From NCBI GenBank assembly GCA_014904985.1, contig MU129012.1, positions 144,738 to 208,737 on the forward strand: a DNA stretch of 64,000 bases, given 5' to 3'. A model generated the notes under the pieces. It was not told the origin of the DNA. It made no database searches and was given only the letters and a program-made list of their open reading frames with translations. This DNA comes from Hydnum rufescens UP504. Lineage: Eukaryota; Basidiomycota; Agaricomycetes; Cantharellales; Hydnaceae. This document shows, piece after piece, positions 1 through 64,000 of this stretch; positions within the stretch are counted from its first letter, which is position 1; every line of letters starts with the position of its first letter. Made by a program: the position numbers and the translations under genes.

Positions 1-130
1 TTTAAACAAATATTTATTGTATATTCTATATTCCATGTCTACATGCTTGCTATTAATCTGGATTGTACTTGTAGCATCAGCACTTGGGTGCTTCTTGAGT
101 ATTGGCAATTGCTGGCATTGAATTTCACAA
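1..130. repeat. Right arm remnant of a foldback palindrome
   Basis: This stretch matches the right arm of the palindrome centred near 7,557 (compare 7,760-7,880: TATTCCATGTCTA, CTTGCTA, GTAGCA.CAGCACTTGGG.GC, CAATTGCTGGCATTGA). The window therefore opens inside a foldback element whose centre lies just upstream. The outward array at 131-2,097 is its right half. Confidence 0.8.
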
Positions 131-2097
131 GTACACACCACACACCCAGCAACAGAAAGGTGAGTGCATGACCACAACACAACATCAACAGCAACAGCAG
201 CAACAGCAGCAGCCCCAGTGCATGACCATGACCACACACCTGCTGATGCAGGTGTGTGGTCATAAGGTAAGTTTTGTCTCAGTAGATACAATAGCACAAA
301 AAGAGTAGCACAAGCTACTCTTTTTGTGCCACTTTAAATTCTTATACTAACATAGCTTTTATTATTTTAGATTATGGTCTAAGGCCAAGACCAAAACCCA
401 CCACACAATGAGGGCCTGAATGGCAAGAGCCAAACCAAAAGAAACAATGGACTGCCCAATGGGTGGCCCCAGGAACCACACCTGCTGTGGTGGTGTGTGG
501 TACCATTTAAAGTGAGTTCCCCCCCCCCCAATAGATACCATGGCACAAAAGAGCAGCAAAAGCTGCTCTTTTTTGTGCAGGTTTTAAATTTTTTACTAAC
601 ACTTTCATTTACTGCTTTAGGCCAAGCTGTCCACCCATGAATGACACCCCACATATGACCATGTGAATGGAAACTCATGAACAAGCAACAATGCCCACAG
701 GAAGCCATGAAGAAGAGCAGGAAAACAGGGGCCACACACCCACATGGTGGGTGTGTGGCAATATAAGGTATGTAATTTTTTTTAATAGCTCCAGTCATGC
801 AAAAAGAGCAGCAGTTGCTGCTCTTTTTGCACAACCTTTGAATTTTAACTAATGTCTTAGTTTTTTCAGGCCAAGCTGTCCCAGCCCAATGTGCAAACCA
901 TGCAGTCAGGAGCCCAAACCTGCCCACCCACCAGTACACCAAAGAACCCCCCCCCAAACAATGAGGCCTGATCAGCCAGAACCCCAGCAGCAATGTGTAA
1001 ATAGTGAACATGCCAAATGAAACCCAACCAAACAGACCCAGCCAAATGAAACCACCCAAACCCCATGACACCATACCCAATGAAACAATGCCAAACAAAA
1101 ATGTGAGAGGTGGCCACATGCCACCTGAGTGACTATGCAAACCACACCCGCTGTGGCAGGTGTGTTATAATATTAGGTATGTCTAATCCCACCGGTGCCA
1201 AAAGAGCAGCAGAAGCTGCTCTTTTGGCACCTCTGTTTTTTTTTTTTTAACTAATGTATTATTATTCACTGTTCTAGGTCCCTTCCCTACATGAAATGAC
1301 AATGCAACATGCCAAGGAACACCCCCCAGATGAAACCCAGGATGGAGAACGCATGACACAGGGCCACAGGGACCCCAGATGAACCACACCTGCTTTGGTG
1401 GGCATGTGATAATTCTAAGGTAAATACAACCATGCAAAAGGAGCAGCATATGCTGCTCTGGCTTTGCTTGTTTTTTTTTTTTTACTAACATATTATTTAT
1501 TATTCTAGGTTGTCATCTGGACTCACAACCCCCATGACCCCACTGAATGAACACAGGAGAATGACAACCCACCCACCAAACAAAACCCACAAATGGCAAT
1601 GAGTTGAAACTGTGACCCAAGCCCCAGACGAACCCCACACCCACTTCAGTGGGTGTGTGGTGATTTTAAGGTCAGTACAACTGCACAGAAGGAGCAGTGT
1701 ATGCTGCTCCTTTTTCATGGCTCTTCTTTTTCTTTTTTTACTAACATATTCACTATCCTAGGTTGTCAGAATCAAGACCCATGACCCCACCAAAGAAACA
1801 CACAAGAATGGAAACCCACACAGCCAACCACCCCAGATGCAAAATGAACATGTGACTGTGGTACAACAAGGTAACTGTTTTTTAAAAATTCCTATACACA
1901 CAATGATGCAAAAGGAGCAGTGCAAGCTGCTCCTTTTGTGTCACTTTGAAATTTTTTTTACTAACATACTTTATCATTGTAGGATTCAAATCAAGGCTCC
2001 CAAAATGATGACCCATCCCAACAGCAACCCATAACCCATGCCCAATGGTGAAGTGTGAAGCCACACCCCCAGTACCACACACCCACTGTAAGCAGGT
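131..2097 (+). repeat. Hairpin-intron array 1, seven units, plus orientation
   Basis: Seven tandem exon/intron-like units. H hairpins (AGAG[C/T]AGC-loop-GCT[G/A]CTCT type) lie near 294, 544, 798, 1,196, 1,433, 1,683 and 1,905. P palindromes (CCACACACC..GGTGTGTGG type) lie near 232, 477, 731, 1,141, 1,383, 1,640 and 2,075. Donor-like GTAAGT, GTGAGT or GTATGT follows each P within about 10 bases. CTAAC-type branch sites and a terminal TAG or CAG end each module: the first runs 267-370, with CTAAC at 347-351. CpG is almost absent. P arms read CCCAC/GTGGG or CCTGC/GCAGG instead of CCCGC/GCGGG, which suggests an old copy. No continuous reading frame is evident across the units. Confidence 0.9.
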
Positions 2098-3305
2098 TGG
2101 TTAAGAACCAATCCAACTACTGTCCACATCGTTGAGGAGGACAAATGAAGGGAGCCATGGGGACAATTCGAATATTCAGGTCTGGGGAAATGAAGGTCTT
2201 TCTGGTTAATAGAAAATCCCAATGAACAGTAATTGCTCAAGGGAATAGATCAGTGTCACAAAATTAGATGTCAAGGCCACACCCTGAAGTTGTCCTCTTG
2301 ACTATTCAGTCTTAATGTGGCTGTACACAGTCTTGACAAGTGGGAAATCTCCTCCAGACAGCAGCAATACTCAGTGCCTCAGACTGTGATAGGGGGAAAA
2401 ACCAACTATTTACATGCTCCCTCCCCTTTATATACATTCCAGAGGACAATTCAAAATTCCGGAAGAAAAGAGGAGATAAGGGAAGCATAATGAAAAAGAA
2501 ATGAAGCTAAAAGCTTCAAAACTGGTGGAGATATTCAAGAATCAAGTGAAAAAGAGACAAAAAACACTTTACAAGGCATTCCTCCCTTGAAACTGGATAG
2601 ATTCCCTTAAGGAAAGGTGGAATAGGTCGCCCTGAGTGCCCTTTGCATCGGAATTTAAGAGGGCCAGAACTAATTTGTCATTTGTGTTGGTGGAGCAAGG
2701 GGGGAGTCATGAGGAAGGGGTTGTCTTGTGAAAAATGGAGTTCTTGTCTGTTCATTTTGCTCTTGGTACTGTTCGATGCGCATTTTTAACATCTTTTAGG
2801 GTGTGGTACGTGCAAACGAATCTGATAAGAATTGGCTTCGAAACTCAAGAAATACTCCTTCAGAGTATGAATCATGGAAAGATATTGTTTCAGGGATCGC
2901 ATTTTTGATCCGTTTGTTGCATCTTTGGTACCATTCAATAGGTACTATTTGTATCTTTCTGGGAACAGTTGTTCTGAGTCGATCCAATCAAAACTGACAG
3001 AGAAACTCAAAAAATACTCCTTGAGAGTGACATAATCCCTTTTTGAATCATGTGATGGGTCCGTGGGTCCAGAACGAAGGCCAGGCACAGTCTGCATCAT
3101 TACATAATCACAATTCTTCGCCCTTAAGGCAAAGGAATGATGTGGAATGATGGGTTTTGGACATGTAGAATTTGGACTGTTTCTCCAATGAATGAAGGGT
3201 GTGAAAATTAAGGATTGGATGGATGATCAATTCGTTTGTTTGGTTGGAAAATTGGCCTCAGATGGGGATTCTATGGTGTAGGGATTTATCCCTCCAACAC
3301 TGCCC
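2098..3305. mobile_element. 1.2 kb insertion inside a P palindrome, 8-bp target duplication
   Basis: The P palindrome of the last array unit is split. AAGCAGGT occurs at 2,090-2,097 and again at 3,306-3,313, exactly flanking the insertion, and removing the insertion restores the palindrome. An 8-bp duplication suggests a hAT-like or KDZ-like non-autonomous element, but I see no convincing terminal inverted repeat. Inside, a short motif (AAACTCAA.AAATACTCCTT) recurs near 2,840 and 3,003. No gene was recognised. Confidence 0.6.
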
Positions 3306-3579
3306 AAGCAGGTGTGTGGTGCTACTATATAGTTTGATTTTTTTTTTTAAATCTCTATGCACAGTACTACACCCACTGAAGCAGGTGTGGTACTACTTGG
3401 TTTTGTTTTTTGGATTTCTATAGATGGTACCACACACCAGCAGGTGTGGTGAATTTTTAGATAAATAAATAAAAAATAAACAAGTCAATAAGAATAAAAC
3501 ACAGGACTGCTGAACAAAACCCCAGGGGTAAGCATATGTATAATAGTGATAATAAAGAAACAATTATAAATGGAACTAT
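3306..3579 (+). repeat. Terminal part of array 1, AT-rich tail
   Basis: Two further P-type palindromes without H hairpins (near 3,370 and 3,431) are followed by AT-rich sequence with ATAAATAAATAA and GATAATAAT. The order is the same as in the end of array 6 at 31,970-32,220, so this is the outer end of a foldback element. It is truncated where the next element begins at 3,580. Confidence 0.7.
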
Positions 3580-5515
3580 CCCACCTTGGTCAGTCATCTA
3601 AGCCTACCTAGTTAGGTACCACTCCCGGGGCAGATAATGGTACCTAAGTAGGTCCCATCACTATTCTGGCTGAAATGGCCATTTTATGATTTGCACTTCA
3701 GTCAACTGAATTGGCCGAAATGGCTGAAAATTGGCTGAAAATTGGCCAAAACTGGGACTTAGAGAATCTCAGACTTGCACCAGGCCATACTGGCTTATCG
3801 GGGATAATATGTTCCATTTATATTTATTTATTTATTTATTTATTCAAAAATTCCATTAAAAAAAAACATACCACACATGCACAGTGGGTGTGGTACCATC
3901 CATATAAATCAAAAACAAAGTACTTAGTAGCACCACACACCCACTAGGGTGTGTGGTACTGTCCATATAAATATTAAAAAAAACTACTTGGTAGCACCAC
4001 ACACCCACTAAGGCAGGTGTGTGGTACCAGGGGTGCAGCTTGGCATGTCACCGTTGGGTGTGGGTTATGGATTGCCATTGAGGGGGGTTGTTGTTTTGGG
4101 AGGATCCTAGAATAGTAGTGTATGTTAGTAAAGAAAATTTCAAAGTGATGCAAAAGGAGCAGCTTGTGCTGCTCCTTTTGCATTGTACATATAGAAATAA
4201 AATAAAATAAAAATCTTGTAGTACTACACCCACTGAAGTGGGTGTGGTACTCATTTTGCACCATGGTCGCACAGTTTGTACTTGGTATGGGTCATCATTT
4301 GGGGGGTTGGTTCATTTGCAGGTTTCCATCCTCGTGTGTTTGTTCAGGGTCATGGGTCTTGATTGGGGGGTTCAAATGACAACCTAGAATAATAAATAAT
4401 ACATTAGTAAAGAGGAAAGAAGACAAGCCATGCAAAAGGAGCAGTGTATGCTGCTCCTTTTGCGCAGTTATACTTGTACATGGAGATTGCTTACCTGAAT
4501 GTTACCACACACCCACTGAAGCAGGTGTGTGGCTCTGTCTGGTGTTTCTGGCATCTTGTGCCATGGGCTCCTGTTCATGGGTTTTGTCTGGCAGTTCATC
4601 ATTGGCAGGTTTCCTTGTTTTCACAGGTCGCATCATCATTTCCCAGGGGAAGGGGTTCATTTGGCAGGCCTTTGGGCCTCATTCAGTGGGTTGTGGTTCA
4701 CAGTTCATGTGGGTTTGGTGTGGGTTGTGGGTGCAGACAGACAATCTATGATAATAAATAATATGTTAGTGCAAAACAAAAAAAAAACAAAAAAAGAAAA
4801 GCCATGCAAAAGGAGCAGCATTGGCTGCTCCTTTTGTGTGATGGTGCTGGAAAACCAATGCACCCACTTCAGTGGGTGCATGGTTCCTGTGGCCTTCTGG
4901 CATGGTTTTGGCTGGTTACAATTCATGGGTTGTGCACAGGTTGTCATTTTGGGGAGGGGGGGGTTCATATGGCAGGTCTTCATTTATTTCTTGTCATTTG
5001 GGTGGTAGTCTAGAATAATAGATAATATGTTAGTTAAAAATTAAAACCAGCACAAAAAGAGCAGCATTGGCTGCTCTTTTCATGCTGGTAGAGGTGCAGG
5101 CATAACTTATCTTATATAGAACCACACACCCACCACAGCGGGTGTGTGGTTTGCTTGGCAGGTGCATTCTCACTTGCTGTGGCTCGCCTTTGTGTTTATC
5201 GGGTATTCCATTTGGTGTGTTTTCAGTTGGTGCAGTGTTGTTTGAATCCTGGCTGGTTGGGCCCTCATTGTTGGTGGGTGTGTGGTCTGGCCCATTTTGG
5301 TGGCTCTCTGTTCTGCTCATCCTTGTTCAGCAGCTCTTCATTTCATTGGTTGGAGGTTGGGCGATAACCTAGAAAAGTTGATAGTGTTAGTTAGTAATTA
5401 GAACCTGCACAAAAAGAGCAGCACTAGCTGCTCTTTTTGTGCAGTTGTGTACACAAGATACTTACCTTACATACCACACACCCACCACAGCAGGTGTGTG
5501 GTTTGTGTGACTTCC

Positions 5516-5973
5516 TGTTAAGGGTTGTACTCGAGGCGAAAGATACGATGACGTAATCGAGTTGAATACAAGGAAATGCCCTTAAGGCGATTGACAAGGT
5601 AGTCATGAAGTGGGGATTACGTAAGTCATGAGAGACGAGTATGTATGAGGAAGACCAGCTTCTTGAGACTTAATATGCAAAGGTTTTAAGATGAGAGTCG
5701 TGAGCGATAACTGAGATCACAAGAGAGGAATTCAATCGGTTGACAATATATTCTCGATCTTCTAAAGAACGAGTGTACATCAAGTAACTACTTATACTAT
5801 TAGAGATCAAAAGGGTTTATGGATAAAGGGGTGTTGAATAAAGGAGGGATGTATATAATAGGAAATGCTGAAAGAGGAAGGCACAATGGCAGTGAGGGGG
5901 AAGGTCATGTGATGGCGTGATTGGCTTGGTTATTCTGCATATGTAAGTGAGGTTACGAGTACGACTTGTAACA
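5516..5973. mobile_element. Solo LTR, 458 bp
   Basis: The sequence starts TGTTAAGGGTTGTACTCG, ends GAGTACGACTTGTAACA and is flanked by the 5-bp duplication CTTCC (5,511-5,515 and 5,974-5,978). TG...CA ends plus a 5-bp duplication are typical of an LTR retrotransposon. It retains CpG sites in a CpG-poor neighbourhood, so it is probably a recent insertion. No internal retrotransposon genes are present. Confidence 0.85.
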
Positions 5974-6304
5974 CTTCCTTGTTTTGTGCAGGCTATCATT
6001 CGGCAGGTTTTCATTTGCCCTGGCTTTGGTTGGGCTGGTGCAGATGTTCATTCAAATCATGACCTAGAATATTAAAATGTGTTAGTTAAAAATTCAAAAA
6101 GGCACAAAAGGAGCAGCTATTGCTGCTCCTTTTGCACAGCTGTATCTATTGGGGGGGGAACTCACGTTAAACAGTGCCACACACCTGCTGCAGCGGGTGT
6201 GTGGTTCCTGGGGGTACCCATTGGGCGGTCCGTTGTTTGTTTGGTTTGGCTCTTGCCATTTGGGCCCTCATTGTGTGGTGGGTTTTTGTCTGGGGCCTTA
6301 GACC

Positions 6305-7029
6305 TATGGTTGCCAAAGTCAGGTTCAGGTCAGGTTTTGCCCCATTTGGGCAAAACCTGAACTTAACCAAAACCTGAATCTTCTCAATTGGCAAAACCTG
6401 AACCTAACCTGAAGAAAACCTATCTTAGGTTAGGTTCAGGTTAGGTTCAGGTTTAACCAAGGTTCAAACCTGAAATCATGAGCCCCTTCAGACAGGAGAA
6501 ATATCTGAGCTCAACACTGATTTTAACCATAATCCAGAATGAGTCATCAATTCTGGCAAGTTCCAGAATTATGTAAGCAGGTTCCTTGGTGGAGAAATAT
6601 GTTACTTTGAAGTGAAGTTATACATAAAACCTCATGAACAGTTTATATTGACTATACATAGTCTATGTATAGTCAATATAAACTTTGTATGAGGTTTTAT
6701 GTTTAACTTCACTTCAAAGTAACCTATTTCTCCACCAAAAAACCTGCTTACATAATTCTGGAACTTGTCAGAATTGATGACTCATTCTGGATTATGGTTA
6801 AAATCAGTGTTGAGCTCAGATATTTCTCCTGTCTGAAGGGGCTCATGATTTCAGGTTTGAACCTGGGTTAAACCTGAACCTAACCTGAACCTGAAAACAT
6901 GGGGGCCCAAAACCTGAACCTGACCTGAGGAAAATTACATGAAACCCGACCCCAATGGAACCTGACTTGGGTCAGGTTCAGGTTCAAACTCAGGTTTTCC
7001 AGGTTTGTAACCTAACTTCAGCAACCATA
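6305..7029. mobile_element. hAT-like foldback miniature element, 725 bp
   Basis: Terminal repeats are TATGGTTGC...GCAACCATA with an 8-bp duplication CTTAGACC at 6,297-6,304 and 7,030-7,037. The outer parts consist of degenerate AACCTGAACCTAACC runs. An inner near-perfect inverted repeat is centred near 6,661. There is no coding capacity. It is of the same general type as the element at 57,961-58,736. Confidence 0.85.
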
Positions 7030-7059
7030 CTTAGACCATAATATAAAATAATAAAAGCT

Positions 7060-8056
7060 ATGTCAGTATAAGAATTTGAAGTGGTGCAAAAAGAGTAGCT
7101 TATGCTACTCTTTTTGCACTATTTGTACCTACTGAGACAAAACTCACCTTATGACCACACACCTGCAGCAGCGGGTGTGTGGTCATGTGTTTGCCTTTCT
7201 GGGCCATTGCTGGTGTGGTGTGTGTAGCTGTGCAATTCAATGCCGGCAATTGCCAGTACTCAAAAAGTGCCTAAGTGCTGGTGCTACAAACATAATACAT
7301 ATTAGTAGCAAGTATCTAGACATGGAATACATGCTATATAATAAGTATTTATCCAAAAATGCCAAGAAGAAGATGATAATAAGTCAGAGCTCACTGAGAC
7401 ATGATATGCCTAATTGCAAAGTGGATTGGGCCACTTCTATAGGTCAGAATTAGCCAAAATTGAAATATATTAATGGTATATATGCACCCTACATGGGTGA
7501 CTGATTATATTGGACGATCTGTCCATTTTTCGATTTTTCACACCCTCAATTCCCTAATTAGGGAATTGAGGGTGTGAAAAATCGAAAAATGGACAGATCG
7601 TCCAATATACTCAGTCGCCCATGTAGGGTGCATATATACCATTAATATATTTCAATTTTGGCTAATTCTGACCTATAGAAGTGGCCCAATCCACTTTGCA
7701 ATTAGGCATATCATGTCTCAGTGAGCTCTGACTTATTATCATCTTCTTCTTGGCATTTTTGGATAAATACTTATTATATAGCATGTATTCCATGTCTAGA
7801 TACTTGCTACTAATATGTATTATGTTTGTAGCACCAGCACTTGGGCGCTTTCTGAGTACCAGCAATTGCTGGCATTGAGTTTGCATCTTCCTCTGCATCT
7901 CTGTTACCACAACAGGCAACTGCCTGGAAAGGCAACCACATGACCACACGCCTGCTGCTGCAGGTGTGTGGTCACAAGGTGAGTGTTTTTATTAATAGAT
8001 ACAAAAGTGAAAAAAGAGCAGCAAAAGCTGCTCTTTTTGTGCTGCTTTGAATTTTT
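7060..8056. repeat. Central long palindrome of element E2
   Basis: Inverted repeat centred at 7,557/7,558 (CCCTAATTAGGG). The arms are essentially identical over roughly 270 bp on each side and remain similar outward to the first P and H palindromes. Array orientation switches here from minus (left) to plus (right). An open stretch reads identically into both arms because of the symmetry and is not treated as a gene. Confidence 0.9.
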
Positions 8057-9270
8057 AACTAATGTGTTGTTTATTATACTAGATTGAGGCCTGCTCCAAG
8101 GCCCATGAAAGCCCACGAAATGACAAGGGCCCAAATGGCAATGCAACATGCAGAAACGTGCCAAACAGCAACACAACACACAGCAACACATCAAACAAGG
8201 GTGCAATGCACCAAACAGCAACACACCAAATGAGGATGCAACACATGGCAACATGATATGCAGAAACCCACCAAACAAGGACATGACCATGCCAAATGAG
8301 CCACACACCCACCACAGCAGGTGTGTGGCACTATGTAAGGTGAGTCCCCACCCCCCCAGTAGCTACAGCTGCACAAAAAGAGCAGCAAAAGCTGCTCTTT
8401 TTGTGCTGCTTTGGAATATTTCACTAACGTGTGTTTACTTATTTTAGATTGAGGCCTCGTCTAATGCATGACGAGAGCCCAAACAGCAATGCAATGCACA
8501 GAAACATGGCATGGCAATGTGACATACAGCAACATGACACAGCAACATGACACATGGCAGCGCGCCATGGCAATGCAACACACGACAGCATGACATGGCA
8601 ACGTGCCAAACAAGGGCACAACTGCATCAAATAATGCCCCAGGAATCACACACCCACCATGGCGGGTGTGTGGTTCTATATCAGGTGAGTCCCTTCCCCC
8701 CCCCACTCCAGTAGCTTCAGCCACACAAAAAGAGCAGCAAAAGCTGCTCTTTTTGCATGGTGCTTATTTCTTAACTAATTTAAACATAGTATTTTGTAGG
8801 TTTCAACTTCTCTCATGAATGAATACCGACAAAGAACCTGCTGTAATCCCACTTATCGACACCCAAACAATGGGGGACCCATATGAACTGCTGTGTGTAC
8901 AAGCCCACATACACAGCCCCAGTACCCTACACCTGCCGCAGCGGGTGTGGGCACAAGGTATGTCTCATGTTTTGTTTTATTTCTTAGTCTTGTGGTGCAA
9001 AAGAGCAGCATAAGCTGCTCTTTTTGCACTGCATTCATGTTCTACTAATATTTTATTCCTTATTTATCTAGATCCTTGACCAGAATCCCCATGAGCCCCC
9101 AAGCAGAACCAGCTGAACAAGATGTGGCGAACAATAACTATGAACAAACCCCCACAAATGAAGACTGACCACTCGAGGGAGTGCCCAAAAGGAACTGGCC
9201 CCTGACTGCACTCGCTGTGGAGGGTATGGTGGGTATATGCAGGCGCATGACCTGCATAAACCATCCCCCC
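7940..9270 (+). repeat. Hairpin-intron array 3, four units, plus orientation
   Basis: P near 7,945, 8,301, 8,649 and 8,927. H near 8,012, 8,371, 8,723 and 8,995. Acceptor-like TAG ends fall near 8,083, 8,449, 8,801 and 9,071. Exon-like parts are A/C-rich. The last, degenerate P (near 9,210) is followed by the AT-rich tail and the outer inverted repeat. Confidence 0.9.
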
Positions 9271-9645
9271 CTGTGGTGGCAGACCCCAGGGGGGATAATA
9301 TGTATATAATTATAGTAGTAATAATAATAATAAATAAATATATAATCTAGCACAGCCATGGATTGGCTGAAATGAATCGGAATGACCATATTTTGGCTGT
9401 ATTTTGGCCATACTGTCTGGGGACCTATTAGGTACCATTTTCTGCCCTGAAAATGGTACCTAATTAGGTCCCCAATTTAACTGACCAGCCTGCATTTTGG
9501 CCAATTCTGGGCCAGAAGGTTGACCAAAGTGCAAATCATAAAATGGCCATTTTGGCTGGAATAGTGATGGGACCTACTTAGGTACCATTATCTGCCCCAG
9601 AAGTGGTACCTAACTAGGTAGGCTTAGATGACTGACCAAGGTGGG

Positions 9646-10235
9646 TTTGGGGTTGCAGGGCTTGGCTCAGGTTTGGGGTTGTGGGGTTTGGCTTGGGTTT
9701 GAGGTCAGGGGTTCACTGGGGTTCAAGTCCAAGATCTAGAAAAATAAGATGGTGTTAGTTAAAAATTAAAGCAGCACAAGAAGAGCAGCTTATGCTGCTC
9801 CTCTTGCACCATTAAATTTAAATTTAAAAAAACTCATCTTGTAGTGCCACACACCCACCACAGCAGGTGTGGTTCCTGGGGCCATACATTGGGTGCATTC
9901 TCATCTGTTGTGTGCTCATTTGACATGTTGGTGTCTGTCACATGCTCATTTGATGTGTTGGTGTCTGTCATGTGCTCATTTGATGCATTGTCATTTGGTG
10001 TGTTACTGTTTGCTGTATCACCATTTGGGCCCTTGTCATTTCACCAGGTTTTGTCAGATGCCATGATCTGGAAGAATAAATGAGCAGTTAGTAAAAGTAT
10101 TCAAAGCAGTGCAAAAAGAGCAGCTTTTGCTGCTCTTTTTGTGCCATTGTATCTACTGATAAGGAAACTCACCTTGTGACCACACACCCACAATGGTGGG
10201 TGTGTGGTTGTTTGCTTGCCTTTCCAGGCAGTTGT
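9646..10235 (-). repeat. Hairpin-intron array 4, two units, minus orientation, truncated
   Basis: H near 9,774 and 10,110; P near 9,849 and 10,180. The exon-like stretch at 9,646-9,735 (GGTTTGGGGTTGCAGGG...) resembles the outermost exon of array 8 on the opposite strand (26,420-26,580). Element E2 begins abruptly inside it. This is the left half of the element called E3 here, and its own left end is missing. Confidence 0.8.
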
Positions 10236-11440
10236 TGTGGTAGGTCCAAGAAAGATGCAGACTCAATGCCAGCAATTGGTGGCATGCAAAGAGCACCCAA
10301 GTGCTGGCACTACAAGCACAATACATATTAATAGGAAGTATCTAGGAAAAAATAAAGACTATATAGCAACTATTTTTGCAAAAAAAAAAAGAGAAAAGGA
10401 TGATAATAATAAGGAAGAGCCCAATAAGGCATGACATGCCTACATTGCAAAGTGGATTGGGCCACTTCTATGGGTCAGAATTGGCCCAAATTTAAATATG
10501 TTGGTTGTATATATGTGTAATATAGTGTATTACATAATTAAGTTAGGACTCAAAAGTCATGTATATATGGCAGATTCCACAGAATCAAAAATAGTTAACC
10601 TTTGCCCAGATCTTCATCACCTAGTGAGAAACCATGAACCCTGCTTCTGTCTCTGTCCTGCCTATCTGGCTGCTTGGTTGGCTTGCTAGTAGCCATTAAT
10701 CACTAGCTGGGTCTTTCCTCTGGCCCCTGCAGTTGTCTGTCCCTGGATAACCTGCACAACAGTAAGTAGAGCATCTTCTCTACTTGCTGACCCCTCCTTC
10801 TCCTTAGGCAGTGACTGTGCCACTTGGCCAGTCACTACATTATACCTCTTTCATTATCTCCCTTCCCTCACAACCTTTTCCCCTGGGCTCAGAGCAAAGC
10901 CAGTGCTTAGCTCTGTGTCCAGCTCCCCTGCCCAAAGCTAGTGCTGAGGGCAGTGTGATTGCCTCTTCATCTTATCCCCTTATTCCCTCCCATCTGGCTC
11001 CCAACCTGTCAACTCTGCTTTGTCCAAGTATGACAACAAGTGCCCTCCTGAATCCAGGAAGCACTTCATTACAATATGCACCCTATGTGGGAATTGAGGG
11101 TGTGAAAAATTGAAAAATTGAAGGATCATCCAATATAATTAGTCACCCACATAGGGTGCATATATACAACCAACATACTTAAATTTGGGCTGATTCTGAC
11201 CCATAGAAGTCACCCAATCCACTTTGAAATGTAGGCATGTCATGCCTTATTGGGCTCTTCCTTATTATCATCATCCTTTTGTTTTTTTTTTTGTGAAAAT
11301 AGTTGCTATATAGTCTGTATTTTCTCCCTAGATACTTCCTATTAATATGTATTGTGCTTGTAGTGCTGGCACTTGGGTGCTCTTTGCATGCCAGCAATTG
11401 CCAGCATTGAGTTGCATCTCTTACCACCAAACAGGCCACC
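10230..11440. repeat. Central palindrome of element E3, interrupted by an LTR
   Basis: The arms (10,230-10,515 and 11,079-11,440) match the E2 palindrome family: the GTATCTAGG region, CAAAGTGGATTGGG and GGGTGCATATATACAACC. About 80 bp of the centre expected from E2 is missing, and a solo LTR sits in the left arm. The arms have diverged mostly by transitions. Confidence 0.75.
10516..11073. mobile_element. Solo LTR, 558 bp
   Basis: TGTAATATAG at the left end and CACTTCATTACA at the right end, flanked by the 5-bp duplication ATATG (10,511-10,515 and 11,074-11,078). It is pyrimidine-rich inside and encodes no protein. Confidence 0.8.
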
Positions 11441-11454
11441 ACCTAGAAACCCAG

Positions 11455-12367
11455 GCCAATGACCATGCACCCACAGCAGCAGGTGTGGTCATTCAAGGTA
11501 AGTTTTCTTTTTACTGTAGTAGATACAATGGCACAAAAAGAGCAGCAAAAGTTGCTCTTTTTGTGCTACTTTGAATTTATTTACTGACCACCTTTTAATT
11601 AGTTCTAGGGTATGGCATAGCATCCAATGAAACCCCCCCCAAATGAGACCCAATCAACCAGGGGCCCCAGTGGCAACACACAAAATGAAACAAAGCCAAA
11701 CACAATGAAACAGCACCAAATGAAAACATGAGAGGTGGCCATGCACTGCCACAGTGGCCACACAAACTGCACACCCACTACAGTGAGTGTGTTGTTCTAT
11801 ATAAGATAAGTGCACCCCTACAGCACAAAAAGAGCAGCAAATGCTGCTCTTTTGGCACTGGTTTTAATTTTTTTAACTGATACATCCTTTATTCTAGGCT
11901 GCCACAAATGAAGACTGGTGAAATGAGTGCCCCCCAAAATGATAACCTGCCCACAAAGCAAAGGCCACCAATGACAATGCACCAAATGAAGACATGAGAC
12001 AACACCACAACCCATATGAACCACACACCCACTATGGGGGGTGTGTGGTTCTATAGAAGGTAAGTACCATTGGATACCTGCAACAGCACAAAAAGAGCAG
12101 CCCTGCTGCTCTTTTTCACTGGTTTGAATTTTTAACTAACATATTTATTATTCTAGGTTATCACCTGACATGAAGACTCACCAAATGAACCCCCCCTGTG
12201 GAAATGACAATGCCCCACCAAACAAAAACTACAAATATGACCAGCCAAGGAACACCCACCAGACCCAACTTGGGAATGGGAACACATGACACAAGGACCA
12301 TGGAACCCCCAGACAAACCACACCTGCTGAAGCAGGTGTGTGGCAATCTCAAGGTGAGTACCCCCCA
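11455..12367 (+). repeat. Hairpin-intron array 5, plus orientation, interrupted by the KDZ element
   Basis: P near 11,465, 11,767, 12,023 and 12,317; H near 11,531, 11,822 and 12,085. The fourth intron-like module starts with GTGAGT at 12,356 and is cut at 12,376 by the KDZ insertion. Its H hairpin resumes at 31,006, directly after the element. Confidence 0.9.
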
Positions 12368-12375
12368 CCTTTATG

Positions 12376-13007
12376 CACCTGAGGCAATCACATTAAGGTA
12401 CCTAGTTAGGTAGGATATTCTATATAGGTACATCTTATCTAAGTAGGTCTAATCTATATGAGTTTGCTGGGGTTGCTCTCGGTTCTGTGCTTGAAAAATC
12501 AGGCTTGCTAGGGCATATTTTTTGGCACTGGGTCCCCCTCAAAAATATCGGGGGTTCGGGGCAGTAGCCCCCAAGAAGCTCTGGGGATGGAGGTCTGGGT
12601 AAACCTGAAAATGGCCTATGGAAGCCCCACCATGGCTTGGGTAAGCCTGTGTTAGCTTCTGAGAGGGCTGGGTGAGCTTTTGGTCCAGAATCAAAGCTTT
12701 GGGCTCACCCTGGTCTTACTTCGGTCTCACTTTCCCCTTCACAAGGTCACCCATCCCTACTCTTGTCTCTCCCAACCCTTCCTGGGCAACCCCACTACTA
12801 TACTAGCTAGACAATGCCTTACCATAGGATCCTGTCTTCTACTGTTGATCTTGATAATTGTTTCACTATCCATACCATGCGCTGTTGTGTTTTTTGTCTT
12901 TCTCTTTCCCCAAGGGAGTGGGAAGCAGAACGGGACTCACATAAATGAATGTCCTTGTGCTTCCAACTTCACTACCATGAGCTCACCACCTTCAAGGTAA
13001 TATTAAC
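12376..13007. repeat. Left terminal inverted repeat of the KDZ element
   Basis: Inverted match to 30,460-30,994. Shared segments include GGTACCTAGTTAGGTAGGAT, the AAAAATAT..GGGGGTT..GGGGC stretch, GCCCCACCATGGCTT, CACTACTA.ACTAGCTAGA and, at the inner border, TTCAAGGTAATATTAAC. The left copy is about 100 bp longer owing to internal insertions. No gene is recognisable inside. Confidence 0.85.
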
Positions 13008-13052
13008 CCATTCGAACTCCATTTGGGTGGATGCAAATCATAATGTCAAACA

Positions 13053-13998
13053 TTGTTTTCTTCCCCATCATCTGATTTGATTATGGAGGTTTGGGTACAG
13101 AAGTACAATGTCACCTTTAGGGACAATGAGCCATTGTGCCATTGTTCAGTTGCTGGTGAGCCCCATCTAGTTAATTTTGCACTCTCACATCTTAAAATCC
13201 CATATCCCTCAAACAGTGAGACTTGTTTCAATCCCAGGGGGTGAAAATAAGGGAAAGCACTTCTATGTGTGTGGCAGACAGAATGAGTGTGACTTTCTAT
13301 GTGCATTAACACCATTATTTCCTCTTCTCCACTTTTACAATTCTTTCTTTCAGACTGGGTTTGTCTCACGATGATGTGGCAGTTGATGTGGTTGACAATT
13401 GGATGTCTTGCATCTATTAGGCTGAGCAACCACCCCAGAATCATCATCGTTTGATGGTACATCACACCGCCAGTCTGCAAGCAAGAGGGGTAGCTGGGGA
13501 GTAGGTGAAGATGATGAGTTCAGTACAAGTCCAAGAGCCTCCACGCCCAGTATGTACTGATTTCCATCCTTTGTATTTGGGCTGACCTAGGGTTGTAACC
13601 TCTCAGATTCTCCCTCAAAGTGCAGGCTCAAACCCTCAGCATCCACTATGCCAGCATCTCCAAAGGCTACACCCTCAAATCCATCTTCACCCATCAAGTT
13701 GGGAGCCAGTTTAGCTTCATCATCAGTTCCCACTGCGATGGACACTGGCATAGGTCCATTAGGGGGTGGAGTGTCTGAGGTCGTGGGGCTCTAATTTTCT
13801 TGTTTCAATTGCCAATTCTCATGATTTCTTTTCATAGGTTACTATGCTCCTCAAACAAATGAAGCTTGAACTCGCCAGTACTCAATTAGAGATTGCTGCC
13901 CTTCGATGTGAAGTTACTGGACTAGGTAGGGATGTGTCTGGGGTGTGGGGCGATGTTGGAGAGCTCCATAACCTCCTTACCGATGATGGCATTGAGTA
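13053..13998 (+). pseudogene. GRF-type zinc-finger protein, frameshifted
   Basis: Frame 1 from 13,053 gives PLCHC near its middle, and the segment ends at CFNPRG (13,244). The next frame continues as KGKHFYVCGRQNECDFL (about 13,249-13,299). Together this is the pattern of a GRF zinc finger (C-x-C ... NPGR-x-FYVC ... CDF), broken by a one-base frameshift near 13,240. A separate open segment at 13,843-13,998 encodes a Leu/Glu-rich stretch (MKLELASTQLEIAALRCEV) that could be a C-terminal coiled coil. GRF fingers bind nucleic acid. The gene lies between the left inverted repeat and the transposase and was probably cargo or an accessory factor of the transposon. The family call is moderate; the linkage of the two segments is inferred. 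Confidence 0.55.
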
Positions 13999-14254
13999 AC
14001 TAGTTGGCAACATGTCTGCATTGTGTTCCACCTCGTGCTTCATGAGGCAAAACCCAGTGTTGCTGTGCCTCTCTTGGAGCGTTCTCATTCTCTCATATGC
14101 CTCATGCTTTCCTCTTCTTTCTTTTGTGTCATCTTCTGTGTTGCCCAGTATTTGTTCTTCATTTTCAACTGCTCATGCTGCAATTGATGGCCATACTGTG
14201 ATCAGTGCACATGGAGAACCGGCGAAAGTGACAGCTGTTCCCGAATGCCACAGT

Positions 14255-14700
14255 TTAGTGTTCCAGGATAGGTGTGAGTTCAAACTCTTTCTGACATGTT
14301 AACAAGTAGCCATCCAGAATGAGTGTGAGGCTGTTGGCATCGTATTGGAAATTCAAATTCACTGGAATGGGAATCCCATACACAGCATCCACATGCACAA
14401 CATGGTCAAGATACTGTAGTCCACATTTCGAACCCACCCACCTCTACAACACTAGAACCTCCTCTACATACCCTGTCACATCCTTTCCACTGTAAGGAGA
14501 CTTCCCAATGTCCCCAGCATCCACAAGTTCAATGCGATGGAAACCATATCATACATATATCTTCCTCCTTGACCTCAACACTACCACCCTCAGCAAGTGG
14601 CTCCTCAAATCCACATACTTCCCACCACCAGGATCTTCAGGTGGCTGCGGCCTCATTGCATTCATGAAGCAAGGTGTATCATGAGCTGTGAACCCAGCCA
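14255..14700 (-). pseudogene. Unidentified minus-strand coding relic
   Basis: The minus strand reads as protein-like sequence with two in-frame stops. It includes FMNAMRPQPPEDPGGG, KYVDLRSHLL, DAGDIGKSPYSGKDVTGYV and YGIPIPVNLNFQYDAN, and ends LTPILEH near 14,255. I do not recognise the family. It lies between two plus-strand pseudogenes in the KDZ element and may be another transposon-carried gene. An alternative is a chance open frame on the antisense strand. Confidence 0.3.
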
Positions 14701-14979
14701 CCTCCATTTGCCTCAAATATTTCCCCCTGTCATTCTACTCGCCCTTCAGTGAAGCAGCGAGGGCCAGGAGGATTACAAGAGAAAGTGGACCTTCTTGGAA
14801 ATGCAGCATTACATATTCCCTCTGATCCATCAGTCCCTGACTTCATCTGCAATGCATTCCAGTCACTGCAGGCTGACTCTCTGCAATCTTCCTCTCCTTC
14901 AGGGAACCCACTGTCACTGCATTGGCCTCACCCTAGCCAAAAATACTCCTGACACTCCAGTGGCATTGATATCAACATG

Positions 14980-17900
14980 GAACTTGAACAACTTGGCTTC
15001 AGTACCTTGTTCTTGGAGACTGTTGGAATTCCTGCCGCATTTTCAGATCTTCCCATCCCTCCAAAAATCACTCCAGCCAATAACATCCACAAACCCCCTA
15101 TTATACCAAAAAAACCAAAGTTACATGAACAACATGGATGACTATGATGAGATGTTAATTTTGGTGAGACATGGCTGTATAGGTCAATTGATGCTTCCAC
15201 CACATGTTCATCTCCCCTGGCAGCCTTGTCTGCAGGCCCGGAGCACAATGAATGTTTGCTTGGTTTTGGGAATGGAGGTCCTGCATGCCTTGATTCTGCA
15301 TTATCACAACTGGTCAATTCTACTTCTTGGAGTCCTATCACAACATTGAATAATGAAGGGCTGAACCAAATATTCACTGATGAAGTCCCTATATCTACCA
15401 AACAATCCAAGTCATGCAACTTGACATCACATGCAACCTTGGCATAGCAGTGGAATGACCTCATTCCTCATCTTATCGTTCCATTTTCAAGATGCATTGC
15501 TGCAACAAATTGGGATTCTTGGATGCCATTCAATGCCCATTTGCCAGCATGTGATGGTGATAAGGGATGCCACACAAGGACCTTGAAGATTACTTGTGTT
15601 CATCTCAAAAGTATGTGCCCATGGATCATTTCCAAATATGAGTGTTTATCTTCAGTCATTTCTATGTAGGTATTCACAAAATCACTTTATCTGTCTGCAA
15701 CTGCTGCCCAGCAGCTCTCCTTCTTCTCGAACTTGGCCTTTTCCCCTCAGCCCTGTACATCCTATGCTCACAGTTGACCTGGATCTTCTCGACTTTACAT
15801 TGACAGTCTTCAAAGTAGAGCAACCCAATATCCATGGGTGGGTGAGTTCCTTGCAGAGATTTTTATGGAAACAGGGACATGTTTTGGAAGGCGATGTACA
15901 AACTCATCCTGATATTCCAAACTATACTGCCTTTTTTTCATGTACCCTCCCTAATAGGATACGCTTCAACAGCATTTCAGGAAAGCATTGCAATATTACA
16001 ACATCTTAGTCAGTTCAATGGAAGAAGTTGTGAATAATGCAGTCATACTGGCGAGGAAGCAGAAGCAGGAGAGTACATCTCTCCCCAATCAGGTTCTGTC
16101 AGATCATGTGACAAGTGCTGTGCCAGCAGTCTCTGGTCAATTGCCCTTGGCAGCTCCGTTGTCTTTAACTTACTTGCAATCCTCCTCATTCAAATCATCA
16201 TCTTTGCCTTCACTCAAACCATCATCTTTGCATCACTCATCGCCTGTCCCTTTGTTGTCTCCACCCCAGCTGCCTTCACTGACACCACCACCCGAAGGAC
16301 GATTGCCTGTTTTGTCACTGCCCAGAGGATAACTACCCATATCGTCACTGCCTGAAGGATGATCATCCCAATTACAAACTTCATTGCCTTCATTAGATGA
16401 TCTGGCAGAAAATCCCTATACTCATTTGTATCACACAGACCTGGAAGACCACAAGCCAACTGTAAACAATACTCGCCCTAGTATATACCTCCAGTATCAC
16501 TGCCCAGCCTGCTTTGGAGGAGTCAAATACCCAAAGGATGGCCGGTACGTACTTTTGTGCAACACTTTATGTTGTTAAGTCTTCAATATTGACTCTACCA
16601 ACTCCAGGCCATGCATATTTGTTGCCAGTGACGGATGCACTACGCAATGGCAACAGCAAGATAGATATGACAGGCAAGACTACCCACTTGGATTGCCCAT
16701 TCCACAAGACTTATTTGTACCTACATCAGAAACTTCTGCGATGAGTGAATACTACACTGAAACCAAGGCAGCTGCAAAGTTTGCATCCGACAAGCGCCCC
16801 CCAACATTCGTGAAAAGGGAATGGTGGTGATTAACGATGTCATTGATCAATGTGAAGACTCCTATCTTGCTGCAAAGGACTACCACATCAGGGTCTCCAA
16901 GGAACATGTGGATAAAGGACTCATTGTACTGGTTTGCTGACATGACCACATTATTTGGTTTATCAATATGGGTCCTAATGGCAAAAAACAGTATTTCATG
17001 CTCACAATGATACAAAAGCTCCTTGGGGAGCTCCCAGAGTCATTCATGGTAGGGTTCTTTTATGACATTATATGTGTGATGCATCATGAAATGGAACATG
17101 TATGTAAATTTATTTTCTGACAGCTGTTAGGTCACTGATGACCCAGGGTAGTGGCAGCTTTTGCCACAATGCCTTCCACACCTCAAATTTGCCACCCCTG
17201 TGTTCCACTCATATGGCCATCAATGGCCCTGTCAACTATCTTACCACCCATACAAAAACCCTGAATTTGGTTGCACAGATGGTGAGGGATGTGAGAGGGA
17301 GTGGAACCTACTCAATGGGATCATTCCTACATGTTGTATTTTGGGCATATGTTTATTCCTTCACTTCTGCATTGGGTTGCACTAAAATTCTTACAGTTCC
17401 ATCATCGTTTATTTGTGATCAATAACAAGCAAGCACACATTGACAAACAAAACCATCTCAATCTTGGAAGCCATTTGAAATGCCACTTTGACAATACTTC
17501 GGCCAAACTAGAAGATGCAGAATGCGCTCTGGAGAAGCTAATGATCCCGGTCACTGACATCAAGGCCATGTGGGCCAAGCAACTGTCAACTCAACAGGCT
17601 GAGCCACCTCATTAGTTTATCTCTGCAATTACTGACAACAATTTGTTAGGCCCAGAAAAGGATGCTGGCGTGAAGGCAATTGAAGCTGTACTCAATATCT
17701 TGAAGACTCAAACCTCTCTTCAGCAGCAAATCATGACTACTTCAAATCGACAGGCAGCTGTTGCTCTACATGACCCTTCATCTCCACTTTGCAATGAATT
17801 CCTCAATCAGCTTGACCAACTGCAGACATCCCTAGAAAAGGTTGAATTGCAGCTTGTGAAAAAGGAGAGTGATCTGCTTCTTCATGGCAAGATGATGAGG

Positions 17901-18890
17901 GGCGATTTAGATAAGATTAAATCTTCTCAGTGGTATGATGCTTTGATTCAAGCTTGAGCACACTACCACCAGCTGGTATCAGCCTTGGTGGGCCATAAAT
18001 TCACTATTACTCAGTGTATTGAGGATTACCGAAGCCATATATTAGGTGAGTTTGAGTGCTAAAGGTGTAACCTAATCTGACACCAACATTTTCCCCAAGA
18101 TCATAAAGCACATATTCATGAGGCAAAAGTGGACAAAAAATGACAACCTGCTATCCTGCATTGCCTTGAACAACTTAACAAAGAAATCCAATGTATGCTG
18201 GCCAACTGGGATGATGCCCCCCAGGGCACAATCCCACCCAAAACACTTGACCGGAAGGGGCTGTTCTCTCTAGATGTTGATGGTGTGATTTGGAAAGGTT
18301 TGTGCATGCTGGAAGCTGGACTTGGCGATGATTGTGTGCCACCAAGATGGTTGGCAGACAAAAATATGCGAGTGGCCATAATTGCATATCTGGACTTAGA
18401 GGGTTGTCAAGTCAAACTTGATATAATCAAACAGGAAGTGACAAACATACATGTCTGGTATGCAGAGGAATACAATGCCATTCAGGCTGCAATTCATGAG
18501 GCTGGTATGGACGTGATCCCACATTCATGTTTTTGATTCTCACCATCCTCCACAGAAACCAATTCCACTCTTCGATTCCATCTTTCACACAAACTTGCTG
18601 CACTTGAGGAAGTTGGAGTGACATGGGACTATTCGCTGCATCAACTACTGTACCCTGCAGAGCTACAATCCATCATACAGTTTGCATCGAGGACCATGCC
18701 TGCTGACACCATTTCTGTCCATATGCTCTCTACCCTAGCACATGAAGATGGGCCCAATTCTGATAGTGAGGATTGCATGGAGGAGTGGAATGCTGCAATC
18801 CCCATCTCTGAGGAATTGAGGAAAATAGACAAGGACAAGGAATGTAGTAGAAGTGAAGGATTCCCTGATGATGCCTCCAAATTCAAATAA
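14980..18890 (+). pseudogene. KDZ-superfamily transposase, multiply frameshifted
   Basis: Conserved blocks of KDZ transposases appear in order on the plus strand. QWNDLIPHLIVPF is near 15,449 and TRTLKITCVHL near 15,570. TVDLDLLDFTLTVF (near 15,768) belongs to the N-terminal region. The cysteine-cluster motif CPACFGG is at 16,501. C*HD (16,935-16,946) corresponds to the family's CRHD. FYDI near 17,060 is next, then SYGHQWPCQLSYHP (17,209) and DGEGCEREW (about 17,278). The C-terminal LDVDGVIWKG (about 18,279) is followed by DLEGCQVKL. Catalytic-core aspartates in YD and DGEG are retained, but frames change repeatedly (for example near 15,980, 17,300 and 17,615) and there are in-frame stops. 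The enzyme would be a DDE/RNase H-fold recombinase acting on the element's inverted repeats. This copy is non-functional. Confidence 0.85.
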
Positions 18891-18949
18891 AGCACAGTGC
18901 ATACTTCCAAACCCCAAAAAAATGTGCCCAATATCTATTTCTGACAATT

Positions 18950-19790
18950 ATTGGGTTTATACATGCACATGAACCTGTATTATAATCCAGCCTGTGGTAG
19001 ATGACAACATGACATGGACTGTGCACAGTCACATCAGTAGTCATTTGTGAATTCAGTCACTTGAGTAGTAGTCACTCTCGAATAGTCATTCAAATAGTCA
19101 CTCGAATACAGCAGTTGTGTGAAGTCTAAAATTTTTCTTGTGATGTACACCAATTCAAGCTAGCCAAGCGAAGGGGCCTCTGAGGACATGTAATGCTACC
19201 AGTGCCATGGCCACACCTACAATTGTACCGTGACATTGTGACATATGGTAGAAAGACACAGTGCAACTACAGTGGTCACTCGAATAGTCATGCAAGTGGT
19301 CGTCACTTGAGTAGTCACATGAGCAGTTGTCTCTTGAATAGACCACATATAATCATGTTCCTTCATTAAATGTTCAGATTATACCTTCCCAACAGATGTC
19401 TAGTTTCCTTAATAGGGGGGGATCTCACTGCAAAGAGTTTGTGAGAATTGATACAAGAATCTAGTGTGAATCGACTGAGAAGTATCAAGAAATTCTCCCT
19501 TGGTTCTTGTATTAATCCTGATGAGGTCCTCAGTAGGGATGATTCTTGCTCTGGGTCTTGGAACAAATGAATGCAGCTTAGAATTTGGTAGATAAGGTAT
19601 GTACAGTGAAACTGTAAAAATGAGGGGGTAAAGATGGAGAACCGGACATGCAAATGGGGACAAAGCCATCCAATCAATGTACAGCAGCAAATATTGGGGA
19701 GACATGGGATGCATTATTCCTGAGCAGGGTAATCAGAAAGCAAGGGTTTCCAGGACAAGGTGAAACTTTGAGAGGACCATGTCAAGGATC
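18950..19790. other. Gene-free stretch with short imperfect repeats
   Basis: Between the transposase relic and the nonapeptide-repeat ORF. 19,030-19,340 contains many imperfect copies of AGTCA(C/T)TCGAATAGTCA-like motifs. No reading frame looks coding. Confidence 0.5.
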
Positions 19791-19803
19791 ATGGTCATAA
19801 AAG

Positions 19804-21432
19804 TCATGCTGACGAGTTATGGGAGTCATAATGAGAAGAGTCGTGAGAGTTGTGATAAGGAGGGTCATGAGATGTACAAGGCTCCTGAGAGTTGCAATAA
19901 GGCTGACAAGTGTCAGGATATGGAGGCTCATGAGCATCACAATATGGAGGCTCACGAGAGTGGCAATGGGGAGGTGCATGAGAGTCACAATGAGGAGGCT
20001 CACAAGGCATGCGATATGGAGGCTCACAAGAGTTGTGATGAGGAGGTGCATGAGAGTCACAATATGGAGCCTCATGAGAGTCATGATATGGAGCCTCACA
20101 AGAGTTGCAATATGGGGGCTCATGAGAGTTGCGATACGGGAGCTCACAAGTGTCACAATACGGGGGAGCATGAGCATCACAATACAGGGGCTCACAAGCA
20201 TCCCCATACAAGGGCTCATGAGTGTCACGATATGTGGGCTCATGTGTGTCATGATATGCAGGCTCATGCATGTTGCAATACAGAGGTTCATGAGAGTCAC
20301 AATATGGGGGGTGATGAGAGTCATGATAGGGAAGTTTGTGGGTGTCACAATAGGGAGGCTCATGGGTGTCACAATAGGGAGGCTCATGAGAGACACAATT
20401 GGGAGGCTCACGAAAGTCGTGATATGGGGGCTCACCAGAGTCGCAATAAGGCTCAGAGCCATGATGAGGAGGCTCATGGGAGCCATGACAAGGAGGCTCA
20501 TGGGAGCCATGATGAGGAGGCTCATGGGAGCCATGACGAGGAGGCTCCTGGGAGCCGTGATGAGGAGGCTCATGGGAGCTGTGATGAGGAGGTTCACAGG
20601 AGCTGTGACGAGGAGGCTCACGGGTATCATGAAGATGAGGCTTGCAAGGGTCACGAGAAGAAGGCCCATGAGAGCCACGGTGCGACTGTTCTTGATCATA
20701 GGGGATTGATCCCCCAACCAAGACTGGGTCTTCATCGTTATAATTCTGTGGATCTCCATCATCATGACTTGGTTCAGTCCAGCCATCTTCAGGTGGTGGA
20801 TCTTGATTGTCAATGCCTTTTCCCTTTGAGGATGAAGCATGCGAGTTCTGAGACTGATACAGGCCAGAATGAGACAAAGGCAGTTTTGGATTTGAGTGGG
20901 AGGCTGTAGGAGATTGCAAGCAGTTGCATGAATGCTTAGACTGAGATGGGGGATGCAAGGATAACCCAGATATTTTTGGCTTGGTGTGAGGTTTTGTGCC
21001 CAGGTAGTGGGGGTCACAGGACTGCTGTCTTGCAGGAGGTGTTGGCAGATGCTGCATACAAATGTCTTGGGGATGAGCCCTGTCAAATTGGTTCAAGTCT
21101 TTCTCTACACCTTCAACGATTGAAGAAAGATTATGAATGGAGGATTGCACTGTTTGCAACTGACCAGGTCTTGATGACCTATTGGTTGATGCTGTTGCTG
21201 TTGTCACTGAATCTGATGAAGACAAATGAACACTCCCTGTGCTGGCTCCAGCATTAACAAGCCATCCAATTGGTGCCCGACTTGACACCATAGAGGATGT
21301 AAGACCGGCCACACTGTGTGAGGTTTCCGTCTCATCTTCCATATCTCCCTGTTCTGGCTGCATATGGCAAGACGATGAGGATGAAGGTGGCAGGGGAGCA
21401 GGGTGTGAGGTTGGGAAGTTGTTTTGGGCCAT
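19804..21432 (-). CDS. Nonapeptide-repeat protein carried by the KDZ element
   Basis: A 542-codon open frame on the minus strand starts MAQNNFPTSHPAPLPPSS. Residues 1-250 are Ser/Pro/His-rich and low complexity. From about residue 270 to the end there are some 30 copies of a nine-residue repeat of the form (S/T)HEPPYC(D/N)(S/T), ending DSHNSSA. The sequence suggests a secreted, wall-associated or disordered repeat protein, or a structural part of the transposon accessory gene upstream at 21.6-22.1 kb. Because the unit is 27 bp and stop-free, several other frames on both strands are also open. The minus frame is preferred because it extends into non-repetitive sequence and is collinear with the accessory gene. 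No known domain was recognised. Confidence 0.45.
   Translation of the reverse strand: MAQNNFPTSHPAPLPPSSSSSCHMQPEQGDMEDETETSHSVAGLTSSMVSSRAPIGWLVNAGASTGSVHLSSSDSVTTATASTNRSSRPGQLQTVQSSIHNLSSIVEGVEKDLNQFDRAHPQDICMQHLPTPPARQQSCDPHYLGTKPHTKPKISGLSLHPPSQSKHSCNCLQSPTASHSNPKLPLSHSGLYQSQNSHASSSKGKGIDNQDPPPEDGWTEPSHDDGDPQNYNDEDPVLVGGSIPYDQEQSHRGSHGPSSRDPCKPHLHDTREPPRHSSCEPPHHSSHEPPHHGSQEPPRHGSHEPPHHGSHEPPCHGSHEPPHHGSEPYCDSGEPPYHDFREPPNCVSHEPPYCDTHEPPYCDTHKLPYHDSHHPPYCDSHEPLYCNMHEPAYHDTHEPTYRDTHEPLYGDACEPLYCDAHAPPYCDTCELPYRNSHEPPYCNSCEAPYHDSHEAPYCDSHAPPHHNSCEPPYRMPCEPPHCDSHAPPHCHSREPPYCDAHEPPYPDTCQPYCNSQEPCTSHDPPYHNSHDSSHYDSHNSSA
19810..20680. repeat. 27-bp minisatellite, about 30 copies
   Basis: Plus-strand unit close to GAGGCTCATGAGAGTCACAATATG plus three bases, with transitions between copies. 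The 27-bp period preserves frame in both directions. Later copies (20,455-20,640) retain GAGGAGGCTCATGGGAGC-type variants. Confidence 0.9.
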
Positions 21433-21639
21433 GGCCCCCCTTGGTCATGGTCAAGGCTGCTGCTCTTGACATTTTTCATCTTCATCAGGGCTTTGGGATT
21501 GAGAGCGTGGGCATGCATTAAAAACATGATGAGAGTGAGAATGCAAGCGAGAATAATTGCATGAGCAGAAACGAGAGTGTGAATGCACATTGGCACATTG
21601 ACAGGAGTGGGACCAAGAGCATGAGTGAGTATTGGCACG

Positions 21640-22057
21640 TTGTCAGGAGCAGGACCAATGGCATGAATGAGAGCATGCTCTAGCAGGCTGATGAGGTCCC
21701 AAGTATGGAAGTGATTGCAAGGGAGAAACATCGTCATCTGAAGCAGCCGAGTTGTCAGACTGGACTTTACTCATCTGGTCTTGTTTGCATGCCCCACATT
21801 TCTTCGGTTCCCAATGTTTGAGATCACATACACAAAGGAGGTCATCTCCTTCCATGTTTTTAATCAGTGGGTAATCTGCGAAATCAGAATTCTGCCCAGC
21901 TAGTAATGCATTCCACAGATCTTAGCAGATATACAGCTTACAATAATACAAAACACTCACATGTATCCCATTTTTGAACCTGTATATGGCATGCTGGATT
22001 AAAGGTGAAATTATTGATGAATGGCAACAAATCATCCCTCAAATACCTCAACTTGTC
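21640..22057 (-). pseudogene. KDZ-element accessory gene, downstream fragment
   Basis: The minus strand from 22,057 reads LRYLRDDLLPFINNF, then NPACHIQVQKWDT. It is joined across a 61-nt GT-AG intron (21,900-21,960) to SGQNSDFADYPLIKNM and a Cys-containing stretch (LLCVCDLKHWEPKKCGACK). The frame is in phase across the intron, so this is real coding sequence. The gene's upstream part lies beyond the nested element, from 26,909 on. Family unknown; the Cys pairs hint at a zinc-binding motif. Confidence 0.55.
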
Positions 22058-22499
22058 CAAACCAGTCAGCCATAATTGTATATCTAGTTAGGCCCTTTTG
22101 CCTTGCTTTTATTCAATCTAAGAGCGGGTTTTTAGGTGGGGGCCCCTGGGGCCCACTGGGTGATTTCATGGCATGAGACAAGGGGCCCCATGGAGCCCCT
22201 AGGGGCCCCTGGGGGCCCCTCACCTTAGACTGCTAGTGGGACTTAGAGATTCTCAGACTTGCAGGACAGCGGGCCATATGGGCTTATTGGGGATAATGTG
22301 TTCCACTATATGGTACATACCTGGTCAGCAGGAGGTTGAGGTTGAGGTTGAGGTTGAGATTGAGCACAGGGAGAGGGAGGAGCACTTGGTGGGGGGGCAG
22401 GTCACCAGATTCATTCAGCAGTCATTGCATTATTGACTTGTTTATTTATTTATTTAGAAATTCTATTAACAAAAAAAAATACCACACCCTTAGTGGGCA

Positions 22500-24955
22500 T
22501 CTGTAGGAATCAGAAAAAGAAACTACTTAGTAGCACCACACACCCACAGGCAGGTGTGTGGTACTGTCCATAGAAATCAAAAAAAAGAACTACTTGGCGG
22601 GGGTGTGTACTGGTCCGCAGAAATTAAAATTAAAATAAAATAAAAAAGAACTATTTAGTAGCACACCCGCCATAGCGGGTGTGGTACCGGGGGCATGGCT
22701 TGGCAGTTCACCTTTGGGCAGGTCATCTCGTTCATGGGTTTTGTTCCGGGATTTCGTTTGGGGCATGGGTTCCTGTTCTCATGTATTTGTTCGGCGGCAT
22801 CGCGGGTCTTCATCGAGGGTTCAAAAGAATACCTATGATAATAAGGAATAAGTTAGTAAAAAAAGAAAAACCCCGCAAAAGGAGCAGCACATGCTGCTCC
22901 TTTTGCACGGTCATACTTATATACAGGGAATACTAACCTTGAAAATTATCACACCCACCGAAGTGGGTGTGGGGTTCATCCGGGACTTCAGTGGCCTCAT
23001 TGTGTGCAGGTTTCGTTTATATGTTGCGGGAAATCGAGGTTGGGGAGTATGGGTGGCTGCGTGGTCCCGTGTTTTGCCCTGGGCCTGATCTGTGCATTCG
23101 TCGGGTCGGATATCACGCAGTAAATGTACCTAGAATAATGATATGTTAGTAAAGAAAAAAAAACGAAGGCAACGCCAAAAGAGCAGCCAGGGCTGCTCTT
23201 TTGGCATCGTGGTACAGCACATAATCAAAAAACAACTCACCTACTAGTACCACACACCCACTTCGGCGGGTGTATGGTACGTGATTTCATCGATCGTCAT
23301 TTTGGGGGGCGGGCACTAGTGGCTTGGGTGGCTGCGCATTGAATGTCGCACTGGGGGCTCATCCGTGTCTTTGTCGGCTTGTCAGGTGGGTTTTCATGGA
23401 GGGAATGTACCTAGAAGAACGAATGATAATACATTAGTAAAACAAAAAAGAAAGCAGAGGTGCCAAAAGAGCAGCTTCTGCTGCTCCTTTGGCACTGGTG
23501 GGATTAGACATACCTGATGTCACCACACACCCGCCGAAGCGGGTGTGTGGCATATCTGATTTGCCGTCGTATTATAGTTCTCAAGGCTCGGGGGTTGGGG
23601 TCTGATTGGCTGCGCGCTCCATATTTCACCGCAGGCCTTCTCTGGCCATTCATCAGATGGGGTTTCGTGGAGAGAGAGAGGAGCTAGAGTAAGGAGTACG
23701 TTAGTAAAAAAAAAGAATTCAAGCAATGCCAAAAGAGCAGCTGTTGCTGCTCTTTTGGCGTTGTTGTACACCCCACAATAAAAAAGACTCACCTAATATT
23801 GCCACACACCCGCTGAAGCGGGTGTGTGGCGCCGTATTTGTTTTGTTGTTGTAGAAGGTGTGGATATTCAAGAGTCAGGGGTCTGGGTGGCTGCACACTG
23901 CCATGTTTCGCCCTGGGCCTGATCTGTGCATTGGTCGGGTCGGGTATTGCACAGTGGAGGTACCTAGAATAACAATACATTAGTAAACAAAAAAAAAATC
24001 CAAGACAACGCCAAAAGAGCAGCCAGGGCTGCTCTTTTGGCATCGTGGTACACCACGTAGTGAGAAAACTCACATGATATTGCCACACACCCACCGAAGC
24101 GGGTGTGTGGCACTGTATTTGAGGCATCGTCGTGTATTTTGCAGATAGTCGAGGGTGTTCGGGTCTTGGGTGGCTGCACGCTCCCGTATTTCACGGTGGG
24201 CATTGTCTGTGCATTGTTTGGGTCAGGTTTCGCAGAGGGAGAAAGCCTAGAACAATGAATACATTAGTTAAAATAAAATAACAGAAGCAACGCCAAAAGA
24301 GCAGCCAGGGCTGCTCTTTTGGCATCGTGGTACACCCCGTAACGAAAAAAAAACATACCTGATATTGCCACACACCCGCCAAAGCAGGTGTGTGGCATCG
24401 TATTTGTTTCGTCCTCGTATACATTGCGGAAAATCAAGGGTTGGGGGGTATGGGTGGCTGCGTGGTCCCGTGTCTTGTCCTGGACCCGGCCTGTGCATCG
24501 ATTGGGCCGGATATCGTGCAGTGAATGTACCTAGGATAAGAATATGTTAGTAAAGGAAAAAAAAGCAAAGGCAATGCCAAAAAAGCAGCCGGGGCTGCTC
24601 TTTTGGCGTTGTTGTACACCCCATAATGAAGAAAACACACCTAATATTGCCACACACCCACTTTGGCGGGTGTGTGGCACTGTATTTGTTTCGTTGTATA
24701 TTGCGGATATACGACCGTTGGGGTCTTGAGTGGCTGCGCCCGCCACCATATTTCGCCCAGGGTCCTGTCGGTGCATTCTTCGGGCGGGGTTTCACGGAGT
24801 GAGAAGGGACCTAGAATAATGCAGATGTTAGTAAAAAATAATTCAAGCAATGCCAAAAGAGCAGCTAGTGCTGCTCTTTTGGCGTCGCAGTACACCCCAT
24901 AAAAAGAAAACTCACCTAATAGTGCCACACACCTGCTGGGGCGGGTGTGTGGCAC
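22500..24955 (-). repeat. Hairpin-intron array 7, eight H units, minus orientation
   Basis: H hairpins near 22,876, 23,173, 23,461, 23,728, 24,009, 24,291, 24,574 and 24,850, mostly GCCAAAAGAGCAGC-loop-GCTGCTCTTTTGGC. P palindromes near 22,535, 22,664, 22,949, 23,250, 23,522, 23,802, 24,082, 24,368, 24,650 and 24,925, mostly CCACACACCCGC..GCGGGTGTGTGG. The period is about 280 bp. On the minus strand donors GTGAGT/GTATGT and acceptors CTAAC...CTAG frame each H. Exons share a core around CGAAATATGG..GTGCGCAGCCAC. This is the most regular and CpG-rich array. Confidence 0.95.
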
Positions 24956-24995
24956 TGTTGTGCTTGCTTTGGGCTTGATGTTGAGTAAGATCCTA

Positions 24996-25624
24996 CTCAA
25001 CGCCAGGACTTTCCGGGCTCGAAAGAGTGCCCAATTAGGGGCAGTACCAACTCATATGGATAGATAATAAATACCTAGATAAAAAATAGATAATAAATAC
25101 TAAATATCTGTCTAAAACAGGTGGAGGAATAAATGATAGTCTGTTGGATTGCACTAAGGCACCATGTGCAAAGAGGAATTGGGCGACTTCCATGCATTAT
25201 AACTGGCCAAAATTTGAGTATCTTGGTGGGATGTATATATATTTTATGTTGATGAAACGAATTGGACGATCACGCCAATTTTCAGTTTCTCGTGCCTTCA
25301 ATTTCCTATTCAGGAAATTGAAGGCACGAGAAACTGAAAATTGGCGTGATCGTCCAATTCGTTTCATCAACATAAAATATATATACATCCCACCAAGATA
25401 CTCAAATTTTGGCCAGTTATAATGCATGGAAGTCGCCCAATTCCTCTTTGCACATGGTGCCTTAGTGCAATCCAACAGACTATCATTTATTCCTCCACCT
25501 GTTTTAGACAGATATTTAGTATTTATTATCTATTTTTTATCTAGGTATTTATTATCTATCCATATGAGTTGGTACTGCCCCTAATTGGGCGCTCTTTTGA
25601 GCCCAGAAAGTCCTGGCGTTGAGT
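24996..25624. repeat. Central long palindrome of element E4
   Basis: Two arms of about 310 bp with almost no mismatches, separated by the 4-bp spacer ATTC at 25,308-25,311. Both arms contain a CCAATTC..TTTGCACATGG segment homologous to the E2 and E3 palindromes. The array flips strand here. Confidence 0.95.
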
Positions 25625-25689
25625 TGTTTGTTTTGATGATTACTAAGCTACCTCGTTCGTATATAGGACAACCAACAGGATCCCACCGA

Positions 25690-26670
25690 ACTAGAACAGG
25701 ACCACACACCCGCCATGGCAGGTGCGTGGTCCTATAGGTGAGTTCCCTCCTACTATATACAGCCATGCAAAAAGGGCAGCAAAAGCTGCCCTTTTTGCAC
25801 TCCTTTAACATTTTAACTAACATACATATTATTTCCATTCTAGGTTTAAGGTTGTCACGAATAACAATGATACAAAACAAAATCAACACAGGCCGAAATC
25901 CATCCAAGACCCCACATACATGCGCAGCCCCCAAACCCACGCGACGACAGATAAAACACGGCACCACACACCTGCTGCGGCAGGTGTGTGGTGCTATCTG
26001 GTGAGTTCCATCCCCCAATAGATACAGCCGCGCAAGAAGGGCAGCTGTTGCTGCCCTTTTGCACTCTTTGACACTTGAAACTAACATACTTTACGCGCCA
26101 AAGGGCAATGTGTCAAACGGCAATGCATCAAACGAGCACACGACGGACGAGAACACACCCAGCAAGTGGCCCTGGGAACCACACCCGCCACGGCAGGTGT
26201 GCCCTATATACGGTGAGCCCCCGCCCCCACGACCCCGCATATCAAAACCCGGCTGACAATACACAGGGTATATAAAGTACCACACACCCGCCGCTGCAGG
26301 TGTGTGGTACTACAAGGTGAGTTTTTTTTTAGTAATCCTGGGGTGCAAGAAGAGCAGCATAAGCTGCTCTTCTTGCAATGCTTTATTGTCTAACTAATGT
26401 ATTGTTTTTTTCCCTAGGTCTTGGACTCGAATCCGAATGAACCCCTGACCCCAAACCCGCCAAACAAACACCCGGTGAATGAAGATCCGGTGAGCTGAAC
26501 CCCGCGACCCACCCGATGACCCGAACCTGCCGAGCTGAACCCACGACCCCAAACCCGCCAAACCAAGCCAAACCCCCCACATGAAGGTAAGGTTTTTTTT
26601 TCTTTGGCTACGATCACACAAGAAGAGCAGCCTCTGGCTGTTCTTCTTGGGCACATGGGTGAGCCCCACT
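25690..26670 (+). repeat. Hairpin-intron array 8, four H units, plus orientation
   Basis: P near 25,702, 25,962, 26,178 and 26,280. H near 25,765 (AGGGCAGC/GCTGCCCT), 26,031, 26,343 (AAGAAGAGCAGC/GCTGCTCTTCTT) and 26,619. The differing stems remain self-complementary. Donors (GTGAGT) and acceptors (TCTAG at 25,843; CCTAG at 26,418) are clear. Confidence 0.92.
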
Positions 26671-26908
26671 GGGCGAGCCTATCATTGTATATAATAATAA
26701 CATTAGTAATAATGATAATAATAATAAATAAATAATCCATGGCTAGGGGCCCCAGGGGCCCCTGGGCTGCTTGAGGGGCTGCTTGGGGGCCCCTTGATTG
26801 TATTGCAGGGGCCCCCGGGGGCCCCCTGGTGTAAACATCTAGTTAGATATGATAAATGCAATGCTCATCATATCTAATATGATACGGAAAAGTGGCTGAC
26901 CAGGCTGG

Positions 26909-29525
26909 ACTTGTCAGGAAGAAGAACAGGAAGTTTGTTGGGCCAGCCAACCAATGTAATTTTCTTTGCATGTAGTTTAAGGGCTAACTGTTTCCCCAGA
27001 AAGGCCCAGCCAATACCCTTCTTGGTCTTCTTGGTGCCAATACCATGGGGCTCTATAGATATTGCAGCAGTAAAAGCACAACCAAGCTGATAAAGTTGAG
27101 TCCATTATGTACCTAGTATGGGTTTCATGAAAGACACCAGAGCAGCATTGGCTGCATCTCAATTTGTTGATGCCTCATGCTTCTTGTCTTCAATCTCACA
27201 TGCTGTTTCATCTGTCTGAGAGGGTCTATTTGCCTTGCTGGATTGACGATATCTTAGCATCCAGTTGAATGAGCAGAGAAAATGGAAGGCTCCCACCTGG
27301 CAGTTTGTACAACATCAAAAAGTGAATTGAGGATGTCCTTCTTGAATGGGTCCAGGGCTTGTGTAAGTTCAGGCAATCCAGTGATGGTACAATTTTGTGA
27401 TGTTGGGTGTCCATCTCCAAGGTCCTCATTAATCCCAAATGTGACCAGGGCTATGCTTGAGAATGTGTGCAAATGCAAGGCCTCCAGATCATGTCAACAA
27501 CAATGTCAGAATGTTTGAATCATGGGCTAGCTTACCTTCTTTTAACCATTTCGGCATTCCTGGCCATGACTGCTCCACATCGGCCTTCCTCAGCCTGCTC
27601 AAAGTCGCAAGCACCTGTCTTTTCATGTAGAGCCTTGAGGAGGGTGTCCTTTTTGGCAGCAAATTCATCCACATTTAAGCCTTCAAATAATTTTGTGTAT
27701 TTGGCCCTCATTCGTACAGTCCAATCCTTCAAGGGTTCTGTAAAATTGTGGAGTCACACCAGTAAACAAATTGAATGAACCATAAATTATTTGTTCCATA
27801 CCATCTGGATGTCACTTCTCCTTCTTGGAATGCAAGAAAGCATTCCATATGTTTTCAGTTTGGCCAGCGGAGACCAGTGGAACCGCACCACCTTCTGAAA
27901 GAATCCTGTAAGGCTTTACAGCCCACCTGTTTGCCAGAAAGTCCACTGCCTTCATATATTGGCCCCATAGTGCCCAACACATTTTCTTTTGGTCTAGTGA
28001 GAGTGGACCATCATTTAAACCTTCGCTGTCTTTGTCATGGCTGATGGTGTCATCTTGTAATTGATTGCCATTGTAAACATCTTGAGCCTCAAGGTTTAGG
28101 AGTTCCATTTCCATGTTGGGGATGTTGATACTTCCACCTCAGGAGGGTTTGGTATTCTGCTTCTTCATCCTTTGAGTACCCTTTGGTTTAGAGTTCTTTC
28201 TATGCCCAGCATCATCGCTTTCTTGGAAGCTGACATTGGTGTCCTCATCATCACCATCTTTGGAGTCACATGCCTCGAACTCTGATTCACCATTGTTGAC
28301 ATCCCCATCACTCCAATCATCCTCTTCCACAAGAGCCACCTGTGTGAGCTTGCCAAGGAAATTCACTTTGGACACCATACAAGGTTCCTTGACCTGGTTT
28401 TTCAATTGATGTCACTGAAGTGGGTTGACCATCTGCATGCATATATCCATGGGGGATCATGGAATGCTTTACCAAAGGGGCTGCAGGTTCATTTAGAGTG
28501 GGTGGGAGTGGGAGTGTAGGGTCAGGTAAAGTGACACCTGCTTGGGGAACCGGAATTGCTGCTGGTGCTGGCATCAAACTAGTCATATCGACAGATGGGT
28601 GTGGAATCTATTGAAAAAGAAGCCCTGATTCAGATTTATTTCCATTGCAGAAGGAATCAAGGAGACATACGTCTTTCTTGTGTCACTCATATGTTAGTTT
28701 AGCCATGTTCATAACATCAATTAGACATTTGTCAATTAGTCCTGGATTGTCGGTTATGGGACAGTGGATAAAGGCAGATTGGATAATATCAGGAATCATG
28801 GCTACAGCACCACCAGTCCCCCAGAAGACTGACCTGTCCATCAGCTGGGCTTCTCTGATTGACGACAACTGGGCAAGTCACCTGACACTCTCAAAAGCAT
28901 TGGGGGAGAATTTTTCAACTGCAGTGTTAGCAACATGCCGCTCCCCAAAGGCTGCCTTCAAAAAATCTTTGAAAGCTGGCCCAAACTGGATATCATCTAT
29001 GAGAAAATCGCCCAAACTATCAACACCAAAGGATTGCCACCAGTCTTTATATGATGTGAAAACAGTGCTCCCAAGGTAATCATGCTGAGACACAATAGAA
29101 CCGACATCAGGGAGATGGTTGAGAAGAATTTGAAGGTAGCACAAGCACACTGCACACCACTGATCACTATGAGGGCCTCCACCATCATAGGTTTCATATG
29201 AGATGGAGAGCTGATCACTGTTTTCATGGATGATGTTGGAGATGGGGATCTTGATGTCTTGGGGATCCAAATCCATGGGGGAGTACTGATTGCCTTGAAG
29301 TCAGAAAGTATTATGACAGAGTAGGTGCTACAGCCTGCAATATTAAGGCAGAGAATTGAAACGAAAGAATAGAGGACCCACAAATTCTGCAGTGTCATCA
29401 GGAAGCAGTGGAGATTGGGCAAGAGGCACCTCTGGGTCAACCTTGATTGGACCGCCAGAAGGCAAGGCACCTTCTTGCAAGGGCATGTTGTCATTGTTGA
29501 TAGGCAATTCAACATCAGGAGTCAC
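26909..29525 (-). pseudogene. KDZ-element accessory gene, upstream exons
   Basis: A series of minus-strand coding segments. MTPDVELPINNDNMP opens near 29,525. DLDPQDIKIPISNI and DQWCAVCLCYLQILL lie at 29,276-28,878. SIREAQLMDRSVFWGTGGAV is near 28,865, a Pro-rich segment near 28,586 and an acidic segment (DDWSDGDVNNGES) near 28,330. KKMCWALWGQYMKAVDF lies near 27,980, DWTVRMRAKYTKLFEGLNV near 27,725, and GTKKTKKGIGWAFLGK near 27,010. The segments are separated by stops or intron-like gaps. Where the gene meets the nested element at 26,909 its frame continues at 22,057. I do not recognise the protein. Its place opposite the transposase suggests a second transposon protein. Some exons may be intact, but the nested insertion breaks the gene. 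Confidence 0.5.
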
Positions 29526-29559
29526 CCAGTTTCCACATTCACATTCGGTGGTGTGTCCG

Positions 29560-29830
29560 CATCAGTCCTCACATCCACATTTGTCCGCATGTCTGTGTTC
29601 ATCTGCATGTCCATGCTTGTCCACACATCTGCACTTGTTCACATGTCTGCGCTCATCCACACATCTGTGTTTGTCCACTCATTCATGTTCATCCTCACTA
29701 CTGTGTTCATCCTCATGTCCACATTCATCCTCACATCCGCATTCATCCTCACGTCCACATTCATCCTCACATCTGCATTCATCCTCATGTTCATGTCAGT
29801 GCACACCAACATGCACATGTCCATGCCATT
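29560..29830. repeat. Short tandem repeat near the start of the accessory gene
   Basis: Imperfect 12- to 18-bp repeats of the TCATCCTCACATC(C/T)(A/G)CAT type. On the minus strand they would encode Met/Asn/Val/Asp-rich repeats. The stretch from 29,830 to 30,460 has an A-tract at 29,988-30,006 and no confident exon. Confidence 0.7.
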
Positions 29831-30459
29831 GAGGTTGAATGGGTCGTACTCAAGTGACAGATGACATCCCTCTACTCTTTGAACCCTTGCCTCAGCCCCA
29901 GGTGGCCTTGGCCTCAATGTACTTGCTACTTTCGAGAGCCTTCTGCATTTTCCGAATTTTCCACAGCATATGAGTGTGCTACAAATGAAAAAAAAAAAAA
30001 AAAAAAGCTCAATTGGTGGCCCTTGACAATGTGAAGTACATACTTCAGGTGCCATTTCATTAGAGGCCTCTGAGAAACTTCCCTCTGCACCTGGGTGTGG
30101 TGTGCCCTGCAGGGGGAGACAAATTAGAATTCTGGGTAACATGGACTGAGAGTGCTTGTACCATGTCTCTCAAGCTTCTCTTGTCACCTGCTGATGGCCC
30201 AGGATTGCCAGACATAATGGCAGCAGATTGCTGAATGATGGCAGTGGATTTTCAAATAACTGCCCAAGGGTTGGCTATCTCTGACACTGGACTCCACCAG
30301 TGGCATAGGCATGAGGCCACAAGTATTAAGGCCTTGATGCTATGTGACATGAAAGACAGAAGAAAGGACAAGGGAGATCCTAATTGAGAGACAGTGTGAA
30401 TCACAGGCACACCTGAGAATCAACCAGTTTAGCCAAATATATTAGAGATTATTGTGAGT

Positions 30460-30994
30460 TAATATTACCTTGAAGAAGAATGGGATGAGCTTGTTGGCTC
30501 ATAGGAGTCCAAAAGTACGAAGACATTGGGTTTATCAAGATCAGTGGCAGGAATAGATAGGATCCTATGGCAAGGTGTTGTCTAGCTAGTGTAGTAGTGG
30601 GGTTGCCCACAAGGGATGGGTGACCTTGGGAAGGCGAAAGTGAGACAAAGTGAGACCAGGGCAAGCCTGAAGCTTTGATTCCAGACCAAAAGCTCACCCA
30701 GCCCTCTCAGAAGCTAACGCGGGCTTACCCAAGCCATGGTGGGGCTTCCATAGGCCATTTTTGGGTTTACCCAGACCTCCATCCCCAGAGCTTCTTGGGG
30801 GCTACCACCCCCAAACCCCCAATATTTTTGAGGGGGACCCAGTGCCAAAAAATATGCCCTAGCAAGCCTGATTTTTCAAGCACAGAACCGAGAGCAACCC
30901 CAGCAAACTCATATAGATTAGACCTACTTAGATAAGATGTACCTATATAGAATATCCTACCTAACTAGGTACCTTAATGTGATTGCCTCAGGTG
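30460..30994. repeat. Right terminal inverted repeat of the KDZ element
   Basis: Inverted counterpart of 12,376-13,007. It ends CTCAGGTG and is followed by the duplication CCTTTATG. Confidence 0.85.
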
Positions 30995-31002
30995 CCTTTA
31001 TG

Positions 31003-32220
31003 TATGCCAAGGGAGCAGCATACACTGCTCCTTTGGCATAGCTTTCTTTTTCTTTTTTACTAATGTATCATTTATTATCTTAGGTTGTCATCTGAACCTA
31101 TAACCCCCACCAACTCCAAATCAAGACCCACAACCCCACTGTGAGAACAGCAACCCACCCATGAAACGAACCACCCTGCCCAAATGACAACATATGCAAA
31201 ACCCAATGCCCAACTGCAGTACAACTGAGTAACACACACCCACTTTGGTGGGTGTGGTACTACAAGGTATTTTTTTTTTGAATTTCTATATGTGCAATGA
31301 CACAAAAGGATCAGCACAAGCTGCTCCTTTTGCATGCCTTTGAATTTTTTACTAATGTATACTATTATTGTAGGATCCAAACCAGAGTGCCTGAAATGAC
31401 AACCCACCCCAACAGCAACCTGCCTGTCCAAATGGCCTGCCCAATGGTGAAGGCCACACCCCCAGTACCACACACCTGCTTGGGCAGGTGTGTGGTGCTA
31501 CTAGTTATTTTTTTTTTGAATTTCCATATGTACAGTAATGCAAAAGGAGCAGCACAAGCTGCTCCTTTGCATGCCTTCAAATTTTTTTACTAATGTATGC
31601 TATTATTGTAGGATCCAAGCTGGAGCACCCAAAATGACAACCCACCCCAACAGCAACCCACCCATCCAAATGACCCACCCAATGGTGAAGGCCATGCCCC
31701 CAGTACCACACACCCACCCAAGTGGGTGTGTGGTGCTACTAGGTAATTTTTTTTTTGGATTTCTGTATGTACAGTGATGCAAAAGGAGCAGCACAAGCTG
31801 CTCCTTTTGCATGCCTTTGAATTCTTTTACTAACATATGCTATTATTGTAGGATCCAAGCTTGAGCACCCAAAATGATGACCCACCCTAACAGCAACCCA
31901 CCTGTCCAAATGACCTGCCCAATGGTGAAGGCCATTCCCCCAGTACCACACACCCACCCAGGCAGGTGTGCAGTGCTACTGGATATATATATATATATAT
32001 TTTAAATTTCTATGGATGGTACCACACACCCACCTAAGTGGGTGTGTGGTAAGTAGTTTTTTTTCTTGGATTTCTACAGATGGTACCACACCCCAGTGGG
32101 TGTGGTGAATTTTTAAATAAATAAATAAATAAATAATAAACAAGTCAGTAAGAATGAAACACAGAACTGCCAAATGAAACCCCAGTGCAGTGATAATAAA
32201 TAAATAAATAATTATAAATG
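31003..32220 (+). repeat. Hairpin-intron array 6, plus orientation (continuation of array 5)
   Basis: H near 31,006, 31,302, 31,540 and 31,777. P near 31,230, 31,467, 31,706, 31,945 and 32,024. Units at 31,230-31,970 are nearly identical to each other (period about 238 bp), which points to recent local duplication. The array is CpG-poor. It ends in an ATAAATAAATAA tail like 3,440-3,579. Confidence 0.9.
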
Positions 32221-33020
32221 GAACATATTATCCCTGATAAGCGCATATGGCCCACTGTGCAAGTCTGAGATTAGGTGACTGAAGAAAATGCCTAACCCAA
32301 TATATTGAAGTTCTGTGGCCAGTCTAAGTCCTACACAGGGGCCCCTGCCTGAATCATGGAAATCAGGTTAGCCAGCCCCAGGGGCCCCAGCATCAAAACC
32401 TCTAGTTAGACTATATAAATGCAAGGCTCATAATATCTAACTAGACCTACATTTGTGGCTGACTGAGTTGGCTTTGAATTTCTAACTTCATGTTTTTTTC
32501 AGATTCTCATGCAATGAATACCACCCAACACCTTGTGATGTGCCCCCTGAGCCTGCATCTGAACATCAGATGGCCCCATCCAAGCTTCTGAGGAAGCAAC
32601 AAAGTGTACCACACCTACTACTGCAGGTGTGGTATGTTGTTTTAGTTGAATTTTTAGATAAATAAATAAATAAGTTAATAAGAATAAAATACAAGACTGC
32701 CAAATGAAAGCTGCCCCACCTGGGGTGGTATATTTATAATGATAATGATAATGATAATAAATAAATAATTATAAATGAAACACCAGAGGGGAATATAATA
32801 ATAAATAATGGTGATTATCCCTGATAAGCCTGTATAGTCCACTGTTGTCTGAGAATCTCTAAGTCCCAGTTTCAGCCAATTTTCAGCCATTTCAGCCAAT
32901 TCTGGGCCAGGAGGTGAAAAGCATGAAAGACCAAATTCAGCCCAATAGTGATGGGACCTACTTAGGTATCATTATCTGCCCTGGAAGTGGTACCTAATTG
33001 GGTAGGTTTAGGTGACTGAC
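32221..33020. repeat. Outer end of foldback element E3
   Basis: Contains CATATTATCCCTGATAAGC, a GGGGCCCC tract (32,340-32,390), CTAGTTAGACTATATAAATGC and a second partial tail with one P palindrome (32,610). It closes with the E2-type terminal repeat GGGACCTACTTAGG..GGTAGGTTTAGGTGACTGAC. The terminal repeat is split by an LTR and resumes after 33,665 as CTGACCAAGGTG. No gene. Confidence 0.65.
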
Positions 33021-33660
33021 TGTCAGGGTTTGTCCCTTACTCCGGTCCACTCCAGTCCACTCTGGGTCACTCCAGTCCTTGTCCACCCACCTCCAGTCCA
33101 GTTCTCCGCTTAGTTCCTTCACCCAAGTCCACTTTGCTTCCAGTTTGACTCTGATCCAACCCTATCTTGGTTTCATTTCCCTTTCATTTCCCATTGCTTC
33201 TGGTTTGCCCCCTGGCCGAGTTCCTGTTCCTGTTCCTGTCCCCCTTGTAACCACCCACAGTTTAGCAATCACTCCCCCATAGTATAGTCATCATGTATAA
33301 GTAGTCTGAGAGTGAAGTCCAGAGACCCCAGCTTTGGTCTCTCAGGATTTCTGCTGTTATTCCAGACTACAGGTCAGCCTTCATGTATTCCATATTCATA
33401 TTACATAATCTCAGGATTTCCACTGTTACTCCAGACTACAGCTCCGAGTATTATCCAGTTGACTCCACGAGCTTAAGGACTGCTGTGCTCATTTCCACCT
33501 AGTCCCTTCCAGGCTGCTGGACCGCTCCTCCGACATCCCTAACCTCCTTATCTCATTCTTGCCCAGATTCTTGCAGACTTAGCTGGACTTACACCAGACT
33601 TAGCCAGAATTATTTGTGTTTACACTTGTTTGGTGCCCTCGTCACAGCGTGGCCCTGACA
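33021..33660. mobile_element. Solo LTR, 640 bp, inside the E3 terminal repeat
   Basis: Starts TGTCAGGGTTTGTCCC, ends GGCCCTGACA, and is flanked by the 5-bp duplication CTGAC (33,016-33,020 and 33,661-33,665). Removing it restores the terminal repeat GACTGACCAAGGTG. It contains TATAAGTA near 33,297 and tandem ACTCCAGTCC motifs. Confidence 0.88.
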
Positions 33661-33675
33661 CTGACCAAGGTGCCT

Positions 33676-33773
33676 GCCTTGTTATCTCCCTCTTGCCCAG
33701 ATTCTTTCAGACTTAGCCAGAATTATTTGTGTTTACATTTCTTTGGTGTTGCCATTGCAGCACAGCCCTGACA
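33676..33773. mobile_element. LTR 3' fragment of the same family
   Basis: Matches the last ~100 bp of the LTR at 33,021-33,660 (TTGCCCAGATTCTT.CAGACTTAGC ... CCCTGACA). It is cut on the left by the end of element E3, so E3 appears to have landed in an older LTR. That LTR had itself entered the hAT transposase gene. Confidence 0.65.
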
Positions 33774-34508
33774 ATTAGTGAGATACCTGATAAATCCCTC
33801 TTTACTAGTGAATGCCTCTTTTATGATTCATTTTTCAGCTTGGGAGATCTTTTCTTGTTCATGATCCTTCTGAATAGATTCAATCATGATTTCCCAGCCA
33901 TGTGTTTTGCATGCTTCATGACATTCATTTGGATGATGGACTTCTATATGCTTCCAGAGCATTGATGTACTCAAATTGACATAGACCCAAGTGTGACCAT
34001 CATTGGGTTTCTTAGCATTTGAATCCTTTTAGAGAGACCTGCCCATTGAGGATTAATATCTGCATTTCCCAAGACCTGATGTAGAATCAACAAAACTTGC
34101 TCATTCTCAGCCTTCCTCTGGAAATTGTGACTTATATTGCTGAAAGAGATGGGCAATATCCAGGGTCTTCCCAGTTCCCTTTTTTGGTATCTTCAATGGG
34201 GTGTGAACAGAAGGTGAATTTTGAATATTGTATTGGGCACCCTGGCAGTGTGCAGGCAGGGGTGTTTTGAGTTGTGCTGAAGGGTTGGTCAGCAGGCTCT
34301 TTATGGTAATAATAGGGCTATTGGTATGGGGGAATCCCCTAACTAGCTCAAGCTGAGGATCAATGTTGAGTCTTGCATGCTTCTGAGTGTCAGATTGGGG
34401 TGCATTGCTTGACCAGTTCAAGTTTGACATGATAGGGAGACAGAAAAATATGGAATTAGGATTGTATTCAAATATTACATGATTGCTGCCTTGTTGGGGG
34501 TCCCCCAA
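33774..34508 (-). pseudogene. hAT-family transposase N-terminus, broken
   Basis: The minus strand shows a BED-finger-like block (HTWVYVNLSTSMLWKHIEVH then HPNECHEAC) near 33,890-33,990. Downstream is EAFTSKEGFIRYLTN, a motif that follows the BED finger in many fungal hAT transposases. The protein stops where the LTR fragment begins. Upstream, 34,437-34,107 encodes a Ser/Pro/Asn-rich N-terminal region in another frame. At least two frameshifts are present. The catalytic domain is not in this window to the right and was displaced by the nested insertions. Confidence 0.5.
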
Positions 34509-34559
34509 GTGTACAGTTCAGGACCCTGGGTTGTACATAGTTCCTCTTACAATGTCTAA

Positions 34560-34729
34560 TGTCTAGTGTAAGTGTGGACTACTTTCAAGTCTTGACTTAA
34601 GTCAACTGCAAGTCAAGTCAAGTCAAGTCCATCCAAGCCAAGTCCAAGCAATCGACTTGACTTGGGTTGACTCGAAACGGACTGGGTTTGGACCCGAGTC
34701 AGCTGAAGTCCGAGTCCACGGCAACACTA
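34560..34729. repeat. Right terminus of a hAT-type element
   Basis: Subterminal AAGTCAAGTC repeats lead to the terminus GGCAACACTA at 34,729, the inverted form of TAGTGTTGCC at 54,190. The following 8 bases are GGAGGAAT. The matching left end is not in the window, so most or all of 1-34,729 may lie within this element. Confidence 0.75.
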
Positions 34730-35209
34730 GGAGGAATTGGGATTTGTGATGATAAATTTCAACACACAATTACTTCCGCTATTCATAGAAAAACACGTGC
34801 CTCAGCCGGAATTAAATGAACACGGAAATGGGCGCTCGATAGCAACTCTAAATAGGCCTGTTTTCGGAGGAATCCTCACGCACATGGGGTGTCGCTCAGA
34901 CATTGTATCCCAAGGTTGTCGACATATCGCTGTAGAAAATCACGCAAAATTTTAAGAGCAAGGTGTCTGGGACAATTTGCAATTGCTTAGGCATATGCCA
35001 ATTCGTTGGCAGCAATTGGTTTTGACCTGCTTGTAATTCCATCAAGGCGATGAGCCATAATGATGCGGGGGTGCCAGTGATGCCAACGAGGCCACATACG
35101 AACGTATGTATGCATGGGAAATGATCCCTCATATAGGTAATTCGCTTCTCTCCCTCCTCGATCATGCCCCAGCCCGAACCCCGCGGGCAATTCAATGTTG
35201 CGTAAGTTT

Positions 35210-35217
35210 TATAAAAA
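35210..35217 (+). promoter_or_regulatory. TATA-like box of the cupredoxin gene
   Basis: TATAAAAA lies about 52 bp upstream of the proposed start codon at 35,269, a plausible core promoter position. Confidence 0.45.
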
Positions 35218-35268
35218 CTCTGCCAACCTGAGCGCCTTCGCTCCTCAGCGATACGCTCTCTATACACC

Positions 35269-36187
35269 ATGATCTTCTCATACATCATCGCTGGTTTGGC
35301 CTTGGTCGGCGCCTCCCGTGCAGTAAGTCAACTTCCTTGGTAGCAAGTCCCCGAAACGTTCTCTCATCCACCAACACGTATGATCATATTCAGGCAACAG
35401 TCAATATCACCGTGGGGGCAAATAACAGCATTTCATTTGATCCCCCAAGTGTTAATGCCAGTGTTGGAGACACCATCTTGTTCACTTTTATGAGCGGCAA
35501 CCACGTTAGCTTATCATCCTCTCAATCGGCCTTCCATTCACCTCTTCTGCCGTAGAGTGTCATTTCATCGAGCTTCATGTACCCGTGTTTTCCCAGCGGG
35601 AATATCTCGTCTCCTTTGTAAGTTCATTCAACCAACTGTCCAGCAAGCAACCAACGTTTTGATTGTCCCACAGTTTCCCTGTCACTGCGAGGTCCACGAG
35701 GGCCTACACCTTTAGGTTCGTCGTTAACTCAACTGCGCCCATTTGGCTTCACTGCGCTCAGCTTGGGTACGGACATTCGTCTCCTGTGCCCGGTTGTCGT
35801 CTCCTGACGTGTTCCTGTCATCTAGTCATTGCCAGAGTGGAATGGTTGCTGCCGTCAACGCACCCACCACGGGAAACACCTTCTCGCTGTACCAGGTATG
35901 TCATCATGACCTACACGTGCGGACCTTCTCGCCTCACATCACATCGTGTGTTCCAGCAAATCGCAGAAGGGAAAGCTTCAGCGCCCTCACCATCGAGTTC
36001 AGGATACCCCGACACGTACGGTCCGCCTAGTTCAGAAGCCCCCAACCCATACGGTCCACCTAGTTCACAAGCCCTGTATGGTCTAACTAGCCCGCACCCC
36101 AGTGGCTCTGGGCCCCTTCTCCAACCACAACTAAATCGAGCGGGGCCACACTCACCCGAGATCTCACGGGCCTCGCTGCGCTTGTGA
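35269..36187 (+). CDS. Secreted cupredoxin-like protein, probably GPI-anchored
   Basis: Six exons: 35,269-35,322, 35,394-35,504, 35,556-35,617, 35,674-35,766, 35,826-35,895 and 35,957 onward, all with GT-AG introns and consistent phases. Residues 1-18 (MIFSYIIAGLALVGASRA) form a signal peptide. The mature part has a plastocyanin-like fold signature: ISFDPPSVNASVGDTILFTF, GNH, then APIWLHCAQLGHCQSGMV. The latter supplies the His, Cys, His and Met of a type 1 copper site. A YGPPSS-repeat linker follows. The current frame ends at 36,187. One base later in phase, a Ser/Thr-rich segment and a hydrophobic tail (LTGLAALVMSFASAALG) end at 36,227 and look like a GPI-attachment signal. One missing C in the CCCC run near 36,113 would explain the shift. 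Confidence 0.85.
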
Positions 36188-36229
36188 TGTCGTTTGCTTC
36201 AGCTGCCTTGGGGTTGATGATTTGATTTG

Positions 36230-37480
36230 ATTCTCTCCTTACGTTCCCGTATCACTCTGGAGCTCAAAGTGATTATGATTACCTACGCATGAATATTAAG
36301 GATGTGGTCTGTGGGAAAATCATACAGTCAGGCCGAAGTACTCGTTCGTTCACAAGACGATCTTCTGCGTGGCGTAAACTATTTCTGAGGCGCGGGAGTG
36401 ATTCCTCATCTAAGAGCTTAATCTCGTCCGGGACAACCTATGAGAAGATGAATGCATGGCAGCCGCAACAACTAAGATTTCAGCCTCAACGCTGGCATAT
36501 TAATATCTACGCCCGCGAAGTGCAATCATAGAACTCATAGACTTCAAGTATTCGCAATAGCCAAGCAGGTGGCGTCCTGCTTCATGCATCTGATCAAGTT
36601 TAATTAAACCCAGCTATTTGGTTACTAGCGTGTCCGGAACCTCAAGGGGCTCTTGCTCCCTGTCATAACCAATGTAGGATTCGGCGCTGGGCGCTTGCGC
36701 GGCATTTGCCGGTATCTCGTGATTGTCGAGACATGTGATGCCTTGCGCCCCAGATATTATCGCATGACTGATGCACTCCGAGTCACTGCTTGGGCCATAA
36801 TGGGTATCGGGTGGCGAAAAGCGCCAATCCCCGACTCTTAAGCCGATTGTGGTGTGGCTATTTTTCATAATCTATGCAACATGAAAGTCTGTACATCGAC
36901 GTTTGGTGGCATCTCTATGGTTCTTCCAAACATGTCTCGGTAATCAATGAGACTAGAAACATGCAGTGATAGGTTAATTAAGCTCTATTGCGCTTACTTC
37001 AAGAATTGTACGCTAATAGTGATGTACTAGACCAAGGAACAAGAGTTAAATTTACAGAATCATGAAGGCATTGGATAAGCTGTATAATACAGTATGGGTA
37101 GCATGCAGACAGACGCGTGCAGTTGATGATGTGGCAAAAGAAATAAAGTGCAGGAGTCGAGCCCTGATCTGAGGAGATCTTCTTCCGTCCTCGCGTGGAC
37201 CCGTTAACAGACTAGGATCCCTTTCCCTGAGTTCACTAAGCGAGGATGAAATTTAGTATTGAATGACTAGATCGAATGAAGTAAAGGAACCTGTCAGAGT
37301 AAATGGTCCGATCCACGAGTTGCGAGATATCCTTTAAACAAGGGCAAGATAATGGAATTGAAGAATAAAAGGGATCAAACGAGGCTGTATATATAAATCA
37401 TGCCCTATACAACACAAGAGGTGGGTGAGCGCATGTCGCAAGATGAGCTCGGACGCTTGCATTACATAAGACCCGTAACT
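36230..37480. other. No confident gene
   Basis: Contains two modest open frames: 36,289-36,531 plus, basic and Ser/Arg-rich; and 36,614-36,868 minus, 84 codons, containing GLRVGDWRFSPPDTHYGPSS. Neither shows a known domain. From about 36,935 the sequence is shared with 50,205 onward (segmental duplication). Confidence 0.4.
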
Positions 37481-37510
37481 ACGGATCCCGGCCTTCATCC
37501 CGGCTGTAGA

Positions 37511-38410
37511 CTAGGAGATGGTGCCGATCTCGGCATCGGCTGTGGACCCATTCTGCTGGGAGTTCAGATGGATGACAGTCCCGGCGCCCAACATCGCACC
37601 AGCTGCTACAGAGCCTAGCGCAATGATGATCGGAGCAGGGAGCCATGGCGCGGAGGTGGCAAGCCTTGCAGCACTGTTAGACCCCACGGTATTTGTGCTG
37701 CAAGGATATTAATTAAATCCATCAGTTCAACAATGGAAACTCGATACAGATCCACATACGAGAGGGTGGTTGCTGCTGTATAAACATTGGCTCACACTAA
37801 AGTGATGATCCCGGCACCGGATACCGCGAGGGTAGCAATATGTCCCGCCTGATCAGACACCACAGTAAACTCGTGACCACCAAGGCCTACAGCAAATGGC
37901 GAAAGGTGAGATCGCCCAACGAACAGAACAAACTCAATGAACGCACTCGTTATATCGGTGAATACTTTTCCTGCGATAGATCCGCCATCCGCTGTCGCCA
38001 CCGTGAAAACAGATCCCGCGACACTCGTGACTACTCCACCAGCGCCTATCACAAATATAGAACGGAACTCAGGCAAGTTCACATGTGCGTCGGTTCGGTA
38101 CCACCTACCTGTCGCCAGCGTGAATGCATCGTGACCGGCTTCAGCAATGATGGTGAACAGGAAGTCACGTCCGTAAAGATGCTAGTATGATGCTCCCGGT
38201 TATGTGAGCTTAATGGCGTGAAAAAGGTAATAGGCCAGATACCCAAGGGTGCCAGTCCACCGAGTAGGGTGGTTACTACAATGAATAATATTGGCTATGG
38301 CCCTATGTGAGTCAAGCGATACATACGTTGATGTTTTTCCGCCGGTAAGGGAGCGGGCATAGGATTTGGTGCAGCCGAGACAGTAACGAAAGAAGACGTT
38401 GGGCGTGCAT
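37511..38410 (-). pseudogene. Secreted glycine/FTV-rich protein, copy A, signal peptide damaged
   Basis: Homologous to 51,979-52,879. Relative to copy B, 23 bp are missing in the signal-peptide region (near 38,392), so a start at 38,410 runs out of frame after 32 codons. Further deletions lie near 38,160-38,200. The downstream part still reads GAGGVVTSVAGSVFTVATA, then GLGGHEFTVVSDQAGHIATL, and ends in a hydrophobic segment (APIIIALGSVAAGAMLGAG) with a short tail to a stop at 37,511. Probably a decaying paralogue, although an alternative first exon cannot be excluded. Confidence 0.6.
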
Positions 38411-38890
38411 GTAGATATGATCAATAAGAGGTCTAGATGAATATGGAAGGAATGATGAAAGTGGAAGAGACGAAGGTATGAGGATTAGAACAAACTGGTC
38501 CATAACTTGCTTCAAGGGCGAAATGGAGGCTGTGCCGCCTCCGCAAATGGAACCACACAGCCTCGTATCGCTTACTCTCCTGTATGTGAGGAATGAGATC
38601 CGCAGTGTAATGGCTGCGAAGCGGAGCAGCGAGCTAGGCACTGTAAAGTGTTAAAGCTAAGGAGCTGGAGCATGTCGGAATGACGGGGGGGGGGCAATTA
38701 ATCACGTATTTAGCCTCCTACGTTAGGTTGCACCTACGGGAGTCAACTCCCCCCCCATCTGCGTTCTAACGGCTATCTACCGTGAAGCCCTTTAAGTCAA
38801 CCTAAAGCTCAAATTACAACAAAAACGTCTGCAAACGACCGCAATCCCCATACTCCCGTATGAGGAACCCCCGTTTGTGAGTATGGATGG

Positions 38891-39690
38891 CTACCAATCA
38901 ATTTCATCCAGGACGAATTTTGCAACCAGGTTCTCGTAGTAAGGCTTCAACTCTGCCACGCGCACACGTTCGTTGGACTTCGAGTAGAGATCGTATGGGT
39001 TGAAGGCACGGACTGCTTCCAGGTGCTTGTAGTCGCGCGAGTCCATAAGATGTATGCATGCTCCTTCCCGATGCCATCTAGCAAGCCATCCATTCATCAA
39101 TGTGAGCTCCAGGAATCGCGGGAGACGTACGGATAAAGCTATGGTAGCGAATCATGGCCAGGCCTTCCTCAGATAGAGAGCCCTGTCCCCTGAATGCATG
39201 GTACAGATACTATTTGGGGCTGCGTTGATTGTATTTGAATGGCCAAAGCGGACGAACAAACCTTGCCATGGCCCCAGCTGAGCATCACATTATCAAGCCC
39301 ACACCCAGCCTTGTTGGAAGTAAATGTCAATATGCGAGTAATGGAGATACTGTTCCAGGTTTGCGGCAAATGTCTCATGAAAGATAACCCTTTCGTCAAA
39401 CTGGCACAACGAAAGTACCTACACGAGAGATTAGAGAATCGATAACGAAATAAAGCTGCCAGAGACATATGCCCACGATAGCCCACTATCCCCTAGGTAT
39501 ATGAGATGCAATGGAGGATAATCAGCCTTACGTCGATGTGGCGAGGACGAGGGCCCGCGCACTCGGTCCCGAAAAACTAAGGAGCTTGCCTGGATTGTGG
39601 GTCAACCCAACAACCTGCATCCATTCTGGTCTCCCATCCCGTCGGATAGCCTCAGGAGCCTGCAGAAAATGCTCGATCTGGGGAACATAC
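38891..39690 (-). pseudogene. Inositol oxygenase, 5'-truncated and degenerate
   Basis: Minus-strand exons give HFLQAPEAIRRDGRPEWMQ then VVGLTHNPGKLL (near 39,660), CGLDNVMLSWGHG (near 39,290), EEGLAMIRYHSFIPWHREGA (across a 55-nt intron near 39,085-39,140) and a C-terminus FNPYDLYSKSNERVRVAELK ... DEIDW with a stop at 38,891. These are signature blocks of myo-inositol oxygenase, a di-iron enzyme converting myo-inositol to glucuronate. The expected HDLGK metal-binding block reads HNPGK, losing a metal-binding aspartate. The N-terminal region is missing; the coiled-coil gene begins instead. Likely inactive. Confidence 0.7.
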
Positions 39691-39776
39691 TTTTACAAGC
39701 CTTGGACTGCATAATCGACAACAGATTAGAATGAATCTGGCTGAGAATCAAGGAGCACATACCCTTTTGGGGGGCG

Positions 39777-40730
39777 TCATTGAGTCAATTGGGGAAGTTG
39801 ACGGTGCACGACTGAAGGGAACAAATCAATCCTGATTCTTGTCAGGAGCCTAGACAACACATACACTGGCGGCGGGTGTCTTTGTGGTTCGTCTGGGGGC
39901 TCGACAGGTGGTGCCGGAGGAAAGGGTTGCCATCGTCTCTGCTTTAATTCCTCGGCCAGTCTTTGATTCCCCTTGGTCAACGCATTACTAGCCTCCTGAA
40001 GGCCTTCCAGCTGTTTCCTACTCTCCCCCAGTTCACTGTCGGAGAGTAATTAGCTATTGGGCATCCGCTGCGCCACAGTATGTCGTGTTGAACACTCACA
40101 ATCTGATCCATTTATATTCCGCGGTAGCATCCGCCTGTGCCCTTATAGAGCTGTTAAACAGGCCCGAAGAGTTAGAAATAATAATGATCTACGCGATGGT
40201 TAGGTATGACTTACCTTTTGAGGGCACTCTCAGCCCGACATTTGCTCCTCCAGGCTGATTCAAGGCGAATTCGAGAAAGAGTTTCACGAGCCTCTTCAGT
40301 AGCTACGGCAAGACGCCTGTACGGAGACAAGAGGCATCAGATCAATTGTCAGATGATATACCAGCCAAAGGCGGATACGCGCATGGTGATCATATCGGCG
40401 CGTTTTTTGAGTCTGCGGCGGATGCTGTTTTTATCCCTGAGCAAATGCGAAGTGACGGGCCGTCAGCTCAGTAGGCGAAGGGGGCTTTGAATGATATCTA
40501 GGCTCAAGAGAGAAAAAGGAAGACGTACGATCCTTTCCCTGCGGATGTGTAGAGGTGGGCTTCACGATGTACGATATGCGCGTACAGGGCAATCCTTGCA
40601 GAGAGCAGGGCGATAGATGGGGCCTCCCCGGGACGAAGACTATCAGCTGAAGTAGGAGAGTGGTGGTACCAGCTGGGCCGCGACGATTTTGATCGGGACT
40701 TGCTCGAAAAAGAGTGTTTTTACTCATACT
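39777..40730 (-). CDS. Coiled-coil protein of unknown function
   Basis: Multi-exon minus-strand gene. The first exon (from 40,730 downward) contains RIALYAHIVHREAHLYTSAG. Then come RRLAVATEEARETLSRIRLE and SAWRSKCRAESALKR, an exon with IRAQADATAEYKWIRF, and the last exon ELGESRKQLEGLQEASNALT...KGNQRLAEELKQRRW, followed by a Pro-rich tail ending at 39,777. GT-AG introns with GTAAGT and GTGAGT donors separate the exons. Heptad-like Leu/Glu/Arg sequence predicts a coiled coil. In copy A the frame between MSKNTLF and the rest is shifted by a 31-bp difference from copy B, so the true start is uncertain. No family recognised. Confidence 0.5.
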
Positions 40731-41263
40731 ACGCGGCGCGCCGCCAGTGCCTTAAAAATGACGGACAGGTGAGGTAGGACTAGGATATCAGAACCTTTGT
40801 TCGGGAACAGATGTTTGGTCCCGGTCCCGATTGACCTCCAACCTATTTCCGATAACAAAGACAGAGATCGTCTTTCTCTTTTTTATACATATTCCTTGCA
40901 AGACTATTGTTCCAGCTCTAGCTAGGGTGACATTGTTGTCACTATGTGTGCTATTATTACCATATCCATTTTGGAGGCGGTCGAGTTCCGTCGATCTCGT
41001 GAGCCACACCTTTTTATGCTTCTTTCTGAGCTTTGCATTTAGCTCACCCTATTTTCCAGTTCCCGCCGAGGAAAAAGCTACAGTAGTGCGTATTACTAGT
41101 CACTACTCCCATATGTGCTGCTGGAAACTGATTTGGTGAATAATGGGGCTTCATCATTGTAATCATTAACCTATCAACACATTCACTCTCGTCCATCAGG
41201 TTTCAGAGTACTAGTATTCAGGGCCCTATGGACTGAAATGTCTTGCAAAAATACCGCTCCTGA

Positions 41264-42226
41264 GTGTGCAATTCAGTATTGTTGATACTCATCATCATTG
41301 GAGTCATATTTTATTCTCGCGCGCCCTCCACGGTCCACAGTCCCTCTTTCACTGCCTCCGGCATTCGCATTCGCCCCTCATCGATCTCACACGTCCTTTC
41401 GCACCTAAAACCAACACTCATTTCTGGAAAACCTACCTACTACCTCCAGTCTGACAGAACATCCACATTCGACATGCCCTATTCAAAATTGGCGCCGAAA
41501 ATGCATAATCACTTCTGGATTTAGGCGCGATTCTCCTCTTGGCAATGGATCTGCCAGACAACGTGGACATGTCCCTGAAGATTACAATAATCAGGAGCTT
41601 CCGCTCCTTTTACGGCTCCTCGGAGATACAAGGCCAATAGTCCTGCGTGTGAGAGGGTGGGGGTCTGGCGAGATTCTGCACTGGGTTCATTCTGGGTGGT
41701 CTCGAGTTGACTGGAGCGATGAAGCCTCTAGCTCTTGACGGTGACATCCGTTCGCCGCGATGTCACGAGGTCAAATTGAATAGACGCCGGGTTGCTAGTT
41801 GCGAGCGGCACTGACTGTAATCTGCGGACCAAGTTGGCATATAACAGACCTCTAGTGAACTCCTATGTAGTATTTACTACAACATGTACATATTGCTACT
41901 GATATTGATATTCAAGCTCGAGATTCGTCTATACAATGATACGGGCCTTTGCTCATTCTATCTCAGCCATGCGTATCTTTCGTCGTCTCGTATTTCACGT
42001 TACAGTGATCCCACCAGACCTTTGTCTCTCCCTGGAGTCGAACCGGGTATAAAGATGCCATCTTGGGCAGTTGTGCCCTAGAGAACGAGACTTGATGTCC
42101 CCGAACACTGTCGTCTCTCTGCACTTCGCTCCCCCCCGCCAACGGTCGCATTTTTACTATCGATAATGCCCGTTTGCCGGCTGACGTCTAATCAGTGAAC
42201 CAAAATCCCAAAATGACCACAGAGGG
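41264..42226 (+). other. Unassigned open frames, no confident gene
   Basis: 41,264-41,524 (86 codons) begins with a hydrophobic stretch (VLLILIIIGVIFYS), and 41,523-41,640 reads LPDNVDMSLKITIIRSFRSF. Neither resembles a known protein. A tRNA-like B box (GGTTCGACTCC, minus strand) lies near 42,030 but does not complete a tRNA. Confidence 0.3.
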
Positions 42227-42690
42227 TTGTATATGACTCACCGACCAAGCGAATCCCGGCTGCGCACCCCCCTCCTGACGGTTCTTCCTTGTCGCAAGGG
42301 AGCTGTCATATCAAACAAGGCTCCTCACAGGACGATGGAATTAGAAGAACGAGGGCTTCGTGAAGAAGAAGATCGCGCGTTCCGAGAAGCAGCAACCAAG
42401 GATCGCGAGCGAATACACAAAAGCAACAGGCCGAGCCCCGTGCGCAGCCGAAGAGCATCCACGGATCGCGGCGAGGCAACAGCGAGCAATAATGTCGGAA
42501 GATCGGACGACTCCTGCCTCTGGCGCTCTCGATATCAATGTAAGGCTACCATATTGGAAGACACTGCATTGCGGAAGTTTGGCGGGGAGGATGATCTGAC
42601 GGCTCTCTACACTTTTGTGGAGACGTTATTGAGTTCGTCGGAGTATCCCAAACACGATTTCCCAAGAGTGATCCTCTGCTCTTGTGACAT
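42227..42690 (+). pseudogene. UBX-domain (FAF2/Ubx2-like) protein fragment, frameshifted
   Basis: Frame 1 gives EERGLREEEDRAFREAATKD then RERI (near 42,342), the Arg/Glu coiled region that precedes UBX domains in FAF-type proteins. The reading then passes to frame 2: AAEEHPRIAARQQRA, then LDINVRLPYWKTL near 42,530. It returns to frame 1 as LRKFGGEDDLTALYTFVETL near 42,572. RLP and FGGEDDL..LY.FVE are UBX hallmarks. UBX proteins bind the p97/Cdc48 ATPase in ER-associated degradation. The UBA and thioredoxin-like UAS domains are absent upstream, so this is a broken relic with at least two frameshifts. Confidence 0.55.
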
Positions 42691-42763
42691 TCCGCTGACA
42701 CGAAATATGATCGGAGGTTTCTACCACTCTCGTTCCTCACCAAGGTGCGCAAGTCATCCGTAG

Positions 42764-44207
42764 AGAGGTAATAGTGATTAGTTACAGAAATCCATGAGCA
42801 CCTAACCCAAGGGCGGGTCCGATACTAGGCATTCCAGCTCGATGCCCAACTGAACGGCGCTCCTGGTTGCGCTCTTGTAGCGTTATATACAGCCTGACTA
42901 GCCCTCATCAGATAAAGATGTCTCTTAAGTGATTCTACAATAATCAATTTGGAATGACCGTGGGAAGTGGGAACAGAAGTGAGATCACACGTACTTGAGG
43001 CTTGAGCTGTCCTACCGCCGCCATCCCCTTTCAATGCTCGCACTCTTAAAACATATAACTGACTCGACCCGGGCACGATTCGGAATCACTTTACGGTGCG
43101 CCGGGTGCGGGGGCAGGATACATTTACTGATCTTGGGGGCCTATGGAGCGGCACCGTCCCCTGTCGGGTCTTCCCTCGCCTATCCCTTCGCGCCATTGAG
43201 GTGTACGATGAACATGGAAGATGGTCTGGAATTGTTTGTGCAAACACTCCCGATTACGGCTCGTCAAGCCTCGTAACCGAAACGCGATTCAGGACATTCT
43301 CGACATTCTGGGGCTCATATTTCCCGGGCTCCATGAGCCAAGTGTGCATTGCTCAAAGGGGCAGTCATGCGTGTGTTGTCGCCGGTCCATCCATCCGTCC
43401 GTCCAGGGGATCAACAGAGGACAAAGATTGACTGAAGTCAGATCATGCTGGCATTAGTGGTGTCGCCATGCTAGGTCAACAACTCCCTCATCGCGCCCCT
43501 TACGTCTTTGCCCCTGCGCATTCTTGGTTCCTTGAAAGATCTTCCACGTGTTCGGACGTCGGTCATTCGTGTGCATGACCCTAAACGAACTAGGACGGTA
43601 CATACCCAATTCCATATCAACCTCTTCCTTCCTACCCCCACCGCAGCGTGACCTATAAATATTTTTCAGTCGGGCTCTTGGAGGCTATATCTCATCCACC
43701 TGCCATGCGTAAAAACCAATGAAGTCGAGATTCACCGTCGAGACAAGGCGTGGCAATGGTTCTGATCACGCGCCCATCACCTGTCATCCCTATCCACTTT
43801 TGGCTAGTTCTCGTATCTTCCTGAGAGCATCTTCTATCCTCGAAGTAGTGAGCACAGGATTATTAAGCAAATGAGGGCTGCAGGCTTGGTAATATTAATG
43901 TAACACGATGCACCGTCAAGATTCTCAATCCAATTGCAGGCATCTTCGTTTTCTGACTAACGCCCAAGGACTCGCCATCCGCTCCCATCATAGGGGGCCA
44001 CTAGCTCGAGCTAGTGCAAAGTACACCGCAGATAAGTAAGGACACATCTGGTACCATTCCCAGCTGCCAGGATACATAGGGTGACGAAACGGATCGCGCA
44101 CCAATCACTTATCACTTGACAGCTTGATCCCCCCGTTGGGCCGCACGTCGACCTGCCAGCGAGTGTACCCACAATCCATCGAGCGATCCCGCCGTCCCTG
44201 TCTCTGC
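42764..44207 (+). other. Intergenic, one unassigned open frame
   Basis: 43,096-43,431 encodes 111 codons including GGLWSGTVPCRVFPRLSL and AIEVYDEHGRWSGIVCANTP. It reads protein-like but is unrecognised, and overlapping frames make it uncertain. The rest upstream of 44,208 is probably the promoter of the next gene. Confidence 0.3.
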
Positions 44208-46323
44208 ATGAAGCCCCCACCTCCCGCCTCTAACCTCTTCCCTCAGAGGACCTCAGCCATCTACGCCTGTATCTTCTGCCTCTCCTGTCTTGTCCTCTTC
44301 AACATCGCAATTTTTTTGCTTCAAGCCACCCATTTCTTCGAGAAGCATCTCTTCGACATACGGAAGATTAGTGCTGTCTCTCAGATAGCCTCGGTTACCA
44401 CGCAGGCATCCACCGTTATCATCCTCATCATACTATCCTACGTGATGCAACGCCTGGCTTCCGATACCATTATTCGGCGAAGTAAGTGCAGTCTTTTGAT
44501 GATTCCTTTGCGAAAGATTCAGTCCAACCCCGAATAAGGCCAATCGCTTGCAGCACTGCATGAGAATTTGGCGGCTTGGCGTGGGCTGAGTTCCTCTATA
44601 CTTGGGCTGTGGAGAAGCCGGGATCTTGACGTCCGCACTCGGTTCCACATTCTTCTGCCTTTGGCATTTTTCTGCGCCATGTCGGTTCTGCACATTGTCA
44701 CACCAGCAGTCATCACCATTGGAACCTTCAATTCCCCTCTAAACTTCTCACTGGAAGTCTCCACAGCGCTTAACATCAGCAGTGACATGTGGTCTGGGCT
44801 ATATGACACTTATGATGACCCCTTCAGGGTTGTATCTTATATGTGGCCTCAACTTGGTACCAACACCACCCTTGGGCTACCACCAGGTGTCAATGGATCG
44901 TATGTACTGTTGATCCCATAAACATGTGCTGACTAATTGGCTCAGCCAAATATTCCAGTGTGGTATTCAGCATTCTCCCCAGCCCTCCCTCACCCATTAG
45001 GGCTCAGGATACTGTCTTTCGGGACCTGTATGCCCGGGATCTCTCTGTCAGATGTGGTATCTTTCCTCAGGTATCACGCAACTCATTCAATGTTTCCTAT
45101 TCAGAGGGTATGCACTCTTAATATTGATCAATCTGCTCATTCAGTCTCTGATGCATGAATTTAGGACTCAATGAATTTCAGAATGACAGTACTCTCACTT
45201 TCACCCTAACAGCCAGTTTGGAACCAACTCCTGGGAATATAGGATGGCTCTTTTCTGAGCTTATTATCCCTATGAGTAGTGGTTTTTTTGCACTTGGAGG
45301 AAACAAGCAGTCAATGAGTGCCCATCCTGTATTCTGGTGTCTGTTATCTGACTTATATGAGAAGCCTGTTTCTCACTCTTCTTTCCCATTCTAGTTAATG
45401 ACATTCTCTGGAATCCAAATTTCAACTTCACAAGAAATACTTCAGTCCTGCCTTTTGCATATATATCAACACAAAATGACAGTCTCAAGCTCAATCCTTT
45501 AGTCAATTTTGCACCTCCACTGGAATATGTCCTCCAAACCCAGAGTCGGAGCTTTGTAAATAATGATACCACAAGTAAGTTGCCCTGGGAAAGGGATGTA
45601 CTCTTTCTCACTTTTGTCAATTCAGATGCATTTCATGAAGATGTGCATGTGACATTCTATATGTGGCCCATTGGGTGTGCAATGTTCTCTCAGAACATCA
45701 CTGCTGAAGTGCGGGGTGACAATGTTCTGCTGTGGAAGAGCTCACCACCTCCACCTTCACCAACTCCCAATCCAACACCATTTATTCATTTAGAAACACC
45801 TGATGACCCCTGGGAGGCTCACTGGGCTGAATTTATTTACCCTCTCCTCAGTGACCAGTTCTTGTCACCTGGGCAATTGTTTGCACCCATTCAACTTCAG
45901 TTCCTTTCTGGACTCAATAGCACCAATGACAGCCTGGCCCTTCTTGGTGAACGGCTTACAACAGCATCATCCTTGTCCTGTGCTATGCTTCTCCAGTTTT
46001 GGCGCATCCCCTTCACTGCAGTCCCCCCTAGAGCCCAATGGACTCCTGTCTTTGCTCCAGCCCAGGCCTCAGGATCCTTTGTCACAGCTCTTCTAGTTGT
46101 GCAGACTCTGCCCCTCATAATTGGACTCCTTATGTGTTCTATTCTCATATCTGTGTTCATTGTAGCTGCAAGATGGTCTAAATCCTCTGATAATTCCATC
46201 CAAGATGGTCAAGTGCTCAACCTAATATCCCTGTTCCATCACTTGTCTCTTCCTATCCCAGTTGTCATGAATGGCAATAAAAAGCTCCAAAGACTTCATG
46301 CAGTGGATACTCAGGTGGTGTAA
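44208..46323 (+). CDS. Membrane glycoprotein with large extracellular domain, copy 1
   Basis: Start chosen at MKPPPPASN (44,208). An upstream in-frame ATG at 44,124 is possible. Exon 1 has two membrane segments (CIFCLSCLVLFNIAIFLL and STVIILIILSYVM). Exon 2, from about 44,541, has a third (ILLPLAFFCAMSVLHIVTPA). Several exons follow with many N-x-S/T sites, joined by GT-AG introns (for example at 45,111-45,165, 45,345-45,394 and 45,575-45,625). The last exon carries a C-terminal membrane segment (FVTALLVVQTLPLIIGLLMC) and a cytoplasmic tail ending HAVDTQVV. The tandem neighbour at 46,540 has the same plan. No catalytic motif; possibly a cell-surface or sensory protein. From about 44,650 it is CpG-poor yet open. 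Confidence 0.65.
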
Positions 46324-46539
46324 GATCATTTATAATGACATCATGTCATAGATCCCTGTTGACTATGTATTTGTAGATATGAGGGTGACACCCTTAATAT
46401 TGATCCCACACACCAGAGACAATGCACTCCCTCCTCAGCAACTCATCTCATCCCATTAGTAAGCTTGTTATGTATCTTGGGTCTTTGAGATCATCTTGAA
46501 TGCCATATCTAGGATACTGCTGATTCTTGGCATGAACAT

Positions 46540-48777
46540 TTGTCAAACATGGAATCCATCTGGGGTTCATCATCAGCTGGACTGGATCAACTGTCCCAAA
46601 GTGGTCAATCTCCCCCCAAAATGCCTTGGCTCTCCACTGGTCTCCGGCCATATCTCATCATATACATAATGGTGGCTATGTTTCTTGCCTCATTCTATTT
46701 GATCCTAATCATACTGTGGTCTACTCATGTGTTTGACCACAGCTTGTTTGGCATCAAAAGATTAGGTTGGATGAACCAGTTGGTGTCAGTCCTGAGTCAA
46801 GCATGGGCAGTGGGCACCATCTCCTTGATTACCTTTACAGTGCAGAAAATTGCATCAGACCTGGCAATTCAGCAACGTTTGCCTAAATTTTTTCTTGTGT
46901 GTATCTGGGTGTGCTGACTTATCTAATTTGAATGCTTAGGTCAAACTGTTGCATCCCTCCATGATACTTGGGTAGTTGGCATGGCATAATTTATGCAGTG
47001 GTGGCTCTCTTCCGAAACCAAGATCATCTCCAAACACGACTTCAACTTGTCCTGGCATTTGTGTTCTTTTCCAGCATTTCATTCCTTCACATTTCAACAC
47101 CCTCAGTCATCATGGTTGATGTGGTCAATGCAACAGTCCCATTTAATTCTTCAGTCATGAAAATGCCTGGGAATTTGGCACACATTAGCCCATCAGCTGA
47201 GGCCCAAAATGATTTGACTCCTGCAATAGGATCAATTCCATTCTTGTGGGATCAGAGGAATTTCAGCATAGGTCTTCCTGGGGGCTATAATGGATCGTAA
47301 GTCCACTAAGAGCATCAAGCAATCATGGCTCTGGTTAACCAATTCACCCACTTTGTTGGTTTTGTTGCTAGGACTTTGTTCAGCACATTAAAAAGGCCAA
47401 CACAAGGAAATGTTCTCTTTGAGGACCCATATGCTCAGAGGACAGTGGTTCAATGTGGATCAGTTGCAAATTCCCCACTCAATGTACTCAATATCACATA
47501 TGATGCCGGTATTTTGATTTTGAATTTCTCACATTCTCAATGACTAACACACTGCTCAGGGCCCAAACCGGATCCCTCTTCACAGGCACATTGGAATATG
47601 CTTACATTTGACCTTCACCTGGTGTTCCCACTATCTCATGTCACCACTGTGATGTTTACATCATCAACTTCAAGATCTATTTCAGGTCGTGTTTCTGGTG
47701 ATTTTGGTGGACAAAAGGAATCTATGGATGCACCACCTAATCAACGGAGTAAGCTTGTCCAATGAATACTCAGCCAATTTTGCAACTAACAATTTTAAAG
47801 TGAATGATCTCTTATTATATCTTCCGCTGAATCAATCCGATGCAGATCCCCAATCATATAACATGGGTGCAATTGCCCTTGCCTATATCTCCCTTCACCC
47901 AGATTCATTTCAGTTCAACTCTCTCGGTGGAGACATTCCATTTGCAGTTAGCACTGAGCAATTCCAAGTCTGGAGTTGGGTCGGGAACTCTACTTCAGGC
48001 GAGTTGACCAGTGTCCCGCATGTACAAAATCATACTCAATAACCCAGGATACTGATACTGGCAGGGCCAATAAAACGGGAGTCACTGAACGTTACATTCT
48101 ATATTTGGCCCATTCATTGCTCTCTCTCTGTCCACAATGTGACAGCTTGGGTCCGCTCTGACGGTGACACCCGACTCGAAAGGACAAATTTCAATATGAC
48201 GATGACAAATTCAACAACGGCCCTCATTAAATCAGTGGTACCATCCAACCCAATGGAGACTTCGTGGTCGTACATCATGGATCTACTGTTCGTTGCGCAA
48301 TTTGAAGGAGGGAGTGGTGACATGATTATTGGGGGAACACCTACATGGTTTGAACAGAGTCTCAATCAGACCTGGTCCTTGACATCACTAGAAGATTGGC
48401 TCAGCAGCTTTGCAGCCTTATATTACTCCTTCCTGGTCCAGCACTGGCGAGCTAACGGTAACCTCACCGGCTCACAATGGTGGAGCGAGGCAACAGGGCC
48501 CGTTGTGGGGACTCAACTAGTGCTCTTCGGCCGACTGGATCTCAATCCCTCCCAATTGATTCTTGGTTGCATCTGTGTTATCGCAATGATAATTGCTTCG
48601 GCGATCTCGATGCTCGGTGTTCGAATTCAACAAGAGCCTGTGAGGGATGGCAGCGTAATGGACATGATCTCCCTTCTCCGGGGATCATCCCTCCCTGGAA
48701 TCATCGCTGGGGATGGTGATGAAGATTTGGGAAGAGATGGTCGGCGGCATCGCGCTGAACGTACAATGGTCATGTGA
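46540..48777 (+). CDS. Membrane glycoprotein with large extracellular domain, copy 2
   Basis: Tandem paralogue of the preceding gene. Exon 1 starts MESIWGSSSAGLDQL and has membrane segments YLIIYIMVAMFLASFYLILI and WAVGTISLITFTVQKI. The next exon has LVLAFVFFSSISFLHISTP and ends IGLPGGYNGS, like GLPPGVNGS in copy 1. Extracellular exons are glycosylation-rich. The last exon includes FYIWPIHCSLSVHNVTAWV, a C-terminal membrane segment (LILGCICVIAMIIASAISML) and an acidic/basic tail ending RAERTMVM. Donor and acceptor positions parallel copy 1. The 5' two thirds are CpG-poor and the 3' third (from about 47,900) CpG-rich. Function unknown. Confidence 0.6.
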
Positions 48778-48809
48778 GGACTTGATATCACGGCCATCTC
48801 AAAGCTCTG

Positions 48810-49640
48810 AATATTCCCTGCTCAGGTACAAAAATTCGACTCTCGATGTCCCAGAGCGGTTGGAAGATGCACATGTCCTTTTCGATTCTGAGGCCCACGA
48901 GATGACAGGTCGATTGATTTCCCAATGTTTCATAACACGTCCGAGTAACTGATATTACTTGGTATTCCGCCGTAGGCTTGAAAAGTTCGCAGCAGACGAT
49001 AACACCCCCAGAACAACTTGAAGAGAATCTCTTTATCAATTCTGGGGACCACGAGACCACAGGTCAATTGATTGCTCAATCTTTCATCCCATATTCGCCT
49101 GACTTGCTGCTGTTGCTTCGGTATTCAGCCGTAGACTTGCAAAATTTGATGCGGACAACAACATTGCTGGAGCAGCCAGAGGATGAGGGTCTCCCTATGA
49201 ATTCCAAGGACAGCGGGGCTACAGGTGGATTGAGTCCTAATTTTCCATACGGTGTTCGCCGGCATCGCTGATATTGTCTTGGTATTCTGCCGTAGCCTTG
49301 AAACATTCGCTGCTGACGATAACACCCCCAGAGCGCCTTGAAGAAAATCTCATCGATTCTGGAGACCACGAGATTATAGGTCAATTGATTTCCCAATCTT
49401 CCATCTTATATTGGCCTGACTCGCTGATGTTGCTTCGGTATTCAGCAGTAGACTTGCAAAATTCGATGAAGACCATAGCATTGCCAGAGTTGCCAGAAGA
49501 TGAGGATCTTCCTATCAATTCCGAGGAACGCGGGACGACAGGTGAATTGGGTCCTAACTTTCTATACCATGTCCACACGACTCACTGATGTCGTTTCGGT
49601 ATTCCGCGTAGGCTTGAAACGTTCGCCGCGGACGATAACA
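48810..49640 (+). repeat. 159-bp tandem repeats downstream of the membrane gene
   Basis: GTATTC.GC(C)GTAG recurs at about 48,963, 49,122, 49,282, 49,439 and 49,600, a period of 157-161 bp. Two subtypes alternate: CTTGAAA.(A/G)TTCGC..C.GACGATAACACC and ACTTGCAAAATT.GATG.GGAC. This gives a 318-bp higher-order unit. Translations contain YSAVDLQN and PEDE(G/D)LP.NS repeats, so the unit may derive from a 3' exon preceded by an acceptor (GTAG). Frames are interrupted. Confidence 0.7.
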
Positions 49641-49649
49641 CGAACTTCT

Positions 49650-50204
49650 TCAGGCAAGAGCATGCCCGCCGGATAGAAGTCACGTCCCCGGGAGGGTATG
49701 TTACGATCACATCGTTCGTTTGTCCTTTTGAAAAGAGACCGAGACCCTCAGTATCCGTTCCGAAAAATATGTCTTATCTATCCTTCGCGCCCGAATGTCT
49801 ATTACGATTCTTACGACTCCCGACTTCATTGGGTTTCAACTTCGTTCATATCATCTGTCTGTTTTCTGCGATTTTCACTACCGTTTCGTGCCTTTCTCGT
49901 TGTCTGACGTTCTCGTACTACGCAAATACACGATGTACCATCTATCCCTGTGATCATTTTTCTTCTTCGGGTCGTTGCCTTCTTCGGGTTCGTTTTGGGT
50001 GCCAATTTCAACAATCGCCTGTGCTCTACATTGGTACTTAGCTGCGTGTCAATGCTAGGATGATGTATACAGAGCCGGTGGTGACATATCGCATTAGAGG
50101 ATCGCGGGAATGTTCTCGGCAATACCGCGAGCCTTGCGATTAAGCTTTGTGGCGAATGACAAGCATCGGATGAGGTTAGCGATCGTGATGGTGCCAGATG
50201 TATC
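49650..50204. other. No recognisable gene
   Basis: CpG-rich unique sequence with overlapping short open frames on both strands, none of them protein-like. It ends where the segmental duplication starts (TCTCGGTAATC.ATGAGACTAG). Confidence 0.4.
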
Positions 50205-50416
50205 TCGGTAATCGATGAGACTAGAAACATGATAAGTTAAGCTCTATTTGTGCGTACTTCACGAATTGCATGCTAAGAGTGGTGTACTAGACCAAGTAAC
50301 AGAGTAAAATACAGAGCAAAATTTACAGAGTCATGAAGGCATTGGATAAGCTGTACAATATGGGTAGCATGGAGACAGATGGCTGCTGTTGATGGTGTGG
50401 CAAAAGAAGAAATAAA

Positions 50417-51531
50417 CGAGTATACAGTCGATGAGTCCCACTCGGCAATGTGGGCCTCGTTGCTGTTGACGACCGTTACGGAGGACTCAACGCCGGGACG
50501 AAGGCGCCGGGAGAGATACGGAAGGCGCCAGGCGTCTGCGGAAAGTATTTTGATTATATCTCATTGAATATTGAATATTTTCCCTCCTTGTAAAATCAAA
50601 CGGGTTTTAGTTCATCATCTGCACCCTCTGGTGTTCTCAGAGAGCCGGAAATTGAATGTATGGGTGTTAAATCCCCACAGTTGTGGGTATTTTAGATTTC
50701 TCAGGCGAACCACTGAGACTCACAGAATAAATTTAGCATATTATTGCGTCTCTACACAATGTCTACCCTCTTGAAAAGAAATCAGCACAATATTCGAATA
50801 TTTAGACATTGAGTGGGGCGGCTACTGTATTTTGAATTTTGCGAGCGAACCACGGCGAACTAAGTGATAAGAATATTATAATATCAGAGTCTCTATTCCC
50901 CTCTGCTTCTTCGAGCAGAAATTGGAGCGATTGAAGAACATTTGACCCCAGTAAGTGAGTTTTACACTGTCCACCTTATTACTTACTAAGTGGTACTGTG
51001 AGGAATCATATGTTCTTCAATCGCTCAAATTTTTGCTCGAAGAGGCAGAGGGGACTAGAGACTCTAATACTATAATATTTTTGTTACTTAGTTCGCCGTG
51101 GTTCACTCGCAAAATTCAAAATACAGTAGCCCCACTCAATGTCTAAATATTCGAATATTGTGCTGATTTCTTTTTAAGAGGGTAGATATTGTGTAGAGAC
51201 CCACTAATATGTTAAATTTATTCTGTGAGTCTCGGTGGTTCACCCTGGAAATCTAAAATACCCCCAACTGTGGGGATTTAACATCTAAATATTCAATTTC
51301 TGACTCTCTGAGGACACTAGAGGGTGTCGATGATGAACTGGGACTCGTTTGATTTTACAGCGAGAGAAAATATTCAATATTCAATGAGATATTATCAAAA
51401 TACTTTCCGCAAAACGCCCGACGCTTTCCGTATCTCTCCCAGTCTCTTCGTCCCGGCGTTGAGTCCTCCGTAACGGTCGTCAACGGTAACGAGGTCCGCA
51501 TTGCCGAGTGGGACTCATCGACTGTATCTCG
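50417..51531. mobile_element. Foldback miniature element, 1,115 bp, with empty site in copy A
   Basis: Arms are inverted repeats over nearly the whole length, centred near 50,970. The ends read CGAG(T)ATACAGTCGATGAG and its inverse CTCATCGACTGTATCTCG. AAATAAA flanks both sides (50,410-50,416 and 51,532-51,538). Copy A reads AAGAAATAAAGTGCAGGAG at the same place (near 37,138), the unoccupied site. No coding capacity. A CpG-depleted relative of one arm lies at 63,265-63,425. Confidence 0.88.
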
Positions 51532-51978
51532 AAATAAATCGCTAGAGTCGAGCCCTGATCTGAGATCTTCTTTCGTCCTCGCGTGGACCCGTTAACAGAC
51601 TAGGCTCACTTTCCCTGAGCTCACTAAGCGAGGATGAAATTTAGTATTGAATTACTAGATCGAATGAAGCAAAGGAAAATGGCACTGTCAGAGTACAGTA
51701 AATGATCCGATCCACGAGTTGCGAAATATTCTTTTAAACGAAGGCAAGGGACTGGAATTGAAGAATAAAAGGGATCAAAGCAGGCTCTATATAGTATAAA
51801 TCATGCCCTATACAATACAAGAGGTGGGGGGGCGAAAGATGTGCTCGGATGGTGCCGCTTTCACTACATAAGACCCGTAACTACGGATCCCGGCCTTGAT
51901 CCTGGCTGTAGACTGGGAGATGGCGGCGATCTCGGCATCGGCTGTGGACCCATTCCGCTGACCCATTCCGCTGGCAGT

Positions 51979-52879
51979 TCAGATGACAGTCCCGGTGCCC
52001 AAGATCGCACCAGCTGCTACAGAGCCTAGCGCAATGGTGATTGGAGCAGGGAGCCATGGCGCGGAGGTGCCAAACCTTGCAGCACTGTTAGACCCAACGG
52101 TATTTGTGCTGCAAGAATGTTAATTAAATCCGTCAACTCAACACTAGAAACTCAACGCAGATCCACGTACGGGAGGGAGGTTGCTGCTGTATAAACACTG
52201 GCTTCCACTGAAGTGACGACCCTGGCACCGGATACCGCGAGGGTCGCAAGGTGCCCCGCCTGATCAGACACCACAGTAAACTCGTGACCACCAAGTCCTA
52301 CAGCAAACGGCGAGAGGTGAGATCACCCAACAAGTAGAACAAACTCAATGAACGCACTCGTTATATCAGTGAATACTTTTCTGCGATAGATCCGCCGGCC
52401 GCTGTCGCCACCGTGAAAACAGATCCCGCGACATTCGTGACTACTCCACCAGCGCCTATCACAAATATAGAACGGAACTCGGGCAAGTTCACATGTGCGT
52501 CGGTCCGGTACCACCTACCTGTCGCCAGCGTGAATGCATCGCGGCCGGCTTCAGTAATGACGGTGAACACTTGTCCTCCGACGGAAGTGACGTCCGTAAA
52601 GATGCTAGCAGCATCACTGATGATGCTTCCGGCTGTGGTTGGCTGCATGAGCTTAATGGCGTGTAAAAGGTAATAGGCCACATACCCAAGGATGTCAGTC
52701 CACTGAGTAGGGTGGTTACTACAATGAATAATATTGGCTATGGCCCTACGTGGACAGTCAAGCGATACATACATTGACGTTTTTCCTCTGGTAAGGGAGG
52801 GCATGGGATTTGGTGCAGCCGAGACACCAACGAAAGCACCGAGCGAGGCCACAGCACAAAGAAGATGTTGGGTGTGCAT
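51979..52879 (-). CDS. Secreted glycine/FTV-rich protein, copy B
   Basis: Starts MHTQHLLCAVASLGAFVGVS, a signal peptide, followed by AAPNPMPSL. The body consists of loose repeats of the form S(V/A)(G/A)G.(V/E)FTV.(T/S).AG (near residues 70-190): SVGGQVFTVITEAG, VAGSVFTVATAAG, GGHEFTVVSDQAG. The C-terminus (NTVGSNSAARFGTSAPW then LPAPITIALGSVAAGAILGT) is hydrophobic and ends at 51,979, compatible with a GPI signal. Several exon junctions are likely, with GT-AG sites near 52,690-52,760, 52,455-52,520, 52,310-52,390 and 52,075-52,170. Their exact use is unresolved because parts of the introns are also open. Family unknown; probably a surface or secreted protein. Confidence 0.6.
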
Positions 52880-53341
52880 GCATATATGATCAACAAGAGG
52901 TCTAGATGAATATGGGAGAAATGGGTATGAAAGTGGAAGGGCCGAAGGCATGGGGATTAGAACAAACTAGTTCATAACTTGCTCCAAGGGAGAAATGGAG
53001 GCTGTGCCGCCTCGGCAAATGGAACCGCACAGCCTCGTGAGGAATGACATCCGCAGTGTGTGATGGCTGCGGAGCGGAGCAGCGAGGCACTGTAAAATAT
53101 TAAAGTCAAGGAGCAGTCGGCATGTCGGAATGACGTGGGTGGGGGGAATTAATCATGTATTTAGCCTCCTACGTCAGGTTGCGTCTACGGGAGTCAACTC
53201 CCTCCCCATCTGCGTTCTAACCACTATCCACTATGAAGCCCTTAAAGTCAACCTAAAGCTCAAATTACAACAAAAACGTCTACAACGGACCACAATCTCC
53301 ATATTCCCGTATGAGGAACCCACATTTGCGAGTATGCATGG

Positions 53342-53795
53342 CTACCAATCAATTTCATCGAGGAAGAATTTTGCAATCAGGTTCTCGTAGTAAGACTTCA
53401 ACTCTGCCACGCGCACACGTTCGTTGGACTTCGAGTAGAGATCGTATGGGTTGAAGGCACGGACTGCTTCCAGGTGCTTGTAGTCGCACGAGTCCATAAG
53501 ATGCACGCATGCTCCTTCCCGATGCCATCTAGCAAGCCATCCATTCATCAATGTGAGCTCCAGGAATAGCGGGAGACGTACGGACAAAAGCTATGGTAGC
53601 GAATCATGGCCAGGCCTTCCTCGGGTAGAGGGCCCTGTCCCCTGAATGCATGGTACAGATACTATTTGGGGCTGCGTTGATTGTATTTGAATGGCCAAAG
53701 CGGACGAACAAACCTTGCCATGACCCCAGCTGAACATCACATCATCAAGCCCACACCCTCAAGCCCACACCCAGCCTTGTTGGAAGTAAATGTGG
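53342..53795 (-). pseudogene. Inositol oxygenase 3' fragment, copy B
   Basis: Encodes WHREGACVHLMDSCDYKHLE...VRAFNPYDLYSK and ends DEIDW at 53,342, as in copy A with a few substitutions. Upstream sequence is deleted beyond about 53,795, so only the C-terminal domain remains. Confidence 0.7.
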
Positions 53796-53869
53796 AGGAC
53801 GAGGGCCCGCGTACTCGGGGACGGGCCGTCAGCTCAGTAGGCGAAGGGGGCTTTGAACGATATCTAGGC

Positions 53870-54126
53870 TACAAAAGAGAAAAAAGGAAGACGTACGATC
53901 CTTTCCCTGCGGATTTGTAGAGGTGCACTTCACGATGTACGATATGCGCGTACAGGGCAATTCTTGCAGAGAGCAGAGCGATAGATGGAGCCTCCCCGGG
54001 ACGAAGACTAACAGCTGAAGTAGGAGAGTGGTGGTACCAGCTGGGCCGCGACGATTTTGATCGGGACTTGCTCGAATGTAGAGGTGGATGAGGGAGTGTG
54101 GGAGGAAAAAGAGTGTTTTTACTCAT
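53870..54126 (-). pseudogene. First-exon fragment of the coiled-coil gene, copy B
   Basis: From 54,126: MSKNTLFPPTLPHPPLHSSK, then RSKSSRPSWYHHSPTSAVSL and RIALYAHIVHREVHLYKSAG, ending at a GTACGT donor. All downstream exons present in copy A are deleted. The 5' end is 31 bp longer than in copy A and gives a continuous frame, which may show the ancestral start. Confidence 0.55.
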
Positions 54127-54659
54127 ACTACGCGGCGCGCCGCCAGTGCCTTAAAAATGAGGGACAGGGTGATATCACAAGGATATCAGTAGTGTTGCCA
54201 AAGACTCGGCTTGAGTCGGCTTGAGTCCGAGCCAAGTCCGGTTTGAGCCGAGTCAAGTCCGGTTTGAGCCGAGTCGAGCCAAGTCGTTTGCTTACTAAGC
54301 AAAAGACTCGACTCGACTTCCAGCGACTTGGCTTGAGCTTGAAGTCGACTCAAGCCAAGACTCGGTATTATGTATGTATGTATCTATAACAGAATGGACT
54401 TAGGTCGAGGATTACCTCATCTTTGGAGTTTCAATTTTGCTTAGCTCATCTGCGGAGTTTGAACTGGGCAGTGAGCCGGCACATCCCATGTGATGAGAGC
54501 TGAGGTGCCAAAAACAAATGCCCTCACTCAGGTTTGAACATGGGACCTTTCAATGCCATTACAGCAGGAATCCACCTTAAGCAATAAGACCAAGGAGACT
54601 ACATATTTACCTGGGAATTAGAATCTTATGTACTGGCACTTCTAAGTGGTACAGAGTGT

Positions 54660-55062
54660 AATCATTCCACTTGCCCGGGGGGGTTGTTAAATGTGGGGGA
54701 GGGATTATTACCTTCAGAGGGGGGGGTCTAATTGCAAGGGGGGGTTTGTTAGGGGAGGTTGGTACTCCAGAGGGGGGTATTACCAGCAGGGGGGGTATTA
54801 CCAGCAAGGGGGGTGTTACCAGCAAGGGGGGAGGTGGGCAAGGGAGGGGGTGCCACCAATAAGGGGGGGGTGGGGGTATTACCAGCAAGGGAAGGGGGTG
54901 TTACCAATAAGGGGGGGGTGTTACCAGCAAGGGGGGAGGTGTTACCAATAGGGTGGGGGGGGGGTATTACCAGCAAGGGAGGGGGTGTTACCAGCAAGGG
55001 AGGGGGTGTTACCAATAAGGGGGGGTGGGGGTAATACCAGAAAGGGAAGGGGGGTGTTACCA
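54660..55062. repeat. G-rich minisatellite, left part
   Basis: Variable units of about 20-25 bp: GGGGGGTATTACCAGCAAGG and GGGGTGTTACCAATAAGGG. Long G runs on the plus strand could form G-quadruplexes. The Pro/Leu/Val-rich frame on the minus strand is a by-product. Confidence 0.9.
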
Positions 55063-55714
55063 TAGGCTATTGCATGGGGTCCCCGTGGGGGAATTTAGGA
55101 CCTCCCACCCTGCGGGGTTGAAACCCGCCCCCGTGACTCACAGGTGTAAAGCCACGGGATACAAGACGGGGTTGAAAAACCCGGGGGGACCCCGCAGGAA
55201 CCCCGCAGGACAATGATCACAGTATTGATACCAGAGAATGACTGTAATTTGCTTGGGTGTGGTCCTCAAGTTCCTTGTGCAATGTAGCAAGAGGGAGTGG
55301 CTGGAGGGAGAGGAGAGGATTGTGAGAGGGAATTACTTAGAAGGATCAGGTCCTTGAATGAGATTGGCTGCTGACTCTCCACAGAGCCAGTGATTCAAAA
55401 CTAATGACACTAAGTACTTAGGTGGGAAGGGGCCAAAGGGCTCATACATTGGGACAGTCAGGGTGTTCATCTTCCACTAATCTCACCATCCACATCTTCA
55501 TCCTCAACCATAATCCAAAGATTCCAGGCACATGAATGTCTTGATCCTTTCGAAAGTTGGGTGATCATCAGATTAATACACAGTAAAGACCTTGTGATGG
55601 GTTGAACATGGGCTTGAAGACTTCAGGGCAGATGTCACTATTTACAGAGTTGTGGGATAATGGATACATGGAGTTCGAACTGATTGGATAGCGTGGAAAC
55701 ATGGAGGGGCTGAT

Positions 55715-57110
55715 TGCCACACCCACTTCGGCGGGTGTGTGGCTCTGTATTTGAGGTCACCTCGTTGTATTGGTTGCGAATAGTTGAGAGTTAGGGTCTT
55801 GGGTGGCTGCGCGCATGCCTGTATTTCGCCCAGGCCTTGTCCGTGGATTCTTTGGACAGGGGTTTTGCAGAGTGAGAAATCTAAATAGTGCGTATGTTAG
55901 TTTTAAAAAATAACAAAAGCAACACCAAAAGAGCAGCCGGGCTGCTCTTTTGGTGTTGTTGTACACCCCGTAATAAAAAACACATACTAATATTGCCACA
56001 CACCCGCCGAAGCAGGTGTGTGGCACCGTACTTGTTTCATCATATGGGTTGTGGGTACTCGAGAGTCAGGGTCTTGGGTGGCTGCGCACTCCTGTGTTTT
56101 GTGGTGTGTTGTCTGTGCATTCTCCAGGTTGGGTTTCGTGGAGGGAGAAAGAACCTAGAGTAATTAAATACATTAGTAAAAAAAATAACACAAGCAACAC
56201 CAAAAGAGCAGCTGGTGCTGCTCTTTTGGCATTGTAATACACCCATAATTTTAAAAAATGGACCTAATACACCACTGAAGTGGGTGTGTGGCACCGTACT
56301 TGATTTGTCATTGTAGGGGTTGGGGATATGCAAGGGTTGAGGTCCTGGGTGACTGCGCACACGCCATATTTCGCCCGGGCCTTGTCCGCGGATTCTTTGG
56401 ATGGGGTTTCGCAGAGCTAGAAACCTAGAATAGTGTGTATGTTAGTTTAAAAAATAACAAAAGCAACACCAAAAGAGCAGCCGGGGCTGCTCTTTTGGCA
56501 TCGTCGTACACCCATAATAAAAAAACACATACCTAATATTGCCACACACCCGCCAAAGCAGGTGTGTTGTGCATACTCATTTCATCATCATATGGGTTGT
56601 GGGCACTCGAGAGTCAGGGTCTTGGGTGGCTGCGCACTCCTGTATTTCGTGGTGCATTGTCTGTGCATTCTCCGGATCGGGTTTCGCAGAGGGAGAAAGA
56701 ACCTAGAATAATTAAATATGTTAGTAAAAAAAATACCATCAGCAATGCCAAAAGAGCAGCTGGTGCTCTTTTGGCATCGTAATACACCCCATAATTTAAA
56801 AAAACTGACCTAATACACCCACTGAAGTGGGTGTGGCACCGTACTTGATTCGTTGTTGTAGGGTTGAGGATACACGAAGGTTGAGGTCTTGGGTGGCTGC
56901 GCACACCCCATATTTCACCCTCGGCACATAATTCGACTGGGTTTCGCGGAGGGAGAAAGGATCTAGAATAACAAATTTGTTAGTAAAAAAAACAACAACA
57001 CAAGCAATGCCAAAAGAGCAGCTGTTGCTGCTCTTTTGGTGTCACTGTACACCCCAGATAAAAAACTTACCTAATAGTGCCACACACCCGCTGCAGCAGG
57101 TGTGTGGCAC
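55715..57110 (-). repeat. Hairpin-intron array 9, five H units, minus orientation
   Basis: H near 55,924, 56,198, 56,468, 56,746 (shortened) and 57,009. P near 55,718, 55,997, 56,272 (partial), 56,542, 56,817 and 57,080. Period about 275 bp. Exon cores are shared with array 7 (GGGTGGCTGCGCAC, CGTATTTCGC). CpG sites are partly retained. Confidence 0.93.
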
Positions 57111-57111
57111 C

Positions 57112-57415
57112 ATCTCATGCTTGCTTCAGGTGGCCTTAGTAGAGTAGAATCGGACGAGATTCAACACCAGTGATTGCTGGTCTCAAAGAAGCACCAAGTA
57201 GGGGCAGTACAAGGCTCATATAAATAGATAATAGATAGCTACACATAGAATACTAAATAATACATATTTAGTATTATTCTATGTGTATCTATTATCTATT
57301 TATATGAGCCTTGTACTGCCCCTACTTGGTGCTTTTTTGAGGCCGGCAATCGCCGGCATTGAATCTCGTCTGATTCTACTCTACTAAGGCCACCTGAAGC
57401 AAGCACAAGATGGTG
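57112..57415. repeat. Central palindrome of element E5
   Basis: Arms of about 150 bp around 57,262 (GAATACTAAATAATACATATTTAGTATTATTC). The arms differ by transitions at CpG sites, for example CAATCGCCGGCATTGAATC on the right against an arm with TG/CA on the left. This is consistent with originally identical arms that have started to decay. Confidence 0.9.
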
Positions 57416-59835
57416 CCACACACCGCCGCAGCAGGTGTGTGGCACTATTAGGTAAGTTTTTTATCTGGGGCATACGGTGACGCCAAAAGAGCAGCAACAG
57501 CTGCTCTTCTGGCGTTGCTTGTGTTATTTTTTTTTACTAACAAATTCGTTATTCTAGATCCTCTCTCCCTCTGCGAAATCCCAGCGAAATTATGTGCAGA
57601 CAAGGCCCAGAGCGAAATATGGGGGTGCATGCAGCCACCCAGCACTTCAACCCAACCCCTACAACGACGAATCAAATACAGTGCCACAGGGACTTTGGTG
57701 TGTATTAGGTCAGTTTTTTTAAATTACAGGGTGTATTGTGATGCCAAAAGAGCAGCACCAGCTGCTCTTTTGGCGTTGCTTATGGTATTTTTTTTTACTA
57801 ACATATTTAATTATTCTAGGTTCTTTCTCCCTCCATGAAACCCGATCCGGAGAATGCACAGACAATGCACCACGAAATACAGGAGTGCGCAGCCACCCAA
57901 GACCCCAACTCTCAAGTGCCCACAACCCACATGACGACAAAATGAGTACGGCGCCACACATATGGATGCCTTTGGTCTGGTTTAAACCTTGGGAACCTGG
58001 GTTTAAACCTAAACCAGACCCAGGTCTGGTTCCATTGGGGTCAGGTTTCATTCAATTTCCTCTGGTCTGGTTTAGGTTTTTCCCTTGCCCTGAATCAAAA
58101 ACCTGGTTCAAACCCAGGTTTAAACCTGAACCTGAAAGGTAGGGTGTACCTTCCAGTCTATGTACTTTCACCCTTATTTCCCCACATATTATCATTATCA
58201 TCCTTCTATACATTCAATTCCAGAAGTAAACCTAGCAATTTGCACCCAGTACTGTAATTTCAGAGTCAAAAGTTGCATGACTCGGGAATCTAATGGGGTA
58301 ATCTGTGCAGGTTACAAAGCACATGGCTCTGGGACCAAATCTGGAGATTTGCACAGGTTACTGTAACTCAGTCTAGGGTCACATGACACAATTTAGTTAG
58401 CTAAGTTCCATCCCGTGGAGATATGTAAGCAGAAAATTGATGTGAAGGAGGGGTGTGAATGAGATATGAATGGAAAATGGGATGCAAAGGAAGTGGTCAA
58501 TGAAAAGACTCACAGAGAGAGTCCAGATAGTCTGTAGTACTTACTAAAATGTTTTGCTTCTCCTATATCTCAGGTTTCAGGTTTAAACCTGGTTTAAACC
58601 CAAACCAAACCACTCTGGAACCAAACCTCAGGTCAGGTTCAGGTTTTTCCCTCATGGGTGATTTCAGGTTCAGGTCTGGTTTAGGTTTTGCCCAAATTGG
58701 CAAAAACCGAACCAAAACCGAACCTAGGCATCCCTAGCCACACACCCGCTTTGGTGGGTGTGTGGCAATATTAGGTATGTGTTTTTTTATTATGGGGTGT
58801 ACGATGATGCCAAAAGAGCAGCCCCGGCTGCTCTTTTGGCGTTGCTTTTGTTATTTTTTTTAAACTAACATACACGCTATTCTAGGTTTTCTCACTCTGC
58901 AAAACCCCCATCCAAAGAATCCATGGACAAGGCCCGGGCAAAATATGGGTGTGCGCGCAGCCACCCAGGACCTCAACCCTCGTGTATCCCCAACCCCTAC
59001 AATGACGAATCAAGTATAGCGCCACACACCCACTTTGGTGGGTGTATTAGGTCCGTTTTTTAAAATTATGGGATGTATTACAATGCCAAAAGAGCAGCAC
59101 CAGCTGCTCTTTTGGCATTGCTTGTGTTATTTTTTTTTACTAATGTATTTAATTACTCTAGGTTCTTTCTCCCTCCGTGAAACCCAACCTGGAGAATGCA
59201 CAGACAATGCACCATGAAACACAGGAGTGCACAGCCACCCAAGACCCCGACTCTCGAGTACCCACAACCCATATGATGAAACAAGTACAGTGCCACACAC
59301 CCGCTTTGGCGGGTGTGTGGCAATATTAGGTATGTGTTTTTTTATTATGGGGTGTACAACAACACCAAAAGAGCAGCCCCGGCTGCTCTTTTGGTGTTGC
59401 TTTTGTTATTTTTTTAAAACTAACATATGCACTATTCTAGATTTTCTCACTCCACAAAACCCCTGTCCAAAGAATCCATGGAGAAGGCCCGGGTGAAATA
59501 TGGGCATGCGCGCAGCCACCCAAGACCCTAACTCTCAACTATTTGCAACCAATACAATGAGGTGGCCTCAAATACGGAGCCACACACCTGCTTCGGCGGG
59601 TGTGTGGCAATATTAGGTGTGTGTTTGTTTTTATTACAGTGTGTACCATGGTGCCAAAAGAGCAGCACTAGCTGCTCTTTTGGCATTGCTTGTGTTCTTT
59701 TTTTTTTACTAACATATTTATTATTATAGGTCCTCTCTCCCTCCGCACAACCCCACCTGAAGAATGCCACCCAAGACCCCAACCCTGAGTATCAACGATG
59801 AAATACATATGGTGCCACACCCACTTCGGTGGGTG
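57416..59835 (+). repeat. Hairpin-intron array 10, six H units, plus orientation
   Basis: P near 57,416, 57,690 (partial), 57,950 (split by a transposon, resumes at 58,737), 59,020, 59,293, 59,579 and 59,814. H near 57,482, 57,742, 58,808, 59,082, 59,364 and 59,652. In the best unit the intron-like module is 59,330-59,440 (111 nt): donor GTATGT, H at 59,364-59,399, CTAAC at 59,420-59,424 and TAG at the end. Neighbouring exon-like segments are 168 and 176 nt, so frame is not conserved between units. Confidence 0.95.
57961..58736. mobile_element. hAT-like miniature element, 776 bp, inside a P palindrome
   Basis: Ends TATGGATGCC...GGCATCCCTA with the 8-bp duplication GCCACACA (57,953-57,960 and 58,737-58,744). 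The outer parts are degenerate GGTTTAAACC/AACCTGAACC runs. The interior (58,140-58,560) is unique AT-rich sequence. The target is the left half of a P palindrome. Confidence 0.88.
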
Positions 59836-60151
59836 TGGCAACATTCAGTTACATTTTATATTATGGTGCTCTTTTGTTGAATTTTTTTTCCTTACTAATG
59901 TAAATGTGTCTATAATAATAATTAATTAATTAATAAATAATTGGTTACCTAACAGTGGACAGGAGATATGAATTTTGATGTTGAGATGATACTTACAGCC
60001 TCTGGTGGTTTCAAAACCTGCCTGCATATTCCCGGGGATGGCGGGTTCTTGGCAGGTTTTAGGCACGGGTCCACATTGGTACTCCCACCCCACGGGGATT
60101 TCCCCCATGGGGTCAAAACCCGCGGGTTTTGAAACCCCATGCAATAGCCTA

Positions 60152-60575
60152 GTTACCAATAAGGGGGGGGGTATAACCAGCAAGGGGAGGGGGAGTGTTA
60201 CCAATAAAGGGGGGGGGTATAACCAGCAAGGGGAGGGGGAGTGTTACCAATAAAGGGAGGGGGTATAACCAGCAAGGGGAGGGGGAGTGTTACCAATAAA
60301 GGGGGGGGTATAACCAGCAAGGGGAGGGGGAGTGTTACCAATGAAGGGGGGGTATAACCAGCAAGGGAAGGGGGAGTGCTACCAATAAGGGGTGGGGTAT
60401 AACCAGCAAGGGGAGGGGGAGTGTTACCAATAAGGAGGGAGGGTATAACCAGCAAGGGAATGGGGTGTGTTACCAATAAGGGGGGGGGTATTACCAGCAA
60501 GGGAGGGGGTGTTACCAGGAAGAGGGGGTTGTTGCCAGCAGGGGGGTGGGTTGTATCAGCAAGGAGGGGGGGGCA
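60152..60575. repeat. G-rich minisatellite, right part
   Basis: Units of about 43 bp made of GGTATAACCAGCAAGGGGAG and GTGTTACCAATAAAGGGGGG halves, at least nine copies. Same strand and motif as 54,660-55,062, so both are one tract split by the E5 insertion. Confidence 0.9.
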
Positions 60576-61562
60576 CTGGATGAGAATATGAGCATATTCT
60601 GTAGAGTGCATATGGGGAGCATTGTCTTGATTCCACATCTGAATTTGACATCCTCAGAAACAAGTGTATTGGCCCCAGAGTCCCAAATGCTATTCTAATA
60701 TGAATTTCCATTTAAAATACCTTGATGAAATGCATTTCAATTTGGCATAATCAATGTGGTTATCTCATGAAAATACAGATTATATCATTTTTTAAATGCA
60801 GGCATACAGACTTATGGCTGTTAGTGAGAGAAAAACTTAATAGGGGGTCAGGGGATCCTGAGCTATATACTGTACATCATGTGGATTATATAATCAAGAT
60901 GAGACTGATCCAATCCCAACAGCAGAGGACAGGTCTCAATCAGAATAGGAAAAAAGTCCACCAGGAACAAATGAAAAAAAAGAGTGGCAGGGTTGGTTAC
61001 ATAAGGGATATCTGCACTGGCAGTACAAAGGAATGGAGGGTGTGCATGTGATAGGTGAAGATCAGGTGTAACAGCATCATGGGTTATGGGTGCAGGTCAG
61101 CCACAATACAGTCAGGTAACTTTTTCAGGGTACTACAGGTATGGTTTCAGTTTCAGTTGCAGGTTAACCACAGGGGCCATGGTTGCAGGTTACAGCTTCA
61201 AGTCAATACAGGCTATACTTTCAGATACAGTGTCATGGGGTTGAATATGAGTTTGGGTTTGGTCATGTGATGAATCCACACACATGGTGGGATTCATGGA
61301 CACAAGGAGGGTGGTGCATGCAGCATGGGGACATTAGAGCCAGGGAGACAGGAACACCACTTCACTGTGGGTTAATCTCCAGGTATCACAGAGCTTAATT
61401 GGGGCCCACAGCCTTGGCAAAAGGAAAACTTGATAGGAGATCAGGAGTTCCCAAGCTATATACATCATGTAGATTATGTAATAAAAACAAGATTGATCCA
61501 ATCCTCTCATACTAACAATGGTAGGCTCAAAGCTGGCACCATAGGCTCACAGCAGCCACCTA

Positions 61563-61706
61563 AGGGCCTGTTTGGATACCCCAGAAACATTTCAAAGAAA
61601 TGTGTTTCTCAATATAAAAATGGCAAAACATTTTGGGTCATTTTGCCATTTTTATATTGAGAAATGTGTTTCTTTGAAATGTTTCTGGGGTATCCAAACA
61701 GGCCCT
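61563..61706. mobile_element. 144-bp palindromic miniature element
   Basis: An almost perfect palindrome from AGGGCCTGTTTGGATACCCC to its inverse, centred near 61,635. It lies within the minisatellite at 61,550-61,850. No clear target duplication. Confidence 0.8.
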
Positions 61707-61850
61707 CAGGCAAGGTACAAGCCATGTATGGACAAAGCAGCCAGCTAAGGCAAGAGTACAAGTCATGTATGGACAAAGCAGCCACCTAAGGCAAGAGTAC
61801 CAGCCATGTATGGACAAAGCAGCCACCTAAGGCAAGAGTACAAGCTGGCA
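61707..61850. repeat. Minisatellite with ~46-bp unit
   Basis: Three copies of GTAC(A/C)AG(C/T)CATGTATGGACA then AAGCAGCCA(C/G)CTAAGGCAAGA. A partial unit (GCAGCCACCTAA) lies before the palindromic element, which therefore inserted into the array. Confidence 0.85.
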
Positions 61851-62501
61851 TGCACAGATGACAGCCTTTACTCGTTTGATACAAAGAGAAGAGTTAGATA
61901 CTCCATAGGGACTAGGATAGTACAGAGAATTGAAGGTCTATATATGGCCCGGACACTGGGGGCAACCAATTCTAGACCCCAGAAACCTGCATCTACCAGT
62001 GCGTACTTGCTGGTAGGTTTGTTTGTGATTTGACTTTTCTGAATTTTTCATGTGATTACCTGTTTGCAGTAGGAGCATGACCCCAACATGATTCTGAGTG
62101 GCAAAAAAATATGTGCCTGCCTGATATTGGTGTTGGGAGGGTTCTGTTCATACACTTAGTCAGCACACATGTATAGTTTCTCAGGATGTACCGATTGGGT
62201 CACTCGAAGGAGTGAAATTTTTTTATCATTTCTGACCAATGATGGTTGATCTGGACAACAAACATGATGCTTCAAGATATTCTGAACACCATAACTGGTT
62301 TACTTAGCAAGACAGCTTGATTTAGGCTGATTAGTAGAGGTTCATTACATAGATAGGCAAGTCATGGCTCAAGTCGACTTGAAATCCAAGTCCAGTCCTA
62401 AATTTGGCTTGGCTTTGGTGATAAGCCAAGTCCTTCGGCAGTCACACAGAGTTGCCCAAAAGTCAGCCCAAGTCGAGCCAAGTCGAGTCATGGCAACACT
62501 A

Positions 62502-63040
62502 GATATCAGAACCTTTGTTTGGGAACAGATGTTTGGACCTGGTCCTGATTGATTCAGTACCACCTCCAATAACAAAGAGAGCAATTGTCTTTCTCCTTTT
62601 TTTTAATACATATTCCTTGCAAGACTATTGTTCCAGCCCTAGCTAGGGTGACATTGTCATCACTATGTGTGGTATTATTACCATATCCATTCTTGGAGGC
62701 TGGAGGTGGTTGAGTTCTGTCAACTTCGTGAGCCACACTGTATAGTACATTACATGTCCTTTGCTTTTTTATGGTTCCTTCTGAGCTTTACATTTAGCTC
62801 ACCCTATTTTACAGTTCCCACCAAGGAAAAAGCTACAGTAGTGCATATTACTAGTCACTACTCCCATATACAGCAGCAAGATGATCAACCAATCAGACCC
62901 AGAGCATGTACTGCTGGAAACTGATTTGGTGAACAATGGGTTCATGATCAACCTAGCAACACATTCACTCTTGCCCATCAGGTTTCAGAGTATTTGGGGC
63001 CCTATGGACTAAAATGTCTTGGAAATACAGCTCCTGTATG
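62502..63040. repeat. CpG-depleted continuation of segmental duplication copy B
   Basis: Collinear with 40,784-41,255. Nearly all CpG sites of copy A are TG or CA here (TTCGGG to TTTGGG, TCCCGATTG to TCCTGATTG, GGTCGAGTTCCGTCG to GGTTGAGTTCTGTCA). A 40-bp insertion (near 62,870-62,905) distinguishes the copies. No gene. Confidence 0.88.
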
Positions 63041-63264
63041 AGCTAATCTCTCACAAAGTATTATTGCTCAAAAGAAAAAGGACAGGTTCCCAAAACTAAA
63101 ATGCTGAAATGCCAAATTTTCACCCATGGCAAGAAACAAAAACAAAAGTTGACTGGGCAAGTTTCTATAGGCAGTTTTTGTCAGCTGCCAGAATTCAAAA
63201 ATTTGGGGCCAAAATTCAGATTTCCAATTGCCCAAAATAGAAACCACATGGTCAGTTACTGACC

Positions 63265-63425
63265 CCACTTGGCAACCTGGGCTGTCCTGCCATTGACAAT
63301 GGACTCAACACTAGGTGACACTACAGAAGATGCCAAGTATTCTGTGAAAAGTATTTCTGCAATATCTCATTCAATATTGAGTATTTTTCCCTGCTGTAAA
63401 GTGGAACTGATTGTATTTGGTCATA
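63265..63425. repeat. Decayed relative of the 50,417-51,531 foldback arm
   Basis: GGACTCAACAC...GAAAAGTATTT..GCAATATCTCATTCAATATTGAGTATTTT parallels 50,480-50,585 (GGACTCAACGC...GAAAGTATTTTGATTATATCTCATTGAATATTGAATATTTT), with CpG-type losses. Confidence 0.65.
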
Positions 63426-63729
63426 TGCATCTTCTAATGCCTTTAGAGAGTTATAATTTGAAGATCTGGTTGTGCTGGCTGCCCTGGCCAGGGGAAACCC
63501 CCAAAAAAAGGCTTACATCAGGAAAACCAATTTGCTCCCAAGATTGGACTCATCTCTGAAGGCTTCTGAAGACTTCAAAGATCTTAGAAGACACTTGAGA
63601 TGTGGAAGCTTGGAGAATATATGGATTTAGAGGAAAAGGCTGTTATTGACTGTTGAAGGCATGCATATAGGATCACTTTTACTTGAAAACTGATTGATAT
63701 AAAATGAAGAATTTTTTGCATAACTATTT

Positions 63730-64000
63730 TTACCATTTAACACAGACTTACAAGCACCATCAATAACAGGTGCAAGGGGGGGAGTGAGAAAAGTAATAGA
63801 AGATAGTGGGACAACACCACTGGCATGAATTCCCTTGGCTGTCAGGGCAACACTGCTGTTGAAGCCACAAACAGAAAGAGGAAAGAGATTAATTAACCAC
63901 ACACTATTGCAGTGGGAATCCTGAGTATACACCACACAACAAGGGACACACAAGTCTCGCACCTATCACAGTGGGAATCCTGAGAGATCGAAACTGGTGA
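63730..64000 (-). pseudogene. Possible third, decayed copy of the glycine/FTV-rich protein 3' end
   Basis: The minus strand reads FNSSVALTAKGIHASG...VPLSSITFLTPPLAPVIDGA. It can be aligned with SNSAARFGTSAPWLPAPITI of 51,979-52,879, and the adjacent GATTAATTAA also matches. The similarity is weak, the sequence CpG-poor, and the window ends here. Confidence 0.3.

Follow-up and report, generated by a model that had tools for sequence, protein, structure and literature searches.

The window analyzed here is a stretch of 64,000 nucleotides from contig MU129012.1 of Hydnum rufescens UP504. Its positions 22,058–26,907 are occupied by a DNA transposon, the interior of which consists of arrays of exon- and intron-like units built around two palindromes, P and H (Table 1). 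The order of elements within a unit (P, a donor-like GTRWGT, the H hairpin, CTAAC and TAG), reported for both strands in a preliminary description of this DNA, was confirmed. The region 22,500–26,670 contains 12 H hairpins: eight lie in complete units on the minus strand (22,833–24,915), three in complete units on the plus strand (25,738–26,417), and a single incomplete one is located near 26,627. In the whole window, 41 hairpins were recognized by the hairpin rule, and 36 of these are accompanied by all three intron signals (donor, branch point and acceptor); approximately 50 had been claimed initially. The junction 59,329/59,441, given earlier as an example, was reproduced as a predicted intron at 59,330–59,440, with neighboring exons of 168 and 176 nt.

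Table 1. Features of the array-bearing transposon and of other elements in the window (positions are those of the window).
Feature	Position	Strand	Basis or remark
Left target-site duplication AACTTGTC	22050..22057		7/8 match with right copy
Left terminal inverted repeat CAAACCAGTCAGCCA; the subterminal DNA next to it is rich in GGGGCCCC	22058..22072	+	End comparison
Predicted intron with H hairpin, no recognized P before the donor	22833..22958	-	Intron rule
Predicted intron with H hairpin, P just upstream of the donor	23130..23240	-	Intron rule
Predicted intron with H hairpin, P just upstream of the donor	23411..23513	-	Intron rule
Predicted intron with H hairpin	23684..23792	-	Intron rule; RNA fold z-score -5.67
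Predicted intron with H hairpin	23964..24090	-	Donor by rule is a GT inside P; GTGAG further in
Predicted intron with H hairpin	24247..24358	-	Intron rule; RNA fold z-score -5.20
Predicted intron with H hairpin	24531..24640	-	Intron rule
Predicted intron with H hairpin, first of left array	24811..24915	-	Intron rule
Central palindrome and candidate head-to-head promoter; the two 313-nt arms are 99% complementary and each has a TATATA-like stretch	24995..25624		Sequence
Predicted intron with H hairpin, first of right array	25738..25843	+	Intron rule; RNA fold z-score -6.54
Predicted intron with H hairpin, acceptor AAG	26001..26103	+	Intron rule
Predicted intron with H hairpin	26317..26417	+	Intron rule; RNA fold z-score -4.84
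Right terminal inverted repeat CAGCCTGGTCAGCCA (minus-strand reading)	26893..26907	-	End comparison
Right target-site duplication GACTTGTC	26908..26915		7/8 match with left copy
Larger element with long inverted ends, exact 8-bp duplication CCTTTATG and frame-broken KDZ transposase fragments	12376..30994		Hosts the nested 22,058–26,907 element
Second element with arrays; both ends are CACCTTGGTCAGTCA, flanks without a matching duplication	3582..9643		End comparison
Third element with arrays, bounded by unrelated ends of 18 bp, TAGGCTATTGCATGGGGT	55063..60151		End comparison

The two halves of the element mirror each other around a near-perfect palindrome of 630 bp; the preliminary description was silent on this symmetry, as well as on the transposon ends at 22,058 and 26,907. 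Across loci, 59 of the 60 predicted introns nearest to a palindromic centre are directed away from it, showing that the arrays are oriented outward. The centre is likely to act as a head-to-head promoter. In the 34 central palindromes compared, the arms are 89–99% alike within each locus.

The inverted ends of the 22,058–26,907 element are imperfect (15 bp, 11/15 alike between left and right) and follow the form CARMCYRGTCAGCCA, a pattern that occurs 377 times in the genome, compared to 0 occurrences of a control. The flanking sequences differ among loci and the boundary of homology is sharp. Ten elements with this type of end have both ends in view: the 8-bp target duplication is exact in three (L035, L046 and L041), matches at 7 of 8 positions in two, and is absent from five. 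When the flanks of the window insertion were joined, they matched an uninterrupted DNA region of contig C532 (93% identity over query positions 1–298), and three further uninterrupted empty-site matches were found in paralogous DNA (86–87% over positions 2–300). These ends, target duplications and empty sites show that the element is mobile. The array-bearing elements with separate ends are 3–6 kb long.

Analysis of the element ends pointed to transposons of the KDZ (Kyakuja-Dileera-Zisupton) group. Target duplications of 8 bp are described for Zisupton (PMC12730594) and KDZ1 (PMC12810828). In the Hydnum genome, the terminal 18 nt are identical between the array-bearing element type and some KDZ-bearing elements. 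Two KDZ-bearing copies share 94% identity over 2.8 kb, and their homology ends precisely at these common termini; no left end was found for the KDZ element of contig C19. Inspection by eye of the matches listed (ends as far as contig C55, out of 377 in total, and the 150 scored of 584 candidate KDZ matches) identified at least four KDZ matches located 1.5–1.9 kb from an exact CARMCYRGTCAGCCA end. Unlike these elements, the 22,058–26,907 transposon, with six ORFs of at least 110 aa, yielded no Pfam transposase match at E values up to 0.1, and it could be no more than a non-autonomous relative; its interior is a palindrome flanked by exon-intron arrays that are predicted to be noncoding. When one unit and two centres were compared with KDZ elements, no convincing similarity emerged. 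A 31-nt match between arrays and KDZ interiors lies at the far end of L059, beside the end of another element, and no other match was convincing. We interpret the element as a transposase-less DNA transposon that is likely moved by KDZ enzymes and carries divergent noncoding arrays predicted to be spliced.

Similar P/H units are also carried by elements with a second, unrelated type of end, TAGGCTATTGCA (78 ends). One element of this type, L045, is flanked by an exact 8-bp duplication. A match to a hAT dimerisation domain was identified between two TAGGCTATTGCA ends on contig C68, but the flanks there contain no duplication; hAT was not established as the partner of this end type.

The distribution of the motifs was examined by pattern counts in the complete 63-Mb genome. 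The exact H palindrome is present at 3,872 sites (1 for the reversed pattern), the exact P palindrome at 3,642 (0 in the control), and the right arm of P followed by GGTRWG at 3,023 (21 in the control), which confirms that the motifs greatly exceed chance. In 255 kb chosen because they contain arrays, a complete frame of donor, branch point and acceptor accompanies 264 of 321 hairpins, compared to approximately 5% with shuffled flanks, and none of the hairpins scored high on both strands. Among hairpins with a branch point and acceptor, a donor lies 3–16 nt behind P in 201 of the 249 units with P (12% in shuffled sequences), the most frequent spacing being 9 nt. By the same rule the donor is absent from the other 48 P-bearing units and the P arm from 28 of 277, indicating that decayed copies are common. 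The high identity observed at the donor, branch point, acceptor and H core is partly circular, since the rule fixes several of their letters. The signals of the spliced long noncoding transcript proposed initially are thus present, and the transcript itself is predicted from them. Only two candidate host introns (46 and 57 nt, in a gene family at 44–49 kb) were recognized by pattern, which makes the comparison of intron lengths a weak one. Similarly, 20 gaps between successive P motifs with no H between them are uninformative on spliced, intronless retrocopies, because none is close to the approximately 140 nt expected for an exon alone.

It may be argued that the arrays are DNA repeats only, i.e. 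a fold-back or satellite-like structure within a transposon, whose H and P palindromes are kept by DNA-level pairing or protein binding and whose splice-like motifs are passengers. Both motifs are palindromic, the identity of the central arms within each locus is what gene conversion predicts, and tandem repeats within long inverted ends have a precedent in fold-back-like elements such as Galileo (PMC3573991). However, neither the complete intron frame nor the position of the donor behind P is expected from this explanation, and substitutions within the two palindromes argue against it in the case of H. These were counted by parsimony over duplicated units, using a tree built outside the H stem, and the hairpin finder assigns equal scores to G-U and A-C. 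In H, changes from Watson-Crick pairs to G-U outnumber those to A-C by 22:8 in pairs 6–13 (p 0.016) and by 70:46 in pairs 14–17; the corresponding values for P are 30:43 and 11:8 (Fisher p 0.007 for the contrast between H and P). No mutation bias corresponds to this difference, the rates of A>G and T>C outside H being about equal (.0268 and.0253). In pairs 6–13, 15 events exchanged one Watson-Crick pair for another and 27 broke the pairing. A set of 153 units gave 13:3 in the inner pairs and 28:30, i.e. no bias, in pairs 14–17. The G-U bias of H on the sense strand is thus moderate.

P shows no RNA-type bias, a point in favor of the DNA-level explanation, and its folding as an RNA hairpin is unsupported; the 44 Watson-Crick swaps observed in it were excluded as compensation, since they are at least partly register slips of a CA repeat. 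P is probably a DNA-level site, e.g. a protein-binding palindrome. The protein-binding role suggested in the preliminary description is accordingly possible for P, but unlikely to be the whole story for H, and we regard DNA repeats alone as an improbable account of the arrays.

All five introns subjected to RNA folding formed stable structures (z-scores of −4.84 to −7.69). The H stem has a median length of 18 bp and is closed by a tetraloop in 141 of 146 hairpins. These stable hairpins, present in thousands of copies, might be precursors of small RNAs freed from spliced introns. However, an 18-bp stem with a 4-nt loop is short for Dicer, the stem sequence is much alike among copies and the loop is the variable part (26 types in 146 hairpins), and a comparison of the window with Rfam yielded nothing at gathering score. 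We therefore consider a small-RNA function quite unlikely. The position of the stem was compared with the limits described for yeast zipper stems, i.e. distances of no less than 10 nt to the 5′ splice site and 20 nt to the branch point, and a total linker of 42–85 nt (PMC12350175). The total linker is within this range in 147 of 201 introns, and 105 are within all three limits when full stems are considered, as against 182 when only the inner 13 bp are taken. The yeast stems are described in introns of host genes, whereas in Hydnum a single stem design is found in thousands of copies and is carried by mobile elements.

A protein-coding function, with the arrays as genes of repeated exons, is very unlikely. 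Two observations favor it: 30 annotated Hydnum proteins match the translation of in silico spliced arrays (E up to 0.01), and stop codons are rarer in exons (.029) than in shuffled sequences (.037). However, the antisense strand has even fewer stops (.020), and all 30 proteins, which are probably not real, come from one genome. The annotated gene model P0012, from the same contig, uses six of the predicted acceptors, but its six donors are set inside P, where staggered GTs give a choice of frame; P0012 has no Pfam match. The lengths of 70 exons leave remainders of 0, 1 and 2 after division by three in 31, 17 and 22 cases, homologous exons differ in length by a multiple of three in only 29 of 145 cases, and mismatches are distributed over the codon positions as 661/551/540. 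The exons thus look noncoding, with no reading frame kept; coding exons were rejected on these lengths, indels and substitutions, which upholds the earlier argument against a repeated protein.

It is also very unlikely, although single copies might occur in host genes, that the units are introner-like elements adding new introns to genes: in PMC9860276, introners are amplified introns tied to DNA transposition, some with TIRs and TSDs, and the many similar introns of this one genome, carried by a DNA transposon with target duplications, resemble some of their families, but introners are inserted in genes, whereas the Hydnum introns are in tandem with their own exons inside 3–6-kb elements that have separate ends. 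Of the preliminary interpretation as a whole, the intron signals and the non-protein argument stand, the mobile element had been missed and introner-like amplification is unsupported.

The best explanation, to which we assign a probability of roughly 0.62, is that of a DNA transposon with outward-directed P/H intron arrays and a promoter at its centre, in which H folds in the RNA to aid splicing. Two rows of units would be transcribed outward from the palindromic head-to-head promoter; H would fold in the transcript, drawing the donor and branch point together, and the intron would be spliced out. The element would be mobilized in trans by the transposases of KDZ elements with the same ends, and the arrays may enlarge by tandem duplication of exon-intron units. 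Well-spliced introns could be of benefit by keeping the transcript expressed or by allowing it to escape splicing-coupled RNA silencing. The idea that good introns spare transposons such silencing reportedly originates from work on Cryptococcus. A more far-reaching and rather doubtful proposal is that the array is a splicing-dependent noncoding cassette exchanged by DNA transposon families that are not related to each other, namely those with the ends CAGCCTGGTCAGCCA and TAGGCTATTGCA. As a passenger it would exploit the host spliceosome to its own advantage and would have attained thousands of units in this one genome.

A literature search of titles and abstract openings, mostly outside subscription journals, revealed no description of such arrays among the matches listed. 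A structural parallel, Galileo of Drosophila, is likewise a DNA transposon, and its long inverted ends may harbor tandem repeats. The Hydnum repeats differ in being exon-intron-like units directed outward from a palindromic centre; the available portion of PMC3573991 mentions neither splice signals nor hairpin introns for Galileo.

Descriptions of DNA transposons usually rest on the transposase and the ends. In the Hydnum element, in which no transposase was recognized, the interior appears to be kept for splicing: it combines tandem noncoding exons and ordered intron signals with a single hairpin design, which is present in several thousand copies and bears signs of selection at the RNA level. 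If the transcripts are spliced, the arrays would offer, as a natural library, a single intron design in thousands of variant forms, allowing a direct test of the effect of a donor-to-branch-point stem on splicing, and it would become testable whether transposons evolve good introns against splicing-coupled silencing. The element would then be a genomic parasite with splicing built into its own design.

In Hydnum, the hedgehog mushroom (order Cantharellales), the two rows of units under study, each with a palindrome (P) just before a donor-like hexamer and a hairpin (H) inside a predicted intron, lie within a transposon. Comparison with related loci revealed that homology begins and ends abruptly at 22,058 and about 26,907 of the window, which lies at the end of contig C104 (assembly size, 63.2 Mb). 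The element has imperfect 15-bp inverted ends (left CAAACCAGTCAGCCA, right CAGCCTGGTCAGCCA; 11/15 identical), and the DNA flanking elements of the CAGCCTGGTCAGCCA end type varies from locus to locus. Of the 10 elements of this type for which both ends could be seen, three (genomic loci L035, L046 and L041) are flanked by an exact 8-bp duplication and two (the window copy and L037) by one matching at 7/8 positions; a duplication is absent in five (the first array-bearing element of the window, L047, L051, L052 and L053). A query of the window flanks fused with a single duplication copy was found uninterrupted on contig C532 (93% over query positions 1-298) and on C280 and at two C53 sites (86-87% over query 2-300), among 22 matches in total, of which two are the window's own halves and further ones are weaker. 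The fused flanks are intact elsewhere and therefore represent the empty site of the insertion. Palindromic repeats rich in GGGGCCCC, which possibly constitute transposase-binding DNA, are located just within both ends and are also present in L046.

Coordinates of array-bearing elements and associated features in the window and at other loci
Feature	Location	Position	Remarks
First array-bearing element	Window	3582-9643	Two separate palindromes centred near 6,661 and 7,557; ends match
18.6-kb enclosing element	Window	12376-30994	Long inverted ends; exact 8-bp duplication CCTTTATG; encloses the element under study
Element under study	Window	22,058-26,907	
GGGGCCCC-rich repeats	Window	22121-22225 and 26740-26830	
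Palindromic centre	Window	24,995-25,624	630 bp; arms 99% complementary
Tandem protein family	Window	44175-48774	
G-rich minisatellite	Window	54771-55062 and 60152-60570	Contains GTTACCA; flanks the third element
Third element	Window	55,063-60,151	
Related element	L035		Exact 8-bp duplication CACTGAAT
Related element	L046		Exact 8-bp duplication GGTTACCA
Related element	L041		Exact 8-bp duplication ATGAAAAC, provided one end is inverted there
Short element	L053	386-3191	Same end on both sides; central palindrome arms at least 600 nt; no target duplication
Short element	L052	471-1674	Same end on both sides; central palindrome arms 242 nt; no target duplication
Relative of third element	Contig C2		Exact 8-bp duplication CCTCACCC

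None of the six ORFs of at least 110 aa in the element matched a Pfam transposase. At least 154 matches to transposases of KDZ (Kyakuja-Dileera-Zisupton) DNA transposons were detected in the genome (150 of 584 candidates scored), and the exact end CAGCCTGGTCAGCCA lies 1.5-1.9 kb downstream of at least four of them, as paired by eye among the ends listed (contigs up to C55; 377 ends genome-wide). In two homologous KDZ-bearing copies (94% over 2.8 kb), homology terminates precisely at the CAGCCTGGTCAGCCA end, and their terminal 18 nt are those of the array element. Duplications of 8 bp, as seen in array-element copies, are also made by Zisupton (PMC12730594) and KDZ1 (PMC12810828). The ends shared with KDZ-bearing copies, together with the 8-bp duplications, make mobilization in trans by KDZ likely. 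For one unit and two centres, comparison with the KDZ elements read revealed no convincing resemblance. The 18.6-kb enclosing element contains frame-broken KDZ transposase fragments (E 2.3e-16 and 2e-6) and itself occupies an intron predicted within a different array.

The third element and its C2 relative have 18-bp ends (TAGGCTATTGCAYRGGGT; 78 sites genome-wide, control 0) unrelated to the first type. GTTACCA is present at the flanks of the window copy, ambiguous as a duplication since a minisatellite, into which the element appears to have been inserted, surrounds it. The 19 units of these two TAGGCTATTGCAYRGGGT-type elements share 73-81% identity with their nearest first-type units and the centres match in part; similar arrays are therefore carried by two kinds of element.

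All components of the unit given in the preliminary description (P, H, the donor-like hexamer, CTAAC and TAG) were confirmed, and their order is invariant. The exact H pattern occurs at 3,872 sites genome-wide (reversed-pattern control, 1), exact P at 3,642 (control, 0), and the right arm of P with GGTRWG 3-16 nt behind it at 3,023 (control, 21); scaling up from an array-selected sample gives an estimate of about 5,900 H hairpins. This sample (35 non-overlapping, mostly array-selected stretches; 254,878 bases) contained 321 H hairpins, every one distinct when flanks were included. In 264 of them the donor, the branch point and the acceptor were all predicted on the same strand (about 5% with shuffled flanks), whereas 40 had a donor alone, 14 a branch point and acceptor alone and 3 neither; none had a high intron-frame score on both strands. 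Because the first rule could choose a GT within P, the donor search was repeated with the 277 usable hairpins having a branch point and acceptor: 201 showed P and a donor (12% in the shuffled control for a donor behind P), 48 P without a donor and 28 no P arm. The predicted donors behind P are mostly GGTGAGT, GGTAAGT or GGTATGT, most commonly at a spacing of 9 nt. Across 189 of the 201 units with P and a donor, the donor, the branch point, the acceptor and the arms of H had a pairwise identity of about 0.8, a value that is partly circular since the search rule fixes several motif letters. The H loop reached 0.40 and exons, compared unaligned, 0.31-0.38.

Substitutions in H were counted on a tree of 259 units for which its stem sequence had been left out, the hairpin finder having given G-U and A-C equal scores. 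Changes from Watson-Crick to G-U exceeded those to A-C at pairs 6-13 (22 vs 8, p 0.016) and 14-17 (70 vs 46, p 0.03); the outer bias is less secure, because an earlier 153-unit run gave 28 vs 30 there (inner pairs, 13 vs 3). Pairs 6-13 also underwent 15 Watson-Crick-to-Watson-Crick swaps and 27 pairing-breaking events. In P (180 units) the counts were 30 vs 43 and 11 vs 8, differing from H (p 0.007). Strand-biased mutation would produce the excess in H, as would selection on a sense-strand RNA; outside H, A>G (.0268) and T>C (.0253) rates were nearly equal. All folded window introns (n=5) were 4.84-7.69 SD below shuffles, with the identical hairpin recovered. Judged by these patterns, H looks like an RNA-level structure, and P does not appear to carry such a signature. 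The commonest changes outside H in the array units of the loci read were C to T (1,018) and G to A (837), and the most variable positions of P are its CpG pairs, as methylation-driven decay would give.

The earlier argument from exon lengths against one repeated protein was upheld: remainders modulo 3 were 0, 1 and 2 in 31, 17 and 22 of 70 exons, and the difference between homologous exons of unequal length was divisible by 3 in only 29/145 pairs. Exon mismatches by position modulo 3 numbered 661/551/540, and the array exons look noncoding. Thirty annotated hypothetical Hydnum proteins (P0012-P0041) match the in silico spliced array translation and are probably mis-annotations of noncoding arrays. 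The model of P0012, encoded on the same contig as the window, uses six predicted acceptors and places the matching six donors within P; a Pfam search with this protein gave no match. The window also encodes a tandem protein family, membrane-bound in appearance, with paralogues in the same genome and further relatives in JGI and ENA contigs; the pieces tried had no Pfam match. Protein BS47DRAFT_52281 of Hydnum rufescens UP504 matches 45,661-46,317 (about 99.5-100% identity, aligned part).

The two arrays of the element are mirrored about its palindromic centre. A single arm used as query gave at least 78 matches (40 of 92 candidates scored), mainly head-to-head pairs. Palindromic centres whose arms reach at least 100 numbered 34; of the 60 predicted introns nearest to them (up to 1.2 kb away), 59 face away from the centre, the lone inward-facing one being at L044, where two palindromes adjoin. 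The centre is kept between loci, with a TATATA-like stretch in both arms, and probably represents a head-to-head promoter pair.

The view that no described repeat family has this design holds for the cargo: the literature searched, in the portions available, contained no description of such arrays, and the genome paper (PMC7550596) mentions Hydnum rufescens in passages concerned with enzyme losses. It does not extend to the carrier, which is a transposon of a known kind; in our assessment only the P/H arrays are new.

H would probably act as a zipper stem in the predicted introns. Zipper stems in yeast (PMC12350175) are bounded by three limits: no less than 10 nt between stem and 5' splice site, no less than 20 nt between stem and branch point, and a total linker of 42-85 nt. 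With the inner 13 bp of H counted, 182/201 introns lie within all three, and 147/201 have a total linker in the zipper range; with full stems the former value falls to 105/201, because the stem then nears the branch point. With the stem-loop left out of the count, the median donor-to-branch distance drops from 86 nt to 46 nt. The least certain step of this mechanism is the reason for a transposon to retain such introns; by keeping them it might be better expressed or exported, or might evade silencing that is coupled to splicing.
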